NCBI GenBank assembly: GCA_032622095.1
Contig: CP136061.1
Span: 83,178,324-83,242,323 of the forward strand
Length of the DNA: 64,000 nucleotides
DNA from: Siphonodentalium dalli
Lineage: Eukaryota; Mollusca; Scaphopoda; Gadilida; Siphonodentaliidae
Direction: 5' to 3'
Shown: positions 1 to 64,000 of the stretch, one piece after another
Numbering within the stretch: the first letter of the stretch is position 1
Layout of the letters: every line of letters begins with the position of its first letter
The notes under the pieces: generated by a model
Seen by the model: the letters and a program-made list of their open reading frames with translations, nothing else
Told to the model about the DNA's origin: nothing
Databases searched by the model: none
Made by a program: the position numbers and the translations under genes

Positions 1-109
1 TCAGTGTTTCTAGACAGTTATTAACAAGTGGGTGTCATCACTTATTAGTGTTACACACATTATACCCCCTTACCCCATTACTCTCGGGATCCAATTAATA
101 GTAGGGGGT

Positions 110-185
110 GGAATAATAGTACAGCGGTGAAATTTCCTTTAAAATAAATAATAGTATGGGGGTGCAATAATAGTACAGGGGGAAT
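110..185. repeat. short dispersed 'ataatagtac' repeat cluster
   Basis: The words 'ggaataatagtacag' and 'gcaataatagtacag' recur here several times with slightly changed spacers. The same cluster appears again at about 1965-2050. No coding potential is seen. The flanking 1-110 and 186-510 hold nothing I can name; the small open frames there look random. Confidence 0.5.
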
Positions 186-514
186 TTTGGAAAATCAACA
201 CCAAGTATGGGTAAAAAATTGTTTCATATGTTCTCATACAGAGATCATTGGAGAAAATTTGAACCTAATAATAGTTCAAAGTATAAAATTAATTTTGAAC
301 TAATACCAAGTGTCACCCACATTTTTAGTCGAGTTTTTTTCCAAAACTCGACTTATAGTTTGATGAGGGGCGGCGGGCGGGCGGCCTGTTTTGCTTATAA
401 CTCAACCGTTTATTGACGGATTAAAATTTTGGAATATCTTGGACGAGTTCGAAAACCGGCCTGGTCCGATAAAATTTGATAGAGTTATGGCCCTTAATTA
501 GTCATTTTTCACGA

Positions 515-799
515 ATTTTCAGCTCGGCCGCGGTGTACTTGCCATTTGACATGGTGTAGTTGCCGCGGTGTACTTTCATTAAACTTAAAAAAGACGATAC
601 AAACCAGAAATCTAACATTGGTGTACATGTCATTCGGCCGCGAGGGTAGATGTCGTTCGGCCGCAGTGAACTTGCCGTTCGGCCGCAGTGTACTTGCTGT
701 TCGGCCGCGGTGCTCAACTGCAGTTACAAACTCTGACACCGCGGCTGAACGGCAAATACACCGCGGTGTCAATGGACACTTGTTTTGTCCAGCGGGGTA
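515..799. mobile_element. C-family TIR element, right-end fragment
   Basis: Repeated GC-rich words (CGGCCGCGGTGTACTTGCC and variants) lead to the terminus 'tggacacttgttttgtccag' + 'cggggta' at 799. This terminus and the subterminal repeats match the full-length copy at 14384-16089. The mate terminus is not visible here, so this is a truncated or solo end. Open frames through it are caused by the GC-rich 20-bp repeat and are not genes. Confidence 0.7.
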
Positions 800-1439
800 C
801 GCTATGCTTGCGGTAAGGTTGTAACGGAATGCTTTTTCTAACGAAATATGCCGAAAACCCTGAGTATGTTGCTTTTGTTGTCCCAATTTACGAGTCAAAG
901 TGAATCCTTGTGGAGAAATCTGATAAGTGGCATAAAAGTCAGTGATTCCAACTTCTGTGGATTGCACATGTCATAAAGATAATGTTCAAAATGAGCTAAT
1001 AGTACAGACTACCGGTATACATAATACAGTTTGGGTATAACATTTTCTATTTCCCCACCACGTACCATTTTGTTTCATTTTCAATTTGTCCATATTTTGT
1101 TAACTATTAAGGGGGAGGTCAAGTGAACAATTTTGAATGGGGGTTTCCAACCAAATCCGGGAGCAAAAGTTACCGAATTAGACATAGTAATTCTGAGTGT
1201 GACTTGATTTGGTATTGGAAACAACAGGTATTTATCTGGGGGGCCCACTTGATAAGGCCACTGTTAATTAAATTTGTTTATCATCAATCGAGATTTCCAT
1301 ATAAGAAAGCGTAATGCGGTAATTATTATTCCAGGGGATCTACATGTAGTTTGTGTCAGAATCTATACTGTGGCTATGCCCATAGCCATCATACTCTGAC
1401 AGGAAACATTGAAAATAATAATGTAGGTGATATATTTAT

Positions 1440-1935
1440 AAGTATAAAATACCTATTCCTTAAAAATGTATTTATCCCCCACCAAATTGAAAATTTGCTG
1501 GGGATATACATGTAGTAATGGGTTCCGTTCGTCTGTCCATCCGTCCCAAATTTGTAAGAGTCATACCTTGAACAAATGTCAAAGGATTTCAAATATTTTT
1601 GGTATATGAGTTTACCTGACCATTACCTACATGTAGAATGAGTTTGCAAGCCAGTTCCAGCCGGATATTTTTACCTGTGTTATTGGACTTTGTTTATTAT
1701 TTTTGTCGAATTTACCAAATAGCAAATGGACGATGTCACAGGGCTCATTTCCACAAATGTCAACGAATTTCAAAGATTTTTGGTATATGAGTTCATTTGA
1801 CCAGTATCTAGAACGAGTTCGCAAACCAGGTCTGGTCAGATATTTTCAGCAGAGTAATTGGACTTTTTGTGTGCAAATGGATGACTTCACAGGGCTCATT
1901 TCCACAAATGTCAATGGATTTTAAAGATATTTGGT
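1440..1935. repeat. bivalve-type dispersed repeat, two diverged copies
   Basis: The block contains the 'gtctgtccatccgtccc' motif followed by two diverged copies of a unit with 'cacagggctcatttccacaaatgtcaa' (about 1738 and 1889, shown here only as a landmark) and a 'ggtatatgag' word. I recognise this general style from bivalve genomes. The region 800-1440 and 2050-3690 contain no supported gene. Confidence 0.45.
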
Positions 1936-2761
1936 ACTCTTGAGTGCCTAATAAAAGTACTGGGTGGAATAATAGTACAGGTTGGAAAATGTCGCGTAAC
2001 TGAATAATAGTACAGGGCGGAATAAAGGTACAGGTTGGAAATATTAGTACCATACATGTACATCCCAACAAAACGCACCATCTGACTGGTTTACTGATGC
2101 CATGTGACAGAAATAGTTTCGATGGATAGCCAGGTCTGTGAATCTACAGTGTGCTGATCACTGTCAACAATCAGAGTTCATTTATCTATGAATAACACAA
2201 TTTAAGATTGGTGAATTATTTCTTTTGGTTAATTTAATAAACGTACAGGACCAAATAAATGGATTATTTTTAGGAAATGAGGTCTTCAGAGGGTGAATTC
2301 GTTGATGATATTCCACCTTGGGGAATACCGTCACAGGCCTTAATATTCCCCACAACTCACAGCATTTACCGATGTCCCCAAATTATAGAAATGTCCCCAA
2401 ATCAAACAAATCAACTTTCTAACTTTTTTCAGGTTCACATATACATGTACATGTAGTTAGATTAAATTAAAATTTAATTGGAAATACCCATGATCAGTGC
2501 GTTGGTTAATTTCAGGCCCCATACATGTACATCTATAAAATGGCTTTGTTGATGTCAAATGATCCAATATTCCCCATATTCAATAAATTGTGACCTACAA
2601 AACTTGAAAATATAAGGAATGATATTGGAGCCATTGGGTTCACTTCTTTCACCTTTCATATGCTTCAGAACAACCAGACAACCCCTCATTTTAGGTTTAC
2701 TTTAAAAACAAATTATCCCTGGGGAAAACCCCGTATCCCCAATACTAGTCACAAGTGGGTA

Positions 2762-2780
2762 CCCCCCCCCCCCCCCCCCC
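2762..2780. repeat. homopolymer run of C
   Basis: About nineteen consecutive C residues. Similar runs occur as G at about 30069-30082 and C at about 33009-33024. Such runs are prone to sequencing-length error. Confidence 0.9.
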
Positions 2781-3689
2781 ACGCAAACCCATCACCTTGG
2801 TCCCCCAAAATATCTCCATATTAGCCTAATCTAAAGGCCTGACTGTCATTAAATTCACCTTTTGGGGACCTCATTCTGCAAAGATCAGACATACCAAATA
2901 CAGACTTGGCTGTTCCAATATTATTTTCTTAACCACCACTTATCCAGGTGAAATAATATTCTATTGAATATGGGGGTATATTGATAATACTAGATAAATG
3001 GATCTCATACTAGTAGATGGAGATTCACATTTGTTCCAAGGGGCAGAGCTAAGAGATTTAACTCTCTATCCTGTTTGGTACTGGTATAATAATATTGATT
3101 TCTAGGCAGCCTGGGTTGGGGCAATGTTTGAGGCAATGGGGAGGGAGTGTAGAGGGGTGGAGATTTGACCCCCTACTTTGATCAAAATTTAAACAGTTGA
3201 AAATTTCATGCCTGGTATAACATTTGTTGTAGATATGATGTTCACATAAAAATAGGTTAGAATTGTTCTCAAAGTTTTATTTTATTTTCCAACATGTATG
3301 TTATACCAACAGTCAATATGTTCCTACTTCAAGTTAAACTGTTGGACCAAATTGGCCACAAATTTTAACTTTATGGGGTTAGAAACGTTTGAGAGAGAGC
3401 TTGAAGTACTGGTACCAGTTGTAAAATTCAACCTAAGAGAGATGTGCAAAATGATTTTTTTGAACTTATTTCTGTGGTATGGTTGTCTTCTTTAAAAGGT
3501 AAGAGGTTGGAGATTTGTCAGTGGTGTGCAATTAGAAATTTCAAGTTGAAGAGCCCTGCTCAACGGAGAACTTCCAGCTATGTCCATATTTAGAACTACT
3601 TGTCTTAAGTGATAATGTCACATACTGACTCTTGTAGTCTTCAGAGTCCCAGTCTTTTCAGTCTTTACAGTCTGGTGAGCGACCCACAG

Positions 3690-3890
3690 TCATTGGCTGT
3701 CTTGTTTAGCTCAACTTTACTTTGTAAAGTTTGAGCTATTGCCATGGCTTGGTATCCGTCTTCTGTGTGTGTGTGCGTGATTCGTCAACAATTTCCTTGG
3801 TAATAAAATATAATTGGTGGAAGCCCAGGTGTTGCAGAGCACTATTGAATTCTATTTCTATATTTCAGATAATGCATGCGGTAACAGTGA
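3690..3890. repeat. dispersed repeat with inverted 'agctcaa...ttgagct' ends
   Basis: The words 'tagctcaactttactttg' and 'taaagtttgagctattgcc' form a short inverted repeat, followed by a TG-rich stretch and 'gtatccgtctt'. This is another repeat type I associate with bivalves. No gene is seen. Confidence 0.4.
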
Positions 3891-3937
3891 ATAGGTTCGG
3901 TAGTATTTGCATGGTACTCTGAATCTCAATAGCTAAA

Positions 3938-4728
3938 ATGATGTCAAACTCAATAAAAATATTTGTTTGCTCTCACTGTTCGTCGAGGAAATTCTCCTTC
4001 AACAAGTTAATTAGGCATTTGCAGTCGATGCATGAGCACCAGCCAAACTTTAATGTCACTTGCAACATTAATGGCTGTCCACGCACTTATCAATATTGTT
4101 CATCATTCAAGAAACATTTTCAAAGAAAGCATTCTGATGACATTTGAGCCATGCTTCAAATATCTTGGTTGGTGTTGGTCAGGAAGCCGGTGTTGGTCAG
4201 GAAGTGCAAGAGCCCCAAGATGAACCAAATACTAGTACAAATGTAACTCTTGGTGAAAACGACGCTCCTTCTGTTGATGGTGATGATGATGATGTTTCTG
4301 GTGTGGATGAGCCTATTACGTTTCATCAGCTTTCTCAATCAATGAGAAATCAAATCGTTCTTTTCATTCTGAAGTTGAGGGAAAAGCACATTCTACCTAG
4401 GACAGTGCAGGAATCTGTGGCCAATGAATGTGTTTTTCTAAGCGACAGTTTCATTGATAACTTCAAGGCCTTCATTGAAACTCATCTTATTGATAATGGA
4501 TACAGTTTTGATGATGACCCTCAACTTGAGCACATTTTTGAGAGCAGAAATAATATGGGAGATTGTCTGGCTGAGTTGAAATCAGACTACAAGTTGAGAA
4601 AATTTTGTGCAGAGCATTTAAACCTTATTGAACCAGAAGAGGTGTTCCTAGGCCATGAAACCGGAAAAAACAGATGTTGCTTATTATGTACCTATTGGGG
4701 AAACACTGGCAGCAGTTTTGCAACATGA
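3938..4728 (+). pseudogene. N-terminal part of TNP2-like transposon gene (two C2H2 fingers), frameshifted
   Basis: The first frame (3938-4147) encodes two C2H2 fingers: C-x2-C-x11-H-x4-H (about residues 11-30) and C-x4-C-x12-H-x4-H (about residues 41-65). It stops at 4145-4147. The next frame (from about 4144) has no ATG of its own; it continues as an acidic, low-complexity linker and a helical segment. It ends at 4728 just after an A6 run near 4665-4672, where removing one A would join it to the 4655-6502 frame. Two one-base shifts therefore separate three pieces of one gene. In related animal transposon proteins, as I recall them, N-terminal C2H2 fingers precede exactly this transposase body. 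Decay is more likely than introns, since no GT-AG pair fits. A sequencing error in the A run cannot be excluded. Confidence 0.7.
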
Positions 4729-6502
4729 GACATTAGGGAAGCATATTTTTCATAATTTGTCATCTAAGGAAACTGATGAAGCTAGTGAAAAATTGTGTTT
4801 ATACAGTGATGGAGATATATTCAGAAGGAGTGAAAACTATCAGTCAAAGACCCTACAAATATTCATGTACAGTGATGAATTTGAAGTTGTAAATCCATTG
4901 GGGTCGAAAAAAACTAAGCATAAGCTTTGTGCATTTTATTTCACCATTGGGAATGTTTCGTCAAAATATCGATCACAATTGAGGCATGTCTATCTGGCGC
5001 TACTTGTGAAGAACCAACTTGTGAAAAAGTATGACTATTCCAAGATTTTGAAACCGCTCATTGATGATTTACAGAAGCTTTATGCTGAGGGAATAACTGT
5101 TTCAATAGAGGAGAGATCCCACCAGATATATGCAGTTTTAGCAGCAGTATCTTCAGATAATCTCTCTGCACATGCCATGGCTGGTTTCTCTGGCTCTTTT
5201 AACGCTGGTCGCATTTGTCGTTTTTGCATGTGCATATATGATGACATAGGGAAAACATCACATGAAGGTGCTTGTATCATAAGAAATGAAGTGGAACATA
5301 AGAAACATTTGGATTCTCTTGAGGTTGATGTAAAAAATGCTAAAATCTATGGCGTTCGAGGGAAAAGTCCATTTTTGTCCTTACCATATTTTTGTGTAAC
5401 TCAATGCTTCCCACCAGATATCATGCACGACATACTGGAAGGAGTGTGGCCTTTGCTTCTGAAATTGCTACTTATAAGTTTACACTCAGACAATATAATC
5501 AGTCTCACCCAATTTAATAATGCCTTAGAAGAGTTTAAATTTGGCAGAAATGACAAAAAGAGTAAACCTGTTACTATAAACCATAAAATTCTCAGAGATG
5601 GACAGATTGCTGGCAAAGCTTCAGAAAAATGGGTGCTCATTAGGATGTTTGGTCTTATTGTGGGAGATTTTGTGCCAAGCGACTATCTTCCATGGAGTTT
5701 ATATTCACAATTGCGAGACATTATGGACATGATTTTTGCTCCAGTTATAAAGCGGGAATGGTCGCCATATCTACAAATATTAATTTCGAATTTCATGACG
5801 AGTTTTGAAGCTATATATCCAGGAAAAATGACACCAAAATGTCACTATATGATTCATTATCATAGACTCATGACAGAGAATGGACCATTGAAACATCTCT
5901 GGTGCATGCGCTTTGAAGCCAGACACCAATATTTTAAACAGCTTTCTGGTGTTGTTAAAAATTTCAAAAATATTGCCTTCACGTGTGCCTCACGTTTTCA
6001 GTTGCGTCACTGTTGGGAGCTAGGAACTTCAGATGTTTTATCACAACCACTTTCAACATCTAAAGTTAAAGAATTGAAATTCTGCAATCTTACACAAGTA
6101 TTTCAAGACTTAATTCAAAACTATTATGGACTTGCATCGAGAGATGTTGAATTGGATGAAAATATATGGAAAGTGTCTTATCTTCACTGTGACAGTGGAT
6201 CATATTCAACAAATGGTGTCCTAGTAATTGATATGGTGCACGAAGAAGAGATACCGGTTTTCTTTCAAATCTTGCAGATAGTGAGATTCAGAGGAGACTT
6301 TGTCCTGTTTGGGAAACTACTCAAGAGTTGTGCTCTGAATTCACATTATACAGCATATGAAGTTCAGGACACCCATGAAACAGTTATTATCAGACCCGGT
6401 GAAGAAGCAGATCCGCATGCTTTGGACCTATATGAGAAAGATGATGGAAAGATGTATGTGGTACTCCACCATTCTGTTGTCCCAACTCCTGACTGCTGTT
6501 AA
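4655..6502 (+). CDS. TNP2-like (CACTA/EnSpm-type?) transposase, long open part
   Basis: A 615-codon open frame, by far the longest non-repetitive frame in the window. Landmarks in order: a 'GSKKTKHK' to 'FYFTIGNVSSKYRS' block (about residues 81-105), a Cys cluster 'GRICRFCMCIYDD' (about 185-197), 'CFPPDIMHDILEGVWP' (about 250-265), and 'TPKCHYMIHY' with 'WCMRFEARHQYFK' (about 395-430). I recognise these from a very abundant family of animal transposon proteins related to plant TNP2 transposases; the superfamily label is from memory. It would act in the nucleus to bind and cut element ends. The annotated ATG is only the first one in this frame; the true protein starts upstream (3938) and is broken there. 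No terminal inverted repeats were identified, so element borders are unknown. A short palindrome around 'cccatggc...gccatggg'-like words lies just after the stop. The copy is probably dead. Confidence 0.75.
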   Translation: MKPEKTDVAYYVPIGETLAAVLQHETLGKHIFHNLSSKETDEASEKLCLYSDGDIFRRSENYQSKTLQIFMYSDEFEVVNPLGSKKTKHKLCAFYFTIGNVSSKYRSQLRHVYLALLVKNQLVKKYDYSKILKPLIDDLQKLYAEGITVSIEERSHQIYAVLAAVSSDNLSAHAMAGFSGSFNAGRICRFCMCIYDDIGKTSHEGACIIRNEVEHKKHLDSLEVDVKNAKIYGVRGKSPFLSLPYFCVTQCFPPDIMHDILEGVWPLLLKLLLISLHSDNIISLTQFNNALEEFKFGRNDKKSKPVTINHKILRDGQIAGKASEKWVLIRMFGLIVGDFVPSDYLPWSLYSQLRDIMDMIFAPVIKREWSPYLQILISNFMTSFEAIYPGKMTPKCHYMIHYHRLMTENGPLKHLWCMRFEARHQYFKQLSGVVKNFKNIAFTCASRFQLRHCWELGTSDVLSQPLSTSKVKELKFCNLTQVFQDLIQNYYGLASRDVELDENIWKVSYLHCDSGSYSTNGVLVIDMVHEEEIPVFFQILQIVRFRGDFVLFGKLLKSCALNSHYTAYEVQDTHETVIIRPGEEADPHALDLYEKDDGKMYVVLHHSVVPTPDCC

Positions 6503-7500
6503 AATGATCTGTGAAATAGTGTATATGTAAGTAATGCACAGTGATATCACCGACTTAAAATGTCCCATGGCAAACTTATGCTGTGCCATGGAATTATACT
6601 TCATTTAAAAAGAAGGGCGTATACTATTTATCACCTGCCCGCATGTGCTTTCGTCCATCTAGCTGCCCATTCGCTCTCCTGAGATGGTTTGGTGTGGCTT
6701 TATTTGTGGACAGGTAGCATTTGTGTGTCTTTTTTTACTTGTGTGGCTAGCTACATACACTAACTTAGACAATAAAAACAAATCGAGAATTTAAAAAAAG
6801 GTTTGTTGAGGCTCTGAATCGTCTGCCAGAAGCCAAAAATAATGTGTCCATCAGCTGTCCAAATTGGACAACCCAATTGGACAAAACATGTCCACCATTT
6901 CAGTCGAAGCATTTTTAGTAGGGTTTTGTGTGGTTTTATTATGTTTACCCATACCATAGTATGGTATCCATAGTGTTGTTGTCCGGATTGACCACTCGTT
7001 GTTAGTCCGTCTGTCTGTAGACATTTATTTTACGCATGGTGCGATAACTGAAATATGTTTTATCTGATCGGAACTTTGTATATGAATTACTCAGCACAAA
7101 ATACAGATCCGAGTTTTGTTTTTACAGAGTTATGGCCCTTATTCGACTTAGAATTCATGCATGCTGACATAACTCAAAAACTTTTCATCTGATCGGAACC
7201 AAATTTAGTATGCGAGTTTCTCAGCCCAAAATACAGATTGAGTTCTAATATGGGTTTGATCCGATATTTTTTAATGGAGTTATGGCCGTTTGACATAGAA
7301 TTCATGCATGCTTCTATAAATCAACCATTTTTCAACTGATAGGAACCAAATTTGGTATGTGACTTTCTCAACTCAAAATACAGATCGAGCTGGAATATGG
7401 GTTAGATCCGATATTTGATACCAGAGTTATGGCCCTTTTTCAACTAAGATTTATCCAGATTATAACCCAAGTAACTTACAATTAATGAATACCTGCTTCT
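6503..7500. repeat. three diverged tandem copies of a 'gagttatggccctt' unit
   Basis: From about 6950 to 7445 three units of roughly 130-145 bp each contain 'tctgatcggaacc', 'tcagcccaaaatacag' and 'gagttatggccctt'. Related copies lie at about 420-500 and 14000-14370. I associate this repeat with bivalves. The stretch 6503-6950 shows nothing recognisable. Confidence 0.55.
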
Positions 7501-9992
7501 CTGTGAGAGAGATAAAAGACAAATGGTTTATTGCTTTGAGAGTTATTTATAGCCCTCATACATTAGCTCTATGTATAAGAGACACAGATTAGTAAATTGT
7601 TGGATAAATTGATTTAGCTATCCTTTGAACAACAACTTAGCCATGTGAATTTATTTAACTAGACCAATGGAGCTCTATAAGTCCTTGGATGATGGGACTA
7701 CATTGGATCAAACAGGGCAGAGATAGGTGATTTAACCCCTTTTACCCATCCCATGTCTTTTAACCTTTTCCATTAATTAAATAACTATTATTTTCTCACA
7801 TGGCAATTTGCAACAACATGAATAGAACTGCTTATACTATGATAGTGCTGTCAGGCTCTACATTTTAGATGTTATATTAACCCTTCTATTTTGACTCGTA
7901 CATTCCAATAATTTGTGTTATTACTGGTTATTATGTAAATTTGTCTATACTACTTTATATAATAACAGTATACTATATAATTCAAAATTAGAAGATTATG
8001 ATTCCGATCATAACAATTTACAATCGCCAAGGGGTGGGTTAAACATCTGCCGATTGTCATCGGCCTCTACTAGCCTAAAGAGTCGAGACGCAGCCAGCTT
8101 TGGATAAAAGGCTCACAAATCAATTTAAAAAACCACACAAAATACACAAATTCATTCGTTCAACTATCTACATGTATTTGCGAGAACAACACCTAATTAT
8201 AAAAGCCACACAGAACAGACAGTTTACAAAAGCACACAACTAACTGTTTGCAAGAACAAAAATAAAAGCCACACAAGTAATTTTTTACAGACTAAAACTT
8301 TTTTAGCCCCACGACTACCATTTCATATGTCTGATGTCTGTGTCATAACTTGGAACAGTAGTGTTCAGATCTCAATGTAATTGGTATGGATGTTCACTAT
8401 GAGGACATTCAATAAAGGGTTCAACGATTTTGTTCAGATTTTCCATCGAGTTTCACAGGAGCAAATAATTGCTTTCTTCATCCAATGACAAAATGACTTC
8501 AATTTAACTTAATGTAGTTTGAATTTTCAAAGTGAAAATCTTTCAAATTTTTACTTCATATTAATAACTTAATCAGTTAGCCAATTATATTATATTAATT
8601 GATTTGAAGATCATATCTTTAAAATTGTTTTTGGGTGGTTTACTTTTGTCATTGAAATCGCAAGAGCAAATAGTTGCTCTCGCACCATTCCACTGGTGTA
8701 AAGAACTGGCTTTTTATCCATCCCATGTCTGTCCAGGTCACAACTTACAGTAGTGCTCAGATCTCAATGAAATTTTGTATGAAGTGTCACTACTATAGAT
8801 GAGGACATTCCACAGCAAGTTCCATTCTGGGTTATTCATTATTTATCTTGAAATGTTGGCTTCTTGGTCTGCCCGATGTCTGTTCAGGTCATACATGTAA
8901 TGTACAGATTTCAATGAAATTTTGTATAGATGTTTAGCATTTATATGAGGACATTCAATTGCCTGTTCATTCAGTGTGTTTAGGTTTTTTCAACTTTACA
9001 CTCAAGTACTGTAAATCAAGCACAATCAATTGCAATCTTCGAATTCTTCTCATTAATTGTAATTGCTGCATGCCTTGTGGAAAGTTAGATTAATATAGAA
9101 TGTCATGGCGCTTGCGCACTAGGGCTGCCACGATTCATCGCTATTCTGATGTATCACAAGTTCATGATGCAATGCATCGTATTGAGATGCATTTTGGTCG
9201 TTTCTGTTAGATTTGGTATTTGTATTATACCGGTACCTCTGTCTTCAATACCGTATGAATATGCTGAGGTGCACTTATCAATGAGATTATACATGTATAC
9301 TAATATGATTAAGCGGTTTATCTAGTTTTAACAGCTGTTACATGTAGCTGCCAAAAAATTGATTTACGATGCGCATTGTATATCGTGATATCAAAATCAC
9401 TATTTGCATCTCATCATGAAGGTCTGGATCGTTGCAGCCCTATTGTGCATATTCGCACATGTATTACATTTACATGTAATTGGTTTCATATTAAAAACAT
9501 GCCTTCGCTCTTGCCACTGTGAATTCCAAATCATTGAAAGATGGATTATCTCTTCCCATAACAAGACTGTTGGTGTTAATATACATGTATAGTTGCCTAA
9601 ATTTCGCAAATTGATTGTATCTACCGGTACATGTATTTTGTATCCGAAAATTTGAACTAAAATTAATATTGATAGAAGCATTTCTTGACAGGGATATTTG
9701 ATTTATATTTATAATACTAATAATATTACGAATTAACATTTAAATTTTTTTATATGATATTGCTACTAGTAACTGCAGCATGAACAATGAGTACTTATAC
9801 ACCCCAGTAGAATTTGATCATATAAATCTCTGTTGAAAACTCATTCATACATAAATATGATATTTTATTCTGGAAAGGTTATTTTAGCAACTACTACTAG
9901 TAATGATGTCTAAGGATGTCAACACGATTAATTGCGAGAGTATTGTTTACAAAAGTTGATCAGGATGATAAAAATGTTCCGTTGAATTTCAG
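7500..9992. other. no supported gene; decayed repeats
   Basis: Mostly AT-rich sequence without coding signal. Three diverged copies of a unit with 'agatctcaatg(a/t)aat' and 'gaggacattca' occur at about 8367-8420, 8758-8815 and 8905-8960. The upstream half of the SAM domain encoded by the next exon should lie here or further left, but I could not find it. Confidence 0.4.
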
Positions 9993-10581
9993 AAAACGAG
10001 ATTGATGGAGAGACACTTATAAACCTAACCGAGAGAATGATGGAACGACTGTGTAGGACGATGAAGCAGCAGGTGAAGCTGCAGATGGAAATTGAAAAAT
10101 TAAAGAAAAGACGATCATCCTACACAGCACTGCCACAAACTGCAACTACTACTATACCGACGGAATCTGAACAAACTGCTACATCTACTGAAACAACAAC
10201 AACTGCTACATCTACTGAAACAACAACAACTGCTACATCTACTAGTACCGAAACAACTACTGAGACAACTGCTACTACGAAACCAACCATCACATCAAGA
10301 TTTCCAACACCAACGTTGTGTTTCGATGTACCGATATTGTCACCTACATCCTCCCAAGCTTCACCAACATCCACTCCAGAAACATCAACTCTGGCATTAA
10401 GATTTTCGGAGCCCACACCATCAGCTGCCACTACTATTGATAATACTACCGGTATCCCATCACCTTCAGATTCTATGACTTCTAGTCCACTACTATCAAG
10501 ATCTTCCACACCAGTAGTAGTATACTCTACAGCTGCTACTATCGCATCAGCATCTGAAGCAGAGCAAGCTGGGCCATCAAG
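9993..10581 (+). CDS. exon: C-terminal half of SAM domain plus Ser/Thr-rich tail
   Basis: A splice acceptor 'gttgaatttcag' precedes 9993 and a donor 'tcaag|gtatta' follows 10581. The exon opens with two bases completing a codon, then 'NEIDGETLINLTERMMERL' and a charged helix 'LQMEIEKLKKRR'. This matches the second half of a sterile alpha motif (SAM) domain, a protein-interaction helical bundle. About 130 residues of low-complexity Thr/Ser/Pro sequence follow, with tandem TATSTETTT-like repeats from a (act/aca)-rich microsatellite. The exon ends in phase 2, which fits the next exon at 12217 (one base to complete the codon). Without splicing, translation would stop two codons later (TAA at 10586). 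SAM domains followed by the module encoded downstream are common in invertebrate predicted proteins of unknown role, some possibly transposon-derived. The first half of the domain is not found. Confidence 0.6.
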
Positions 10582-10883
10582 GTATTAAAGTTTACATATT
10601 TTCAAGTTTTCTAAAGGATTTTTGTTGACAGGGGTGGACAAGTTTATTTTGCCCCGACCTCTGAATGAGGTCTGTCATTGTTTCTTCTACATTAGTATGG
10701 TGGAGCTAGGCTCTTTAAATTTCATTATTTCTCCCAGCACACCGGAATTGTCGCCATATATTAAAGTTATGTGAAACACTCCGGCAGGGTGACCAAATGG
10801 AAATTGATGATTATCTTGCTCAAAGTAGTTACTTTACGAATATTAATCCATATTTACAACACAATCATTCTTATATACCTGTA

Positions 10884-11410
10884 TTAAAGATGGATTATCT
10901 CTTTAAATAACAAATTTTAAATAGTTGCGTGGGTATACAATAATAGATATGAACTGAAGACCTATGTCTGAAAAGCTTCTATCTATTAATATTGATTTTA
11001 TTTCGAATATTAAATCAGGCCCATTTATGTTACTATTTTTAGAACCGATCATTCGGATGAGACCGTATTGCGATATACAGCACTGGGCTGTTCATATGGC
11101 TACGCAACGAATGTCAAATGTCACAGATTGGTTGTTTGTACTGTTTTGTTCCACAGATATAAGCGATAATGAGTATAATTGACGTGTATTTGTGACAAAA
11201 TTGCACAATATAATTTCTGGTCTCTGTTAACAGTAACCAATATTGTTCGTTAGCTGAACAAACACACGTTTTTAGACCAGAAAATATTCTAAATAAAATT
11301 AATATTAATCGATAGAAGCATTTCCGGACAGGAGTCTTCGATTCCGATCTAATATTTTATACCCCGGTAACTATATAATACATGTTTACAAAGAGATAAT
11401 CCACCTTTAA
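10884..11410. mobile_element. MITE family A, full-length copy A1
   Basis: A 527-bp element with ends TTAAAGATGGATTATCTCTT and AAGAGATAATCCACCTTTAA. The first and last roughly 150 bp are imperfect inverted repeats of each other (for example 'tccgga' flanked by 'gaag' words on both sides). The palindromic TTAA at each end could be the target duplication, as in piggyBac- and Kolobok-type elements. Other copies: 23209-23740, 27022-27549, 31127-31349 joined with 36095-36383, 35464-35992, 36384-36877, 36994-37065, 57905-58121. Short open frames shared by copies reflect sequence identity, not coding. It lies in the intron after the SAM exon. Confidence 0.85.
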
Positions 11411-12216
11411 CTAAATGGAGTGACTTTCAATGGTAAAATAATTCGCGTTGGTTTATCGACGATAGTTGCGTCCCAACAGATGTAAATATTGACATTTGTG
11501 GAGAGGATGTTTTCTATGGATTGTTATGGTCGATTTCTTAATATATTTTTTACGCTGTCAGCAGAATACTGTATTCCTTCAGTTCACATATCATCTAAAT
11601 ACTGACTTATCAGTTTCACACACTGACAAGTCCATAATATGTCTTTAACTTTATCCTATAGAAGATAAAGATACATGTAGCACATATATGAATCAACCTT
11701 TCCAAATTCGCGCAATAACATTTGTCACTCAGATTTGAATTTGCGCACCTACTGGTACATGCACATGTATCTGCACGAATTCCAAACTGACAAAACTATT
11801 TGGATCTCATGAGAGTTTTATTTGTTAATCTGGCTTGCCTGATGTCTATTTTCAACACTAGGATAATTTCCATTGTGTAAACATATCTGCATCGGCAATG
11901 TTTTGAGAAGATCGGTGTATTTGTGCTGCAGTTATTACTCTGATGTTGAAAAGTTACATATAGATATCATTGCATGACATGAACTCGATAGAAGTACCAC
12001 AACTGTCAACCACATATATTAATATTGACAGCGTCAGAATGAAATCCACAAATGGCTGCAGTTTGCATAATAATATCTTGCTGGGTATTGGGAAGGAATA
12101 TATAGATTACGCATTTTATTCAAATTGATCAATCTTTTTCCACATTTTTACCCAGTTGTAGCATGCACCTGTCTAGGGCCTCTTGACCTTGTTCTGTACC
12201 TGTTTTTTATTTTTAG
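11411..12216. other. intron of the SAM-module gene, nothing recognised
   Basis: AT-rich sequence between the MITE and the next exon. I see no coding signal, RNA gene or clear repeat apart from scattered 'acatgtagc' words. Confidence 0.4.
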
Positions 12217-12402
12217 TTCGGTGTCGAGGAAACGCAAAATGACTTCCGGAACATGGTCTATGTTCCATACTATTCCAAAATTACCAACAAGTGTAGTGAA
12301 AGAGTTGGATGTAAAGGCTGACATCTTTTTTTCGCATAATCGAACTGCAGATAGAAGTCACCCGGTAGAAGTTCTTTCTGAATCAATCAGCTTGATAACA
12401 AC
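12217..12402 (+). CDS. exon 2 of SAM-module gene (conserved module, part 1)
   Basis: Acceptor 'tgttttttatttttag' precedes 12217 and donor 'caac|gtaagc' follows 12402. The 186-nt exon begins with one base that completes the codon left by exon 9993-10581. It encodes a basic stretch 'SRKRKM', then 'WSMFHTIPKLPTSVVKELD' and 'VEVLSESISLITT'. The pattern of an aromatic start, a 'xPKLPxxVxxxL' stretch and a helical '(R/H)xxxVEVLxxxI' is a module I recognise from many invertebrate and fish predicted proteins with SAM domains or transposon ancestry; its function is unknown. The exon ends in phase 2 and joins in frame to 13166. An internal ATG at 12239 could start translation if the SAM exon were not used. 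Confidence 0.6.
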
Positions 12403-13165
12403 GTAAGCAATTACTTTTCTTAGAAACGTTCTTTAAGATCAATATATTTCTGATTTGTTCGCTGAATGGTATTGAATGATTTGCAAATTGATGTGTATAC
12501 AATAACATTAATTTATCAAGAAAATCATTTTATTATATACAAGTCTATATATGGCAAATATGGGAGTCAGATTACACATTTGAGATCCGGAATTTCAGCA
12601 TTTGATTTTTAATGAACCAAAACAGACAAAAACTCTAAAATCATTTAATACTTACTTCAAACAACACAAAAGAATGTCTGATCGATTATCACAGTGATAA
12701 ACTTAACATTTACAGTTTTGTGTTCTTTGGTAGTTTCATGGGAGCAACACTCTCCTGTTCTTTGCATGTACCCTGTTACCATTCTGGCTCACAAAGGCAA
12801 GTGATGTTTTGAAATCGTGATGACAGAACTGATTTTCATGTTGCAAAGAAACAAAAATTATCTAATATGAGTCTATTTATTTATAATAACTGTTAGCTTG
12901 CGCACCCATTAACAATGTACATCCAGAGTTTGGCTCTGAACGCTGAGTGCGATCATTATCAAATGGTCACTGGATCGTTTGGAATATTCTACAAAATTAA
13001 TAATCATGCTGACACTGTTATTAGGCACCTGAGAGTAGGTCCAATCTACTTCTCAAGGTAAGTTAAAATCTTATCAGTACTATTTATACAATATGTATGC
13101 AATTTGTCTGCTGAAATTGAACTCTTTTTCTAAGTTGCATTAATCATTAATATAATTTATCACAG

Positions 13166-13253
13166 GTGGCCAACAACAGCTGATTTGAAGAATGTTGTCA
13201 CAAGACTCTGCCTACTTTATCCATACCTGGCCGATGTCAATTCAACCTATAAC
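13166..13253 (+). CDS. exon 3 of SAM-module gene (module, part 2)
   Basis: Acceptor 'aatttatcacag' precedes 13166 and donor 'aac|gttagt' follows 13253. The 88-nt exon gives 'WPTTADLKNVVTRLCLLYPY' then 'LADVNSTYN'. The 'YP(S/T)xxxYxxVxxxLxxxYPxLxD' pattern is the usual continuation of the module in exon 2. The splice phase (one base plus 29 codons, ending in phase 0) is compatible with 12402 before it and 16246 after it. An alternative upstream exon around 12898-13057, open and followed by a GTAAGT donor, would also splice to 13166 but breaks the phase with 12402. I treat it as intronic. Confidence 0.6.
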
Positions 13254-14383
13254 GTTAGTAAAATTCTTATTACTAGGGTTCAAAGTAGATTGGGAGATTC
13301 GTCTTTATTTTAAACAGACATATGGTATTGATAAAATATATATGTTCCTCTTAACCGTCAGGGATTTGAAACCCAGTTGGTCATATTAGGGGAAAGACAG
13401 ACATACAGGTCTAGCATGAAATTGAGCGCCGTTGTATTATCAGTTCCATGTCCAAATTAACATTTAGAAAGCTAGCACAAATTGCAATCAATTAAAGGTT
13501 TTGTATTAATTTCTTGGCTATCCCAATAATTTTAATATTATTAATTTATTAGCTATTATTCTTATGGAATAACACATTTAGAGCATCACCTATCAATGTT
13601 AAAAAGACGAATGTGTGAAGAAAAGTTTTCCACAATGTATTTATTAACCATGCACTTCTGAGTGAAACTCCCCATGGAACATTAAACAAATGAATAAAGT
13701 AATTGATAATAGTACAATTAGCATGTTGTATTAAAATGATCTGACAAGTACTGGCTAGAGTTCCCATCTTCTGTGTCATCAGGTGAGCACTTGAGTTCCT
13801 AAAATATAACCTTTGAAACCACTTAATTGGTGGGGGTGTGTTCTGGCATAGTCCCAGTTTTCTCCTTTAAAGTAAGTGAGCACTCCAGTCTTTGACTGTC
13901 TCGTTACTGGATAAATCAAATGTTTTATGTAATATGAAATAATTGGCCCCAAAAAGAAAATTTGGGGGACTATAGAAACCTGCGGTGTTTGTCCATCACA
14001 AATGGTTTCTGGGCGATAATAGAAACCTGCATTGTCTGTCCATCTCAGATGGTTTCCGGGTGATAACTTTATTTTGTTATTGGATCAAAAGAAAATTTGG
14101 TATGCGAGTTTATCAGCTCAAAATACAGGTACATTTTAATATGGACTCGGTCCTCCCATTTTTGCCAGAGTTATTGACCTTTTTTACTCTAAATTTGGTA
14201 TGTGGATTAACCACATGAAGATACAGGCCAAGTTTGAATTCAGTCACGGCCGGATTTTGGATATTTTTGTTTCCGGGTGAATACTTTATTATGTTTGTTT
14301 CCAAATTTGGCATATGGATTACTCATGAAAATACAGATCAAGTTCGATTTTAGATTTGGTTTGCCCATTTTTACCTCAATTGT
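13254..14383. other. intron with dispersed bivalve-type repeats
   Basis: Between about 13960 and 14375 there are two or three diverged units with 'gatggtttc(t/c)gggtgata', 'tatgcgagtttatcagctca' and 'gccagagttattgacc', related to those near 7000. No gene is supported in 13254-13960. Confidence 0.4.
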
Positions 14384-16089
14384 TACCCCGCTGGACAAAA
14401 CAAGTGTCCACTTAACCGCGGTGCAGTTTGCGTTGCCACCGCGGCCGAACTGCAACTACACCGCGGCTCCACAAGCTGACTGCAGTTCGGCCGCGGTGTA
14501 CTTGCCGTTCTTGGAATGATGTTGAAAAACACAAAGAGGTAACCATAAATGAGGCTTGATTGAGGCCATTGTCTAAATACCGTCCGCAAGACGATCTATT
14601 ATATGTTTGAGGTCTAATCTGTCTGGTGACAAGGTGTGATGATCTTTTAAGTAGTCAACGTCCCACCAGTAAACTGTCATAAAATCAAGGTGTCATAATC
14701 CATCCTGATTAGAAAAGTCTCCCGCTGTTAATTTTTAGGCGACACGGAAGTGTGATGTTGCCAACAACAGACTCCATCTACCGTAGATTTGGCAGCACGT
14801 GTATTTTATTAGAATTCCGTACACACGTGGCAGCCTCATCATTAGATAATTGAATCACCATCCTGTCATTAAAGACTGATTATAAAATAAGGATTATGGT
14901 TTGTTGTCGCATCCTACTTTGAACTGTTTGTTGTTTTCTCTTGTTCAAATATATTTTTTTACATTAATTTAAACTATTATTTGGTTTGAATTATATACTG
15001 AACACATCCACCCATGTGGACCTCTCTTTGGAATTCACTGACGTCCATTGAATGTATAAAAATCTGCCAGAATTGTCTACATAATGAACAATAATACATA
15101 ATAAAGAGCGTTTGTGCGTGATAAGGTATTTTTCGCCCGCGAACATTTTATGAACCTAAATATTCAAATCCTTTCAATACCGTAGTCACTTTAAAGATAA
15201 AACCACGGCAGCATGCCAGTTGACCTTTGATAAAACTTGAAAGGTAATATCGAGGAGAAAGTGACATGTCACATTCCTGTTAACTCAAAACAGTTAGCAA
15301 ACAGTGTCGATTGCTAAAGTCCTCGCGCCCAATTTCTGAATAATGCTGACGACGTAATTGTAATTCACGTGCACCTGGCATTTGAGATATACAGATGTGC
15401 GCAAAATTAACGGCGATTATCAACCTCCCAATCAAGGGTTTCACTCACTTTTTGTGGCAATATACGTAAACAATGGATATATAACAAAATAAAAATTTAG
15501 TGATGCATGCATGGTTTATACATCCATTGAATAAAAGCGACCACGTGGTTCGTTTGTGTGGATTTGCAATAGATCGGATATGGGAGATCATGGGTAGGGA
15601 TGATTAGAATTGTGCTAAATTAATCGGTTTTCCGGGAAACACGTTACCAGAGCGCATCACTTCAACGAAACGGGAATATCTAAGAATGTACCGTACTTCC
15701 GTTGCGAAAACAAAAGTAACGTGGTTCTCTATTTTTTTATTGGCCTTTGATGACCTTAAAGCCGATATTATGTACGGATTTAAATTTCCTTTAAATAAAA
15801 ATACTAACCTTCGTATATTTCTACTGATAAAAACCATGTTTTCAACTTGAGAAAAAAACCAGGAATCTAACCCCGGTGTACATGCCGTTCGCCCGCGGTG
15901 TACTTGCCGTTCGGCCGTGGTGTACTTGCCGTTCGACCGCGGTGTATTTGCCGTTCGACCGCGGTGTACTTCCCGTTCGGCCGCGGTGTACTTCCCGTTC
16001 GGCCGCGGTGCTCAACCGCGGTTACACCAAGTGACGCCGCGGCAAGTACACCACGGTGGCAGTGGACACTTGTTTTGTCCAGCGGGGTA
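14384..16089. mobile_element. C-family element with TACCCCGCTGG inverted termini
   Basis: The left end TACCCCGCTGGACAAAACAA is mirrored at the right end (TTGTTTTGTCCAGCGGGGTA), 1,706 bp apart. Inside both ends are clusters of a GC-rich subterminal word (CCGCGGTGTACTTGCCGTTC and variants), about 130 bp on the left and 220 bp on the right. If the outer TA is the target duplication, the inverted repeats start with CCCCGC. The interior (about 14520-15860) has no convincing transposase frame, so this copy is non-autonomous. It sits in the intron between exons 13166-13253 and 16246-16410. Long open frames in the right arm are produced by the GC-rich repeats. Confidence 0.75.
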
Positions 16090-16245
16090 TACAAAGCCCC
16101 ACCTCCAAATGAAGCTACTCTTTGGGTGGGACACTGTTGCTGGGTGACTTTTTATTAATATTAAACATTGATTCTTCATATGCAAAAAACAAGTTTTATG
16201 TTCAGGAAGTGAACATGTACTCTAATTTCTCTCTCCATATTTCAG

Positions 16246-16410
16246 TCATCATTGGTTTCCAGCATAAAAATAAAGATGAACAAAATCAGGCATTGCATCA
16301 CGGACGATGTGCAAATCAATGAAACGAGAGTAAAGTTCACAAGACCTGGTGGTGGCTATAAACAGCCGGACACGACAAAAATTGTCAGAAAGACTTACAT
16401 TCCAACAACG
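16246..16410 (+). CDS. exon 4 of SAM-module gene (module, part 3)
   Basis: Acceptor 'ctccatatttcag' precedes 16246; donor 'acaacg|gttagtg' follows 16410. The exon is 165 nt, 55 codons, phase 0 on both sides, matching exon 13166-13253. It encodes 'SSLVSSIKIKMNKIRHCIT', then 'VKFTRPGGGYK' and 'KTYIPTT'. A basic '(S/W)xxSIKxKMxxxR' helix followed by a short charged stretch is the normal end of the module begun in exons 2 and 3. In phase and in order, the three exons make one continuous domain of about 145 residues. I expect further exons downstream. The candidate at 21843-21936 does not splice in phase directly to this exon, so at least one exon is missing or unrecognised. Confidence 0.6.
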
Positions 16411-17512
16411 GTTAGTGTTGAAAAATACTAGGTCTCTCTTTAATATAAATACTCACAATAGAAATACTGGTGTTTATAGCAGATAAAGTAAGCTTTAGAA
16501 CCATTGCCTCTAACTTTTGTTAGTCTGATTGTCCCCTTCACAGAAGATCTCCCGACATTCACTTGATGGACAGAAATAACACACCAGTGTTTTTGGTGAT
16601 TTACTTTATCATCAAAATTGTAACAAAATAAACATTAAAAGTACGGGAGTCCTTGGCGGCGGGTGTCCTTGAAAATATTTACAAGTGTGACCATTGTTAT
16701 CTAAACAAAAGCATAACAAGTTACTTTTCTGGTGTTTGTTTATATTATGATGGTAAACATAAAGAGCGTTCTTGGTTGGTGAATTCCTGATATGGAACTA
16801 ATAAAGAGTGTTTATATCATTTGTGTGTGATTAGCCAGTAGCATTGTGCTGACTTCTGTAACACAATCAGGCTAATTCTTAGGTAAATATAGTAGGTCTT
16901 TATGTTAGCATGCTGTTTATGCGATGGTCATGGTATATATGAACGAAACTGTATGCATTTTCCGGTTTACGGTGTTTTCAACAAATATGAATATTTTCGA
17001 CCTGTAGGCCTCACGTGCCTTTAAAAGAGCAATAATTTTCTGGAGAGTTTAATATAACTATCCACTTCTTTGTTTACATTTTGTTTTGCGTTAACTTTAG
17101 CATATCAGCGATGTGTTGTTTGTACTGTTGTCTTAGATTATTGTAATTTGGGCACATCTGGGCTTGGAAAATACTATTTAAAATATAGACCAAATGTTTG
17201 CATTTGGTTTTCGAGAATGATAAATTGCAAAAAAGTTTTTCATTGAACATATCAAATTTAACATTTCAGTGTCTCAGTACTCATGTGGGCAATCACATGG
17301 TTTTGAGGTTGGCGAGTACCACACGTTCAAAATGTGCAACCGCACAAAATTTTTATGTATTAGAGTACTGACACAAACCAAAGGATTTTTTGTAACAATT
17401 TGACCAAAGTTTCCACTGAGATATTCGTGGATTGTACCAAGTACATTCATCGTGGAGTATCTTAAGACTGACAACTTTGGTCAGAATGTTGGAACAAACA
17501 ATGAGTGTGGCC
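16411..17512. other. intron, one weak exon-like stretch
   Basis: AT-rich with no repeat I can name. An acceptor-like 'aacatttcag' near 17260-17270 is followed by about 45 open codons containing three Cys, ending in TGA near 17402. I could not match it to anything and do not call it a gene. Confidence 0.3.
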
Positions 17513-17750
17513 TGTTACGCCAGCTTTTGAAGTAACTGACCACTTTTGAAGTAGGTCTCCACCTTTGAAGTAAAAAACGCCAGCTTTTGAAGTAACTCAC
17601 CACTTTTGTAATAAAATCGCCAGCTTTTGTAGTAAATTGAGGTCTCCGCTTTTGAAGTAAAAAACGCCAGCTTTTGTAGTAAAAAAACTAGGTCTCCACT
17701 TTTGTAATAACAAAATTACAGCTTTTGAAGTAAACTGACTACATTTTGAC
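17513..17750. repeat. left subterminal repeat array of the 4.3-kb element
   Basis: Tandem but irregular copies of 'ccagcttttgaagtaa', 'ccacttttgaagtag' and 'cagcttttgtagtaaa', interspersed with 'aggtctcc'. The same blocks in reverse complement form 21455-21817. Multiple copies of a short word near the ends would be typical transposase-binding sites (inference). Confidence 0.8.
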
Positions 17751-17785
17751 GGGCGCTAAACGATTTTCATGACAAAGTCAACCGG

Positions 17786-18710
17786 ATAATCCATAGTGGC
17801 TATCGCCCATACGAGTGTGACTTGTGACTGAATATATTTAATGAGTCCAGTTCCATGACAAAAGAATCCACACCGTTAATCGACCATACGAGTGTGACGT
17901 GGTTTGAATAGCTTTCAGTCATACCAACACAAGAGAAACAGTCAATCGTCCATACGCGTGTGACGTGTACCAAAATGCACTTAGTGAGTCCGGTTCAGTG
18001 ACAAAAGAATCCACACCGGTAATCGACCATATGCATGTGACGTGGTTCGAATATCCTTCAGTCATACCAACACAAGAGAAATCACACAGTCAATCGCCCA
18101 TACACGTGTGACGTGTACCAAAAGGCACATAGTGAGTCCGGTTCCGTGACAAAAGTATCCACACTGGTAATCGACCATATGCATGTGACGAGGTTCGAAT
18201 ATCCTTCAGTCATACCAACACAAGAGAAATCACACAGTCAATCGTCCATACGCGTGTGACGTGTACCAAAAGGCACTTAGTGAGTCCGGTTCCGTGACAA
18301 AAGAATCCACACTGGTAATCGACCATATGCATGTGACGAGGTTCGAATATCATTCAGTCATACGAAGACAAGAGAAATCACACAGTCAATCGCCCATACG
18401 CATGTGACGTGTACCAAAAGGCACTTAGTGAGTCCGGTTCCGTGACAAAAGAATCCACACCCGTAATCGACCATATGCATGTGACGTGGTTCGAATAGCG
18501 TTCAGTCATAACAGCAGAAGATAATTTATAGAGTCAATCGCCCATATAAGTGTGACGTGTACCGAACGGCATTTAGTGAGTCAGTTTCCCTGCCTAAGCA
18601 TATGAACACACATAGGTGATCAATCATACGAGTATATAATATTGTTCCCAGTCAGCCTGACAGCCCACACTATTGAATGCCCTTACAAGTGCGACCGTTG
18701 TCAGAAGAAG
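17786..18710 (+). pseudogene. degenerate C2H2 zinc-finger array, left arm
   Basis: Units repeat every 148 bp (starts of 'gagtc' at 17986, 18134, 18282, 18430, 18578). Each unit holds the remains of two C2H2 fingers. In one frame 'RIHTVNRPYECDV' can be read at about 17863-17901, and 'QHKRNHTVNRPYACDV' in the alternate half-unit: the H-linker-RPYxCD core of a C2H2 array. The second Cys and most of the helix are damaged, and two 84-bp fingers are shortened to 148 bp, so the frame shifts from finger to finger. A better preserved finger remnant, 'HTIECPYKCDRCQKKF', lies at about 18665-18710. It cannot encode a working protein. Confidence 0.75.
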
Positions 18711-18835
18711 TTCGATGTTACATTGAGTCAGACAAGACTGAAGACGTTTTGTCAGTCCAGTAAGATGACGACATATATAGTTTCTCGAAATTAGGTGATG
18801 TATTAGTTCCAACGGAAAATAGTTGGTATATTTAT

Positions 18836-20390
18836 TATTGGCCTCACTTTTAATTGCATATTCGTACCCTCGAAATTAGGTGACCCGACGCGTTAGGGAC
18901 AGCAGAAAATGTTTGGTTTATTAGATTCGTCTCTGGAAGGCGACATTAACAACAATTTTCAATCATTAAAATTATGTCACATAACCGAAGTATTATAACT
19001 ACGTCAAACGTGGCCAGCTATAACACACGGGAGCCAGTAATGTGTTGTGTGGAAACCGTTGGGTTCACATACACTCTGATGATTGAGTATATAAAATAAC
19101 GGATTCGGTGGCATTATGTCGCTATACAGGGAAAGTTAAACTTTCAAATCTCAATGTTCTTGATGCTAAAAGGTTCAGTCTCCTTTCAAAATTTATTCAA
19201 CACAATATACGAATACAATTAATTATTCTATTGTCAATTGTCAGGCACAGCAATACAAAATGAAACGCATAACAAAATTAAGAATGAATGGAACAATGTT
19301 GTTGATGTAGTTAAATAATAATTAGTCAAATTTATCCTCAACCTCCCCTTAGACGCTATAGTTCTTGAATAGTTATGAATAATATTGTATAGCTTGATCC
19401 CTTATCGCCTCTCATCCACATCAACAATTCTGCAATCTGAATCTGTTTTGTTTATTATGGTCAATAAATGAAATAAATATTCTATTCTGAAGACAATATA
19501 TGATGGTATACATATTTACTATTGCTATGTTGCACCTATCAATTGGGGTCAGACTAAGTGGTGTACTATAGTCAGAGAAGGTTGAGGTGTCTCACGGACT
19601 GATAACTTAACATAAAAACAATGGTGAATTATTTTGAGATCACTGGTCGATCATGATTGATATCTAGATCTACAATGTAGCTCATAATTACTACTCCCCT
19701 CATTTTCAACTACGTTAGTTATAAACGCCCAGACCGTGCGCTGCTCGCAATGTGGTAACCCCTTTCCAAAAAAAAAACTAAATACCAAATGCAGAACAAA
19801 ATTACGACAATGAATTTATTGATATACTGCAAACCATCGGTGCACGCTGGGATTGATGAGCAATTATGTATAACACCAAATAGAATATATGCCAGTCCCT
19901 TCCCAATAGTATTGCCCTCGACTTACCAGCAACTTACCGTAACATACCTGCCCTATTCAGGGCAACACCAGTTACTGGCGATTGTGGCCAATGTTGACAC
20001 CTCCCACTCGCAGAGGACTCACATTCAACAATGCAATAGCAGGCATAGCTACCACATGGTATAATACACGCTCGGAACACGGGCTCCACTGGCCGCCATG
20101 GAGAATCACCACAGCATAACGCCTGAACATTAAATGTTATGATAAAACATTACAACTGTAGCGCCCAAAGAGGCCGGATCTACACAGCGATATGGTATGC
20201 GATTTTCTTGTTATCCTGTTCCCTCTTTTGAAGGTTCTAGAGCTGTCACGAAGTCTCGAACGATATAACACAATCCCGTAACAGACGTGAGTATGTTCAA
20301 TAATTTAGTTTGTAATTCCAGGAACAATTATCTCTCGTTATTAAAGTGTCCAAATGAGATTGTATTTCAGTTGTAAATTGAATGAACATC
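18836..20390. other. loop of the 4.3-kb element, no gene recognised
   Basis: The loop holds no open frame I can assign. A stretch around 19900-20110 is less AT-rich than its surroundings and looks like part of another dispersed repeat ('ccctattcagggcaacacc', 'gaacacgggctccactgg'), but I cannot name it. Confidence 0.35.
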
Positions 20391-20439
20391 TTTGACTAAC
20401 TATTTTCCGTTGTAACTGATACATTTGTCACGTCCCCCA

Positions 20440-21430
20440 ATTTTGAGGAAATATACATGTTGCCATGTTACTGGACTGACAGAACGTCTTCAGACACACA
20501 TCTTGTCACCAGCGTGGATTCTCTTATATATTGTAAGACTCACGGTCATGGCGAACTTCTAACAAACGTCGCACCTATAAGGTCGGTCACCAGTGTGGAT
20601 CGTCAGGTTGACGGACAGACTGGGAACAACATTGCATACTCGTATGATTGACCACCTATGTGTGTTCGCATGTGCTTAGGCAAGGAACCGGACTAACTAA
20701 ATGCCTTTCTGGTACACGTCACACGTGTATGGGCGATTGACTGTGTGATTTCTCTGGTGTTGGTATGATTGGAGGATATTCAAACCACGTCACACTCGTA
20801 TGGTCGATCACCTGTGTGGATTCTTTTGTCACGGAACCGGACTCACTAAGTGCCTTTTGGTACAAGTCACACGTGTATGGGCGATTGACTGTGATTTCTC
20901 TTGTGTTGGTATGATTGGAGGCTATTCAAACCACGTCACACTCGTATGGTCGATGACCTGTGTGGATTCTTTTTGTCACGGAATCGGACTCACTAATTGC
21001 CTTTTGGTACACGTCACACGTGTATGGACGATTGACTGTGTGATTTCTCTTGTGATGGTATAACTGAAAGCTATTCAAACCACGTCACACTCGTATGGCC
21101 GATTACCGGTGTAGATTATTTTGTCACGGAACCGGACTCACTAAATGCCTTTTTATACACGTCACACGTGTATGGGCGATTGCCTGTGATTTCTCTTTTG
21201 TTCGTATGATTGGAGGCTATTCATATCACGTCACACTCGTATGGTCGATCACTTGTGTGGAATCTTTTGTCACGGAACCGGACTCACTAAGTGCCTTTTG
21301 GTACACGTCACACGTGTATGGGCGATTGACTGTGTGATTTCTCTTGTGTTGGCATGACTGAAAGCTATTCAAACCACGTCACACTCGTATGGGCGATGGC
21401 CACTATGGATTATCGGGTTGACTTTGTCAT
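20440..21430 (-). pseudogene. degenerate C2H2 zinc-finger array, right arm (mirror copy)
   Basis: The reverse complement of the left array: 'ggaaccggact' words recur at 20684, 20833, 20980, 21128 and 21274 (spacing 146-149 bp), with 'cacactcgtatggtcgat' and 'cacacgtgtatgggcgatt' alternating. Read on the minus strand it gives the same RPYxCDV cores. The two arms have diverged by scattered substitutions and one- or two-base indels. The inverted arrangement is therefore old, or was copied by a process that tolerates errors. Confidence 0.75.
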
Positions 21431-21454
21431 GAAAATCCTTCAGCGCCCGTCAAA

Positions 21455-21817
21455 ATGTATTGAGTCAGTTTACTTCAAAAGCTGTAATTTTGTTATTACA
21501 AAAGTGGAGACCTAGTTTTTTTTGCTACAAAAGCTGGCGTTTTTTACTTCAAAAGCGGAGACCTCACTTTACTACAAAAGCTGGCGATTTTATTACAAAA
21601 GTGGTGAGTTACTTCAAAAGCTGGCGTTTTTTACTTCAAAAGTGGAGACCTACTTCAAAAGTGGTAATTACTTCAAAAGCTGGCGTAACACACTTTACTA
21701 CAAAAGCTGGCGATTTTATTACAAAAGTGGTGAGTTACTTCAAAAGCTGGCGTTTTTTACTTCAAAAGTGGAGACCTACTTCAAAAGTGGTAATTTACTT
21801 CAAAAGCTGGCGTAACA
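21455..21817. repeat. right subterminal repeat array of the 4.3-kb element
   Basis: Reverse complement of 17513-17750, extended by a local duplication. The last about 120 bp (21697-21817) repeat the preceding block (about 21570-21690), including the 'gctggcgtaaca' end word, so the right arm carries two copies of the terminus. Confidence 0.75.
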
Positions 21818-21842
21818 TCATGTCATGAATCTTTAATCTTAG

Positions 21843-21936
21843 CTACGCACACAGATATTATATTCCACCAGTACAAAACCTGGGAACTTTTTGATGTTGT
21901 GACAGGGAAGTTTATAACATTGAAAAAACAGCGCAG
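21843..21936 (+). CDS. candidate exon, function unknown
   Basis: Acceptor 'gaatctttaatcttag' precedes 21843 and donor 'cgcag|gtaatg' follows 21936. One frame is open (two bases plus 30 codons plus two bases) and reads 'THTDIIFHQYKTWELFDVV' then 'TGKFITLKKQRR'; the other two frames have stops. It may be a later exon of the SAM-module gene on the same strand, but the phase does not join directly to 16410. I recognise no domain. It starts only 26 bp after the end of the inverted-repeat element. Confidence 0.35.
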
Positions 21937-21966
21937 GTAATGTAATTCTTAGTTAATGCCTGTTTC

Positions 21967-22618
21967 TTAAAGGGGTACTGTACCCGAATTTCAATAAATT
22001 CCCGGTGACAATAGCGATCTAATATGAATATTATATTATAAAATAACTAATTTGAGTCGACGATGTCTACTGAAAACGTTCCGGTTAACAGGCTATTGTA
22101 AAAGTAAAATTGAATTATTTAATATAAATTCATTTATGGCTGGAGTCATAAAATGGAGAATTATGCCATTACGAGTTACCGTTCTTGATATCGCATATGT
22201 TGTGTGTCTTTTATCGACGGCCGTTCGCGAACTTTATTGAGTTGCAAACAAAACATGTTACGTGCAAAAGAAGGCCCGTTATAACCGATTCGGAAAAAAA
22301 GGAGAAAGAAACAAGAGTCATAAAGCGTCAAGTATTTTATAGGGAGTGAGATTGTTCGATGGAAGAGATTGAATGCATCAATCGAAGCTGTGAGCAATGA
22401 ACTTCCGCTTCTTCATGCGACCTGCGTTTTCTCCGGTGAAGGTCAAAAACATGGCGCGTAGTTTGAAATCGTAATATTTTTGTTTCCAAGATCAATATTT
22501 TCTTCGCTAAATTAGGTTTATACGAAACTCATATAACACGAACACAATCTAACTTGAACGTTATTTCAATGGGAGTAAATAAAAAAATCGCCTATCTTTG
22601 TGTACAGTACCCCTTTAA
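21967..22618. mobile_element. MITE family B, TTAA-flanked
   Basis: A 652-bp element with ends TTAAAGGGGTACTGTAC and GTACAGTACCCCTTTAA. Like family A it is bounded by TTAA, but the sequence is unrelated beyond that. The interior has no transposase. A diverged right portion of the same family lies at about 38640-38827. TTAA plus an AGGGG-type start suggests a Kolobok- or piggyBac-like source (inference). Confidence 0.8.
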
Positions 22619-23176
22619 TAAGGTATCTCACTGTAGGTGAAGGTCCCACTCAAAATTGTGTGACTTTGTGAGCAATTTTGCTTTGCGTTGCGTTGCCTAC
22701 AATAATGGAATTTCTCCCTGGTAATTATTTCAATGTTTATTGCGATAATAGCGCACAATAGTCACACAAAAAACATGCAATCTCAAGCTGGGACCTCCCC
22801 TACGGTGAAGTAAGTTATTGAGGAGCAAGTATTAACAAAGAAATATATTTCCTCATTTCCCTGCCTTGTTTGTTCAATGTTATAAAGTTCCCTGTTGTAC
22901 ATGTACTAGTAACTGATCAGAACATGAACAAGTTCCCAGGTTTTGTTCTGGTGGAATATGATCTCTGCGAACATAGCTGGAGTAGAGATTCATGACACGA
23001 TCTACTCTTGAGTGTCTAATGATTATCATGTACATGTTGCACTGTATTCTGTATTTTTTCACTGTCAAATGTGTGACCCTACTTATTCCTAAACTATTTC
23101 TATATTATCATTTGAAACAGAAAAGATGTGCAGGTGCAGTAATCAAATCCAAAATATAATTTGCAAATGTAGAACA
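22619..23176. other. no supported feature
   Basis: AT-rich non-coding sequence; a short 'tacatgtactagtaac' word is the only notable motif. Confidence 0.4.
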
Positions 23177-23740
23177 TTAAAGATGGATTATCTCTTTAAA
23201 TAACAAATTTTAAAGGTGGATTATCTCTTTGTAAACATGTATTATATAGTTACCGGGGTATAAAATATTAGATCTGAATCGAAGACTCCTGTCCGGAAAT
23301 GCTTCTATCGATTAATATTAATTTTATTTCGAATATTTTCTGGTCTAAAAAGGTGTGTTTGTTCAGCTAACGAACAATATTGGTTACTGTTAACAGAGAC
23401 CAGAAATTATATTGTGCAATTTTGTCACAAATAAACGTTAATTATACTCATTATCGCTTATATCTGTGGAACAAAACAGAACAAACAACCAATCTGTGAC
23501 ATTTGGCATTCGTTGCGTAGCCGTAGGAACAGCCCAGTGCCCTATATCGCAATACGGTCTCATCCGTATGGTCGGTTCTAAAAATAGTAACATAAATGGG
23601 CCCGATTTAATATTCGAAATAAAATCAATATTAATTGATAGAAGCTTTTCCGGACATAGGACTTCAGTTCATATCTATTATTTTATACCCACGCAACTAT
23701 TTAAAATTTGTTATTTAAAGAGATAATCCATCATCTTTAC
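23177..23740. mobile_element. MITE family A copy A2, inserted into another A-end
   Basis: At 23177 a family-A left end begins (TTAAAGATGGATTATCTCTT), but about 32 bp later, at a TTAA inside it (near 23209), a second family-A element starts (TTAAAGGTGGATTATCTC) and runs to about 23740. The right end is slightly disturbed ('ccatcatctttac'). The nested start shows that the family integrates at TTAA. Confidence 0.75.
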
Positions 23741-23741
23741 T

Positions 23742-24290
23742 ATAAAGAAGCCATGCTGCTACGGTATTTTAACCTGATCCTTTGTACGGGCATCCTTCGG
23801 CGGGAATGGACAATTGGTGTTTTTAGACCTATATTTAAACGGAAGGGAGATAGCATGGACCCACACAATTACGGAAGAATAACCTTATTGAGTTGCTTCT
23901 CTAAGCTGTTCACCGGCATAATTAACAATAGATTTAAATGTTTTCTGGAGACAACTGCCTGCAGGGCTGGGTTCCGGAAAGGTTACTCTATAATCGACCA
24001 TATCTGCTCAATTTATGCAATCATACATCTCATGAAAGCAAACAAACAAAACTTAAATTGTGCCTTCATAAACTTTTCGAATGCTTTTGATTCTGCGTGG
24101 AGAGTCGGGCTCTGTGGGAAACTTATTGCATATGGTATCAATGGAGAAACTTTAAAAGTTATCCAGTCACTCTATAAACACATCAAACTGTGCGTTTGCG
24201 TGAACGACGAAGACTCAGGTTTCTTCTCAAGCTACATTTTACTTTTGCAACAGGAATCCAAGCAAATTTTGGTATGCCGAAACAAATAAA
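23742..24290 (+). pseudogene. non-LTR retrotransposon reverse-transcriptase fragment
   Basis: An open stretch of about 180 codons matches the fingers and early palm of a LINE reverse transcriptase: 'WTIGVFRPIFKRKGD', 'ITLLSCFSKLFTGIINNR', 'AGFRKGYSIIDH' and 'FINFSNAFDSAW', where the usual 'F.DF.KAFD.VW' is altered (NAFDSA). The YADD region is absent. It belongs to the same broad group as the minus-strand LINE at 61.2-64 kb, with similar 'GFRKGYSTxD' wording. It is 5'-truncated by the adjoining MITE and decays into the two 3'-tail copies that follow. Confidence 0.8.
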
Positions 24291-24970
24291 AACTCTTGTA
24301 CCCGTCGTTACGTTGGGCTCATTGGGTAAAAACTAACATATTCTCGGAATAGGTGATAGAATGTGCTCTCTGATATTGTTGATTAAAAATGGTGTGTATG
24401 GATTTCGTGAGATAATTTTTAAATCTTTAATTGGTATTTCGAATGCTATTTTTAACTAAGATCTAATTTATTCAATCATTGAATCAACTTCTTTATATTT
24501 AATGTGTAATTATATGTTGTATGACTTTTAAATCTTTAAAGGTTCCACGGCCATATAATACCATTAACACTTTTCTCTTTAGATTGAATTGCAGGTAACC
24601 AACAGTCACCTACTGAGATTGAACCAGTCCTGGACAGCAGTGTTAAATTCAATTGATTCTATAAAAAATGGTTTAACTTTCAACAACTGGAATAATACAT
24701 GTAGTGCGAGTGGGATGTTTGTCTGACATATATGGCAAATTTTGGTACGCCGAAAGAAATCAAAACTTTTGTACCTGTTGTTACGTCGGGCTCATTGAGT
24801 ACAAACTAACATATTCTCGGAATAGGTGATAGAATGTGCTCTCTGACATTGTTGATTCGAAATGGTGTGTATGGATTTCGTGAGATAAGTTTTAAATCTT
24901 TAATTGGTATTTCGAATGCTATTTGTAACTCAGATCTAATTTATTCAATCATTGTATCAATTTATTTATA
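24247..24970 (+). repeat. two direct copies of a LINE C-terminal/3' segment
   Basis: About 240 bp is present twice, at roughly 24252-24500 and 24730-24968, sharing 'catattctcggaataggtga' and 'ggtgtgtatggatttcgtga' words. Broken frames resemble the end of the LINE ORF. The middle (24535-24660) contains 'attgaattgcaggtaacc', which I cannot place. Confidence 0.6.
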
Positions 24971-24994
24971 TGTTGTATGACTATATATATATAC

Positions 24995-25262
24995 GGAAAT
25001 ATCTTGCCTGAAATAAACACAATACAATATAACACAAGTATACGGGTAATCGTGGGAGTGAGCCAGCTTATGTTTCGTTAGACTGCACACCTGTGTGAGT
25101 GAATCGCGGGAGTGAGCCAGCTTATATTTCGTTGGACTGCACACCTGTGTGAGTGAATGTCGTCTCGCATATATCACTCGCACATGTGGCGATAGTCGGA
25201 GTGAATCATCTTATGTTTCGTTAGACTACACACCTGTGTGAGTGAATGTCGTATCGCATATA
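24995..25262 (-). pseudogene. degenerate zinc-finger tail of the adjacent C2H2 gene
   Basis: Downstream of the stop of the zinc-finger frame, the minus strand continues with two or three roughly 100-bp units that keep 'LTKHK(M/L)(I/A)HS' and 'HSLTQVCS' words in shifting frames. They are finger copies that have lost bases and Cys residues and no longer form an ORF. Confidence 0.65.
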
Positions 25263-26477
25263 TCACTCGTACATGTGGCGATAGTTGGAGTGAATCATCT
25301 TATGTTTCGATAGACTGCCTGATTGAGTGAATGTCTTCTCGCAAATATCACATTTGTACGGGCGATCGCCGGAATGGACTCTCTTATGTTTCGTCAGGTC
25401 GCTTGATTTAGTGAATAATTTCTCGCATATATCGCACTGGTATGGTCGATATCCAGTATGAATCCTCTTGTGTGAAATTAAATTTCCCGATTCGCTGAAT
25501 GATTTTTCACACATATCACACTTATAGGGACGGTCTCCAGAGTGGATTCTCTTATGTCTCGTCATGTGGCTTAATTGAGTAAATAATTTTTCGCAAATAT
25601 CGCACTGATATGGTCGATCTCCAGTGTGAATTCTCTTGTGTTCAGTCAAACTGCCCGATGTTGTGAATGATTTTTCACAAATATCACATTGATACGGGCG
25701 GTCGCCAGAATGGGTTTTCTTATGTCGCGTCAGTCTGCCTGATTCGGTAAATGTTTTCTGGCATATATCGCACTTATAGAGTCGATTTCCGGTGTGTATC
25801 ATCTTAATGACATTTTCCGACACCCTGATTGATTTGTCACATTCACATTCATACGGGCGGTCGCTGGGGTAGACGCTGTTATGTTGCGTCAAGTTGCTTG
25901 ATTTAGTGAATGGTTTCTCGCAAACACCACACTGATATGGTCGTTCTCCTGTGTGGATTCTCTTGTGTACTGTCAAATTACCCAACAATGTGAATGAATT
26001 TCCGCATATATCACAGTTAAATGGTTTATCACCAGTGTGAACCGTCTTGTGTGCAGTCAAATTTCCCGAATGAGTGAATGATTTACCACAAATATCACAA
26101 CTGTATGGGCGATCGCCAGAGTGGATTCTCTTATGTGTCGTCAGGCTGCTTGATTGAGTGAATGATTTCTCGCAAATATCGCACTGATATGGTCTTTCTC
26201 CAGTGTGAATTCTCTTGTGTTCAATCAAACTGCCCGATTGAGTAAATGATTTCCCACAAATACCACAACTGTATAGGCGATCGCCGGAATGAGTTCTTTT
26301 GTGATTTGCCAGATTGTGAGTATAAGTGGATGAATTTCCGTATATATCGCATATATATGGCTTATCACCGGTGTGAATCTTCTTGTGTGCAGTTAAACTT
26401 CCCGAAGTTGTGAATACCTGTTCACAAATATCACATTGATGTGGGCGGTCACCAGAGTGAATCATTTTACGGCCCAC
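25263..26477 (-). pseudogene. C2H2 zinc-finger array protein, about 14 fingers, probably decayed
   Basis: A 404-codon frame made almost entirely of 28-residue C2H2 fingers joined by H(T/S)G(D/E)(R/K)PY linkers. I count 14; about 11 keep all four ligands. Finger 2 has lost its second Cys ('CDIYGNS'), finger 7 its last His ('HNSVYPS'), and finger 8 has a deletion ('YECECDKS'). The first Met is not a natural start: the reading frame upstream continues as finger-like sequence after a shift, and no N-terminal effector domain (KRAB, BTB, ZAD) is visible. Downstream more broken fingers follow. If expressed it would bind DNA in the nucleus, but loss of ligands at both ends suggests a relic or a cassette within a larger, partly dead cluster. 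It shares wording with the finger remnants in the 4.3-kb inverted-repeat element. Confidence 0.8.
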
Positions 26478-27021
26478 AAGGTTACCAACGTGAATGGTTC
26501 CAAACAGATATCGTACTAATACCAGTGAATACCCATCAAAGAAAACGAATCAGTCGACAGCTTTGAAGTTTGAGTTTGACACGTTCTCTCCGATGTATAC
26601 ACAAGTCATCTTGACAACTCAATACTTTCCTGTAATAATACGAATATTGTTTATTTTTACTCTTGAAAACTGTATCGCAATTGGAGAATTTGCGATGGAA
26701 CCTGATATATAACTTATATAATAGACCAGAGACTAGTTAGCGTTGTTGAATGTTTTCATTATTCCTTTGTTAACGAAGTCAGAAAATGTTTGGTACTGAT
26801 TATTGGATACACTTGTTGGTTGTTCGATACAGTGCTATTGACAATGGACGATCCCAAAATGAATCGGAAAAGTCTGAATGCAATCAGGTAACAGGTGATG
26901 ACGTACTTATGTCCCAACCACGAGAACGTTTCCGGCTTCTTGAAACCAAGTGACGTCACATGTAAACACAATGCGCGTCTCGTTTCCAAGAATTTTAGTT
27001 TACGATGACACTTGTTTTGAT
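26478..27021. other. no supported feature
   Basis: Finger-like remnants continue for about 50 bp; the remainder is non-coding, with no promoter element that I can defend. Confidence 0.35.
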
Positions 27022-27549
27022 TTAAAGGTGGATTATCTCTTTGTAAACATGTATTATATAGTTACCGGGGTATAACATATTAGATCTGAATCGAAGGCTC
27101 CTGTCCGGAAATGCTTCTATCGATTAATATTAATATTATTTCTAATATTTTCTGGTCTAAACAGGTGTGTTTGTTCAGCTAACGAACAATATTGGTTACT
27201 GTTAACAGAGACCAGAAATTATATTGTGCAATTTTGTCACAAATAAACGTTAATTATACTCATTATCGCTTATATCTGTGGAACAAAACAGTACAAACAA
27301 CCAATCTGTGACATTTGACATTCGTTGCGTAGCCGTAGGAACACCCCAGTGCTCTATATCGCAATACGGTCTCATCCGAATGGTCGGTTCTAAAAATAGT
27401 AACATAAATGGGCCCGATTTAATATTCGAAATAAAATCAATATTAATTGATAGAAGCTTTTCCGGACATAGGTCTTCAGTTCATATCTATTATTTTATAC
27501 CCACGCAACTATTTAAAATTTGTTATTTAAAGAGATAATCCATCTTTAA
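27022..27549. mobile_element. MITE family A, full-length copy A3
   Basis: Begins TTAAAGGTGGATTATCTC and ends GAGATAATCCATCTTTAA, 528 bp. Nearly identical to A2 along its whole length, so both moved recently or were homogenised. Confidence 0.85.
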
Positions 27550-28614
27550 TGGTTTACTCAAATTAACTTATAGTTTATTCTATGCGAATTATGATCGATT
27601 AGTTTAGCTAGTTTTGCTCAAGTTTTAGGGCTTCTAAAAGCTACACATTAAAACACCCATTGTTTTTTTTTATTGATCAATTTTATGCCCCAAAACAGTG
27701 AAAACCATTTAGAATGGAAAAAAATTCCTCAAGTCAAGGATTCAAAGGGCCATAAGTTTATTTTCTTAAACAATGTTTTGTTAATACCTTTGCAATTTGT
27801 TCAATCTAGTATACTTAAAAGGTTATAGGAAAGGCAGGGCATATTGATGTCAAATTATTGAGTTACATGGCCTCAAATATTGCATTTCATCACACGAGTT
27901 CAGTGTCAGACTTAGGTCAACATGACCGCTTTCATGAGGGTGCGCACTACGTTCATGGCTGAACTATGTCAGACCCAGAGGCACATTTCGCTAAGTCCAT
28001 ACAATGGGACATTTGTTTGAGAATATAAATTCAAACTAATCATTATGTGTGTGTTTAATCTAGTGAGGAAATTACTAAAACACTGAATGCTCTAGTTTTT
28101 GTTTTACTAATTAACCATAGAAATTAGAAAACGGAATTTGGCTCATTCTGCGAAATTGAGGACCCGAAATCAGGTAAACTATCGTTTTCAGTTCTGGATT
28201 CAGAAACTTAGGTCGACAAATTGAACCTGATATGTGTAGGACTTGTGAATTAGATATTTTTATATACATCCATGAAAATCCATAAATGGATGATTCGACC
28301 AAATTTTACAAAATTTATTTCACAGAATTCACCAATTTCCTTTTTCCCGATTTTAGCTGATTTTTTAGTGTGTTGTTTATGGAGCGTTTATGTACTTATT
28401 CCAGCAAAAAGTTTGTCTGCATTTTTTCTCATAAACGCACTGGACTAGTTTGAACTAGTAGGGAAATTAAAAAAAAAATCAACCATGTAAAAACTGAAAT
28501 TATACATATTATTAGCTATAAAGGGTTGTTTTTTTCTTCTTCGGCTTGGTTGTAGGCCTAATACTTAAAGAAAACTCTTTAAGCATTATTTATTGTTTTC
28601 ATGTTAATTTAAAA
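27550..28614. other. no supported feature
   Basis: AT-rich sequence without coding signal or a repeat that recurs in the window. Confidence 0.35.
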
Positions 28615-29530
28615 TTTAAGGCTATTTCATGCCTTTTCACATTTATTTCTTATTTGAGCTGAAGCGCAAATATTTATGTACACTGAAGCGCAAATATTTA
28701 TGCTGAAGTGCAAATTCATCATATTTATGATGAAGATCGAGTAATTCATTTGCGCTGAAGTGCAAATAAAAATTAATATGCAGAGATTCCCCCAAAAATC
28801 ACATTGATCCAGGCCATGAAGACATCATTCAACATAGGCCTATTTACTAGTACTGTACGGGAGGCCAAGTTCACATTGAATAGCCAATTACGCTTAAGCG
28901 TAATGCATTACGCTTAAGCATAATGCTATTAAGCTTTTACTTGTAAGACAGTAAGAGTAATTCCATGACGCTTAAGCATAATGCTATTATGCTTAAGTGT
29001 AATGCCATTACGCTTAAGCATAAATGTCTCACACACATCTCCATTTTGCTTAAGCGTAATGCCATTACGCTTAAGCATAATGCCATTATGCTTAAGCGCA
29101 ATAGGTTTTCATAGCCTTACTACCTTACATATAATGGTATCATCTAAGGTAAATATATGTCAAAAGTTACTAGCATCAGTAATTGGCTGCATCCATTTCG
29201 GCTCCAGTCCAGGGGAGTTTTGAGATATGGAATTTGAATTCCGTAATACAAATTCCATTTTGCTTAAGCGTAATGGCCAAATTCGATGGAAATCTGAATC
29301 ACGCTTAAGTGTAATGGCATTATGCTTAAGTGTTCTGGCATTATGCTTAACGTAATGCAAACGTAATTGGCTATTAAATGTTAATTTGCCCTCCCATAGT
29401 ACTGAAATAGAAGCAGAGACTCTACCCATAAAGCGCAAATGGTTTACGTTGAAGCGCAAGCGATTTGCACTGAAGGATAAATGATTTACGCTGAAGCGAA
29501 AATAAGGAATAAATGTGAAAAAGGCCTCTC
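28615..29530. mobile_element. E element: inverted ends with 'gaagcgcaaat' clusters, split by D1
   Basis: The left end 'gccttttcacatttatttct' is mirrored by 'ggaataaatgtgaaaaaggc' near 29525. Inside each end are several copies of 'ctgaagcgcaaat' with changing spacers. A second element (D1, 28848-29405) has inserted into its middle. No coding sequence. Confidence 0.6.
28848..29405. mobile_element. D element copy 1: arrays of palindrome TTACGCTTAAGCGTAA
   Basis: Termini 'gggaggccaagttcacattg' and 'aatgttaatttgccctccca' are inverted. Between them the self-complementary word TTACGCTTAAGCGTAA and one-base variants recur many times on both sides of a core of about 120 bp. The core contains 'ggctgcatccatttcggctc', which reappears inverted in D2. 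Non-coding. Confidence 0.7.
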
Positions 29531-29709
29531 ACATCAAAACACCAAAATTGCCATTTCGCATCCCTTTGAAGGCAAAATGTATTATAATTTGGAGACCGTA
29601 CATAAAAAATGGATGCAATAAAGTTTTTTAAAGTAGACATATATTATGTTAGATTAGATTATTACAAAGAATTGTGCCTTATGATTTAATAAAAATTTTG
29701 GCAATAAGC

Positions 29710-30372
29710 TTTCCCTCCCCTAAATATGAGCCTAATTCATTTATGCTTAAGTGAAATTCATTTACACTTAAGCGTAATTCATGTATGCTTAAGTGCAATT
29801 CATTTTCACTTAAGTGTAATTCATTTATGCTTAAGTTTAATTCATTCTCATAGAAAGATTAATTACGCTTAAGCGTAACTAAATAAATTAAGCTTAAAAG
29901 TATAATTCATACTAAAATCTCACAGAGCTCCCCTCAAGCTGAAATGGATGCAACCACATTACTAATACCAATAACCAATAGTCTATACATCATAAATACT
30001 ATTATACCTGAGGTAAGATCAGTGGTGGCACCAGGAGTTCCCTGACGTAGGGGTTTACGATCCCAACAGGGGGGGGGGGGGGCTATTGCTACCTGGCTGA
30101 CCATTGCAGATCTTCACAACAGGGGGTCTGTATGTTGTAGCCACCCCTGGGTAAGATAGATGAAGAACCCAATTACACTTACTGGGAATTTAATTACGAT
30201 GAATCATAAATTATTTACGCTTATATATAGTGTAAGTGAATTACGCTTAAGCGTAAGTGAATGGCACTTAATAATCTTAATACGCATAAGTTACACTTAA
30301 CTTAAACATAATTTACAATTAAACATGCATCATTAGCTAATAATTGTGAAATCGGCCTCCCATAAAAGTACA
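29710..30372. mobile_element. D element copy 2, inverted relative to copy 1
   Basis: Starts near 'ttccctcccctaaatatgag' and ends 'gaaatcggcctcccataaaa'. It has the same palindromic CTTAAG-centred words and the same core in opposite orientation ('gctgaaatggatgcaaccac'). An internal segment (30010-30180) containing a run of about 14 G is unlike copy 1 and may be a later insertion. Confidence 0.6.
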
Positions 30373-30376
30373 CAAT

Positions 30377-30560
30377 CATCTATGGGAGGCCAAATTCACA
30401 TTTAATAATGAATTGCGTTTAAGCGCAATTGATTGTATTTAAGCGCAAATAATTACAGTTAAGCGCAATTGATTGTACTTAAGCACAATTCATTGAGCTT
30501 AAGCACAATCAGTGCGCTTAAGCGCAATCAATTGCGCTTAAGCACAATTCATGGTTATAC
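30377..30560. mobile_element. D element copy 3, terminal fragment
   Basis: Starts 'atgggaggccaaattcacat' only a few bases after D2 ends, then about seven copies of 'ttaagcgcaattgattg'-type words before ending abruptly near 'catggttatacc'. Only one terminus is present. Confidence 0.55.
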
Positions 30561-31126
30561 CGGTATGTAGACTATAGAGTCACATGACGCATGTCATGTA
30601 TTATCTATAGACATTAATGAAAATTGTACCTTTAAAAAAATATTTTAAGATTATCCGTGTCTCTATCAACTACTTATGCCAAATTGCATTTGCATGTTTA
30701 CAACTCACAATGTATCTCAAGAATTGCAGTGTTTACATTCAATAATTTTGAACCAAACAATTCGATCGATCCCCGGCGTAACTCAATTTACCTTTGCAAA
30801 ATTTGTAATATTTCCTCTACCTTAAATAGGCCATCCAGTTATGTAATAGGATATTCTGTTGTAAATCAGAATTGTTTGAATTGTTTAATTATTATCATGA
30901 TTATCCATAGTTGACACGATTCTAGTATTAGTTCCGTGTTGTTTATTTGATTTTCGAAGCGAAGTGCACTCGTGAAGTGACCTTACATGTTAGGTCAACT
31001 TTAGGTCATTGCTAAAAGCATCGCGGACCAAGAACATTTCACGCATGCGCACCAGACGTAACACCTTTTACCTGATTGCATTCAGCCTTTTCCAAATGAA
31101 TCGCGGTTATGAATATTCACGGCGCG

Positions 31127-31349
31127 TTAAAGGTGGATTATCTCTTTGTAAACATGTATTATATAGTTACCAGGGTATAAATTATTAGATCTGAATCGAA
31201 GACTACTGTCCGGAAATGCTTGTATCGATTAATATTAATTATATTTCGAATATTTTCTGGTCTAAAAAGGTGTGGTTGTTTAGCTAACGAACAATAGTGG
31301 TTACTGTTTACAGAGACCAGAAATGTTATTGTGCAATTTGGTCACAAAT
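31127..31349. mobile_element. MITE family A copy A4, left half
   Basis: Starts with TTAAAGGTGGATTATCTC and matches the family consensus up to 'gtcacaaat', where it stops abruptly. The missing right half resumes at 36095 with 'aaataaacgtt', so a 4.7-kb insertion splits one element. Confidence 0.85.
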
Positions 31350-31430
31350 GGTTACAGTGAAGTAATTATTACGCCACATGTGGTGTATCTAGTTTCTGTG
31401 ATTTTGATATTGTGTGGTGGACAGGGCGAA

Positions 31431-31910
31431 TGTATTCTTGGAGATGTTTTGTACCTTACTCAATCGTACCGATAGAATCACGTAGATGCCGAAATTGTAA
31501 AGTTAACGCCACCGGTGTATAATATGTTTATGAAAATATGATAAATCGTATCGATAGAGTCAGGACAGGCTGAAATTGTAAACTTAAAGTCACCGGTGTA
31601 ATAATATGTTGTTGAAAATATAAATAATTTGATAGACTGAAAATAATTTATAACCCATTGGGAGCCCCTGGTGTATTCTTGGACATTTTGTTTCGTACCA
31701 TTACTCAATCGTACCGATAGAATCACGTAGATGCCGAAATTGTAAAGTTAACGCCACCAGTGTATAATATGTTTATGAAAATATAATAAATCGTATCGAT
31801 AGAGTCAGGATAGGCTGAAATTGTAAACTTAAAGTCACTTGTTGTTGAAAATATAAATAATTTGATAGACTGAAAATAATGTGTAACCCATTGCGAACCC
31901 CTGGTGTAGT
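31431..31910. repeat. tandem duplication, unit about 240 bp
   Basis: Two direct copies (31431-31671 and 31672-31910) share 'actcaatcgtaccgatagaa' and 'gtaaagttaacgccacc'. The second copy has a small deletion near 31840. Non-coding. Confidence 0.75.
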
Positions 31911-32173
31911 GAAGTGAATTGTGGGTAGTTGCATTGTGATTCTCCGTCATCTATATTTTCTGGAATTATCACCAAGATTTCTCCACTAGATTCTCTTAAA
32001 CTGCACCCGAATCGGTCAAATTCTTTTGATAGTTCTATCTAAATACATCTTAGCTACTATTCGGATCTGCTGTCCCGGTCGAAAAGGGTTTAGTTTGACC
32101 AAAATGGCAATTGACAAAAGCCTGTTTATAAAATGCGTTTACTCGATGACCCGTCCACGGTCCACGCTGTAGT

Positions 32174-32520
32174 GTAAATTTATTATCGAAAACAAATTCA
32201 ATTTCTTCCATCTAAAACATAATTACGCGCTGAACTCTGTCATTTTAAGAATATATAAGTATTGCACACATACACACCAAATTTCAGCTCAAAATTTTGA
32301 AAAATGACAGTTTTATAGACATAAATCGATTTTAATGGGAAATCCTGTGTTATTCTACTGTTAAATTTTGTCATCGAAAAAAAATCATTTCTTCGATCTA
32401 AAAAATAATTACGTGCTGTACCCTGTCATTTTAGGAATATATAAGTATCCCACTCACACACACCAAGTGTGAGCTAAAAAATTTGAAAAATAAAAGATTT
32501 ATCGACATAAATCGATTTGT
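32174..32520. repeat. diverged tandem duplication, unit about 185 bp
   Basis: Two copies (about 32174-32340 and 32361-32520) share 'taattacg(c/t)gctg(a/t)', 'gaatatataagtat' and 'gacataaatcgattt'. They are diverged by substitutions and small indels. Confidence 0.65.
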
Positions 32521-33617
32521 ATATGGCAGATGCCAATTGCCTTGTTAAATAAATTTTAGGGCCGTGCAAATGTTTTCTGAGCTGTTCCATATTGGGCACT
32601 AGAGTCCATATTTGACCATTATATCTGATAATTGTGCGACAGTACAGTCGTGTTACTTTATACGTCAACATTGGTCATTATCACCCGACAAATAATAATT
32701 CCGGCCTATCGTATCAACCCCTATTTTCTCCCGCGTAGCCTGACATTGGTCTTTATCGCTCCACTAATTTGTATCGTTTCATCGGTATGAATTCCATATC
32801 CAATTATCCACATATAACCAACCCAACCTCTAATCCCGGTCCAATTTATTTAATTTTTTCATCGCTATAGTCACGTTACTTAATATTTTATCGCGTGATA
32901 CTTGTATTATATGTCTATGGTATTACTATAGTATACCGTATACGTATATCAATTGCTATTCCTTTCTATATAATCCAGGTGCCATCTATAGAGATAGAGA
33001 TAATTTCATACCCCCCCCCCCCCCATTTTATGTCATTGCTGCTTTAGTACAGTCGTGATACATTACATGGCAACATCGCTCCACTAATTTATGTCAGTTC
33101 ATCGGTACAAACCCCTTTTCTCCGAGTCCATATAACGTACCAACCCAACATCTTATAGAAGTCCATAAATGACTATTCTGGCACTATATATAGATGACTA
33201 AAATTCTGACACCCCCTATTTTATAGCCTTGTTGCAGTGTTCAGTAGAGTTGAGATGCATAATATGTCAACATTGTTCATTATCGCTCTATAAATTTATA
33301 TCGGTTCAACACTTAGTTCCCTGTATCGCCCACCCCTCCCTGAATTTATTTTTTCATTTGTATTATAGTCTCGTTACGTACACATTTTATCTCTTGTAAC
33401 TTTTGCTTCAATGCGTCGAGTTCCGCTGCAGAGAATACAAAACTGACAACATTTTGAAATGTTAGCAGGCTTCAAACTCATCTTATCCAAGAAAAACTCT
33501 GGTTACATAAGAAATTTGTGTATAAGGTGTACGCGCATTTGTTGCGTTAAAAACCAAAGGTCCCAAGTCAAGGTCCAAATCCCCAACACACTGTTGTGAG
33601 GTTTAACTCCATCTACA

Positions 33618-34100
33618 TACAGTAATGTCCAAAGTAATTGATCACTTAACCACAGCAAAATTATGGGTATTTTTTCATGATTTTAAATCCTGAAAAATTA
33701 CCCATAATTATGCTGTGGTTAAGTGGTCAATTACTTTGGGCATTACTGTAACCAATATAAGGATTTGAGGTTTAATGATAACTCAATCCTCATACAGTAA
33801 TGTTCAAAGTAATTGACCACTTAAGCACAGCAGAATAATGGGTAATTTATCAGGATTTTAAATGCTGAAAAAATACCCATAATTCTGCTGTGGTTAAGTG
33901 GTCAATTACTTTGGGCATTACTGTAACCAATATAAGGATTTGAGGTTTAATGATAACTCAATCCTCATACAGTAATATTCGAAGTAATTGACCACTTAAC
34001 CAGAGCAGAATTATTTGTAATTTTTCAGGATTTTAAATCCTGAAAAATTACCAATAAGTCTGATGTGGTTAAGTGGTCAATTACTTTGGGCATTACTGTA
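33618..34100. repeat. three tandem 133-bp hairpins (mariner-like MITE in a 175-bp repeat)
   Basis: Three near-perfect palindromes of 133 bp each (33618-33750, 33793-33925, 33968-34100) start TACAGTAATG and end CATTACTGTA, with arms containing 'agtaattgaccacttaacc'. They are separated by an identical 42-bp spacer ('accaatataaggatttgagg...'), giving a 175-bp period. The TA borders and CAGT start resemble Tc1/mariner termini (inference). The spacer repeats as well, so amplification was by tandem duplication after a single insertion. Confidence 0.85.
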
Positions 34101-35463
34101 ACCAATATAAGGATGTGAGGTTTAATGAGAACTCCATCCACATAACTAATAAATATGTGTGAAAATTAAAACAAACAAAAAAAATTTCCACGATGGCGTA
34201 CAATATGGACTGCCTAATTCTGCTCCAAAACATGTATATTGAATATATGGATGTTTATTGGGGTAACCGATTATTTCAATGATATTTTCATTAACTGGGA
34301 TCCAAAACCCGACTTACGGGAGCGTGCTTCGCGCGCGACTGTATCTTAAGCATATGTGCATATTTAATAAGCCAACAATTGGAATCCCAACAGAGAAGAT
34401 TGGCGTGGGTCCCTTGTGCGATCTGTCCATCGAAAACTATTTAGACATCTCAAGACACGTAAGACCCAATAACTTAATATACAGAATAGATACATCTATT
34501 GCCTGAGTGACTAATATTTATATGTGTTACAATGAGGTCAAATAGTTGTGAAGCCAGCACCACAATTCTTTCCCTCCATAGTAAATCTTAAAACAACTTC
34601 TAAAGAATTATTAATTTACCTTATATTTGGTATGGAGCATCCTTGGTTTACTGGAGTTCAGATTTGTTAACATCACGTCACCACGTTAATTACTTGCCAC
34701 AGCCACAGCCATAACTATTTCCCTCCATAGTAATTCTCAAAACAACTTCTTAAGAACAATTGACCAGGTCAGTCGCACAATTATTGGAAGAGCCACGGTC
34801 AATCATTTTTGTTAAACCAAATGTTACATTTAAATTATTGCTTTATTTAACCCAAAAAAAAAATTAAATGAGAAAATTAACTTTCACTACTTGCTAAATT
34901 TTATCTTTTAATTATTTCATTTAAATTTTAGTATTTACAGTATACTAAGTCCAAGTCTTTATAATCTGTTGAGTGACCCCACAGTCGTTTACTTGCTTTG
35001 TTAGTAATGATTTGAAGGATTACTTGTTTAAACGCAATTGTTATCAAAATATTTATGTATTTTTTATAATTTCTATTTATATGTAATACTATAATCTTGG
35101 TGGCGTTACCATTTCTGACTATGGTTTTCTTGTTTCCCATATGCCTCAGTGTTAACATATAATGACCTGCAGCCATGACTACCCACGAATTGTGATAAAT
35201 GACTACATGATCACAAGGATTGGCATCTGCGCAAAGTTTCTCCATTAAAAAAATCATATCGTCGAGCATGGCATGTACCTTTAAATTTGGGATTTATAAT
35301 CTAGTCAGAATTGCATGAACAAAATATTGATATTTTTCACCTCACACCAAAAAAGTTCAATCTAGACCACGTGCTTTACAATGTGCCAATGTTTTGTTTG
35401 GAGTCTGAAATTTCAAGAGGAGTGATTGCATGTATTTTATATGTTTAAATATCGAAACTACTA

Positions 35464-35992
35464 TTAAAGGTTGATTATCTCTTTGTAAACATGTATTATA
35501 TAGTTATCGGGGTATAACATATTAGATTTGAATCGAAGACTCCTGTCCGGAAATGCTTCTATCGATTAATATTAATTTTATTTCGAATATTTTCTGGTCT
35601 AAAAAATGCGTGTTTGTTCAGCTAACGAACAATAGTGGTTACTGCTAACCAAGACCAGAAATTGTATTGTACAATTTTGTCACAAATAAACGTCAATTAT
35701 ACTCATTATAGCTTATATCTGTGTAACAAAACAATACAAACAATCAATCTGGGACATTTGACTTTCGGTACGTAGCCATAGGAACAGCCCAGTGCTCTAT
35801 ATCGCAATATGGTATCATCCGAATGGTCTGTTCTAAAAATAGTAACATAAACGGTCCAGATTTAATATTCGAAATAAAATCAACATTAATTGATTGAAAC
35901 TTTTCCGGACAGGGGTCTTCAGTTCATATCTATTGTTTTATACACACGAAACTATTTAAAATTTGTTATTTAAAGAGATAATCCATCTTTAA
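35464..35992. mobile_element. MITE family A, full-length copy A5
   Basis: Ends TTAAAGGTTGATTATCTC and GATAATCCATCTTTAA, 529 bp. It is nested within the 4.7-kb insertion that itself split copy A4. Confidence 0.85.
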
Positions 35993-36094
35993 CCAACCAG
36001 AGCCCAGATTTTTTTAAATTCTCTCCTGCATCTTGGTCCAAAATATGTTGGAGGGAGCTCCCAATCGAATTACTTCACTAAGTTCACTGTAACC

Positions 36095-36383
36095 AAATAA
36101 ACGTTAATTTTACTCATTATCGCTTATAACTATGGAATAAAACAATACAACCAATAAATATGGGAACAGCCTAATGCTCTATATCGCTATATGGTATCAC
36201 CCGAATGGTCTGTTATAAACATATATAATAGACAAATAAACGGGCCCAATAAAATTTTCGAAATAAAATCAATATTTTAATTGATAAAAGCCTATCCGGA
36301 CAGGGGTCTTCAGTTCATATTTATTATTTTATATGCACGCAACTATTTCAAATTTTTCATTTAAAGAGATAATCCATCTTTAA
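36095..36383. mobile_element. MITE family A copy A4, right half
   Basis: Resumes the family consensus at 'aaataaacgttaatt' and ends 'gataatccatctttaa'. Together with 31127-31349 it makes about 512 bp, close to the 528-bp full length. Confidence 0.85.
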
Positions 36384-36877
36384 ATAACAAATTTGAAATA
36401 GCTGCGTGGGTATAAAATAATATATATGAATTGAAGACACCTGTCCGGAAAGGCTTCTATCATTTAATATTGATTTTATTTCTAATATTTTATTATGAAA
36501 TGAGTAATTGGGACACTTTAATTGTCCATTTTTAGAACAGATCATCCGGCGATACCATATAGCGATAGAGAGCATTCCTATAGCTACAGCTACGTACCGA
36601 ACTTCCAATGTCTCAGATTGATTGATTGTATTGTTTTATGCCATAGCTATAAGCGATAATGAGTCTAATTTATGTTTATTGTGACAAAAGTACGCAATAA
36701 ATTGTTTGGTATCTGTCAATAACCACTATTGTTCGTTAGCTAAACAATCACACCTTTTTAGACCAGAAAATATTCGAAATAAAATCAATATGAATAGATA
36801 GCATTTCGGATTCAGATCTAATATTTTACCCCTGCAACTATAGAATACATGTTTAAAAAGAGATAATACACCTTTAA
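36384..36877. mobile_element. MITE family A copy A6, diverged, left tip missing
   Basis: Directly abuts A4 with loss of the first roughly 20 bp, then follows the family to 'gataatacacctttaa'. It is more diverged than the other copies. Confidence 0.75.
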
Positions 36878-36993
36878 ATACATATGCCTATGTTGAGAGT
36901 TATTCAGTTTTAATTGCAGTTACAATGAAATTCAGTAGAGTAGTATAAATTTATGTTGGCAATATTGGCTGCCATCTTAAAATTATTGGTCTT

Positions 36994-37065
36994 TGATTCA
37001 TATCTAATAATTTATACCCCGGTAACTATATAATACATGTTTACAAAGAGATAATCCACCTTTAA
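36994..37065. mobile_element. MITE family A copy A7, right-end fragment
   Basis: Only the last roughly 70 bp ('ataccccggtaactatataa' to 'ccacctttaa') are present. Confidence 0.75.
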
Positions 37066-37399
37066 ATAATTGGGCCATGCGCTGATTAAAACAACACTGC
37101 AAACAATTGGTTGATACAAATTAAACTTTTGGTTGTTAAACTATAAATGTCATGAGTTTTTTATTGTCAAATTCTTGTGCTTTATTTTTTTCTGTGACAT
37201 AAACAACACTGATAGATCGGGTGGCAGAAAGACAACAGAGCTGCACACAAGAAGAAAATGTTAACCTGAAATAAAAAATAAAAAAATAGACATCTTCATA
37301 GTTATAGATACGTGTTTACGACGACAAAATACAAATATAGTTCCAAATGAATACTACAATTGGCTTACAATATTCACTAGATCTGCAGTTCATACATAG

Positions 37400-37562
37400 A
37401 TAGAACCGCATGAGTGTCTGGATTTTGACGAAATTATCGCACGAGATTTGTTGGCGGAGCGATACATCCGAGGGCGGGACGCAGTCCCGCACGAGAGGTA
37501 TCGCGTTCCGCCAACAAATCGAGTGCGATAATTCGTCAAAATCCAGACTCATGCGGTTCTAT
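37400..37562. mobile_element. 163-bp foldback element
   Basis: The sequence from 'atagaaccgcatgag' folds back on 'ctcatgcggttctat' with a nearly perfect stem ('ctggattttgacgaa', 'tcgcac', 'gatttgttggcgga'). The tip contains 'gcgggacgcagtcccgc'. GC content is higher than the surroundings. Frames on both strands are mirror artefacts. Confidence 0.8.
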
Positions 37563-37890
37563 TTTTATTACATATCTCCGTATCATAGTAAGTTGACTCA
37601 CAATCGTACATCTCCGGTACAGAACATGTTAATTTAATTAAGTTTTAACACTGAATGAAATAGTTCCGTCGACAGATTGCACTATAGTGCTATTCTGAGA
37701 ATTATCACACGCCTGGAAACTCGTGCGATCATGCGAATTACGTTGATAGATATGTAATAAAATGTCATATTGTTATTGGATAATTTTCCCGATACTTATT
37801 TCGCTAATAACAGGGCTGGAAACCTAGGTAAAATTTCTTCGGAAATGGCGGTAATATACGGCAGCGTAGAACCGCCACACCACTTTATTT

Positions 37891-38052
37891 ACTATCTGGA
37901 TTAATCAACTTACTATCTTGATTAATCAACTTAGCTATCTTGATTAATCAACACAGCTATTTTGATTAATTAACTTACATGTAGCTATCTTGAATACTCA
38001 ACTTAGATAGCTTGATTAATTAACAGAGCTAGCTTGGTTAATCAACTTAACA
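37891..38052. repeat. minisatellite, unit about 21 bp 'ctatcttgattaatcaactta'
   Basis: About eight imperfect copies in tandem. The word is partly self-complementary (ttgattaatcaa). Possibly related degenerate words occur at 44600-44720. Confidence 0.75.
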
Positions 38053-38639
38053 ATCTGCCTATATGGGCTCGTGAAATAGTAACGGCATGCTGTATATGTG
38101 GTATGTCGATTCTAGTTCAAATGGCCGCTAATCAACCACTAGCACACGTCACTTACTATTGGGGGAGCAATCTGAGAATAGCAGTGTTAACGCGAAAAAC
38201 GAAATCGTGAATTGAACGCTCGATTCAGACATCCAATACAATGTGTAATGTATGAGGACGAGCTGCAAGTTTGACCAGTAATTGCATGTTGCATAAATTT
38301 TGTGAAATGTCTATTCTGCTCAATTAGCCACAACTCCACCCATCCGCCCAATAAGGTAACCAGATTTCAGTTAATTGAAAGTTTGTTGTGTACGAAGTAA
38401 TGTTACGGATGGCAGATTAGCCGGAATGCGAAAATATAAAGTGTAGTCGAATAATGTTTGCATTTTTCAAGCAAATGTATCAAATAAATGTTATATTATA
38501 TGTATGCTATTCCTATAATACTCATTTAAGTTATTGCTTAGTCACTTGTAATTGAGTGGCTTTAGTTTACGCCCCGTATCAACATAGTTTTTTACACTAT
38601 CATCTGTGTCACGGAGTTGCCCAACCCATATCCTTTAAT

Positions 38640-38827
38640 TAATTTGATTACGTCCAGCCATACATTAAATTCATATAAAATTATTAACTTTGATTTCAAG
38701 ATAACCTATTAACTTGAACGTTCAAAGAATACATCTTCGACTCAAATTACTTATTTTATATATATTATCGAAATTAGATCGTTATTATTACCCGGAATTT
38801 ATTGAAAATGGCGTACAGTACCCCTTT
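38640..38827. mobile_element. MITE family B, partial diverged copy
   Basis: The reverse complement from 38827 reads CTAAAGGGGTACTGTAC and follows copy B1 through 'tcaataaatt' and 'gatctaat' for about 190 bp. The other end was not located. Confidence 0.65.
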
Positions 38828-38944
38828 AGTGAGATTTTGGCATTATAATTTAAAGCCTCGACAGATGGTGAGCGAAGTTTCTTGAACACTTGTATCACCA
38901 CAACAGTCATTACGCGCGCTGCGTGTATACTAATGTAGAGATTC

Positions 38945-39415
38945 TTGTTTCGCCTGGGCGCATGGGGGTTTTATTTAGAATTTTATAGAATGGGAATGTT
39001 TGGGAGGATTAAAACTTGTACTCTGCGGGCCGGAGTCGAGTCCGGTAAAAGTTGTAGTTGGGAATTTAAATTTCGTTTATTGTCGTTAACGTTATGTCAA
39101 TAATGTTTATTTTTGGTTTGTGATAAGCTATGTCAATTACAAATAAAAGAAATGAAAAAGATAATTTGTATGTCTTATATTTCAACTTTTATAGACATGT
39201 TTCGTGCTGCAGCCCACTGATGGTTGTGTTCGGAGATGGCCGAGTCGGCCGCCGGTTCGTTAATTAGATGCTGGTTGTTATTGTTATTTTAACTTAATTC
39301 TGAGTTGTCATTCTCGAAACCAATATATTTTATATTCTATAATTACAATCATGGGTATATAATATATTATCTTGAGCGCGTTACCATTTCTGACATTGAT
39401 TTTCTTGTATTTATA
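38945..39415. repeat. long direct repeat, first copy (second at 41155-41590)
   Basis: Shared blocks include 'tagaatgggaat', 'tttggtttgtgataa', 'gcagcccactg' and 'gagcgcgttaccatttctga'. Identity is interrupted by indels. A short part ('gttaccatttctga') recurs near 35105. No ends or coding content identified. Confidence 0.65.
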
Positions 39416-39775
39416 TGTGGACGAGATTTATAGTGAGCTAGCAATATTGATACATAGTTAATTTGGTCGAGTGATTTATACATGGTAAGAAAACTAACCT
39501 CGATGTGAGATATCTTGCCGCCATAGTTTTTTTTTAGTAAATGAGACGTAAGTTCCAGGTCCTGATTACTATTAATGCGACGCTTGACAATATTCGCGTA
39601 TATGGACAGATTCACCACAACATGGTGGATCGAACGTCCGGTTGGACTTTTGCGATTCCATGATCACGATCCGCCATAAGAATAAACTTGTACCACATGA
39701 AGTTAAGGAATTCGTGCTCCATCAAACGACAATGAATCCCATATTGCACTGCATGTACTATTTCGTTATACTCAC

Positions 39776-39873
39776 ATGCTGCGGTGCTCCTGGGTGAGAT
39801 TCGTTCCACATAAAAACTGCGTACTGTAGAAAGTTCAGCACACCTGATACCATGGCACACACGCCATACAGAG
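39776..39873 (-). CDS. SLC43-like transporter, exon E
   Basis: On the minus strand, acceptor 'acagtatttctcag' precedes 39873 and donor 'cagcat|gtgagt' follows 39776. Two bases complete a codon, then 32 codons read 'LYGVCAMVSGVLNFLQYAVF' and 'MWNESHPGAPQH'. This corresponds to the transmembrane helix that follows the conserved 'FPxxHFGTL' motif in SLC43 amino-acid transporters. It comes about 5.2 kb downstream of exon C on the gene strand. The small exon that should carry the 'FP..HFG' motif was not found between them, and exon C's end phase does not join directly. The terminal exon(s) further left were not recognised. Confidence 0.6.
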
Positions 39874-40868
39874 CTGAGAAATACTGTATTGGAAAGCTGA
39901 AAGAGGAATATTCCAACATTGAAGGTTATATTGCATATGACTTTTATGCGCGTCCAGATATGTCAGATATGAAATTATATCACATATATAACAGACGGTG
40001 TTATTCATGGTATTACTGTACATGTAAATGTTATATTATATGTATGTTATGCTTGCACCTGTCCACTGAGGTGTTATTGCAATACAATCATGTATCTTGT
40101 ATATTGCATGATTGGACTGGAATTGGCACATGACAAGTGTGTATAGGACTATGCCCTCTCACTCGAAAATTGACAAGCGCAAAAATAATTGCATCAAATC
40201 TCCTGCGCGTTTCGTAATGAGAAATATACATTGCCGGACAGCCAGTATTAGTCCAAGACACATGTCGTTTCGGTCGATAGCAGTATATTGTTGTTGGGGT
40301 ATATTCAAACTAGTGGGACAAAGACGCATACCAATTTAAGTAATTAATTAAATATTATATGTCTAAACGCCAGTAAAACCCCTGTCACACTCAGGCCGGC
40401 GCTCTCACTGCGCTGCAAAAGTACCAGCATATGAGTAACACGCAGGAGGAGCGCCGAAAACTGTCGAAAATTGTCAAACTTTTAAAACAAAGTATGCTCC
40501 TATTGCGTTCCTACTTTGTCAAGCCTCACGCTCTTAGTGCGTTCAAGTCGCTGTCATTGTGATGCTAGTACGTTCACAATAAGTTCGCAAAACGTTCTCT
40601 GCGCGGGCGCGGAGAGTATAGATAGCGCCTCCTGCGTTCTCCGGTCATGTCAGTTTTTATGTTGTGGGGAAAATACCCAACACTCCGCAATAGATTAGCT
40701 GTCCGATTAAACTACTGTCACACCCCGCTGCGATCAGGCCGGCGCTTGCATTGCGCTGAAACATAATCAAAGCGCCAAGCAAAGCGCAGTAAGGTATCCA
40801 AGAACGTATTGGTGACGCAGTTGACACTGGCTAGGACGGGAGAGAGTCTCCGTGATCGCCAGAGCGCC

Positions 40869-40900
40869 GCGCTTGTTTTGTGCATGCACAAAACAAGCGC
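40869..40900. repeat. 32-bp perfect palindrome in F element
   Basis: GCGCTTGTTTTGTGCA followed by its exact complement TGCACAAAACAAGCGC. The same palindrome, with one mismatch, is at 42221-42252 in the opposite arm. Confidence 0.9.
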
Positions 40901-41154
40901 AGAGGTTCGGCGTTCTGACCAGGCGTAGTACCGTCGCCATGACAACGCAAAGCGTACTAACAACACAATGACAACGACTTGAAGAGCGTTTACGGCGTGG
41001 AGGAAACGCAGTGAGAGCGCGCGAGAGCGTGAAAATTGACGTGACAAAGCAGGAACGCAATGGGTCGTACAAAGAGCGCGACGAAAACGTGATAAGCGGG
41101 ATAGGAGCATAGCTTGTCACGCGCGCCGCATGTATAACTGGTGGGGGAGTTTCT

Positions 41155-41590
41155 CGTTTCGCGTGCAGGCTGACATTATCAATGGGTATTTTATTAGTTT
41201 TATATATAGAATGGGAATTTTTGCGATGATTAAAAGTCAAACTGCAAGCTGGAGGCCGAGTCCCATATAAGGTGCATGTAGTTGGGGAAATTCACTTTCG
41301 TTTATTTTGTTAATCAACGTTGATTAATGTTGCTTTTTGGTTTGTGATAAACTATATGTCAATTACAAATAAAATAAATTTCTGCAGCCCACTGGGGGTT
41401 GTGGTCGGAATCGGTCGAGTCGGCACCGGTTCGTTAATTAGGTGCTGGTTGTTATTGTTATTTAACGGAATTCTGAGTTGGTCATTCGCAAAACCAATAT
41501 ATTTTATATTTTACAATTACATTGTTGGGTTTATAATATATGATCTTGAGCGCGTTACCATTTCTGACATTGGTTCTCTTGTTTTAACAG
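41155..41590. repeat. long direct repeat, second copy (first at 38945-39415)
   Basis: Diverged copy containing 'gcagcccactgg', 'cggttcgttaattag' and 'gagcgcgttaccatttctga'. It is located inside the F element. Confidence 0.65.
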
Positions 41591-41689
41591 ATTGAAAATT
41601 TCTGACAATTTTCCGCGCTTCCACTGTGCGTTACTCGTATTTTGATACTTTTTCAACTCAAACCAAACGCCAGCCTGATCGCAAAGACA

Positions 41690-41805
41690 CACGCAATACA
41701 ACTATATAATTCAGACATAACATATATCTACCAAAGACACACGCAATACAACTATATAATTCAAACATAACAGATACCCACCAAAGACACACGCAATACA
41801 ACAGT
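41690..41805. repeat. 50-bp tandem repeat, about 2.4 copies
   Basis: Unit begins 'caaagacacacgcaatacaa' and ends with a 'cataaca' word; the copies differ at a few positions. Confidence 0.8.
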
Positions 41806-42814
41806 TGGTGTGAGCAGACCGCATTTCGAAGTGGGATCGTACTGTAAACCTGCTGTAAACGCCGGAAGAACGCCATGTATAACGCTTGGGCGTAAAGCGA
41901 GCGCCAGAGTCGCAGTGGCAGCACAATGTGGACGTTCTATGAGCGGGAACCAGTCCATAACACCCCATGACAGCGCAGAAAGAGCGCAATAAGTTTTGGA
42001 CAGAGCCTCATTGAGCGTATTAAGGACGGGAAAGGCACGTAGTGAGAATTTGATTAAGCTTACTGTAGTCGCAAAAGACAAGATTAATTCCTTGCTGCGA
42101 CCACGAGAAGCTAATATGCGCTTTTGCTACGTCCACATAACGCTCACGTCGCTCGCTTGGCGCTTTGCTTTGCGCTGTCACGGCGACAGTACTACGTCCT
42201 GGTCAGAACGCCGAGCCTCTGCGCTTGTTTTGTGCATGCATAAAACAAGCGCGGCGCTCTGGCACCTATGGGCGACCATGGAGATCCTCGCCCGTTGTAG
42301 CCAGTGTCCACTGCGTCACCAATCGGTTCTTGGAGACCTTAGTGCGTTTAGGTGGGCGCTTTGATACTTTTGCAGCGCAATAAGAGCGCCGGCCTGAGTG
42401 TGACAGGGGCTTTACCGTATGGTCACAGACACAATTTCGGAGGAAATGCATTGTGATGATTCAATATAATGGTAGATCCGTTCTTTGTCAATATTCGAGC
42501 CCATGGTCAGACTGATATGCTTCCCAACTCTCGATGGAAGGGATTCTTTTTAAGGATGTCACCGTAGCTGAGGTGGTTAAATGTCGTAGATAACATTATC
42601 ACAGTCTGTGCCAGACGAGGTCGGCGATGGTACGACCACAACATGACCGGAAATCAGGACAGATTTTCCAGCTTGATGTGACTTAAGGGACTTCTCAATT
42701 TGCCATTCCGATCGATTCATGCCCCTTTTGATAAGAATGAGAATTTGTTCATGCTCACTGAGTTAAGCAGAAAATATTACGCAACGAACACTCACACTGA
42801 GTCCTTGTCTCCAT

Positions 42815-43790
42815 AAGTCTGATGTATATCATAATGACCAAATGTGTAGGAAATTCAGCGGAGAAAATTATTGTTTCTTGGAACACTGATTAACTTACCA
42901 CGGAATCACAGAGCCGCTCTCGATGTATTCCTATTCAATTATCACGGTAATCGAATATACGGTCGCCCGATGACAGGATTTCTAAAAGATATATCTGATA
43001 CTCTCCATGAATTCAACTTACACCATTATCTTCCATCTTTTAGGTAAACGGGTTTCTTCCCTACCCAGTCCACTTGGAAGAAAATTGTCAGAGATTGTCT
43101 CTCTGCTCACTACTCACGTGAAGTGAGTCAGCGTGGTCAGAGAGACGATTCTCTATATTTTCTCTTCAAGGTAAAACCCGACAACCAGTCACTGTGGAAA
43201 CTTTGGCAGCTCTCTCGAGAAGAACCTGAGTATTTTCCAATTTGTATCAAGATGGCCAATATTTTGACCAAAACCACGTATGACAATGACGCTCAATGCA
43301 ATCGCTGCAACCAAACATATTCAAATCTCTTGTTTCATAGATATATCGAGTGTACATCTGAGTTTGCACAGATGGTACGGAACACATTTTGGTATTCACT
43401 GATTGACATATTTGGAATTGAAACTTTTACCTTTCTTGACAGCATGAATAGCGATACATTCCTTGCGTTTTGCCTAGGCGGGTGTATCTCAATGCAATTT
43501 GAACTGATTTGTGATAAATATCGTCTTTTCAAGCGATGTGTGAGGTTTATTTTCATCCTGTGTTCTGACTAAGTGTTATGATGAAGACATCATATCGGAT
43601 ACTTCACTATATATGTCTTAAACATCTTGTCTTGCAGTATATCATTCCCACAATGAATTTCTCAAGTTAAATTATATTGCATGTGTATATATGTCTTCAT
43701 GTAACTTTTGTATATATATATATTGTACCATAATGGTCTCCATATTTGGAGGAATAAAGTCTGATGTATATCATAATGACCAAATGTGTA
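42815..43790 (+). mobile_element. 5'-truncated LINE 3' end between 34-bp direct repeats
   Basis: The 34-bp sequence starting 'aagtctgatgtatatcataa' occurs at 42815-42848 and again at 43757-43790, flanking about 908 bp that end in 'ggaggaataaa'. The interior encodes the C-terminal end of a LINE ORF in broken frames: 'FLGTLINLPRNHRAALDVFL' near 42875-42935, then an open piece at 43123-43572 with 'CNRCNQTYSNLLFHRYIEC' (C-x2-C-x9-H-x4-C). This is the zinc-knuckle-like motif common after the RT domain in several LINE clades. Direct repeats of this kind are target-site duplications from LINE integration. The copy lies in the intron between SLC43-like exons C and E. Confidence 0.75.
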
Positions 43791-43893
43791 ACTATTTCCA
43801 CTGACATTTGAAGGCAAGGAACTATTGCACTGTGGACTTTGGTTGTCAAGTGTTATGCTAAGCTACTTGTTATACTAAGAAATTTATTCATAG

Positions 43894-44050
43894 AAGGATT
43901 AACTGTCATGTGGACTGTTTTTATGGAGATGTAACCGTGAGGTAAGTGGTCATAACTTGTGTAAAATCCGAATGGTTTTACATACAAGTTATGACCACTT
44001 ACCTCACGGTTACATCTCCATAAAAACAGTCCACATGACAGTCAATCCTT
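43894..44050. mobile_element. 157-bp foldback MITE
   Basis: 'aaggattaactgtcatgtgg' is mirrored by 'ccacatgacagtcaatcctt'. The stem continues almost perfectly through 'gagatgtaaccgtgaggtaa' to a short loop around 43970. Confidence 0.85.
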
Positions 44051-45109
44051 ATATTTATATACATTTAGCGAAAAAGCCACTTTTGTAAATGTATTTAAAT
44101 CGAAAAGTGTATCGTGACAAAACCATCCCAAAATATCCCACAGCACCCTTGGCAAAAGTTAACAGCAACAATTGAAACCCGACGATTTATTAAGTCAATC
44201 CTGCGCGAATCCAAATGCGCCCAAAACATTACGCGTTCGTCTTTCCAAACCCAAATGACGTATCGATGTTGTTATGAGCTGACGTATCGATGTTGTTATG
44301 AGCTGTTGCGCATTCACCGAGAAATAATTGCAACTAGCCACGTGAGCGCCGACCAATCAGAATGTTGGATTTAGTGATGACAACACTTAGTATGTAAATA
44401 TATAACGGTGGACCGGACCGCTTTGGACCAGTCAATGCATGAGAGCGGACTGCATAGGATTGTACCGGACACGTCTGGCCAACCTTTGTATCTCTCTAAT
44501 TTGAAGCACACTGGATAAATTCACGGTTGACATTGTCATGTTACAATGTGAAAAATACCAAGTTTGAACGTCAACATATAACGTAAACAAATACCAGACT
44601 AAATACCTATCTTGTATACGCAAAGTAGCTATCTTGTATGTAGAACTTTTCTATATTGTTTGTACAACTTAGCTTGTATATCCACTTTAGATGTTATGTA
44701 TATACGTCTTCGCTATACTGTATACATCTCAGCTGCATAGTATATATAGTTTAGCTATATTAGGATTGTGTATGCATGTGGCACTCGCTTGTACATAGCA
44801 AAGATAATTGGAACCTAATACATGTAGACCGTATTTCGTTCTACAAACTGTCTCAGTAACGGTAACAATGTAAAGTGGGTTTATTGCGATGGACGAACCA
44901 CTTGGTTCTTCGTTGGAATGGTGTGGAATCTAACCAGATGCTTTGAACCAATGGGTGCTACATGCAGGTCTACAAAGCAACACATTAGAAAGTAGAATAT
45001 ATAATACGTCTCAATAACAGAACCAAATGTAGATTGTCACCAAAACATACGTGGCTGCAATGATTGAAATAGAACTATTCAACAAGAGTCAGTAATGAAT
45101 AATACTCAC

Positions 45110-45293
45110 ACTTGTATTATGTAAGCCGCTGCCATGGTATATAGGATGGATCTGTACATGGCGACCAGTATGAATGTTATGTATATCAGCTCCTCCATTG
45201 GTATGATAATAACCACGGACATGAGTGTGGCCAGGATGCATGTCACCGCCAACGGTAGCACGGATGGTTTCAGCTGTTTATCATATTCACTGG
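45110..45293 (-). CDS. SLC43-like transporter, exon C
   Basis: Minus-strand acceptor 'gcttctttccacag' before 45293; donor 'caagt|gtgagt' after 45110 (a donor two bases earlier in the exon is possible). The exon reads 'ASEYDKQLKPSVLPLAV', then a hydrophobic helix 'LATLMSVVIIIP', then 'LIYITFILVAMYRSILYTMA'. The 'xxYxTFxLxxxxRxxxxxxxAxY' pattern is the penultimate conserved helix of SLC43 (LAT3/LAT4-type) facilitators of large neutral amino acids at the plasma membrane, and normally precedes 'FPxxHFG'. Its first two bases join in phase with exon B. Confidence 0.75.
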
Positions 45294-45913
45294 CTGTGGA
45301 AAGAAGCATGGATTTGTTTTGTCCGAGATGTTAAATATCAAATTTGCAACCATGGACAAGCCCAAACCAATTTTCAATAATTGTGAAAATCTATTTGAAA
45401 TCCTTGTATAGCGCCGATAATACGAAGGATGTTTCAATTTATCGAACGCTTAGATGTTCAATAATCTACGTTCACTCAGACTGATTCATATCTAAGTTTA
45501 AAATCCTTACAACATGAACACTTGTTCGAAACTTGAACAACCATGAACTAGTGTTTCTTCAACCATTCTTTTTAAATTCGCGCATATATTTGAGGGGATT
45601 TGGGGGTGTTCCAATCCCTCTGTATGGCATGCATGTATGGTCCAATCATAGCATATATTTTGACGATCATGTGTCGACTTCTGAACGAGACAATTTCACC
45701 AGGTTTTGGTGAGGCTTGTGTATGGCATCCAAAATATCCAAGGATAGCGTACGATCATGCCTTGTTGTAGAATAGCGATAAACGTTAAGGATCATTGTTG
45801 ATTATATATAAGTTTCATGCTTGTTTTGAAACATAATCTGGATTCCATTGTGACCCATTTTTATTAAAATTGAGACCATGTGTTGTATATATATGGACTC
45901 GCATTTAACTCAC

Positions 45914-46021
45914 CGTGATTCTTGTGAAGTCGTATTTGCCAGTCATACAGCATCCCTGATAATACCGCGAAGAGAATTCCGGACATCAAGGTATAGAACC
46001 CGACGTCGGTGAAATAGCTGA
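45914..46021 (-). CDS. SLC43-like transporter, exon B
   Basis: Minus-strand acceptor 'atgatttcttcttttcag' before 46021; donor 'cacg|gtgagt' after 45914. The 108-nt exon gives 'SYFTDVGFYTLMSGILFAVL' and 'SGMLYDWQIRLHKNHG'. It matches the SLC43 segment with a 'xxVGxxQxxxGxxxxxxxGxxxDWxI' pattern: one membrane helix and the cytoplasmic 'DW' turn. Phases join exon A (ends with one base) and exon C (starts with two bases) exactly. Confidence 0.8.
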
Positions 46022-46641
46022 CTGAAAAGAAGAAATCATAAATATTATGGTTTATAAGTAGGAGTCCCAAACGAAGATCAAGCAACATTAATCTAATACT
46101 AAATATACATTGACGAGAATTTTTATTAGGAAATTTCAGATAATTATCTGAATATTTCCCACCAATGAATATGAATAATTTTGCTTTTATCAGTTGTTTT
46201 AGTCTGCCGTCTACTTTTGTCAACTGAACATCTCCCCAGATGAATAATATACCATTCCAATGTGTATGTATATAACTGAATGGGAAAATCTATTCAGTTT
46301 AGAAAGGGTTTATGACAGAAAGGTTGTTCACTTATACCAAACTTTGAGTCAGAAAGCTTTTCTTCCAATATTTTTCAATGCAATGGGGCTGAACATATTG
46401 CTATTTTAGATAGTTATGCTTTCGTTGTTACAAAGGTATGTTATTATATTCTAAAGAAATATATGTGAATATGTTTGGTTGTAATAATAACGCAACCATG
46501 CCTTCCAACATTTCATAGAAATGCTGTTGTTGTTGCTCACCGTTATCGTGATATTGTTGAGCCGGCGGTTGATGGATCACATTAAACTTATCGCCATAAT
46601 TTTGGGCCAGATGTTGAGGATTGTTGAAGGATTACACTAAC

Positions 46642-46821
46642 CTTGATCATGGTCGTTGTTGAGCCTGTGGTTGAGGAGAGGGTTGATTGTTCCCATGAAA
46701 TACAAATAGCGGAATTCTAAAAGGAAATGCCAGATGACATGGAAGATGAACTCTCCTGAGCAAAGGCACATTCTGAGCGTCCGTTTTAACTCCGGTTTGT
46801 TTTTTTCTGGCCGCTCTTTAC
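46642..46821 (-). CDS. SLC43-like transporter, exon A
   Basis: Minus-strand acceptor 'cgacagtatctttccag' before 46821; donor 'gatcaag|gttagt' after 46642. After two bases the exon encodes a charged loop 'KERPEKNKPELKR', then 'TLRMCLCSGEFIFHVIWHFL', then 'LEFRYLYFMGTINPLL' and a His/Asn-rich end. The 'LxxxLCSxxFxxxxxxxxxxxLRxxxYMxxxN' pattern is diagnostic of SLC43 after the large central loop. It ends in phase 1, matching exon B. Confidence 0.8.
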
Positions 46822-48030
46822 CTGGAAAGATACTGTCGAACTTCGAGTTATGTTGATCCTCTGGAAAAAGAATATAATAAAATCTGTTTGTAGAAATATT
46901 TGTCGACTACTGTGTTATAGTGTTAACAATCATTGGGTTGCAAACCTCATATATGGCTATGGTCGAACATTTTTTGACTGGAAACTAATGAGTTCCAAAT
47001 GTTGTCGAAAATTGGAAAACCGAAACAATGGTCCATTAAACCATTTTACAAACAATGGTTGAGGAGTAGACCTACGTTTTGCATAAATCCAGCCAACAAT
47101 GGCAGAAGATTTTCAAGAAAGAATTAAAAATTATTGGTTGTTAAAACATTTGAGAGGTTGACATTATTTTCTTCATGGTCGTTTTCGGTACCAAGAATTG
47201 CTACAATAATTAATAATTACACACAACACTCCAATCACAATATAATTGTCTTTGCGCTATAAGATGAGGTTTGATTTGTGTCATAATGTTGAGTTTTATT
47301 AGCACAATATAGCGTCATCCTTCCATATATTATAATGGAGACTAAATCAGTCACACACATTCCAGCACACCCAATATAAACAATGTTGATATGCAGTTTG
47401 GTACACTAAAGCAGAGAGTAATCAACTGTAATTAGGTCCCATGTTAAGATACATATGTGGTCAGCTTCAAATTGTTTTCAAACTATGACCCGGAACTCAT
47501 TTCAGCCTAATTGGTCATTGATCAACTGGCATGACATTCTCAAATATAGACAATTATGTATGAGTAGTTGCCTTTTCTAAACGAAAATAATCAGTTAATT
47601 TCACACATAAAGAATAATTAAATCTCCTGTAATCATCTTCAGATATGGTATCACAGATATATGAATTGAACTTTTGAAAACAATCTATCTTACAAAATGA
47701 GATTATGATATCCAATGGTTCTATGATTCTTAAATATTGTGTAACATTAATCGCTTGTACCAAATTTCACAAAGACACGCATGTCAGCTTTTATCAAAAT
47801 CCATTTTGAAATACCAGTACATTTTTGAAAAACGTGCGTCAGACTCTTAAATGAAAATCAATAGCTTAACCATAGGAATGTTCAAGTGTGGCCTGCTAAT
47901 ATGGTCACTGACACCAAGCGACATTGGGAATTAAAAGATCTATTGAGAAATGTTTTGAAAACTGTACATGCCTTCTGTATGTCATATCACAAATGAAGTA
48001 CTTAGACTAGTTGCAATGTGTCAGTGGCGG
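46822..48030. other. intron of SLC43-like gene, nothing recognised
   Basis: AT-rich, with small open frames that lack splice context or homology. The only other feature of this intron is the SINE just to the right. Confidence 0.4.
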
Positions 48031-48362
48031 GGTGGGCTCGGTGGCTCAATCGGTTAGGTGTACAACTCCAAGCGGTTTCGCCCTCCAGTGCTGGCGATAA
48101 GGGTTAAAATTCATATGTTTCCATCGAATGATTGCATTGCCATCGATCGGTTTTTCAATTTCAATTTTTGATAGGTTCGCTTTTCGAGTCAAATTTTAAA
48201 TAATGGTGGAGTTGCCAGTTACTGGCCGACGAGTTTGTCAGCCAATGAAATCAATGTTAGATTAGCCGTAAGTGTGCGGATTTTCTCCACCACTACAACT
48301 GACAATGTCGTGATATGGCGTTAGTTTCTCAAAGCGACATTAAACCCCAATCAATCAAACAA
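48031..48362 (+). mobile_element. tRNA-derived SINE
   Basis: The head contains a good RNA polymerase III A box ('ggtggctcaatcggttagg', 48040-48058) and a weak B box ('gggttaaaattc', 48101-48112). These are spaced as in a tRNA but with no cloverleaf that I would trust as a functional tRNA. The tail ends 'cattaaaccccaatcaatca' + 'aac', the familiar ending of molluscan SINEs. About 330 bp, in the intron between exons D and A. Confidence 0.75.
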
Positions 48363-48922
48363 TTATGAGAGTGGCCACAATGATGGACTTGTCCGATACA
48401 AAGAAGCGTGTGTCCGTGGGTATAGTCCGAATTTATCACAGAACAAACGTTCATTTGAGCTAGATATACACAGGCCTGTTTAATTTACCGTTCCCATTTT
48501 GTCGAATTTTTTAAACCTTCACCACAATCATGTTACACAGCTGTTTACTACATTTATCCGGTGAGGATAATCCCTTTGCACTACCTTGTGGATAAGATTT
48601 ATATCAACGCCATCATGTGGTTCCATGTCCGGGCGGCTCAGCAGGGGGCTGGCACGTCAGTATTATCAATGCATGTTTCCAATCAAAGTGAGTAAAAGTC
48701 AAAAGCAACTTTACTAATTGACTACCCGATGATAAGTAGCTTGGTGTTTGATTGTTTTGTGTTTAAATTTTCAGCTATAAGTTCATGTAACTTTGTTGAA
48801 CAAATTATCTGAACATCTCAACAAATAAATTAATTTGAATCAACAGGGCAGTTCTTTATATGTCGCCTGCTTCGATGAATATATATTTCCTATACAGGAA
48901 GACTATTCCAATAGATGCTTAC

Positions 48923-49174
48923 ATAATTGAATTGGATGAACCAGTTATGTGTGAATGGGTTAAGTATAAACTCAGGACTTAAATAAATACCATCAAGTTT
49001 CCGTGGTTTCTCAGCGTTATTCTCTACTGGCCGCTCTATTTCTGTATCCTTATTTTGTTTTAATGGCTGGCATTGCGGCAATAAGATAAATGTGCTGAAC
49101 AGAGTCATGACGCTAAATAGCGACGCAAAGAAGATGAAGGAATACATCGGACTGACCCCGTTTTCGTATGCAAT
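48923..49174 (-). CDS. SLC43-like transporter, exon D, acceptor inside the minisatellite
   Basis: On the minus strand the last minisatellite unit supplies the acceptor 'cgtgtatatccacag' before 49174. The exon then reads 'IAYENGVSPMYSFIFFASLF', 'SVMTLFSTFILLP' and a hydrophilic loop rich in Asn, Glu and Lys. 'YxxGVSxxxxFxxxAxxxxxxxxxxFxLLP' fits the SLC43 helix before the central loop. Two donors are possible: 'aattat|gtaagc' after 48923 (strong, phase 0) or 'gatg|gtattt' after 48991 (weaker, but phase 1, which joins exon A in frame). I favour the shorter exon on phase. Upstream exons (first five helices) must lie right of 49174, beyond one or both satellite arrays, and were not found. Confidence 0.65.
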
Positions 49175-50518
49175 CTGTGGATATACACGAAGACATACAA
49201 TCTGTGGATATACACGAAGACATACAATCTGTGGATATACACGAAGACATACAATATGTGGATATACACGAAGACATACAATATGTGGATATACACGAAG
49301 ACATACAATATGTGGATATACACGAAGACATACAATCTGTGGATATACACGAAGACATACAATCTGTGGATATACACGAAGACATACAATATGTGGATAT
49401 ACACGAAGACATACAATATGTGGATATACACGAAGACATACAATCTGTGGATATACACGAAGACATACAATATGTGGATATACACGAAGACATACAATTG
49501 GTGGATATACACGAAGACATACAATCTGTGGATATACACGAAGACATACAATATGTGGATATACACGAAGACATACAATCTGTGGATATACACGAAGACA
49601 TACAATATGTGGATATACACGAAGACATACAATCTGTGGATATACACGAAGACATACAATCTGTGGATATACACGAAGACATACAATATGTGGATATACA
49701 CGAAGACATACAATATGTGGATATACACGAAGACATACAATCTGTGGATATACACGAAGACATACAATATGTGGATATACACGAAGACATACAATTGGTG
49801 GATATACACGAAGACATACAATCTGTGGATATACACGAAGACATACAATATCTGGATATACACGAAGACATACAATCTGTGGATATACACGAAGACATAC
49901 AATATGTGGATATACACGAAGACATACAATCTGTGGATATACACGAAGACATACAATATGTGGATATACACGAAGACATACAATCTGTGGATATACACGA
50001 AGACATACAATATGTGGATATACACGAAGACATACAATCTGTGGATATACACGAAGACATACAATATGTGGATATACACGAAGACATACAATCTGTGGAT
50101 ATACACGAAGACATACAATATGTGGATATACACGAAGACATACAATCTGTGGATATACACGAAGACATACAATCTGTGGATATACACGAAGACATACAAT
50201 ATGTGGATATACACGAAGACATACAATATGTGGATATACACGAAGACATACAATCTGTGGATATACACGAAGACATACAATCTGTGGATATACACGAAGA
50301 CATACAATATGTGGATATACACGAAGACATACAATCTGTGGATATACACGAAGACATACAATATGTGGATATACACGAAGACATACAATCTGTGGATATA
50401 CACGAAGACATACAATCTGTGGATATACACGAAGACATACAATATGTGGATATACACGAAGACATACAATCTGTGGATATACACGAAGACATACAATCTG
50501 TGGATATACACGAAGTTA
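49171..50518. repeat. 27-bp minisatellite array 1, about 50 units
   Basis: Unit (plus strand) 'tctgtggatatacacgaaga' + 'catacaa', 27 bp. I count 50 units with three main variants at two or three adjacent bases: 'tctgtgg' (26), 'tatgtgg' (22, one with an extra change) and 'ttggtgg' (2). Because 27 is a multiple of three and the unit lacks stops in most frames, several frames stay open through the whole array on both strands; these are not genes. It is directly fused to the 3' splice site of SLC43-like exon D. Confidence 0.95.
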
Positions 50519-50705
50519 AAGGGTCGAAACATGATATGACATGCGCTTAGCGTGGCATATAGTCAGCAAACTGCAACTGATGACGTTCTTATCAAAACAT
50601 TCTGGCATCTTTTTAACTCATTGGGAGAATTTTTCAAAAACCTAGAAATTCTACCTTTGGCATTAAATGAATCTTATTTCGATGGGGTACGTTCAAAAAC
50701 TATTT

Positions 50706-51023
50706 TCAAAATTCTAATAAACCGCTCCAGGGTCCAGCTTCCACCTCAAAATTCATGTCATCAGAACGAGGAGCAAATTGTCTGCGGGAAATTGGGACCT
50801 TGGTCATCATCACATATAGCCTAGAATCTTCTTTAATATGCATACAGCAGACAACCTCCCCTTTCTTTTGACATCCATGCATTTGTGAACCACCTTCATT
50901 TTGTGGGGAAATTATATGACAGATAGGTTGAAAGCCGTTAATTCTTTCACTATACTTATGTTCACAAACGGAAAGGCCGCAAGTCCCGTCAGCCAGTGCT
51001 CCATTCTGACTTTTTATTGTCAT
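50706..51023 (-). CDS. orphan exon-like open frame, Cys-rich
   Basis: Minus strand, acceptor-like 'acctagccctccag' immediately before the frame, which then stays open for about 105 codons to a TGA. It contains 'DGTCGLSVCEHKYSERING' and 'MHGCQKKGEVVCCMHIKED', six Cys in all, without a signal peptide or membrane helix. I do not recognise a domain. It lies between the two minisatellite arrays on the same strand as the SLC43-like gene but shows no resemblance to that family. It may be a terminal exon of another gene or a chance frame. Confidence 0.35.
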   Translation of the reverse strand: MTIKSQNGALADGTCGLSVCEHKYSERINGFQPICHIISPQNEGGSQMHGCQKKGEVVCCMHIKEDSRLYVMMTKVPISRRQFAPRSDDMNFEVEAGPWSGLLEF

Positions 51024-51738
51024 TCTGGAGGGCTAGGTGTGTTTTTTCGTGCATATATATTTGTATATATATAATATTATTATCTCTACCCATATAATAA
51101 TTGTTGTGAGATATAATGCTCAATTACATTTATCTTAAGTATATAATCTAACCCTATATATTATGCTTCATAATCCTAAGGTAATAATTTACTGGTGTTA
51201 GTGAGTACTTTCCAGCATGCATACATCTCACAATAAGATGTATTACCCCATGTACTCATCTAAATTAATTATTCGGAATCTTGTTTAAGTGTTTAACCAC
51301 CACCTATATGTAACATAGTCATATACGGATTGTAATATGTAAAGATACTTCACGATGACAGATATGATAGCTATATATAGCTAACTTGGTCACATAAAGA
51401 GCGTTTAACAATATAATATAGAGAGCGTTTAACTCTAATTATACCTACAGTGTATATATTATAATACTATATGGGGGGACTATACTACCGCTTTATATAG
51501 ACCGTACATTATGCACCGACCGGTATCAATTGTGTGTAAAATTCTTATGACAAATGCGTTCTTAGCCGTTTTACCTTTTTCTTTAGTTGACTTTCAAAAA
51601 GGCCTTCTGGTCAACCTGCCAGCACATTACTTTGACTTTTCTCAGTCTTTCTGGTGTGCTAGGTGTGGGGTCGCTAACCTTGACAGTTCTGCTACCCGGT
51701 CAGACACCCCCTTACCTTGTATGGTTACACATAAAAGC

Positions 51739-54548
51739 AATATGTGGATATACACGAAGACATACAATATGTGGATATACACGAAGACATACAATCTGTG
51801 GATATACACGAAGACATACAATCTGTGGATATACACGAAGACATACAATATGTGGATATACACGAAGACATACAATCTGTGGATATACACGAAGACATAC
51901 AATCTGTGGATATACACGAAGACATACAATATGTGGATATACACGAAGACATACAATTGGTGGATATACACGAAGACATACAATCTGTGGATATACACGA
52001 AGACATACAATCTGTGGATATACACGAAGACATACAATATGTGGATATACACGAAGACATACAATATGTGGATATACACGAAGACATACAATTGGTGGAT
52101 ATACACGAAGACATACAATCTGTGGATATACACGAAGACATACAATCTGTGGATATACACGAAGACATACAATATGTGGATATACACGAAGACATACAAT
52201 TGGTGGATATACACGAAGACATACAATTGGTGGATATACACGAAGACATACAATATGTGGATATACACGAAGACATACAATATGTGGATATACACGAAGA
52301 CATACAATCTGTGGATATACACGAAGACATACAATCTGTGGATATACACGAAGACATACAATATGTGGATATACACGAAGACATACAATTGGTGGATATA
52401 CACGAAGACATACAATTGGTGGATATACACGAAGACATACAATATGTGGATATACACGAAGACATACAATCTGTGGATATACACGAAGACATACAATATG
52501 TGGATATACACGAAGACATACAATTGGTGGATATACACGAAGACATACAATCTGTGGATATACACGAAGACATACAATCTGTGGATATACACGAAGACAT
52601 ACAATATGTGGATATACACGAAGACATACAATTGGTGGATATACACGAAGACATACAATTGGTGGATATACACGAAGACATACAATTGGTGGATATACAC
52701 GAAGACATACAATTGGTGGATATACACGAAGACATACAATATGTGGATATACACGAAGACATACAATTGGTGGATATACACGAAGACATACAATATGTGG
52801 ATATACACGAAGACATACAATTGGTGGATATACACGAAGACATACAATTGGTGGATATACACGAAGACATACAATTGGTGGATATACACGAAGACATACA
52901 ATTGGTGGATATACACGAAGACATACAATATGTGGATATACACGAAGACATACAATTGGTGGATATACACGAAGACATACAATCTGTGGATATACACGAA
53001 GACATACAATCTGTGGATATACACGAAGACATACAATATGTGGATATACACGAAGACATACAATTGGTGGATATACACGAAGACATACAATTGGTGGATA
53101 TACACGAAGACATACAATATGTGGATATACACGAAGACATACAATATGTGGATATACACGAAGACATACAATCTGTGGATATACACGAAGACATACAATC
53201 TGTGGATATACACGAAGACATACAATATGTGGATATACACGAAGACATACAATTGGTGGATATACACGAAGACATACAATTGGTGGATATACACGAAGAC
53301 ATACAATATGTGGATATACACGAAGACATACAATCTGTGGATATACACGAAGACATACAATCTGTGGATATACACGAAGACATACAATCTGTGGATATAC
53401 ACGAAGACATACAATATGTGGATATACACGAAGACATACAATCTGTGGATATACACGAAGACATACAATATGTGGATATACACGAAGACATACAATCTGT
53501 GGATATACACGAAGACATACAATCTGTGGATATACACGAAGACAAACAATTGGTGGATATACACGAAGACATACAATTGGTGGATATACACGAAGACATA
53601 CAATTGGTGGATATACACGAAGACATACAATCTGTGGATATACACGAAGACATACAATCTGTGGATATACACGAAGACATACAATCTGTGGATATACACG
53701 AAGACATACAATCTGTGGATATACACGAAGACATACAATCTGTGGATATACACGAAGACATACAATATGTGGATATACACGAAGACATACAATCTGTGGA
53801 TATACACGAAGACATACAATATGTGGATATACACGAAGACATACAATCTGTGGATATACACGAAGACATACAATATGTGGATATACACGAAGACATACAA
53901 TCTGTGGATATACACGAAGACATACAATCTGTGGATATACACGAAGACATACAATTGGTGGATATACACGAAGACATACAATCTGTGGATATACACGAAG
54001 ACATACAATATGTGGATATACACGAAGACATACAATCTGTGGATATACACGAAGACATACAATCTGTGGATATACACGAAGACATACAATATGTGGATAT
54101 ACACGAAGACATACAATCTGTGGATATACACGAAGACATACAATTGGTGGATATACACGAAGACATACAATTGGTGGATATACACGAAGACATACAATTG
54201 GTGGATATACACGAAGACATACAATTGGTGGATATACACGAAGACATACAATATGTGGATATACACGAAGACATACATTCTGTGGATATACACGAAGACA
54301 TACAATCTGTGGATATACACGAAGACATACAATCTGTGGATATACACGAAGACATACAATCTGTGGATATACACGAAGACATACAATCTGTGGATATACA
54401 CGAAGACATACAATATGTGGATATACACGAAGACATACAATCTGTGGATATACACGAAGACATACAATCTGTGGATATACACGAAGACATACAATCTGTG
54501 GATATACACGAAGACATACAATCTGTGGATATACACGAAGACATACAT
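51739..54548. repeat. 27-bp minisatellite array 2, about 104 units
   Basis: Same unit and orientation as array 1, separated by about 1.2 kb of unrelated sequence. The 'ttggtgg' variant, rare in array 1, makes up roughly a third of the units here. A 14-unit block occurs twice (about 52.1-52.5 and 53.0-53.4 kb). On the minus strand the array ends at 'attgcttttatgtgtaacca' followed by 'tacaag|gtaagg', a good donor-like sequence. Open frames of up to about 1,000 codons are artefacts of the 27-bp period. Confidence 0.95.
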
Positions 54549-54711
54549 TCACGATTATGTTTTTAACCATCGACACATTCAGTAAAACATTCAGACCTCT
54601 ATAGTTACGGAATTCAATATTTTGTTTCCAAAGAGCTGCGCAGGTTTCAGAATGTCGTTTTTGTCAAGTGAGAGTACCGAGATGTTTATTTATCTGCAAC
54701 TTTAACACATT

Positions 54712-54868
54712 GATATAGATGTGCTTATATACACAATGTGTTTGTATCGATTCATATATCGCGACGAGGCAAGTTGTCGTGGCCATATAGCTATATGGCC
54801 ACGAAAACTAGCCGAGTCGCGATACGTGAATCGTTACAAACACATTGTGTATATAACACATTTATCTA
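54712..54868. mobile_element. foldback element of about 150 bp
   Basis: 'tatacacaatgtgtttgta' pairs with 'tacaaacacattgtgtata', and the stem continues through 'atcgcgac' to a tip 'gtggccatatagctatatgg'. Arms differ at several positions. Confidence 0.75.
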
Positions 54869-54869
54869 T

Positions 54870-55690
54870 CATTGGTGTGACAGAATCCACTGCACAAATT
54901 ACATTTTAGGAGTTTCTTAAATGCCAAAAACTGTTGAATTGGTGTCCGACGATTAGCTTTCTTGAGTAAATTCTCACAATCTGCAAAGGTATCTATGTCA
55001 CGCGATCAGCTCGCTTTGCTAAATATTCACAACCTGCAAGTTCACGCGAATATGCCTAACGGAAATTGTATTCAATGGACAAAATCTCTTACAATTATAA
55101 TACATACTGAACATATACATATTAGTTACTTTGTGATATGTTATACCATAAGACCCATGATGATAGCCTGGTAGGCAATCAAATAATGTTAAAACCTTGG
55201 ATCTATTTGTTTATAGTACGCAAGAATATACGTTGGAATGTCGTTTTGATTTTTCACGCGATTGATGTGACGTCAATTCATTCATGATTTTGAACCAGTC
55301 AACGACGTCACGAGCGCCTTGTATCGCAACGGCAGTAACGATACGGATGCTTTTATCGCCAATTCGTTATCGCCAATTGTATCAGTCAATTTCGTAGGAA
55401 ATGGTAGATAAAGAATGGGATCTATCATACATGCAAAAATGATATGGGTTAATATCAGATTGTCGTCATTTATCTTGGGCTTAAGAATACATGAAGATCA
55501 CAAACACAGCCTAAATTTAATTTTTAAACATAACATACTGAAAGTATATAATGGTAATGCATTACATTCGTAAGTGTAATGGTAACGCATTACTTCTCAT
55601 TTTATAATTGTAATAGTAATTGTGATGCAAAAATTGCCGATATTGGAAATACACCAGTTTGCAAAATAATAGACCCATCGTAATGGGTGC
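54870..55690. other. no supported gene
   Basis: AT-rich sequence. A short 'aatggtaa(t/c)gcattac' word occurs twice near 55550-55600. No coding signal. Confidence 0.35.
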
Positions 55691-55874
55691 AGGACGTTTC
55701 GGCACTTGGTTGTTTCGGCCCAGGTACTTGGCCCTTCATCGAAGACGTTTCGGCACTTATTTCTTTTTCTTATCTTTTCGTATATAATATTGTCTTTGAT
55801 GTTGCATTTATATTCGCCGTTTGTTATGATTCGGTATAGTACATATATAAGTCGAATCCGCAAAACAAGAAGAC

Positions 55875-56048
55875 TTGAAGTCAACATTCGGCAGATCAAC
55901 GGGGTCCGTTGTAAAAGTCGCCTTTGGAAAACATGCCGATATCGACGCCCCTACTGCCAGTCGTCCCAAACAATCCAACGCTGTTAGAAATATCAACCAC
56001 ATGCCACAAGCACAACGGCAAGATGATCCAGCCACATGTCACGAAGAG
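55875..56048 (+). CDS. MULE transposase gene, upstream exon
   Basis: The open stretch ends with 'RPKQSNAVRNINHMPQAQRQ' and 'DDPATCHEE' before donor 'gaagag|gtaata' (56048). In FLYWCH/MULE proteins a short linker of this type ('RPxxxxxVRxxNxxRQxxRPxDP') connects the zinc domain to the transposase core, which fits. A complete FLYWCH domain upstream is not clear; a different frame over 55830-55960 has 'NGVRCKSRLWKT', hinting at a shifted remnant. The exon start is not determined. Phase 0 to the next exon. Confidence 0.5.
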
Positions 56049-56222
56049 GTAATATATGCAATGTTTCCTACACTTTATTTCAACAATATAGAGAACATAA
56101 TAAGTTATAACTGTAAAAACCTTCAAACATTCACCAACACTCTTATGTTAATTACCTTCGTAATCAGATAGATATGATTGTAATCTGGTTGTACCTGCTA
56201 GCTTATCGTAACAGCAGTTATA

Positions 56223-56311
56223 TGATTAATTCGCACTCTAATCAAACTTTGTTGTTTTTGCAACAGTTGTCTGATTAATTCGCACTCTAATTAGACGTTG
56301 TTGTTTTTGCA
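56223..56311 (+). repeat. duplicated 3' splice-site region in the MULE intron
   Basis: Two copies of a roughly 42-bp block ('tgattaattcgcactctaat' ... 'ttgttgtttttgca'), at 56223-56266 and 56272-56311. The first ends in CAACAG, the second in CAG at the used acceptor. Confidence 0.8.
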
Positions 56312-56801
56312 GATAAATCAAGCCTTTCTAGAGGCCAACGCCCCTGACTTCTATCATATCGACGTCCACTGCACCGAGACCAGCAGACGACATGTTGTGT
56401 TCTACACGGAGCGCAAACTTCAACTTCTCGCCAAGTCCAACGTCTGGTACCTGGATGCAACATTCCGTGCCATCAGCAAACAACGGTCTCAACTTCTGTC
56501 CATCCACTCATTCGTCAAGTGCAACGACAACTACAAGCAGGTCCCTTTGGCGTTCGCCATCATGGAAGGTAGAAAGAAAGCTGACTACTATTCAGTGCTC
56601 CGAGCCACAGACAAACGACTACCATCGAACATCAGACTCCAACGATTTGTCTTAGACTTCGAGGCTGGAATGTGGCAGGCCATTCGACAACGTTTTTCAG
56701 GTTACCCGATTTGTGTTTGTGCTTTCCACTCTGGTCACAAGCCGTGTTCAGGAAGGTTCAAGACGTCGGCCTTCATGTGTGTAAAACAGATTGTTTTTTA
56801 A
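56312..56801 (+). pseudogene. MULE transposase core exon, frameshifted
   Basis: After acceptor 'gttgtttttgcag' the frame reads 'INQAFLEANAPDFYHID', then 'RRHVVFYTERKLQLL', 'VWYLDATFRAISK', 'QLLSIHSFVK', 'KQVPLAFAIMEGRKKADYYS' and 'VLDFEAGMWQAIRQRF'. 'LDATF' carries the first and 'LDFEAG' the second catalytic Asp of the MULE-type DDE transposase. At about 56728 the 'CxFHW' motif is disrupted: the frame reads 'CAFHSGHKP', while a one-base shift restores 'WSQAVFRKVQ'-type wording typical of the family. The third acidic residue and the rest of the protein are missing before the right-end repeats. The copy is dead, but its splice structure is still readable. Confidence 0.75.
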
Positions 56802-57306
56802 ATTATATTACATTTAAATTAAATAAAAAACACAAATAAGTTCTGTATAAACACTATATTATAATTGACAATAATTATCCAAAGAATACAAAAACAGAAA
56901 AAAATATTTTATTCGCTCCGACAAATGCTGTTTTCAAATAAACGCTCTTTATTTCTACCATATCATGAATAGACTAACATGGAACGCTCTTTTCTTGTCC
57001 ACGCCGTGCACATTGCTATTTGTTTGGGACAAAACACTAACGTTGTTTTTTATCTTTCAGTCAGCATATAACCAGAAGGGAGATATTCATTACCAAGTGT
57101 TTATTTTTGTTACCATGTTACATGTTTTAGCACATTTTATTGAAATAAAGAATAAAAAAAAAAAAAATTAGTCTTCATTCATAATTTCGTTGGTCTGAAA
57201 ATTAGAAGGTGCCGAAAAGTCCAAAGTGCCGAAAAGTCAGGTGCCGAAACGTCCAGGTGCCGAACGGCAACCCCAGGTGCCGAAACGTCCAGGTGCCGAA
57301 ACGTCT

Positions 57307-57904
57307 AGCATTCCCTGTAATTCAGACCAACTGTTACGGCAATTGAATATATATCGTCATATATGACGGTTGTGATAAATATCAAATAATTATATTTGAC
57401 TGTTGTACGAATGGAAATGCAACGGAAAATGTCGGCTATTCTTCGCATATCACCAAAACGAACACCACCTTCTGATTCCAATGTTGACAATTTATTCCAA
57501 CTGAATTGTTGATACACGTGACACTGCAAATGCAAGTCAGAAATATATTGTGTAGGACAGTTTGCATTTCATTAATACTGTGAATGGACAGTCATCTCCT
57601 GCAATCGCCTTCAAGCCAACGATATTACCATCCAAGGATATTGCACCATAAAATATTGCAATTATCCTGCTAAATACGACAATTATGTCGATCATTCGAA
57701 ACGGAAATATCGTCGCCTCATCATTGGATCGGGTTCCAGTCGAAGCGAAATTGAAAAGTCACGTGATCTGCTTTACTCGGAATTTTGACTAGTCACGACG
57801 TCGCGTGGTCAGAACTGTGTACCTTGTGTTATGAGCGTAATATACAATAGTTCCTGTTTTGAATTGAGTTCTATTGCATTTTTATAAGATAGATTGGTTT
57901 ATGT
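57307..57904. other. no supported gene
   Basis: Non-coding by inspection; no repeats shared with the rest of the window. Confidence 0.35.
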
Positions 57905-58121
57905 GCCGAAATTACACAATAAAACTTCTGGTCTCTGTTAACAGTAACCACTATTGTTCATTAGCTAAACAATCACACCTTTTTAGACCAGAAAATATTC
58001 GAAATAAAATCAATATTAACCGATAGAAGCATTTCCGGACAGGATTCTTTGACTCATATCTAATACTTTATTCCCCGGTAACTATATAACACATGTTTAC
58101 AAAGAGATAATCCACCTTTAA
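57905..58121. mobile_element. MITE family A copy A8, right half
   Basis: Matches the family from 'gtctctgttaacagtaacca' to 'ccacctttaa'. A further scrap ('cacctgtccggaaacgcttc') lies at 58379-58400. Confidence 0.8.
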
Positions 58122-58929
58122 TACTATACTGCCTAAGTTTGAATCTAGTCCGCCTCCAATATGACTCCAATACTTGACCACACGAAGTGCACCAACTTGA
58201 ACCATTTTGTTTATTCAAATATTTTCCTGGACCAGGATCCAGGAATCTCTGCTGTACTTCAATGTACTTGTGCCAACTGCGCTCGGGTGTGTCGCACTAA
58301 TATTTTGATAGTGACCCCACGCTTGGATCACATTAGGATATGTTGACACCACATGTTGTTCTGTTTAGTGTAAATCCACACCTGTCCGGAAACGCTTCTG
58401 TCAATTAATAATGATTGCTCTATCGATATTTTCTTATACAATGCCATAATTAATTAAAAGTGCATTGAATATTTTCCTATTTTCAATAAAACAATTTATA
58501 TTAAATCGTCCTCGGTGTGCAATTTTCCAATCCTAGTGGTGCTTTTGGTTGGAATTTATTATCAGTTGGAAGGTTTCACGCATCATGTGAAAAAATGTAA
58601 TTTAATGTCGATGGAAGCGAAAACGAAAATTAATCAAGTTGCGAAAACGGATTGGTTAACGTGTGTGGTCGAAATGCCCCATATTCAGCGAATATCCGGG
58701 TCACGTCCCTGAAATAGGCCAAACCCTTTCTCAGACTAAAGATGTTCCATCGGATGGATTTAACACCAAAAACTATCAAAACACACACAGAACGCTCTTT
58801 AATATACACCGTAAAATGGAAAATGAAACAACAAACGTTCTTTGTATATATATGCTTTATTCTCTGATCAAATTTGACATGAGAAAACGAAATTATATAC
58901 AAAAATATGGATATGTACAAAATATACAG
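58122..58929. other. no supported gene
   Basis: Short open frames only, none with family resemblance or splice support. Confidence 0.3.
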
Positions 58930-58959
58930 TGACCTCTCGAGGGTCATAATCAGCATTAT

Positions 58960-59075
58960 CAACATCACCTTCATCATCACATCAGTTTCATCCTCAAAAT
59001 AATAGTCATCATTATCATCATCATCATCAGCATCATCAGTCATCATCATCACCATCATCATCACTACATGTAATC
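58960..59075. repeat. imperfect ATC trinucleotide repeat, probable LINE 3' tail
   Basis: About 115 bp rich in 'atcatcatc' with 'agc', 'acc' and 'gtc' interruptions. On the minus strand it is a GAT-rich tail downstream of the LINE at 59531-61225, as seen in LINE families that end in short tandem repeats instead of poly(A). A long Asp-rich frame through it is an artefact. Confidence 0.65.
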
Positions 59076-59530
59076 GTTGTCGTCGCGACCATCTTCAGCA
59101 TAGCGTCGACGTTGATCATCGTCGTTGTTATCGTAGTCAACATGATCATAATATTCATAATATATATATATCTTTATTTCCTCCGTTTCCGAAGATATCA
59201 AAATATATAACAATAATAGAGACTGTCGTCTCAACATTTACACACAACACATTGAATTGTTATCATATTTTACATAATTATACAACATGACAAGTATCCA
59301 TAAACATTCAGCATACAATCATTATAGTAACATAAATATGCAAGATATCGATAAAGGCATAGGTAGCATGAAATTCAATTGACTTTTGCGGCTGACATTA
59401 TTTAATTTTTGTTGTTGTTGTTGTTGCGGCTGATATTACGATATATTCCTCTCATGTCAGCGCTGCTCATATTGTATATGCCATGTATATTTGCGAAAGT
59501 TTTATACTGTTGACGCGTATACACTTACAC

Positions 59531-61225
59531 TTAAACATTCTCAGCTGCTGTTCGGTCAACATATAATTTCCAAAGATAAGCACATTTCCTCACAAAAAAG
59601 TCGATTAGATAAATTTCAACTTCTGCGGATTCATGTACGAGATCATTACATCTAGATAGAAATATGCGTGTTTTAGATTCAGTATCGAGTGAGTCAAATT
59701 TTAGATAAACGTCCACGTGAAATTCATTTAGTAGTTCATATTCGATAAGATCCCTATCACGATGTAACGAGGAGCTAATGCATGGGACACTATATCTGTG
59801 TATTTTAATCGACAGAGTGAGCAATTTTCTTCTTCGGTTTGTAATATAGACAACAGTCGCGCAACAATTAAATATGACTCTTTGTTTTTGGGGAATTTTC
59901 GACAATTTTGCCATAATTGGGACATATGACGACTGGAATGTATGTCATGGAACCGAATAAGTCTATTATCGCTTAATATGTTTTGTGTCCATTCTGCATC
60001 GTTTATTTCCGACCAATGTTGTCTGACTTTTCGCTTCCATGTTGTCGGATTTAAAAAGGATCTATGACGAATAAACGCTTCCAGTTCCCCTGTCAACTTA
60101 TATTTGTCAAAGATAAAAATGATATCGGCCATGAAATTCCCTGAAAATTTAACGAGGCCCGTCAGATATTGATGTAATCTCGTGAAAAATAATTGTTTAC
60201 CGGTTTTGTTGGATTTTAAGTTGCACAAGGAACCAAAAAATGACATTTTACGTTTTTCAATTATTGCATTTATTGGCGACATACCGACCAAACCGCATGC
60301 TATATTTGTTGATGTTCGTCTATGTAAACCCTGGTAATATTTTATGCAGAATCGATGAGTTTTCTCAAGTCGATCAACACAATTTCTATTGAGATCCCAT
60401 AGTAATTCAGAACCATAAAGACCTTTAGATAAGACTACTGATGAATATAACATCGTGCAACTCTGTGGCGTTATTCCACCGGGATAAACTCCTGCGTTTG
60501 CTAGCATCATGAGTGCACTTCTTAGTTTGTCACAAATGCGTTCAACGAAAGCAGTATTGAAATCATATTTGTCGATGGGTATGCCAAGATGAGTAGTTTC
60601 TGTGCATTCTTCCACCCGATTTGCACACAAAGTCCAATTTTTTGCTCGATTAGAAAATTCATTTTTGGATTCGTTTAAAACCAGAACCGAACATTTATTG
60701 GAGTTATATCTGTACCGCCATTTGTTACTGTATTTTTCACAAATATTACATAATTCCGACAACCCCGTACTACTCAATGAGAGCAATACCATGTCATCTG
60801 CGTGTGTAGGACAAGTATAGTTGACGCCGAGTATAGTAAGACCATATGGTGACTCTGATAACAATTTTATCAATTCGTCTACGTATATCATGTAGTACAG
60901 AGGCGAGAGAATGCTTCCCTGTCTGGCGCCCTGTTGTACATCGAACCAACGCGAATATGTTTCATCATATCGGATACAAAATTGAACAGTTTTGAGTAGT
61001 TGGTTTATCAGTTTAAATGTATGTCCTTGCATTCCACGTTTATGTAGTTTGTATAATAGACAATCAATCCAGACAGTGTCAAATGCTTTCCATACGTCTA
61101 GAAAGAAGCAGTATAATTTCTGATTGCAATCGGAAGTGTAAGAAATGCATTCCCTCAAAAGGTATGATGTCATTGTTGCGCTTACACTTTTTTGGAAACC
61201 ATGTTGTAACGGGTGTACTGAGCAA
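59531..61225 (-). pseudogene. LINE 2: 5'-truncated reverse transcriptase with HADD motif
   Basis: The minus strand enters inside an RT domain near 61225 ('LQHGFQKSVSATMTSYLL' with frame shifts), then a 481-codon open frame runs 61173-59728: 'YCFFLDVWKAFDTVWIDCLL', 'GARQGSILSPLYYMIYVDEL', 'CPTHADDMVLLSLSS' (active site, HADD instead of YADD or FADD), a thumb region, and 'CSLCRLKYTDIVSH' (Cys-x2-Cys ... His). One more frameshift at about 59750-59770 moves the C-terminal 75 codons to another frame ending near 59531. The 5' part (endonuclease) is absent. It joins LINE 1 head-to-tail in the same orientation, so it inserted into, or recombined with, that element's 3' end. Clade not assigned. Confidence 0.8.
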
Positions 61226-62688
61226 AGTCTACGTAAAAAAAATTACGTCTTTCAAATTGAGTATGTCGTCTAGGATATCAATAGTCGCGTTTTGTATACT
61301 TGTAAATTGTCAGGGCATGAGACGTTTTCTAGCCTCGATTAAACTTTCGCATTCCATCAAGTAGTGCATTTCATCTCCAAGTTGACGTTTATTACACAGA
61401 GGACACAATTCTACGAAGAACAGTGGTGTCGTTCCATCGGCCTTTCTCTATTGGCAGGCGATGATTACTCGTGCGGAATTGGCAGAGAGTTATTCTATTT
61501 TTGGTATCCAAGTAATCCAAATATGTTTCGAATTTTATATCATGTTTGAAAATTTTATATGTGTTGCCTCTGCTAGATTGTTCAATATCAGACAACCAGG
61601 TTGTGCGGAATTGACTATTTAAACTGCGCTTGGGGTATGACATTAATGTTTCTGGACATGGGATATTTTCCATGTTCCAAAATGAATCTGCCCACAATTT
61701 GTTAGGATGGTCTTTATTTTTTCCATCCACTGGAATGTTACTGTTGAAACTTCACATACTTTTATGGCTAGTAAATATAAAGTCTTACAGAATCTGCTCT
61801 GGTTCATATTCTTAATTTTCATCCAATATTTCACAATACGCAGGTTGATTGTATATTCAATGGGCAGTCTCCCACTCTCACCATATAACATAACATTGGG
61901 GGTGGATGATTTCAGATGTAGAACTTGCCTTATAAATTTTCTGTGCATAACTTCAAATATATCATTATTTCCTGACCCCCATACCTGGCAGCAATACAAC
62001 GTGACTGGCAAAATTTTAACTGACAAGCAATGTATTCTAGATTTGGAGATAATTGAATACATTGCCTTAGTTGCTTTATTCATCAAACTTTTTTTTGTAT
62101 TCGAGTACGAGCCTGATTTTGTATGTACAATTCCAAGATAGTTAAAGTTCTTGACAACTTCAATTATATGTCCATTGTATGTAAATATTCTATTTTTAGG
62201 CAGCTTCGTTTTGAAATCAACATTATTTTTGTTTTTTTCAATGTTGACACTTAATTTCCACTTCTCACAGTACTTTTGAAAACTATTAAGTGCTTTCTGC
62301 AAATTTAACGGTGTTTCAGCCATAAGTACGGTGTCATCTGCATATACAATAATAAATAGTTTGACATATGTCTGCAAATGGGTCTCTATATCCCGTGACA
62401 TTTTTGACAAACCCCGAACACCATTCGTATTGAGAAAATCTTCCAGGTCATTGAGGTAAAGTGAGAACAGTAGTGGTGATAGGTAGTCACCTTGTCGTAC
62501 TCCAGACAATCATGGGAAACAATCGGAAGTTGTATTGCCCATACGAACCTTCGATTTGATGTTTGTGTACATATTTATAATAACCGTGAGTAGTTTTCCA
62601 TTTATATCATTGTTAATGAGTTTGTGCCATAGCCCTTTCCTCCACACCTTATCAAATGCTTTCTCAAAATCAATAAATGCACAATACA

Positions 62689-63503
62689 CAGTCTAAGTAA
62701 ACTCATACCTAAATATTCATAACAACATTGAATATTAGGTCTGACGGATAACGTCGCTATCTCATTTCCAAGTCCTCGGGATTCCGTAATCTGATTGATT
62801 GCGTAAATTATTTTCCGTCCAATGAAACCGTTATGGGTTAATAAACAAGTGTTAGTGGGCGGAGACTGTCCCATAATGTCACCTCTAAATATAGTAACAG
62901 AGCGGAATTTCGTCGGTATTTCTCCGATCGAAAGCGAGGCTTGCAAATACAACAGAGACAGAAAAAATGGCTTCGAAATTATATATTCGGTATGATTCGG
63001 ATTACTTTGAAGGATGTGCTAGACCTGATAGATAGGCCTGCGTATGGTACCAACTTGGCCTCCCATAAATATAAATAGAACTCACTCATGTCCGTGTATT
63101 TGTCGTAAAAAAGTCATCTGAAACACCGAGGAAATCACTTAATTTTATGCTTTTAAATAGTTCTAAAGCATCATTTTTGATGACGACCTTATTTTTTGCT
63201 CTCGGATGCAGCTTTCCCGTTGATGTGGCGAGTTCATCTCCCGAAAAAGAATAGTCGCACACACGACAAATATTATCTTCTGTAAGTTTATGTCGCGACA
63301 CATGCCTTCTAGGGGTTGATGAGTCGGCCATTGTTATTGCGAAGCACAACAAATAACACGTGGGGACACCTGTCAATCATCGATGTATTTTTAAAAATCC
63401 GTGACGTCAATTTGGGGAAGCCATTCGCTGAATAGAAATGGTTTTGGCGACATTAGCTCCAGACTCTAGATTTCAAATATAGAGTCGACGTTCACCCAGA
63501 CTG
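62689..63503. mobile_element. 815-bp TIR element inserted in LINE 1, 9-bp target duplication
   Basis: Left CAGTCTAAGTAAACTC and right inverse CAGTCTGGGTGAACGTC form the ends. The 9 bp CACAATACA stand directly outside on both sides (62680-62688 and 63504-63512), and removing the element plus one copy restores the RT reading 'MYCAF'. A 9-bp duplication fits MuDR-type or Merlin-type insertion better than hAT (8 bp). Near the right end a perfect small palindrome 'gactctagatttcaaatata' + 'gagtc' is present. Confidence 0.85.
63086..63331 (-). CDS. small ORF inside the 815-bp element, unknown function
   Basis: About 81 codons from an ATG in good context (63331), opening 'MADSSTPRRHVSRHKLTED', with a 'CRVCDYSF' Cys pair and a helical 'NDALELFKSIKLSDFLG' segment. 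A GTGAGT donor-like sequence overlaps the stop. I suspect the first exon of a transposase or other gene captured or left behind in a non-autonomous element, but I recognise no family. A possible in-frame upstream Met (63376) is less likely. Confidence 0.45.
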   Translation of the reverse strand: MADSSTPRRHVSRHKLTEDNICRVCDYSFSGDELATSTGKLHPRAKNKVVIKNDALELFKSIKLSDFLGVSDDFFTTNTRT

Positions 63504-64000
63504 CACAATACATATTCCTATTAAGTGCCTTTGAAATTGCCGTTAACATATGTAAAACAAACATATTATCAGTTGTGGAATAACCCTTTCTAAAACCCGC
63601 CTGGTTCTCACAGAGAACTTCTCTTTCTGCAACGTAAGAATATAATCTGTTAGAAAGAATCTTTGTGAACAATTTGCCGAAGCAGCTTAAAAGCGTGATA
63701 GGTCTGTATTTTTTGGATCTTCCTTATTCATCTGTGATAGATTTAGAATTAAGTATTCGGAAGTGTTCTTCAAATTTGTCTATTTCAACTGGGTTATTAG
63801 ATGTTATATCTCGCTTATTAAGTGTAGACCAGAATTTCCTTGAATTTTCTGTTTTTAGTTTAGATAATTCACGTGTGATATTCTCCCTATGTATTGCAAT
63901 TGCGTTGTCCATTTCTCGCTTGTATCTCCTACTCATTTCGCGCATCATTTGTCTTGAACTATCGTTTTGTTTCAGTCTATGATATCGTTTGGCTTTGCGG

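What the first reader, a model, noticed from the sequence alone, without database searches (positions are those of the whole stretch)
48923..50518. Minisatellite made of tandem 3' splice sites, with an on/off variant exactly at the AG
Seen directly: exon D of the SLC43-like gene (minus strand) starts at 49174, right after 'tatatccacag', and this acceptor belongs to the first unit of a 50-unit, 27-bp array. On the gene strand each unit is 'attgtatgtcttcgtgtata' + 'tccacag'. The three unit variants read ...CCACAG|A, ...CCACAT|A and ...CCACCA|A, so the polymorphism creates or destroys the AG. By my count 26 of 50 units keep AG and the exon-proximal three all do. Inference: the array grew from the intron-exon border and now forms a ladder of competing or decoy acceptors. 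Mutation of AG might be selected to silence distal acceptors, or may be neutral drift spread by unequal exchange. I know of no described case of a long array with this ternary acceptor state.
Basis: partly seen in the sequence, partly recalled or inferred. Interest (0 to 1): 0.85.

Follow-up and report, generated by a model that had tools for sequence, protein, structure and literature searches.

The report
Minisatellite that duplicates a splice acceptor
In an animal transporter gene, what looks like the end of an intron has been copied 50 times in a row, and about half of the copies still look like usable splice sites; it resembles a mirror image of a known human repeat, and which copies are used could be tested with RNA.

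Summary
A 27-bp array of 50 units (49171-50515) ends four bases inside exon D of an SLC43A3-like gene; the AG that fits exon D belongs to unit 1. Units have three states there (AG, AT, CA); 26 of 50 keep AG in register.

Four things change the reading. (1) A second array, 104 units with the same variants (51738-54547), lies 1.2 kb upstream and touches no exon I could find. Its AG share is not different (45/104 against 26/50, p 0.39), so I see no sign of selection silencing distal acceptors. (2) 27 nt is 9 codons without a stop, so each in-register AG keeps the frame: 0 to 441 added residues. (3) The best-scoring branch-point-like motif (CTTTAAC) sits 18 nt before the most distal AG; no unit holds a yTnAy motif. 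(4) A close precedent exists: the human ABCA7 25-bp VNTR includes the exon-18 splice donor.

Most likely: a minisatellite born by tandem duplication of a 3' splice junction, drifting neutrally at the AG, with few exon-proximal units used. Usage is untested: no RNA, no related genomes, and the upstream exons were not found in the window.

The parts
49171..50515 (-). Array A: 50 units of 27 bp (gene strand ATTGTATGTCTTCGTGTATATCCAC + AG/AT/CA), ending 4 nt inside exon D
51738..54547 (-). Array B: 104 units of the same 27 bp with the same three variants; touches no exon that I could find; 45 of 104 keep AG
50516..51737 (.). 1.2-kb sequence between arrays A and B, no match elsewhere in the window; no terminal inverted repeat among the repeats listed and no clean target-site duplication by eye
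50515..50521 (-). Branch-point-like CTTTAAC, branch A at 50516, 18 nt from the G of the most distal AG of array A
   Evidence: approximate weights recalled
49175..49176 (-). AG of unit 1, presumed acceptor of exon D
50498..50499 (-). AG of unit 50, most distal acceptor-like AG of array A; its use would add 441 in-frame residues
49852..49853 (-). Off-register AG made by a substitution in an AT unit; its use would shift the frame relative to the other AGs
48991..49174 (-). Exon D of SLC43A3-like gene (184 nt, donor ATG|GTATTT)
46642..46860 (-). Exon E
45914..46021 (-). Exon F
45110..45293 (-). Exon G
39776..39896 (-). Exon H
37182..37265 (-). Exon I, last coding exon with stop codon

Best explanation
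Array A is a minisatellite that arose by tandem duplication of the 3' splice junction of an SLC43A3-like gene (inferred). It has left the gene with 26 in-register copies of the acceptor AG (shown), each of which keeps the same reading frame into exon D because the unit is 27 nt and free of stops (shown). I think splicing mostly uses the AG next to the exon, with occasional use of units 2 and 3 (+9, +18 residues), because exon definition with the exon D donor favours a 184-nt exon over one of up to 1.5 kb (inferred). The remaining units are intronic filler. The AG/AT/CA variation is neutral, carried along when blocks of units are copied (inferred).
For: The array ends in register with the exon. 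Joining the two flanks around one unit gives a complete ordinary intron end, CCCTTTAACTTCGTGTATATCCACAG|ATTG, with the highest branch-point score of the seven acceptors compared (4.8; the others 2.8-3.9). The six exons are open and in phase with a clear match to PDB 9l38. The AG share does not differ between A and B (p 0.39), and B shows a 16-unit block repeated at an offset of 32 units, reached by 2 of 2000 Markov simulations, as expected of block duplication. The unit-1 AG has an upstream AG-free stretch (27 nt) like exons E (23) and I (28), and a best branch-point score (2.8) like E, H and I (2.8-2.9). In ABCA7, where the donor is in the repeat, one-unit retention was a minor isoform (I read the passage '14 and 2%, respectively' as 2% for it; PMC5954066).
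Against: No RNA. By the first-AG rule (PMC1431707, passages) a branch point at 50516 would select the most distal AG. The acceptor is weak: 65% pyrimidine from -20 to -4, against 71-88% in the five other acceptors. Array B, away from any exon found, is not explained by growth at the junction and needs a second seeding step. A itself has no block duplication beyond chance (11 units, reached by 344 of 2000 simulations). Exon start and unit agree at only 6 of 9 bases after the AG. yTnAy occurs at 2.2% of intron positions here, so one at a good distance is not rare by chance.
Confidence: 0.5

Rival explanations
1. The distal AG is the working acceptor: a canonical branch-point-like motif lies just upstream of unit 50 and none lies inside the array, so the whole array is exonised and the transporter carries 441 extra residues (CLRVYP[Q/H/P]IV repeats) just before the part that matches ENBT1 from residue 179.
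For: CTTTAAC is 18 nt from the distal AG and outscores the best candidate of the other six acceptors compared; no yTnAy in any of 154 units; first-AG rule; exon version of 502 residues is open.
Against: A given frame of dinucleotide-shuffled units is open in 74% of trials, so openness is no evidence. Among this gene's other acceptors H has no yTnAy within 60 nt and I has them only at 13 and 6 nt; E has one at 17 nt. A 1.5-kb internal exon after an intron of more than 13 kb is unusual (recalled). The 502-residue version has no Pfam match, though the ordinary 299-residue part has none either.
Confidence: 0.2
2. The 27-bp unit is an independent satellite; array A reached the exon border by chance or by spread from B and replaced the old acceptor.
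For: Array B is twice as long, in the same orientation, and touches no exon found; all three variants are shared, so they predate the split or are exchanged. In one of six loose searches (right of B, minus strand) a unit-like stretch scores 27, one above the maximum of 20 shuffles.
Against: The other five loose searches of the rest of the window do not exceed shuffled maxima. Ending exactly in register at an exon start is improbable for a random site in more than 14 kb of upstream sequence (inference).
Confidence: 0.2
3. Selected decoy ladder: distal acceptors are mutated to AT or CA by selection so that only proximal ones work.
For: The first three units keep AG; nearly all the variation lies in the AG dinucleotide.
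Against: Three AGs in a row have probability 0.13. No gradient in A; B's AGs lie farther from the exon than chance. 23 in-register AGs beyond unit 3 remain in A and 45 in B.
Confidence: 0.04
4. Gene or region is not expressed, or upstream exons are gone, and the splice reading is moot.
For: No N-terminal exon found in the 14.8 kb upstream inside the window, while the same kind of profile found four of six C-terminal exons at E below 0.02.
Against: Six downstream exons are open and in phase, with AG and GT at their borders. The upstream exons may lie beyond base 64000.
Confidence: 0.06

Closest known systems
ABCA7 intron 18 VNTR (human; PMC5954066, 12 passages read)
   Same: A long minisatellite with a unit of similar size (25 bp) that abuts an exon and includes that exon's splice site; one-unit retention seen in RNA; longer alleles go with more skipping of the next exon.
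   Different: There the donor (GT) is in the repeat, here the acceptor (AG). There one-unit retention shifts the frame, here every in-register unit keeps it. There one-unit retention did not change with VNTR length. In the passages I read there is no account of a three-state loss of the splice dinucleotide.
NAGNAG and other tandem acceptors (PMC3250501, start of abstract in listing only)
   Same: More than one AG can act as 3' splice site, giving in-frame isoforms.
   Different: Sites 3 bases apart there; here 27 nt apart and 26 in-register sites in a minisatellite.
Intron gain by tandem genomic duplication (PMC4974935, title and start of abstract in listing only)
   Same: Tandem duplication as a source of new splice-site sequence.
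   Different: There a duplication is tied to a new intron; here many copies of what seems an existing 3' junction.
Ratchet points of recursive splicing (recalled, no paper read)
   Same: Each AG unit reads CAG|ATT|GTATGT, an acceptor next to a donor-like site.
   Different: Ratchet points have no bases between AG and GT; here three. The donor matches 6 of 9 consensus positions; 48 of 502 AGs in the gene's other introns have one as good within 12 nt.

Membership tests
Minisatellite | Head-to-tail units of roughly 10-100 bp with high identity | tested here: met
   27 bp, 50 + 104 units
Minisatellite (VNTR) | Copy number varies between individuals | not testable with these tools
   one sequence only
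Splice-site-spanning VNTR (ABCA7 kind) | Unit contains the flanking exon's splice site and the array abuts that exon | tested here: met
   unit-1 AG at 49175-49176 next to exon D; exon D's start rests on sequence match and phase, not on RNA
Splice-site-spanning VNTR (ABCA7 kind) | RNA shows unit retention or length-dependent splicing | not testable with these tools
   no RNA held
SLC43 transporter gene | Sequence match over the C-terminal part in one ordered set of exons | tested here: met
   E 2.1e-30 to 9l38; phases match
SLC43 transporter gene | N-terminal segments (ENBT1 residues 1-177) | tested here: inconclusive
   not found in window; may lie beyond base 64000, so I describe it only as the 3' part of an SLC43A3-like gene
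Selected decoy-acceptor ladder | AG loss depends on distance from the exon or differs from a control array | tested here: not met

The most novel reading that the evidence does not exclude
The array is a working in-frame splice ladder: the spliceosome uses several of the 26 in-register acceptors, so one gene makes a series of transporters that differ by 9-residue steps (0 to 441 residues), and the AG/AT/CA state of each unit sets which rungs exist in an individual. An extension is that the donor-like GTATGT in almost every unit (49 in A, 103 in B) lets the array be removed in steps.
Probability: 0.12. Interest if true: 0.8.

Novelty: new variant of a known kind. Interest (0 to 1): 0.5.

Why it matters
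It is a natural experiment for how the spliceosome picks one AG among many identical ones at equal spacing: the first AG after the branch point, or the AG nearest the downstream donor. With the frame kept at every in-register rung and almost only the AG differing between units, one long-read RNA data set would answer it. It would also show that splice acceptors, like the donor of ABCA7, can lie inside and perhaps seed minisatellites.

Tried and rejected
No whole genome is held for the window, so the array could not be sought elsewhere in it. Exact pattern scans of bacterial/archaeal genomes and of viral contigs found 0 stretches each; these say nothing about animal genomes. Rfam (gathering thresholds) and ARAGORN found nothing in the window.

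Rejected: insertion of a mobile element that split one array into A and B. The repeat search lists no terminal inverted repeat of the gap, I saw no clean target duplication by eye, and five unit bases at the break are not accounted for. Rejected: segmental duplication of exon D with the array; the gap matches nothing else in the window. Rejected as evidence: open reading frames across the arrays, since a given frame is open in 74% of shuffled units. Odd but unexplained: the unit has no stop codon in any of six frames, reached by about 0.5% of shuffled units; noticed after the fact.

Literature: nine answered searches in open-licence PubMed Central only. One search matched 364 papers of which 25 were listed, none of the 25 with the word minisatellite counted. 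I read passages of two hits (PMC12783039; PMC3045353): both speak of minisatellites in introns, and the passages do not place an acceptor inside the unit. The other hits of these searches, ABCA7 and PMC1431707 apart, were seen only as listings. Finding no acceptor-side case is weak evidence of absence.

Full report
The array. On the + strand the unit is CAATCTGTGGATATACACGAAGACATA. 154 anchors lie in the window, all on one strand; 152 of 153 gaps are exactly 27 bp, and the one exception (1244) separates array A (50 units, 49171-50515) from array B (104 units, 51738-54547). On the gene strand (minus) the unit reads ATTGTATGTCTTCGTGTATATCCAC followed by AG, AT or CA. Counts: A 26 AG, 22 AT-type, 2 CA; B 45 AG, 30 AT, 29 CA.

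The gene. Exons D to I on the minus strand (49174-48991, 46860-46642, 46021-45914, 45293-45110, 39896-39776, 37265-37182) have AG at their starts, GT after their ends (I ends in a stop) and matching phases, and give 299 residues followed by a stop. The protein matches Equilibrative nucleobase transporter 1 (9l38; SLC43A3 by recall) at E 2.1e-30 and Large neutral amino acids transporter small subunit 4 (9jbs) at 2.5e-12. Pfam gave no family for it at E up to 1. The match to 9l38 begins at residue 2 of exon D, so the exon begins at or near 49174, where the AG of unit 1 stands; taken alone exon D matches 9l38 at only E 0.52. The N-terminal third was not found in the window with the recalled SLC43A3 or with a two-sequence profile (best E 0.88, on the other strand near 11.7 kb), while the C-terminal profile found four of the six exons at E below 0.02 (D and F only at 0.6 and 0.5). 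The sequence upstream of D without a detected exon is therefore at least 14.8 kb; the upstream exons lie beyond it, were missed, or are lost.

Origin. The array stops four bases inside the exon in register. Its other end is preceded by CCCTTTAA; together with the first unit this makes CTTTAAC, 18 nt before an AG, a plausible place for a branch point. With rough weights recalled from the yUnAy consensus it scores 4.8, above the best candidate of each of the five other acceptors (2.8 to 3.9) and of the unit-1 AG (2.8). Taking away all but one unit gives a plain intron end. I read this as birth by tandem duplication of the junction. Caveats: yTnAy motifs are common (193 in 8583 intron bases), the unit's nine bases after AG match the exon start at only 6 of 9, and array B needs a second event.

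Which AG is used. All 26 in-register AGs keep one frame and would add 0, 9, 18, 54, 63... 441 residues; the longest version of exon D is open. One further AG at 49852-49853 is out of register; if the upstream exon ends in phase 0 it would give a premature stop. Two principles pull apart. [quoted passage not shown] Exon definition (recalled) favours the AG nearest exon D's donor. Since an AG within about 12-15 nt of a branch point can be bypassed (same paper), a branch point at TATCCAC in unit 2 could serve unit 1. By this scoring exons E, H and I have signals no better than unit 1 (2.8, 2.9, 2.8 against 2.8), though their pyrimidine share is higher (0.82, 0.71, 0.88 against 0.65). I put proximal use first at moderate confidence.

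Selection on the AG state. Array B serves as an internal control because it touches no exon that I found. AG share does not differ (26/50 against 45/104, p 0.39); the three-state make-up does (CA 2/50 against 29/104; chi-square p 0.002). In A, AG units are not closer to the exon (74% of permutations had a mean index as low or lower); in B they lie farther (98.9%). Units are not independent, so these values are rough. AG counts along A then B, exon outward: 12/25, 14/25, 13/35, 10/35, 22/34. B carries a 16-unit block repeated at 32 units' distance (2 of 2000 Markov simulations reach it); A's longest block is not unusual (344 of 2000); A and B share no long block (8 units, reached by 751 of 1000). 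This fits neutral spread by block copying, shown for B only.

Comparison. The ABCA7 VNTR has a 25-bp unit; the first two bases of the array are the exon-18 donor; alleles run from about 12 to about 427 copies; a cryptic donor one unit downstream retains one unit (25 bp, out of frame); skipping of exon 19 rises with VNTR length, while one-unit retention does not (PMC5954066, passages). The present array is the acceptor-side counterpart, with the frame kept. I file it as a new variant of a known kind. My searches showed no acceptor-side case, in an open-licence library only and mostly from listings.

Donor-like site. GTATGT occurs 49 times in A, 103 times in B and not between them, three bases after the variable dinucleotide in nearly every unit, and stays constant while the AG varies; 69 read CAGATTGTATGT. 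It matches 6 of 9 donor positions, the same as exon D's own donor, while the donors of E to H match 7 or 8; a donor this good follows 48 of 502 AGs in the other introns within 12 nt, so this may be chance.

Noticed in passing
51738-54547: Second array of 104 units of the same 27-bp repeat, 1.2 kb upstream in the gene's sense, with the CA variant far commoner (29/104 against 2/50).
   Followed up: yes
49171-54547: The unit has no stop codon in any of the six frames, found in only about 0.5% of shuffled units. Unexplained, noticed after the fact.
   Followed up: partly
49171-54547: Donor-like GTATGT three bases after the variable AG in nearly every unit, constant while the AG varies.
   Followed up: partly
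54715-54865: 151-bp near-palindrome (88% to its own reverse complement) about 170 bp beyond array B.
   Followed up: no
17524-18589 and 20684-21817: Two repeat blocks (148/146-bp units and short CTTTTGAAGTA-like units) that look like inverted copies of each other, judged by eye from the TRF consensus units.
   Followed up: no
25263-26549 (-): ORF of 428 residues with 11 C2H2 zinc-finger stretches (Pfam zf-C2H2).
   Followed up: no
59728-61242 (-) and 61643-62509 (-): Two ORFs with reverse transcriptase domain (RVT_1).
   Followed up: no
56295-56801 (+) and 4652-6502 (+): MULE-type and Plavaka-type transposase ORFs.
   Followed up: no
48020-48370: Looks like a tRNA-derived SINE (recalled motif); ARAGORN and Rfam did not report it.
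   Followed up: no
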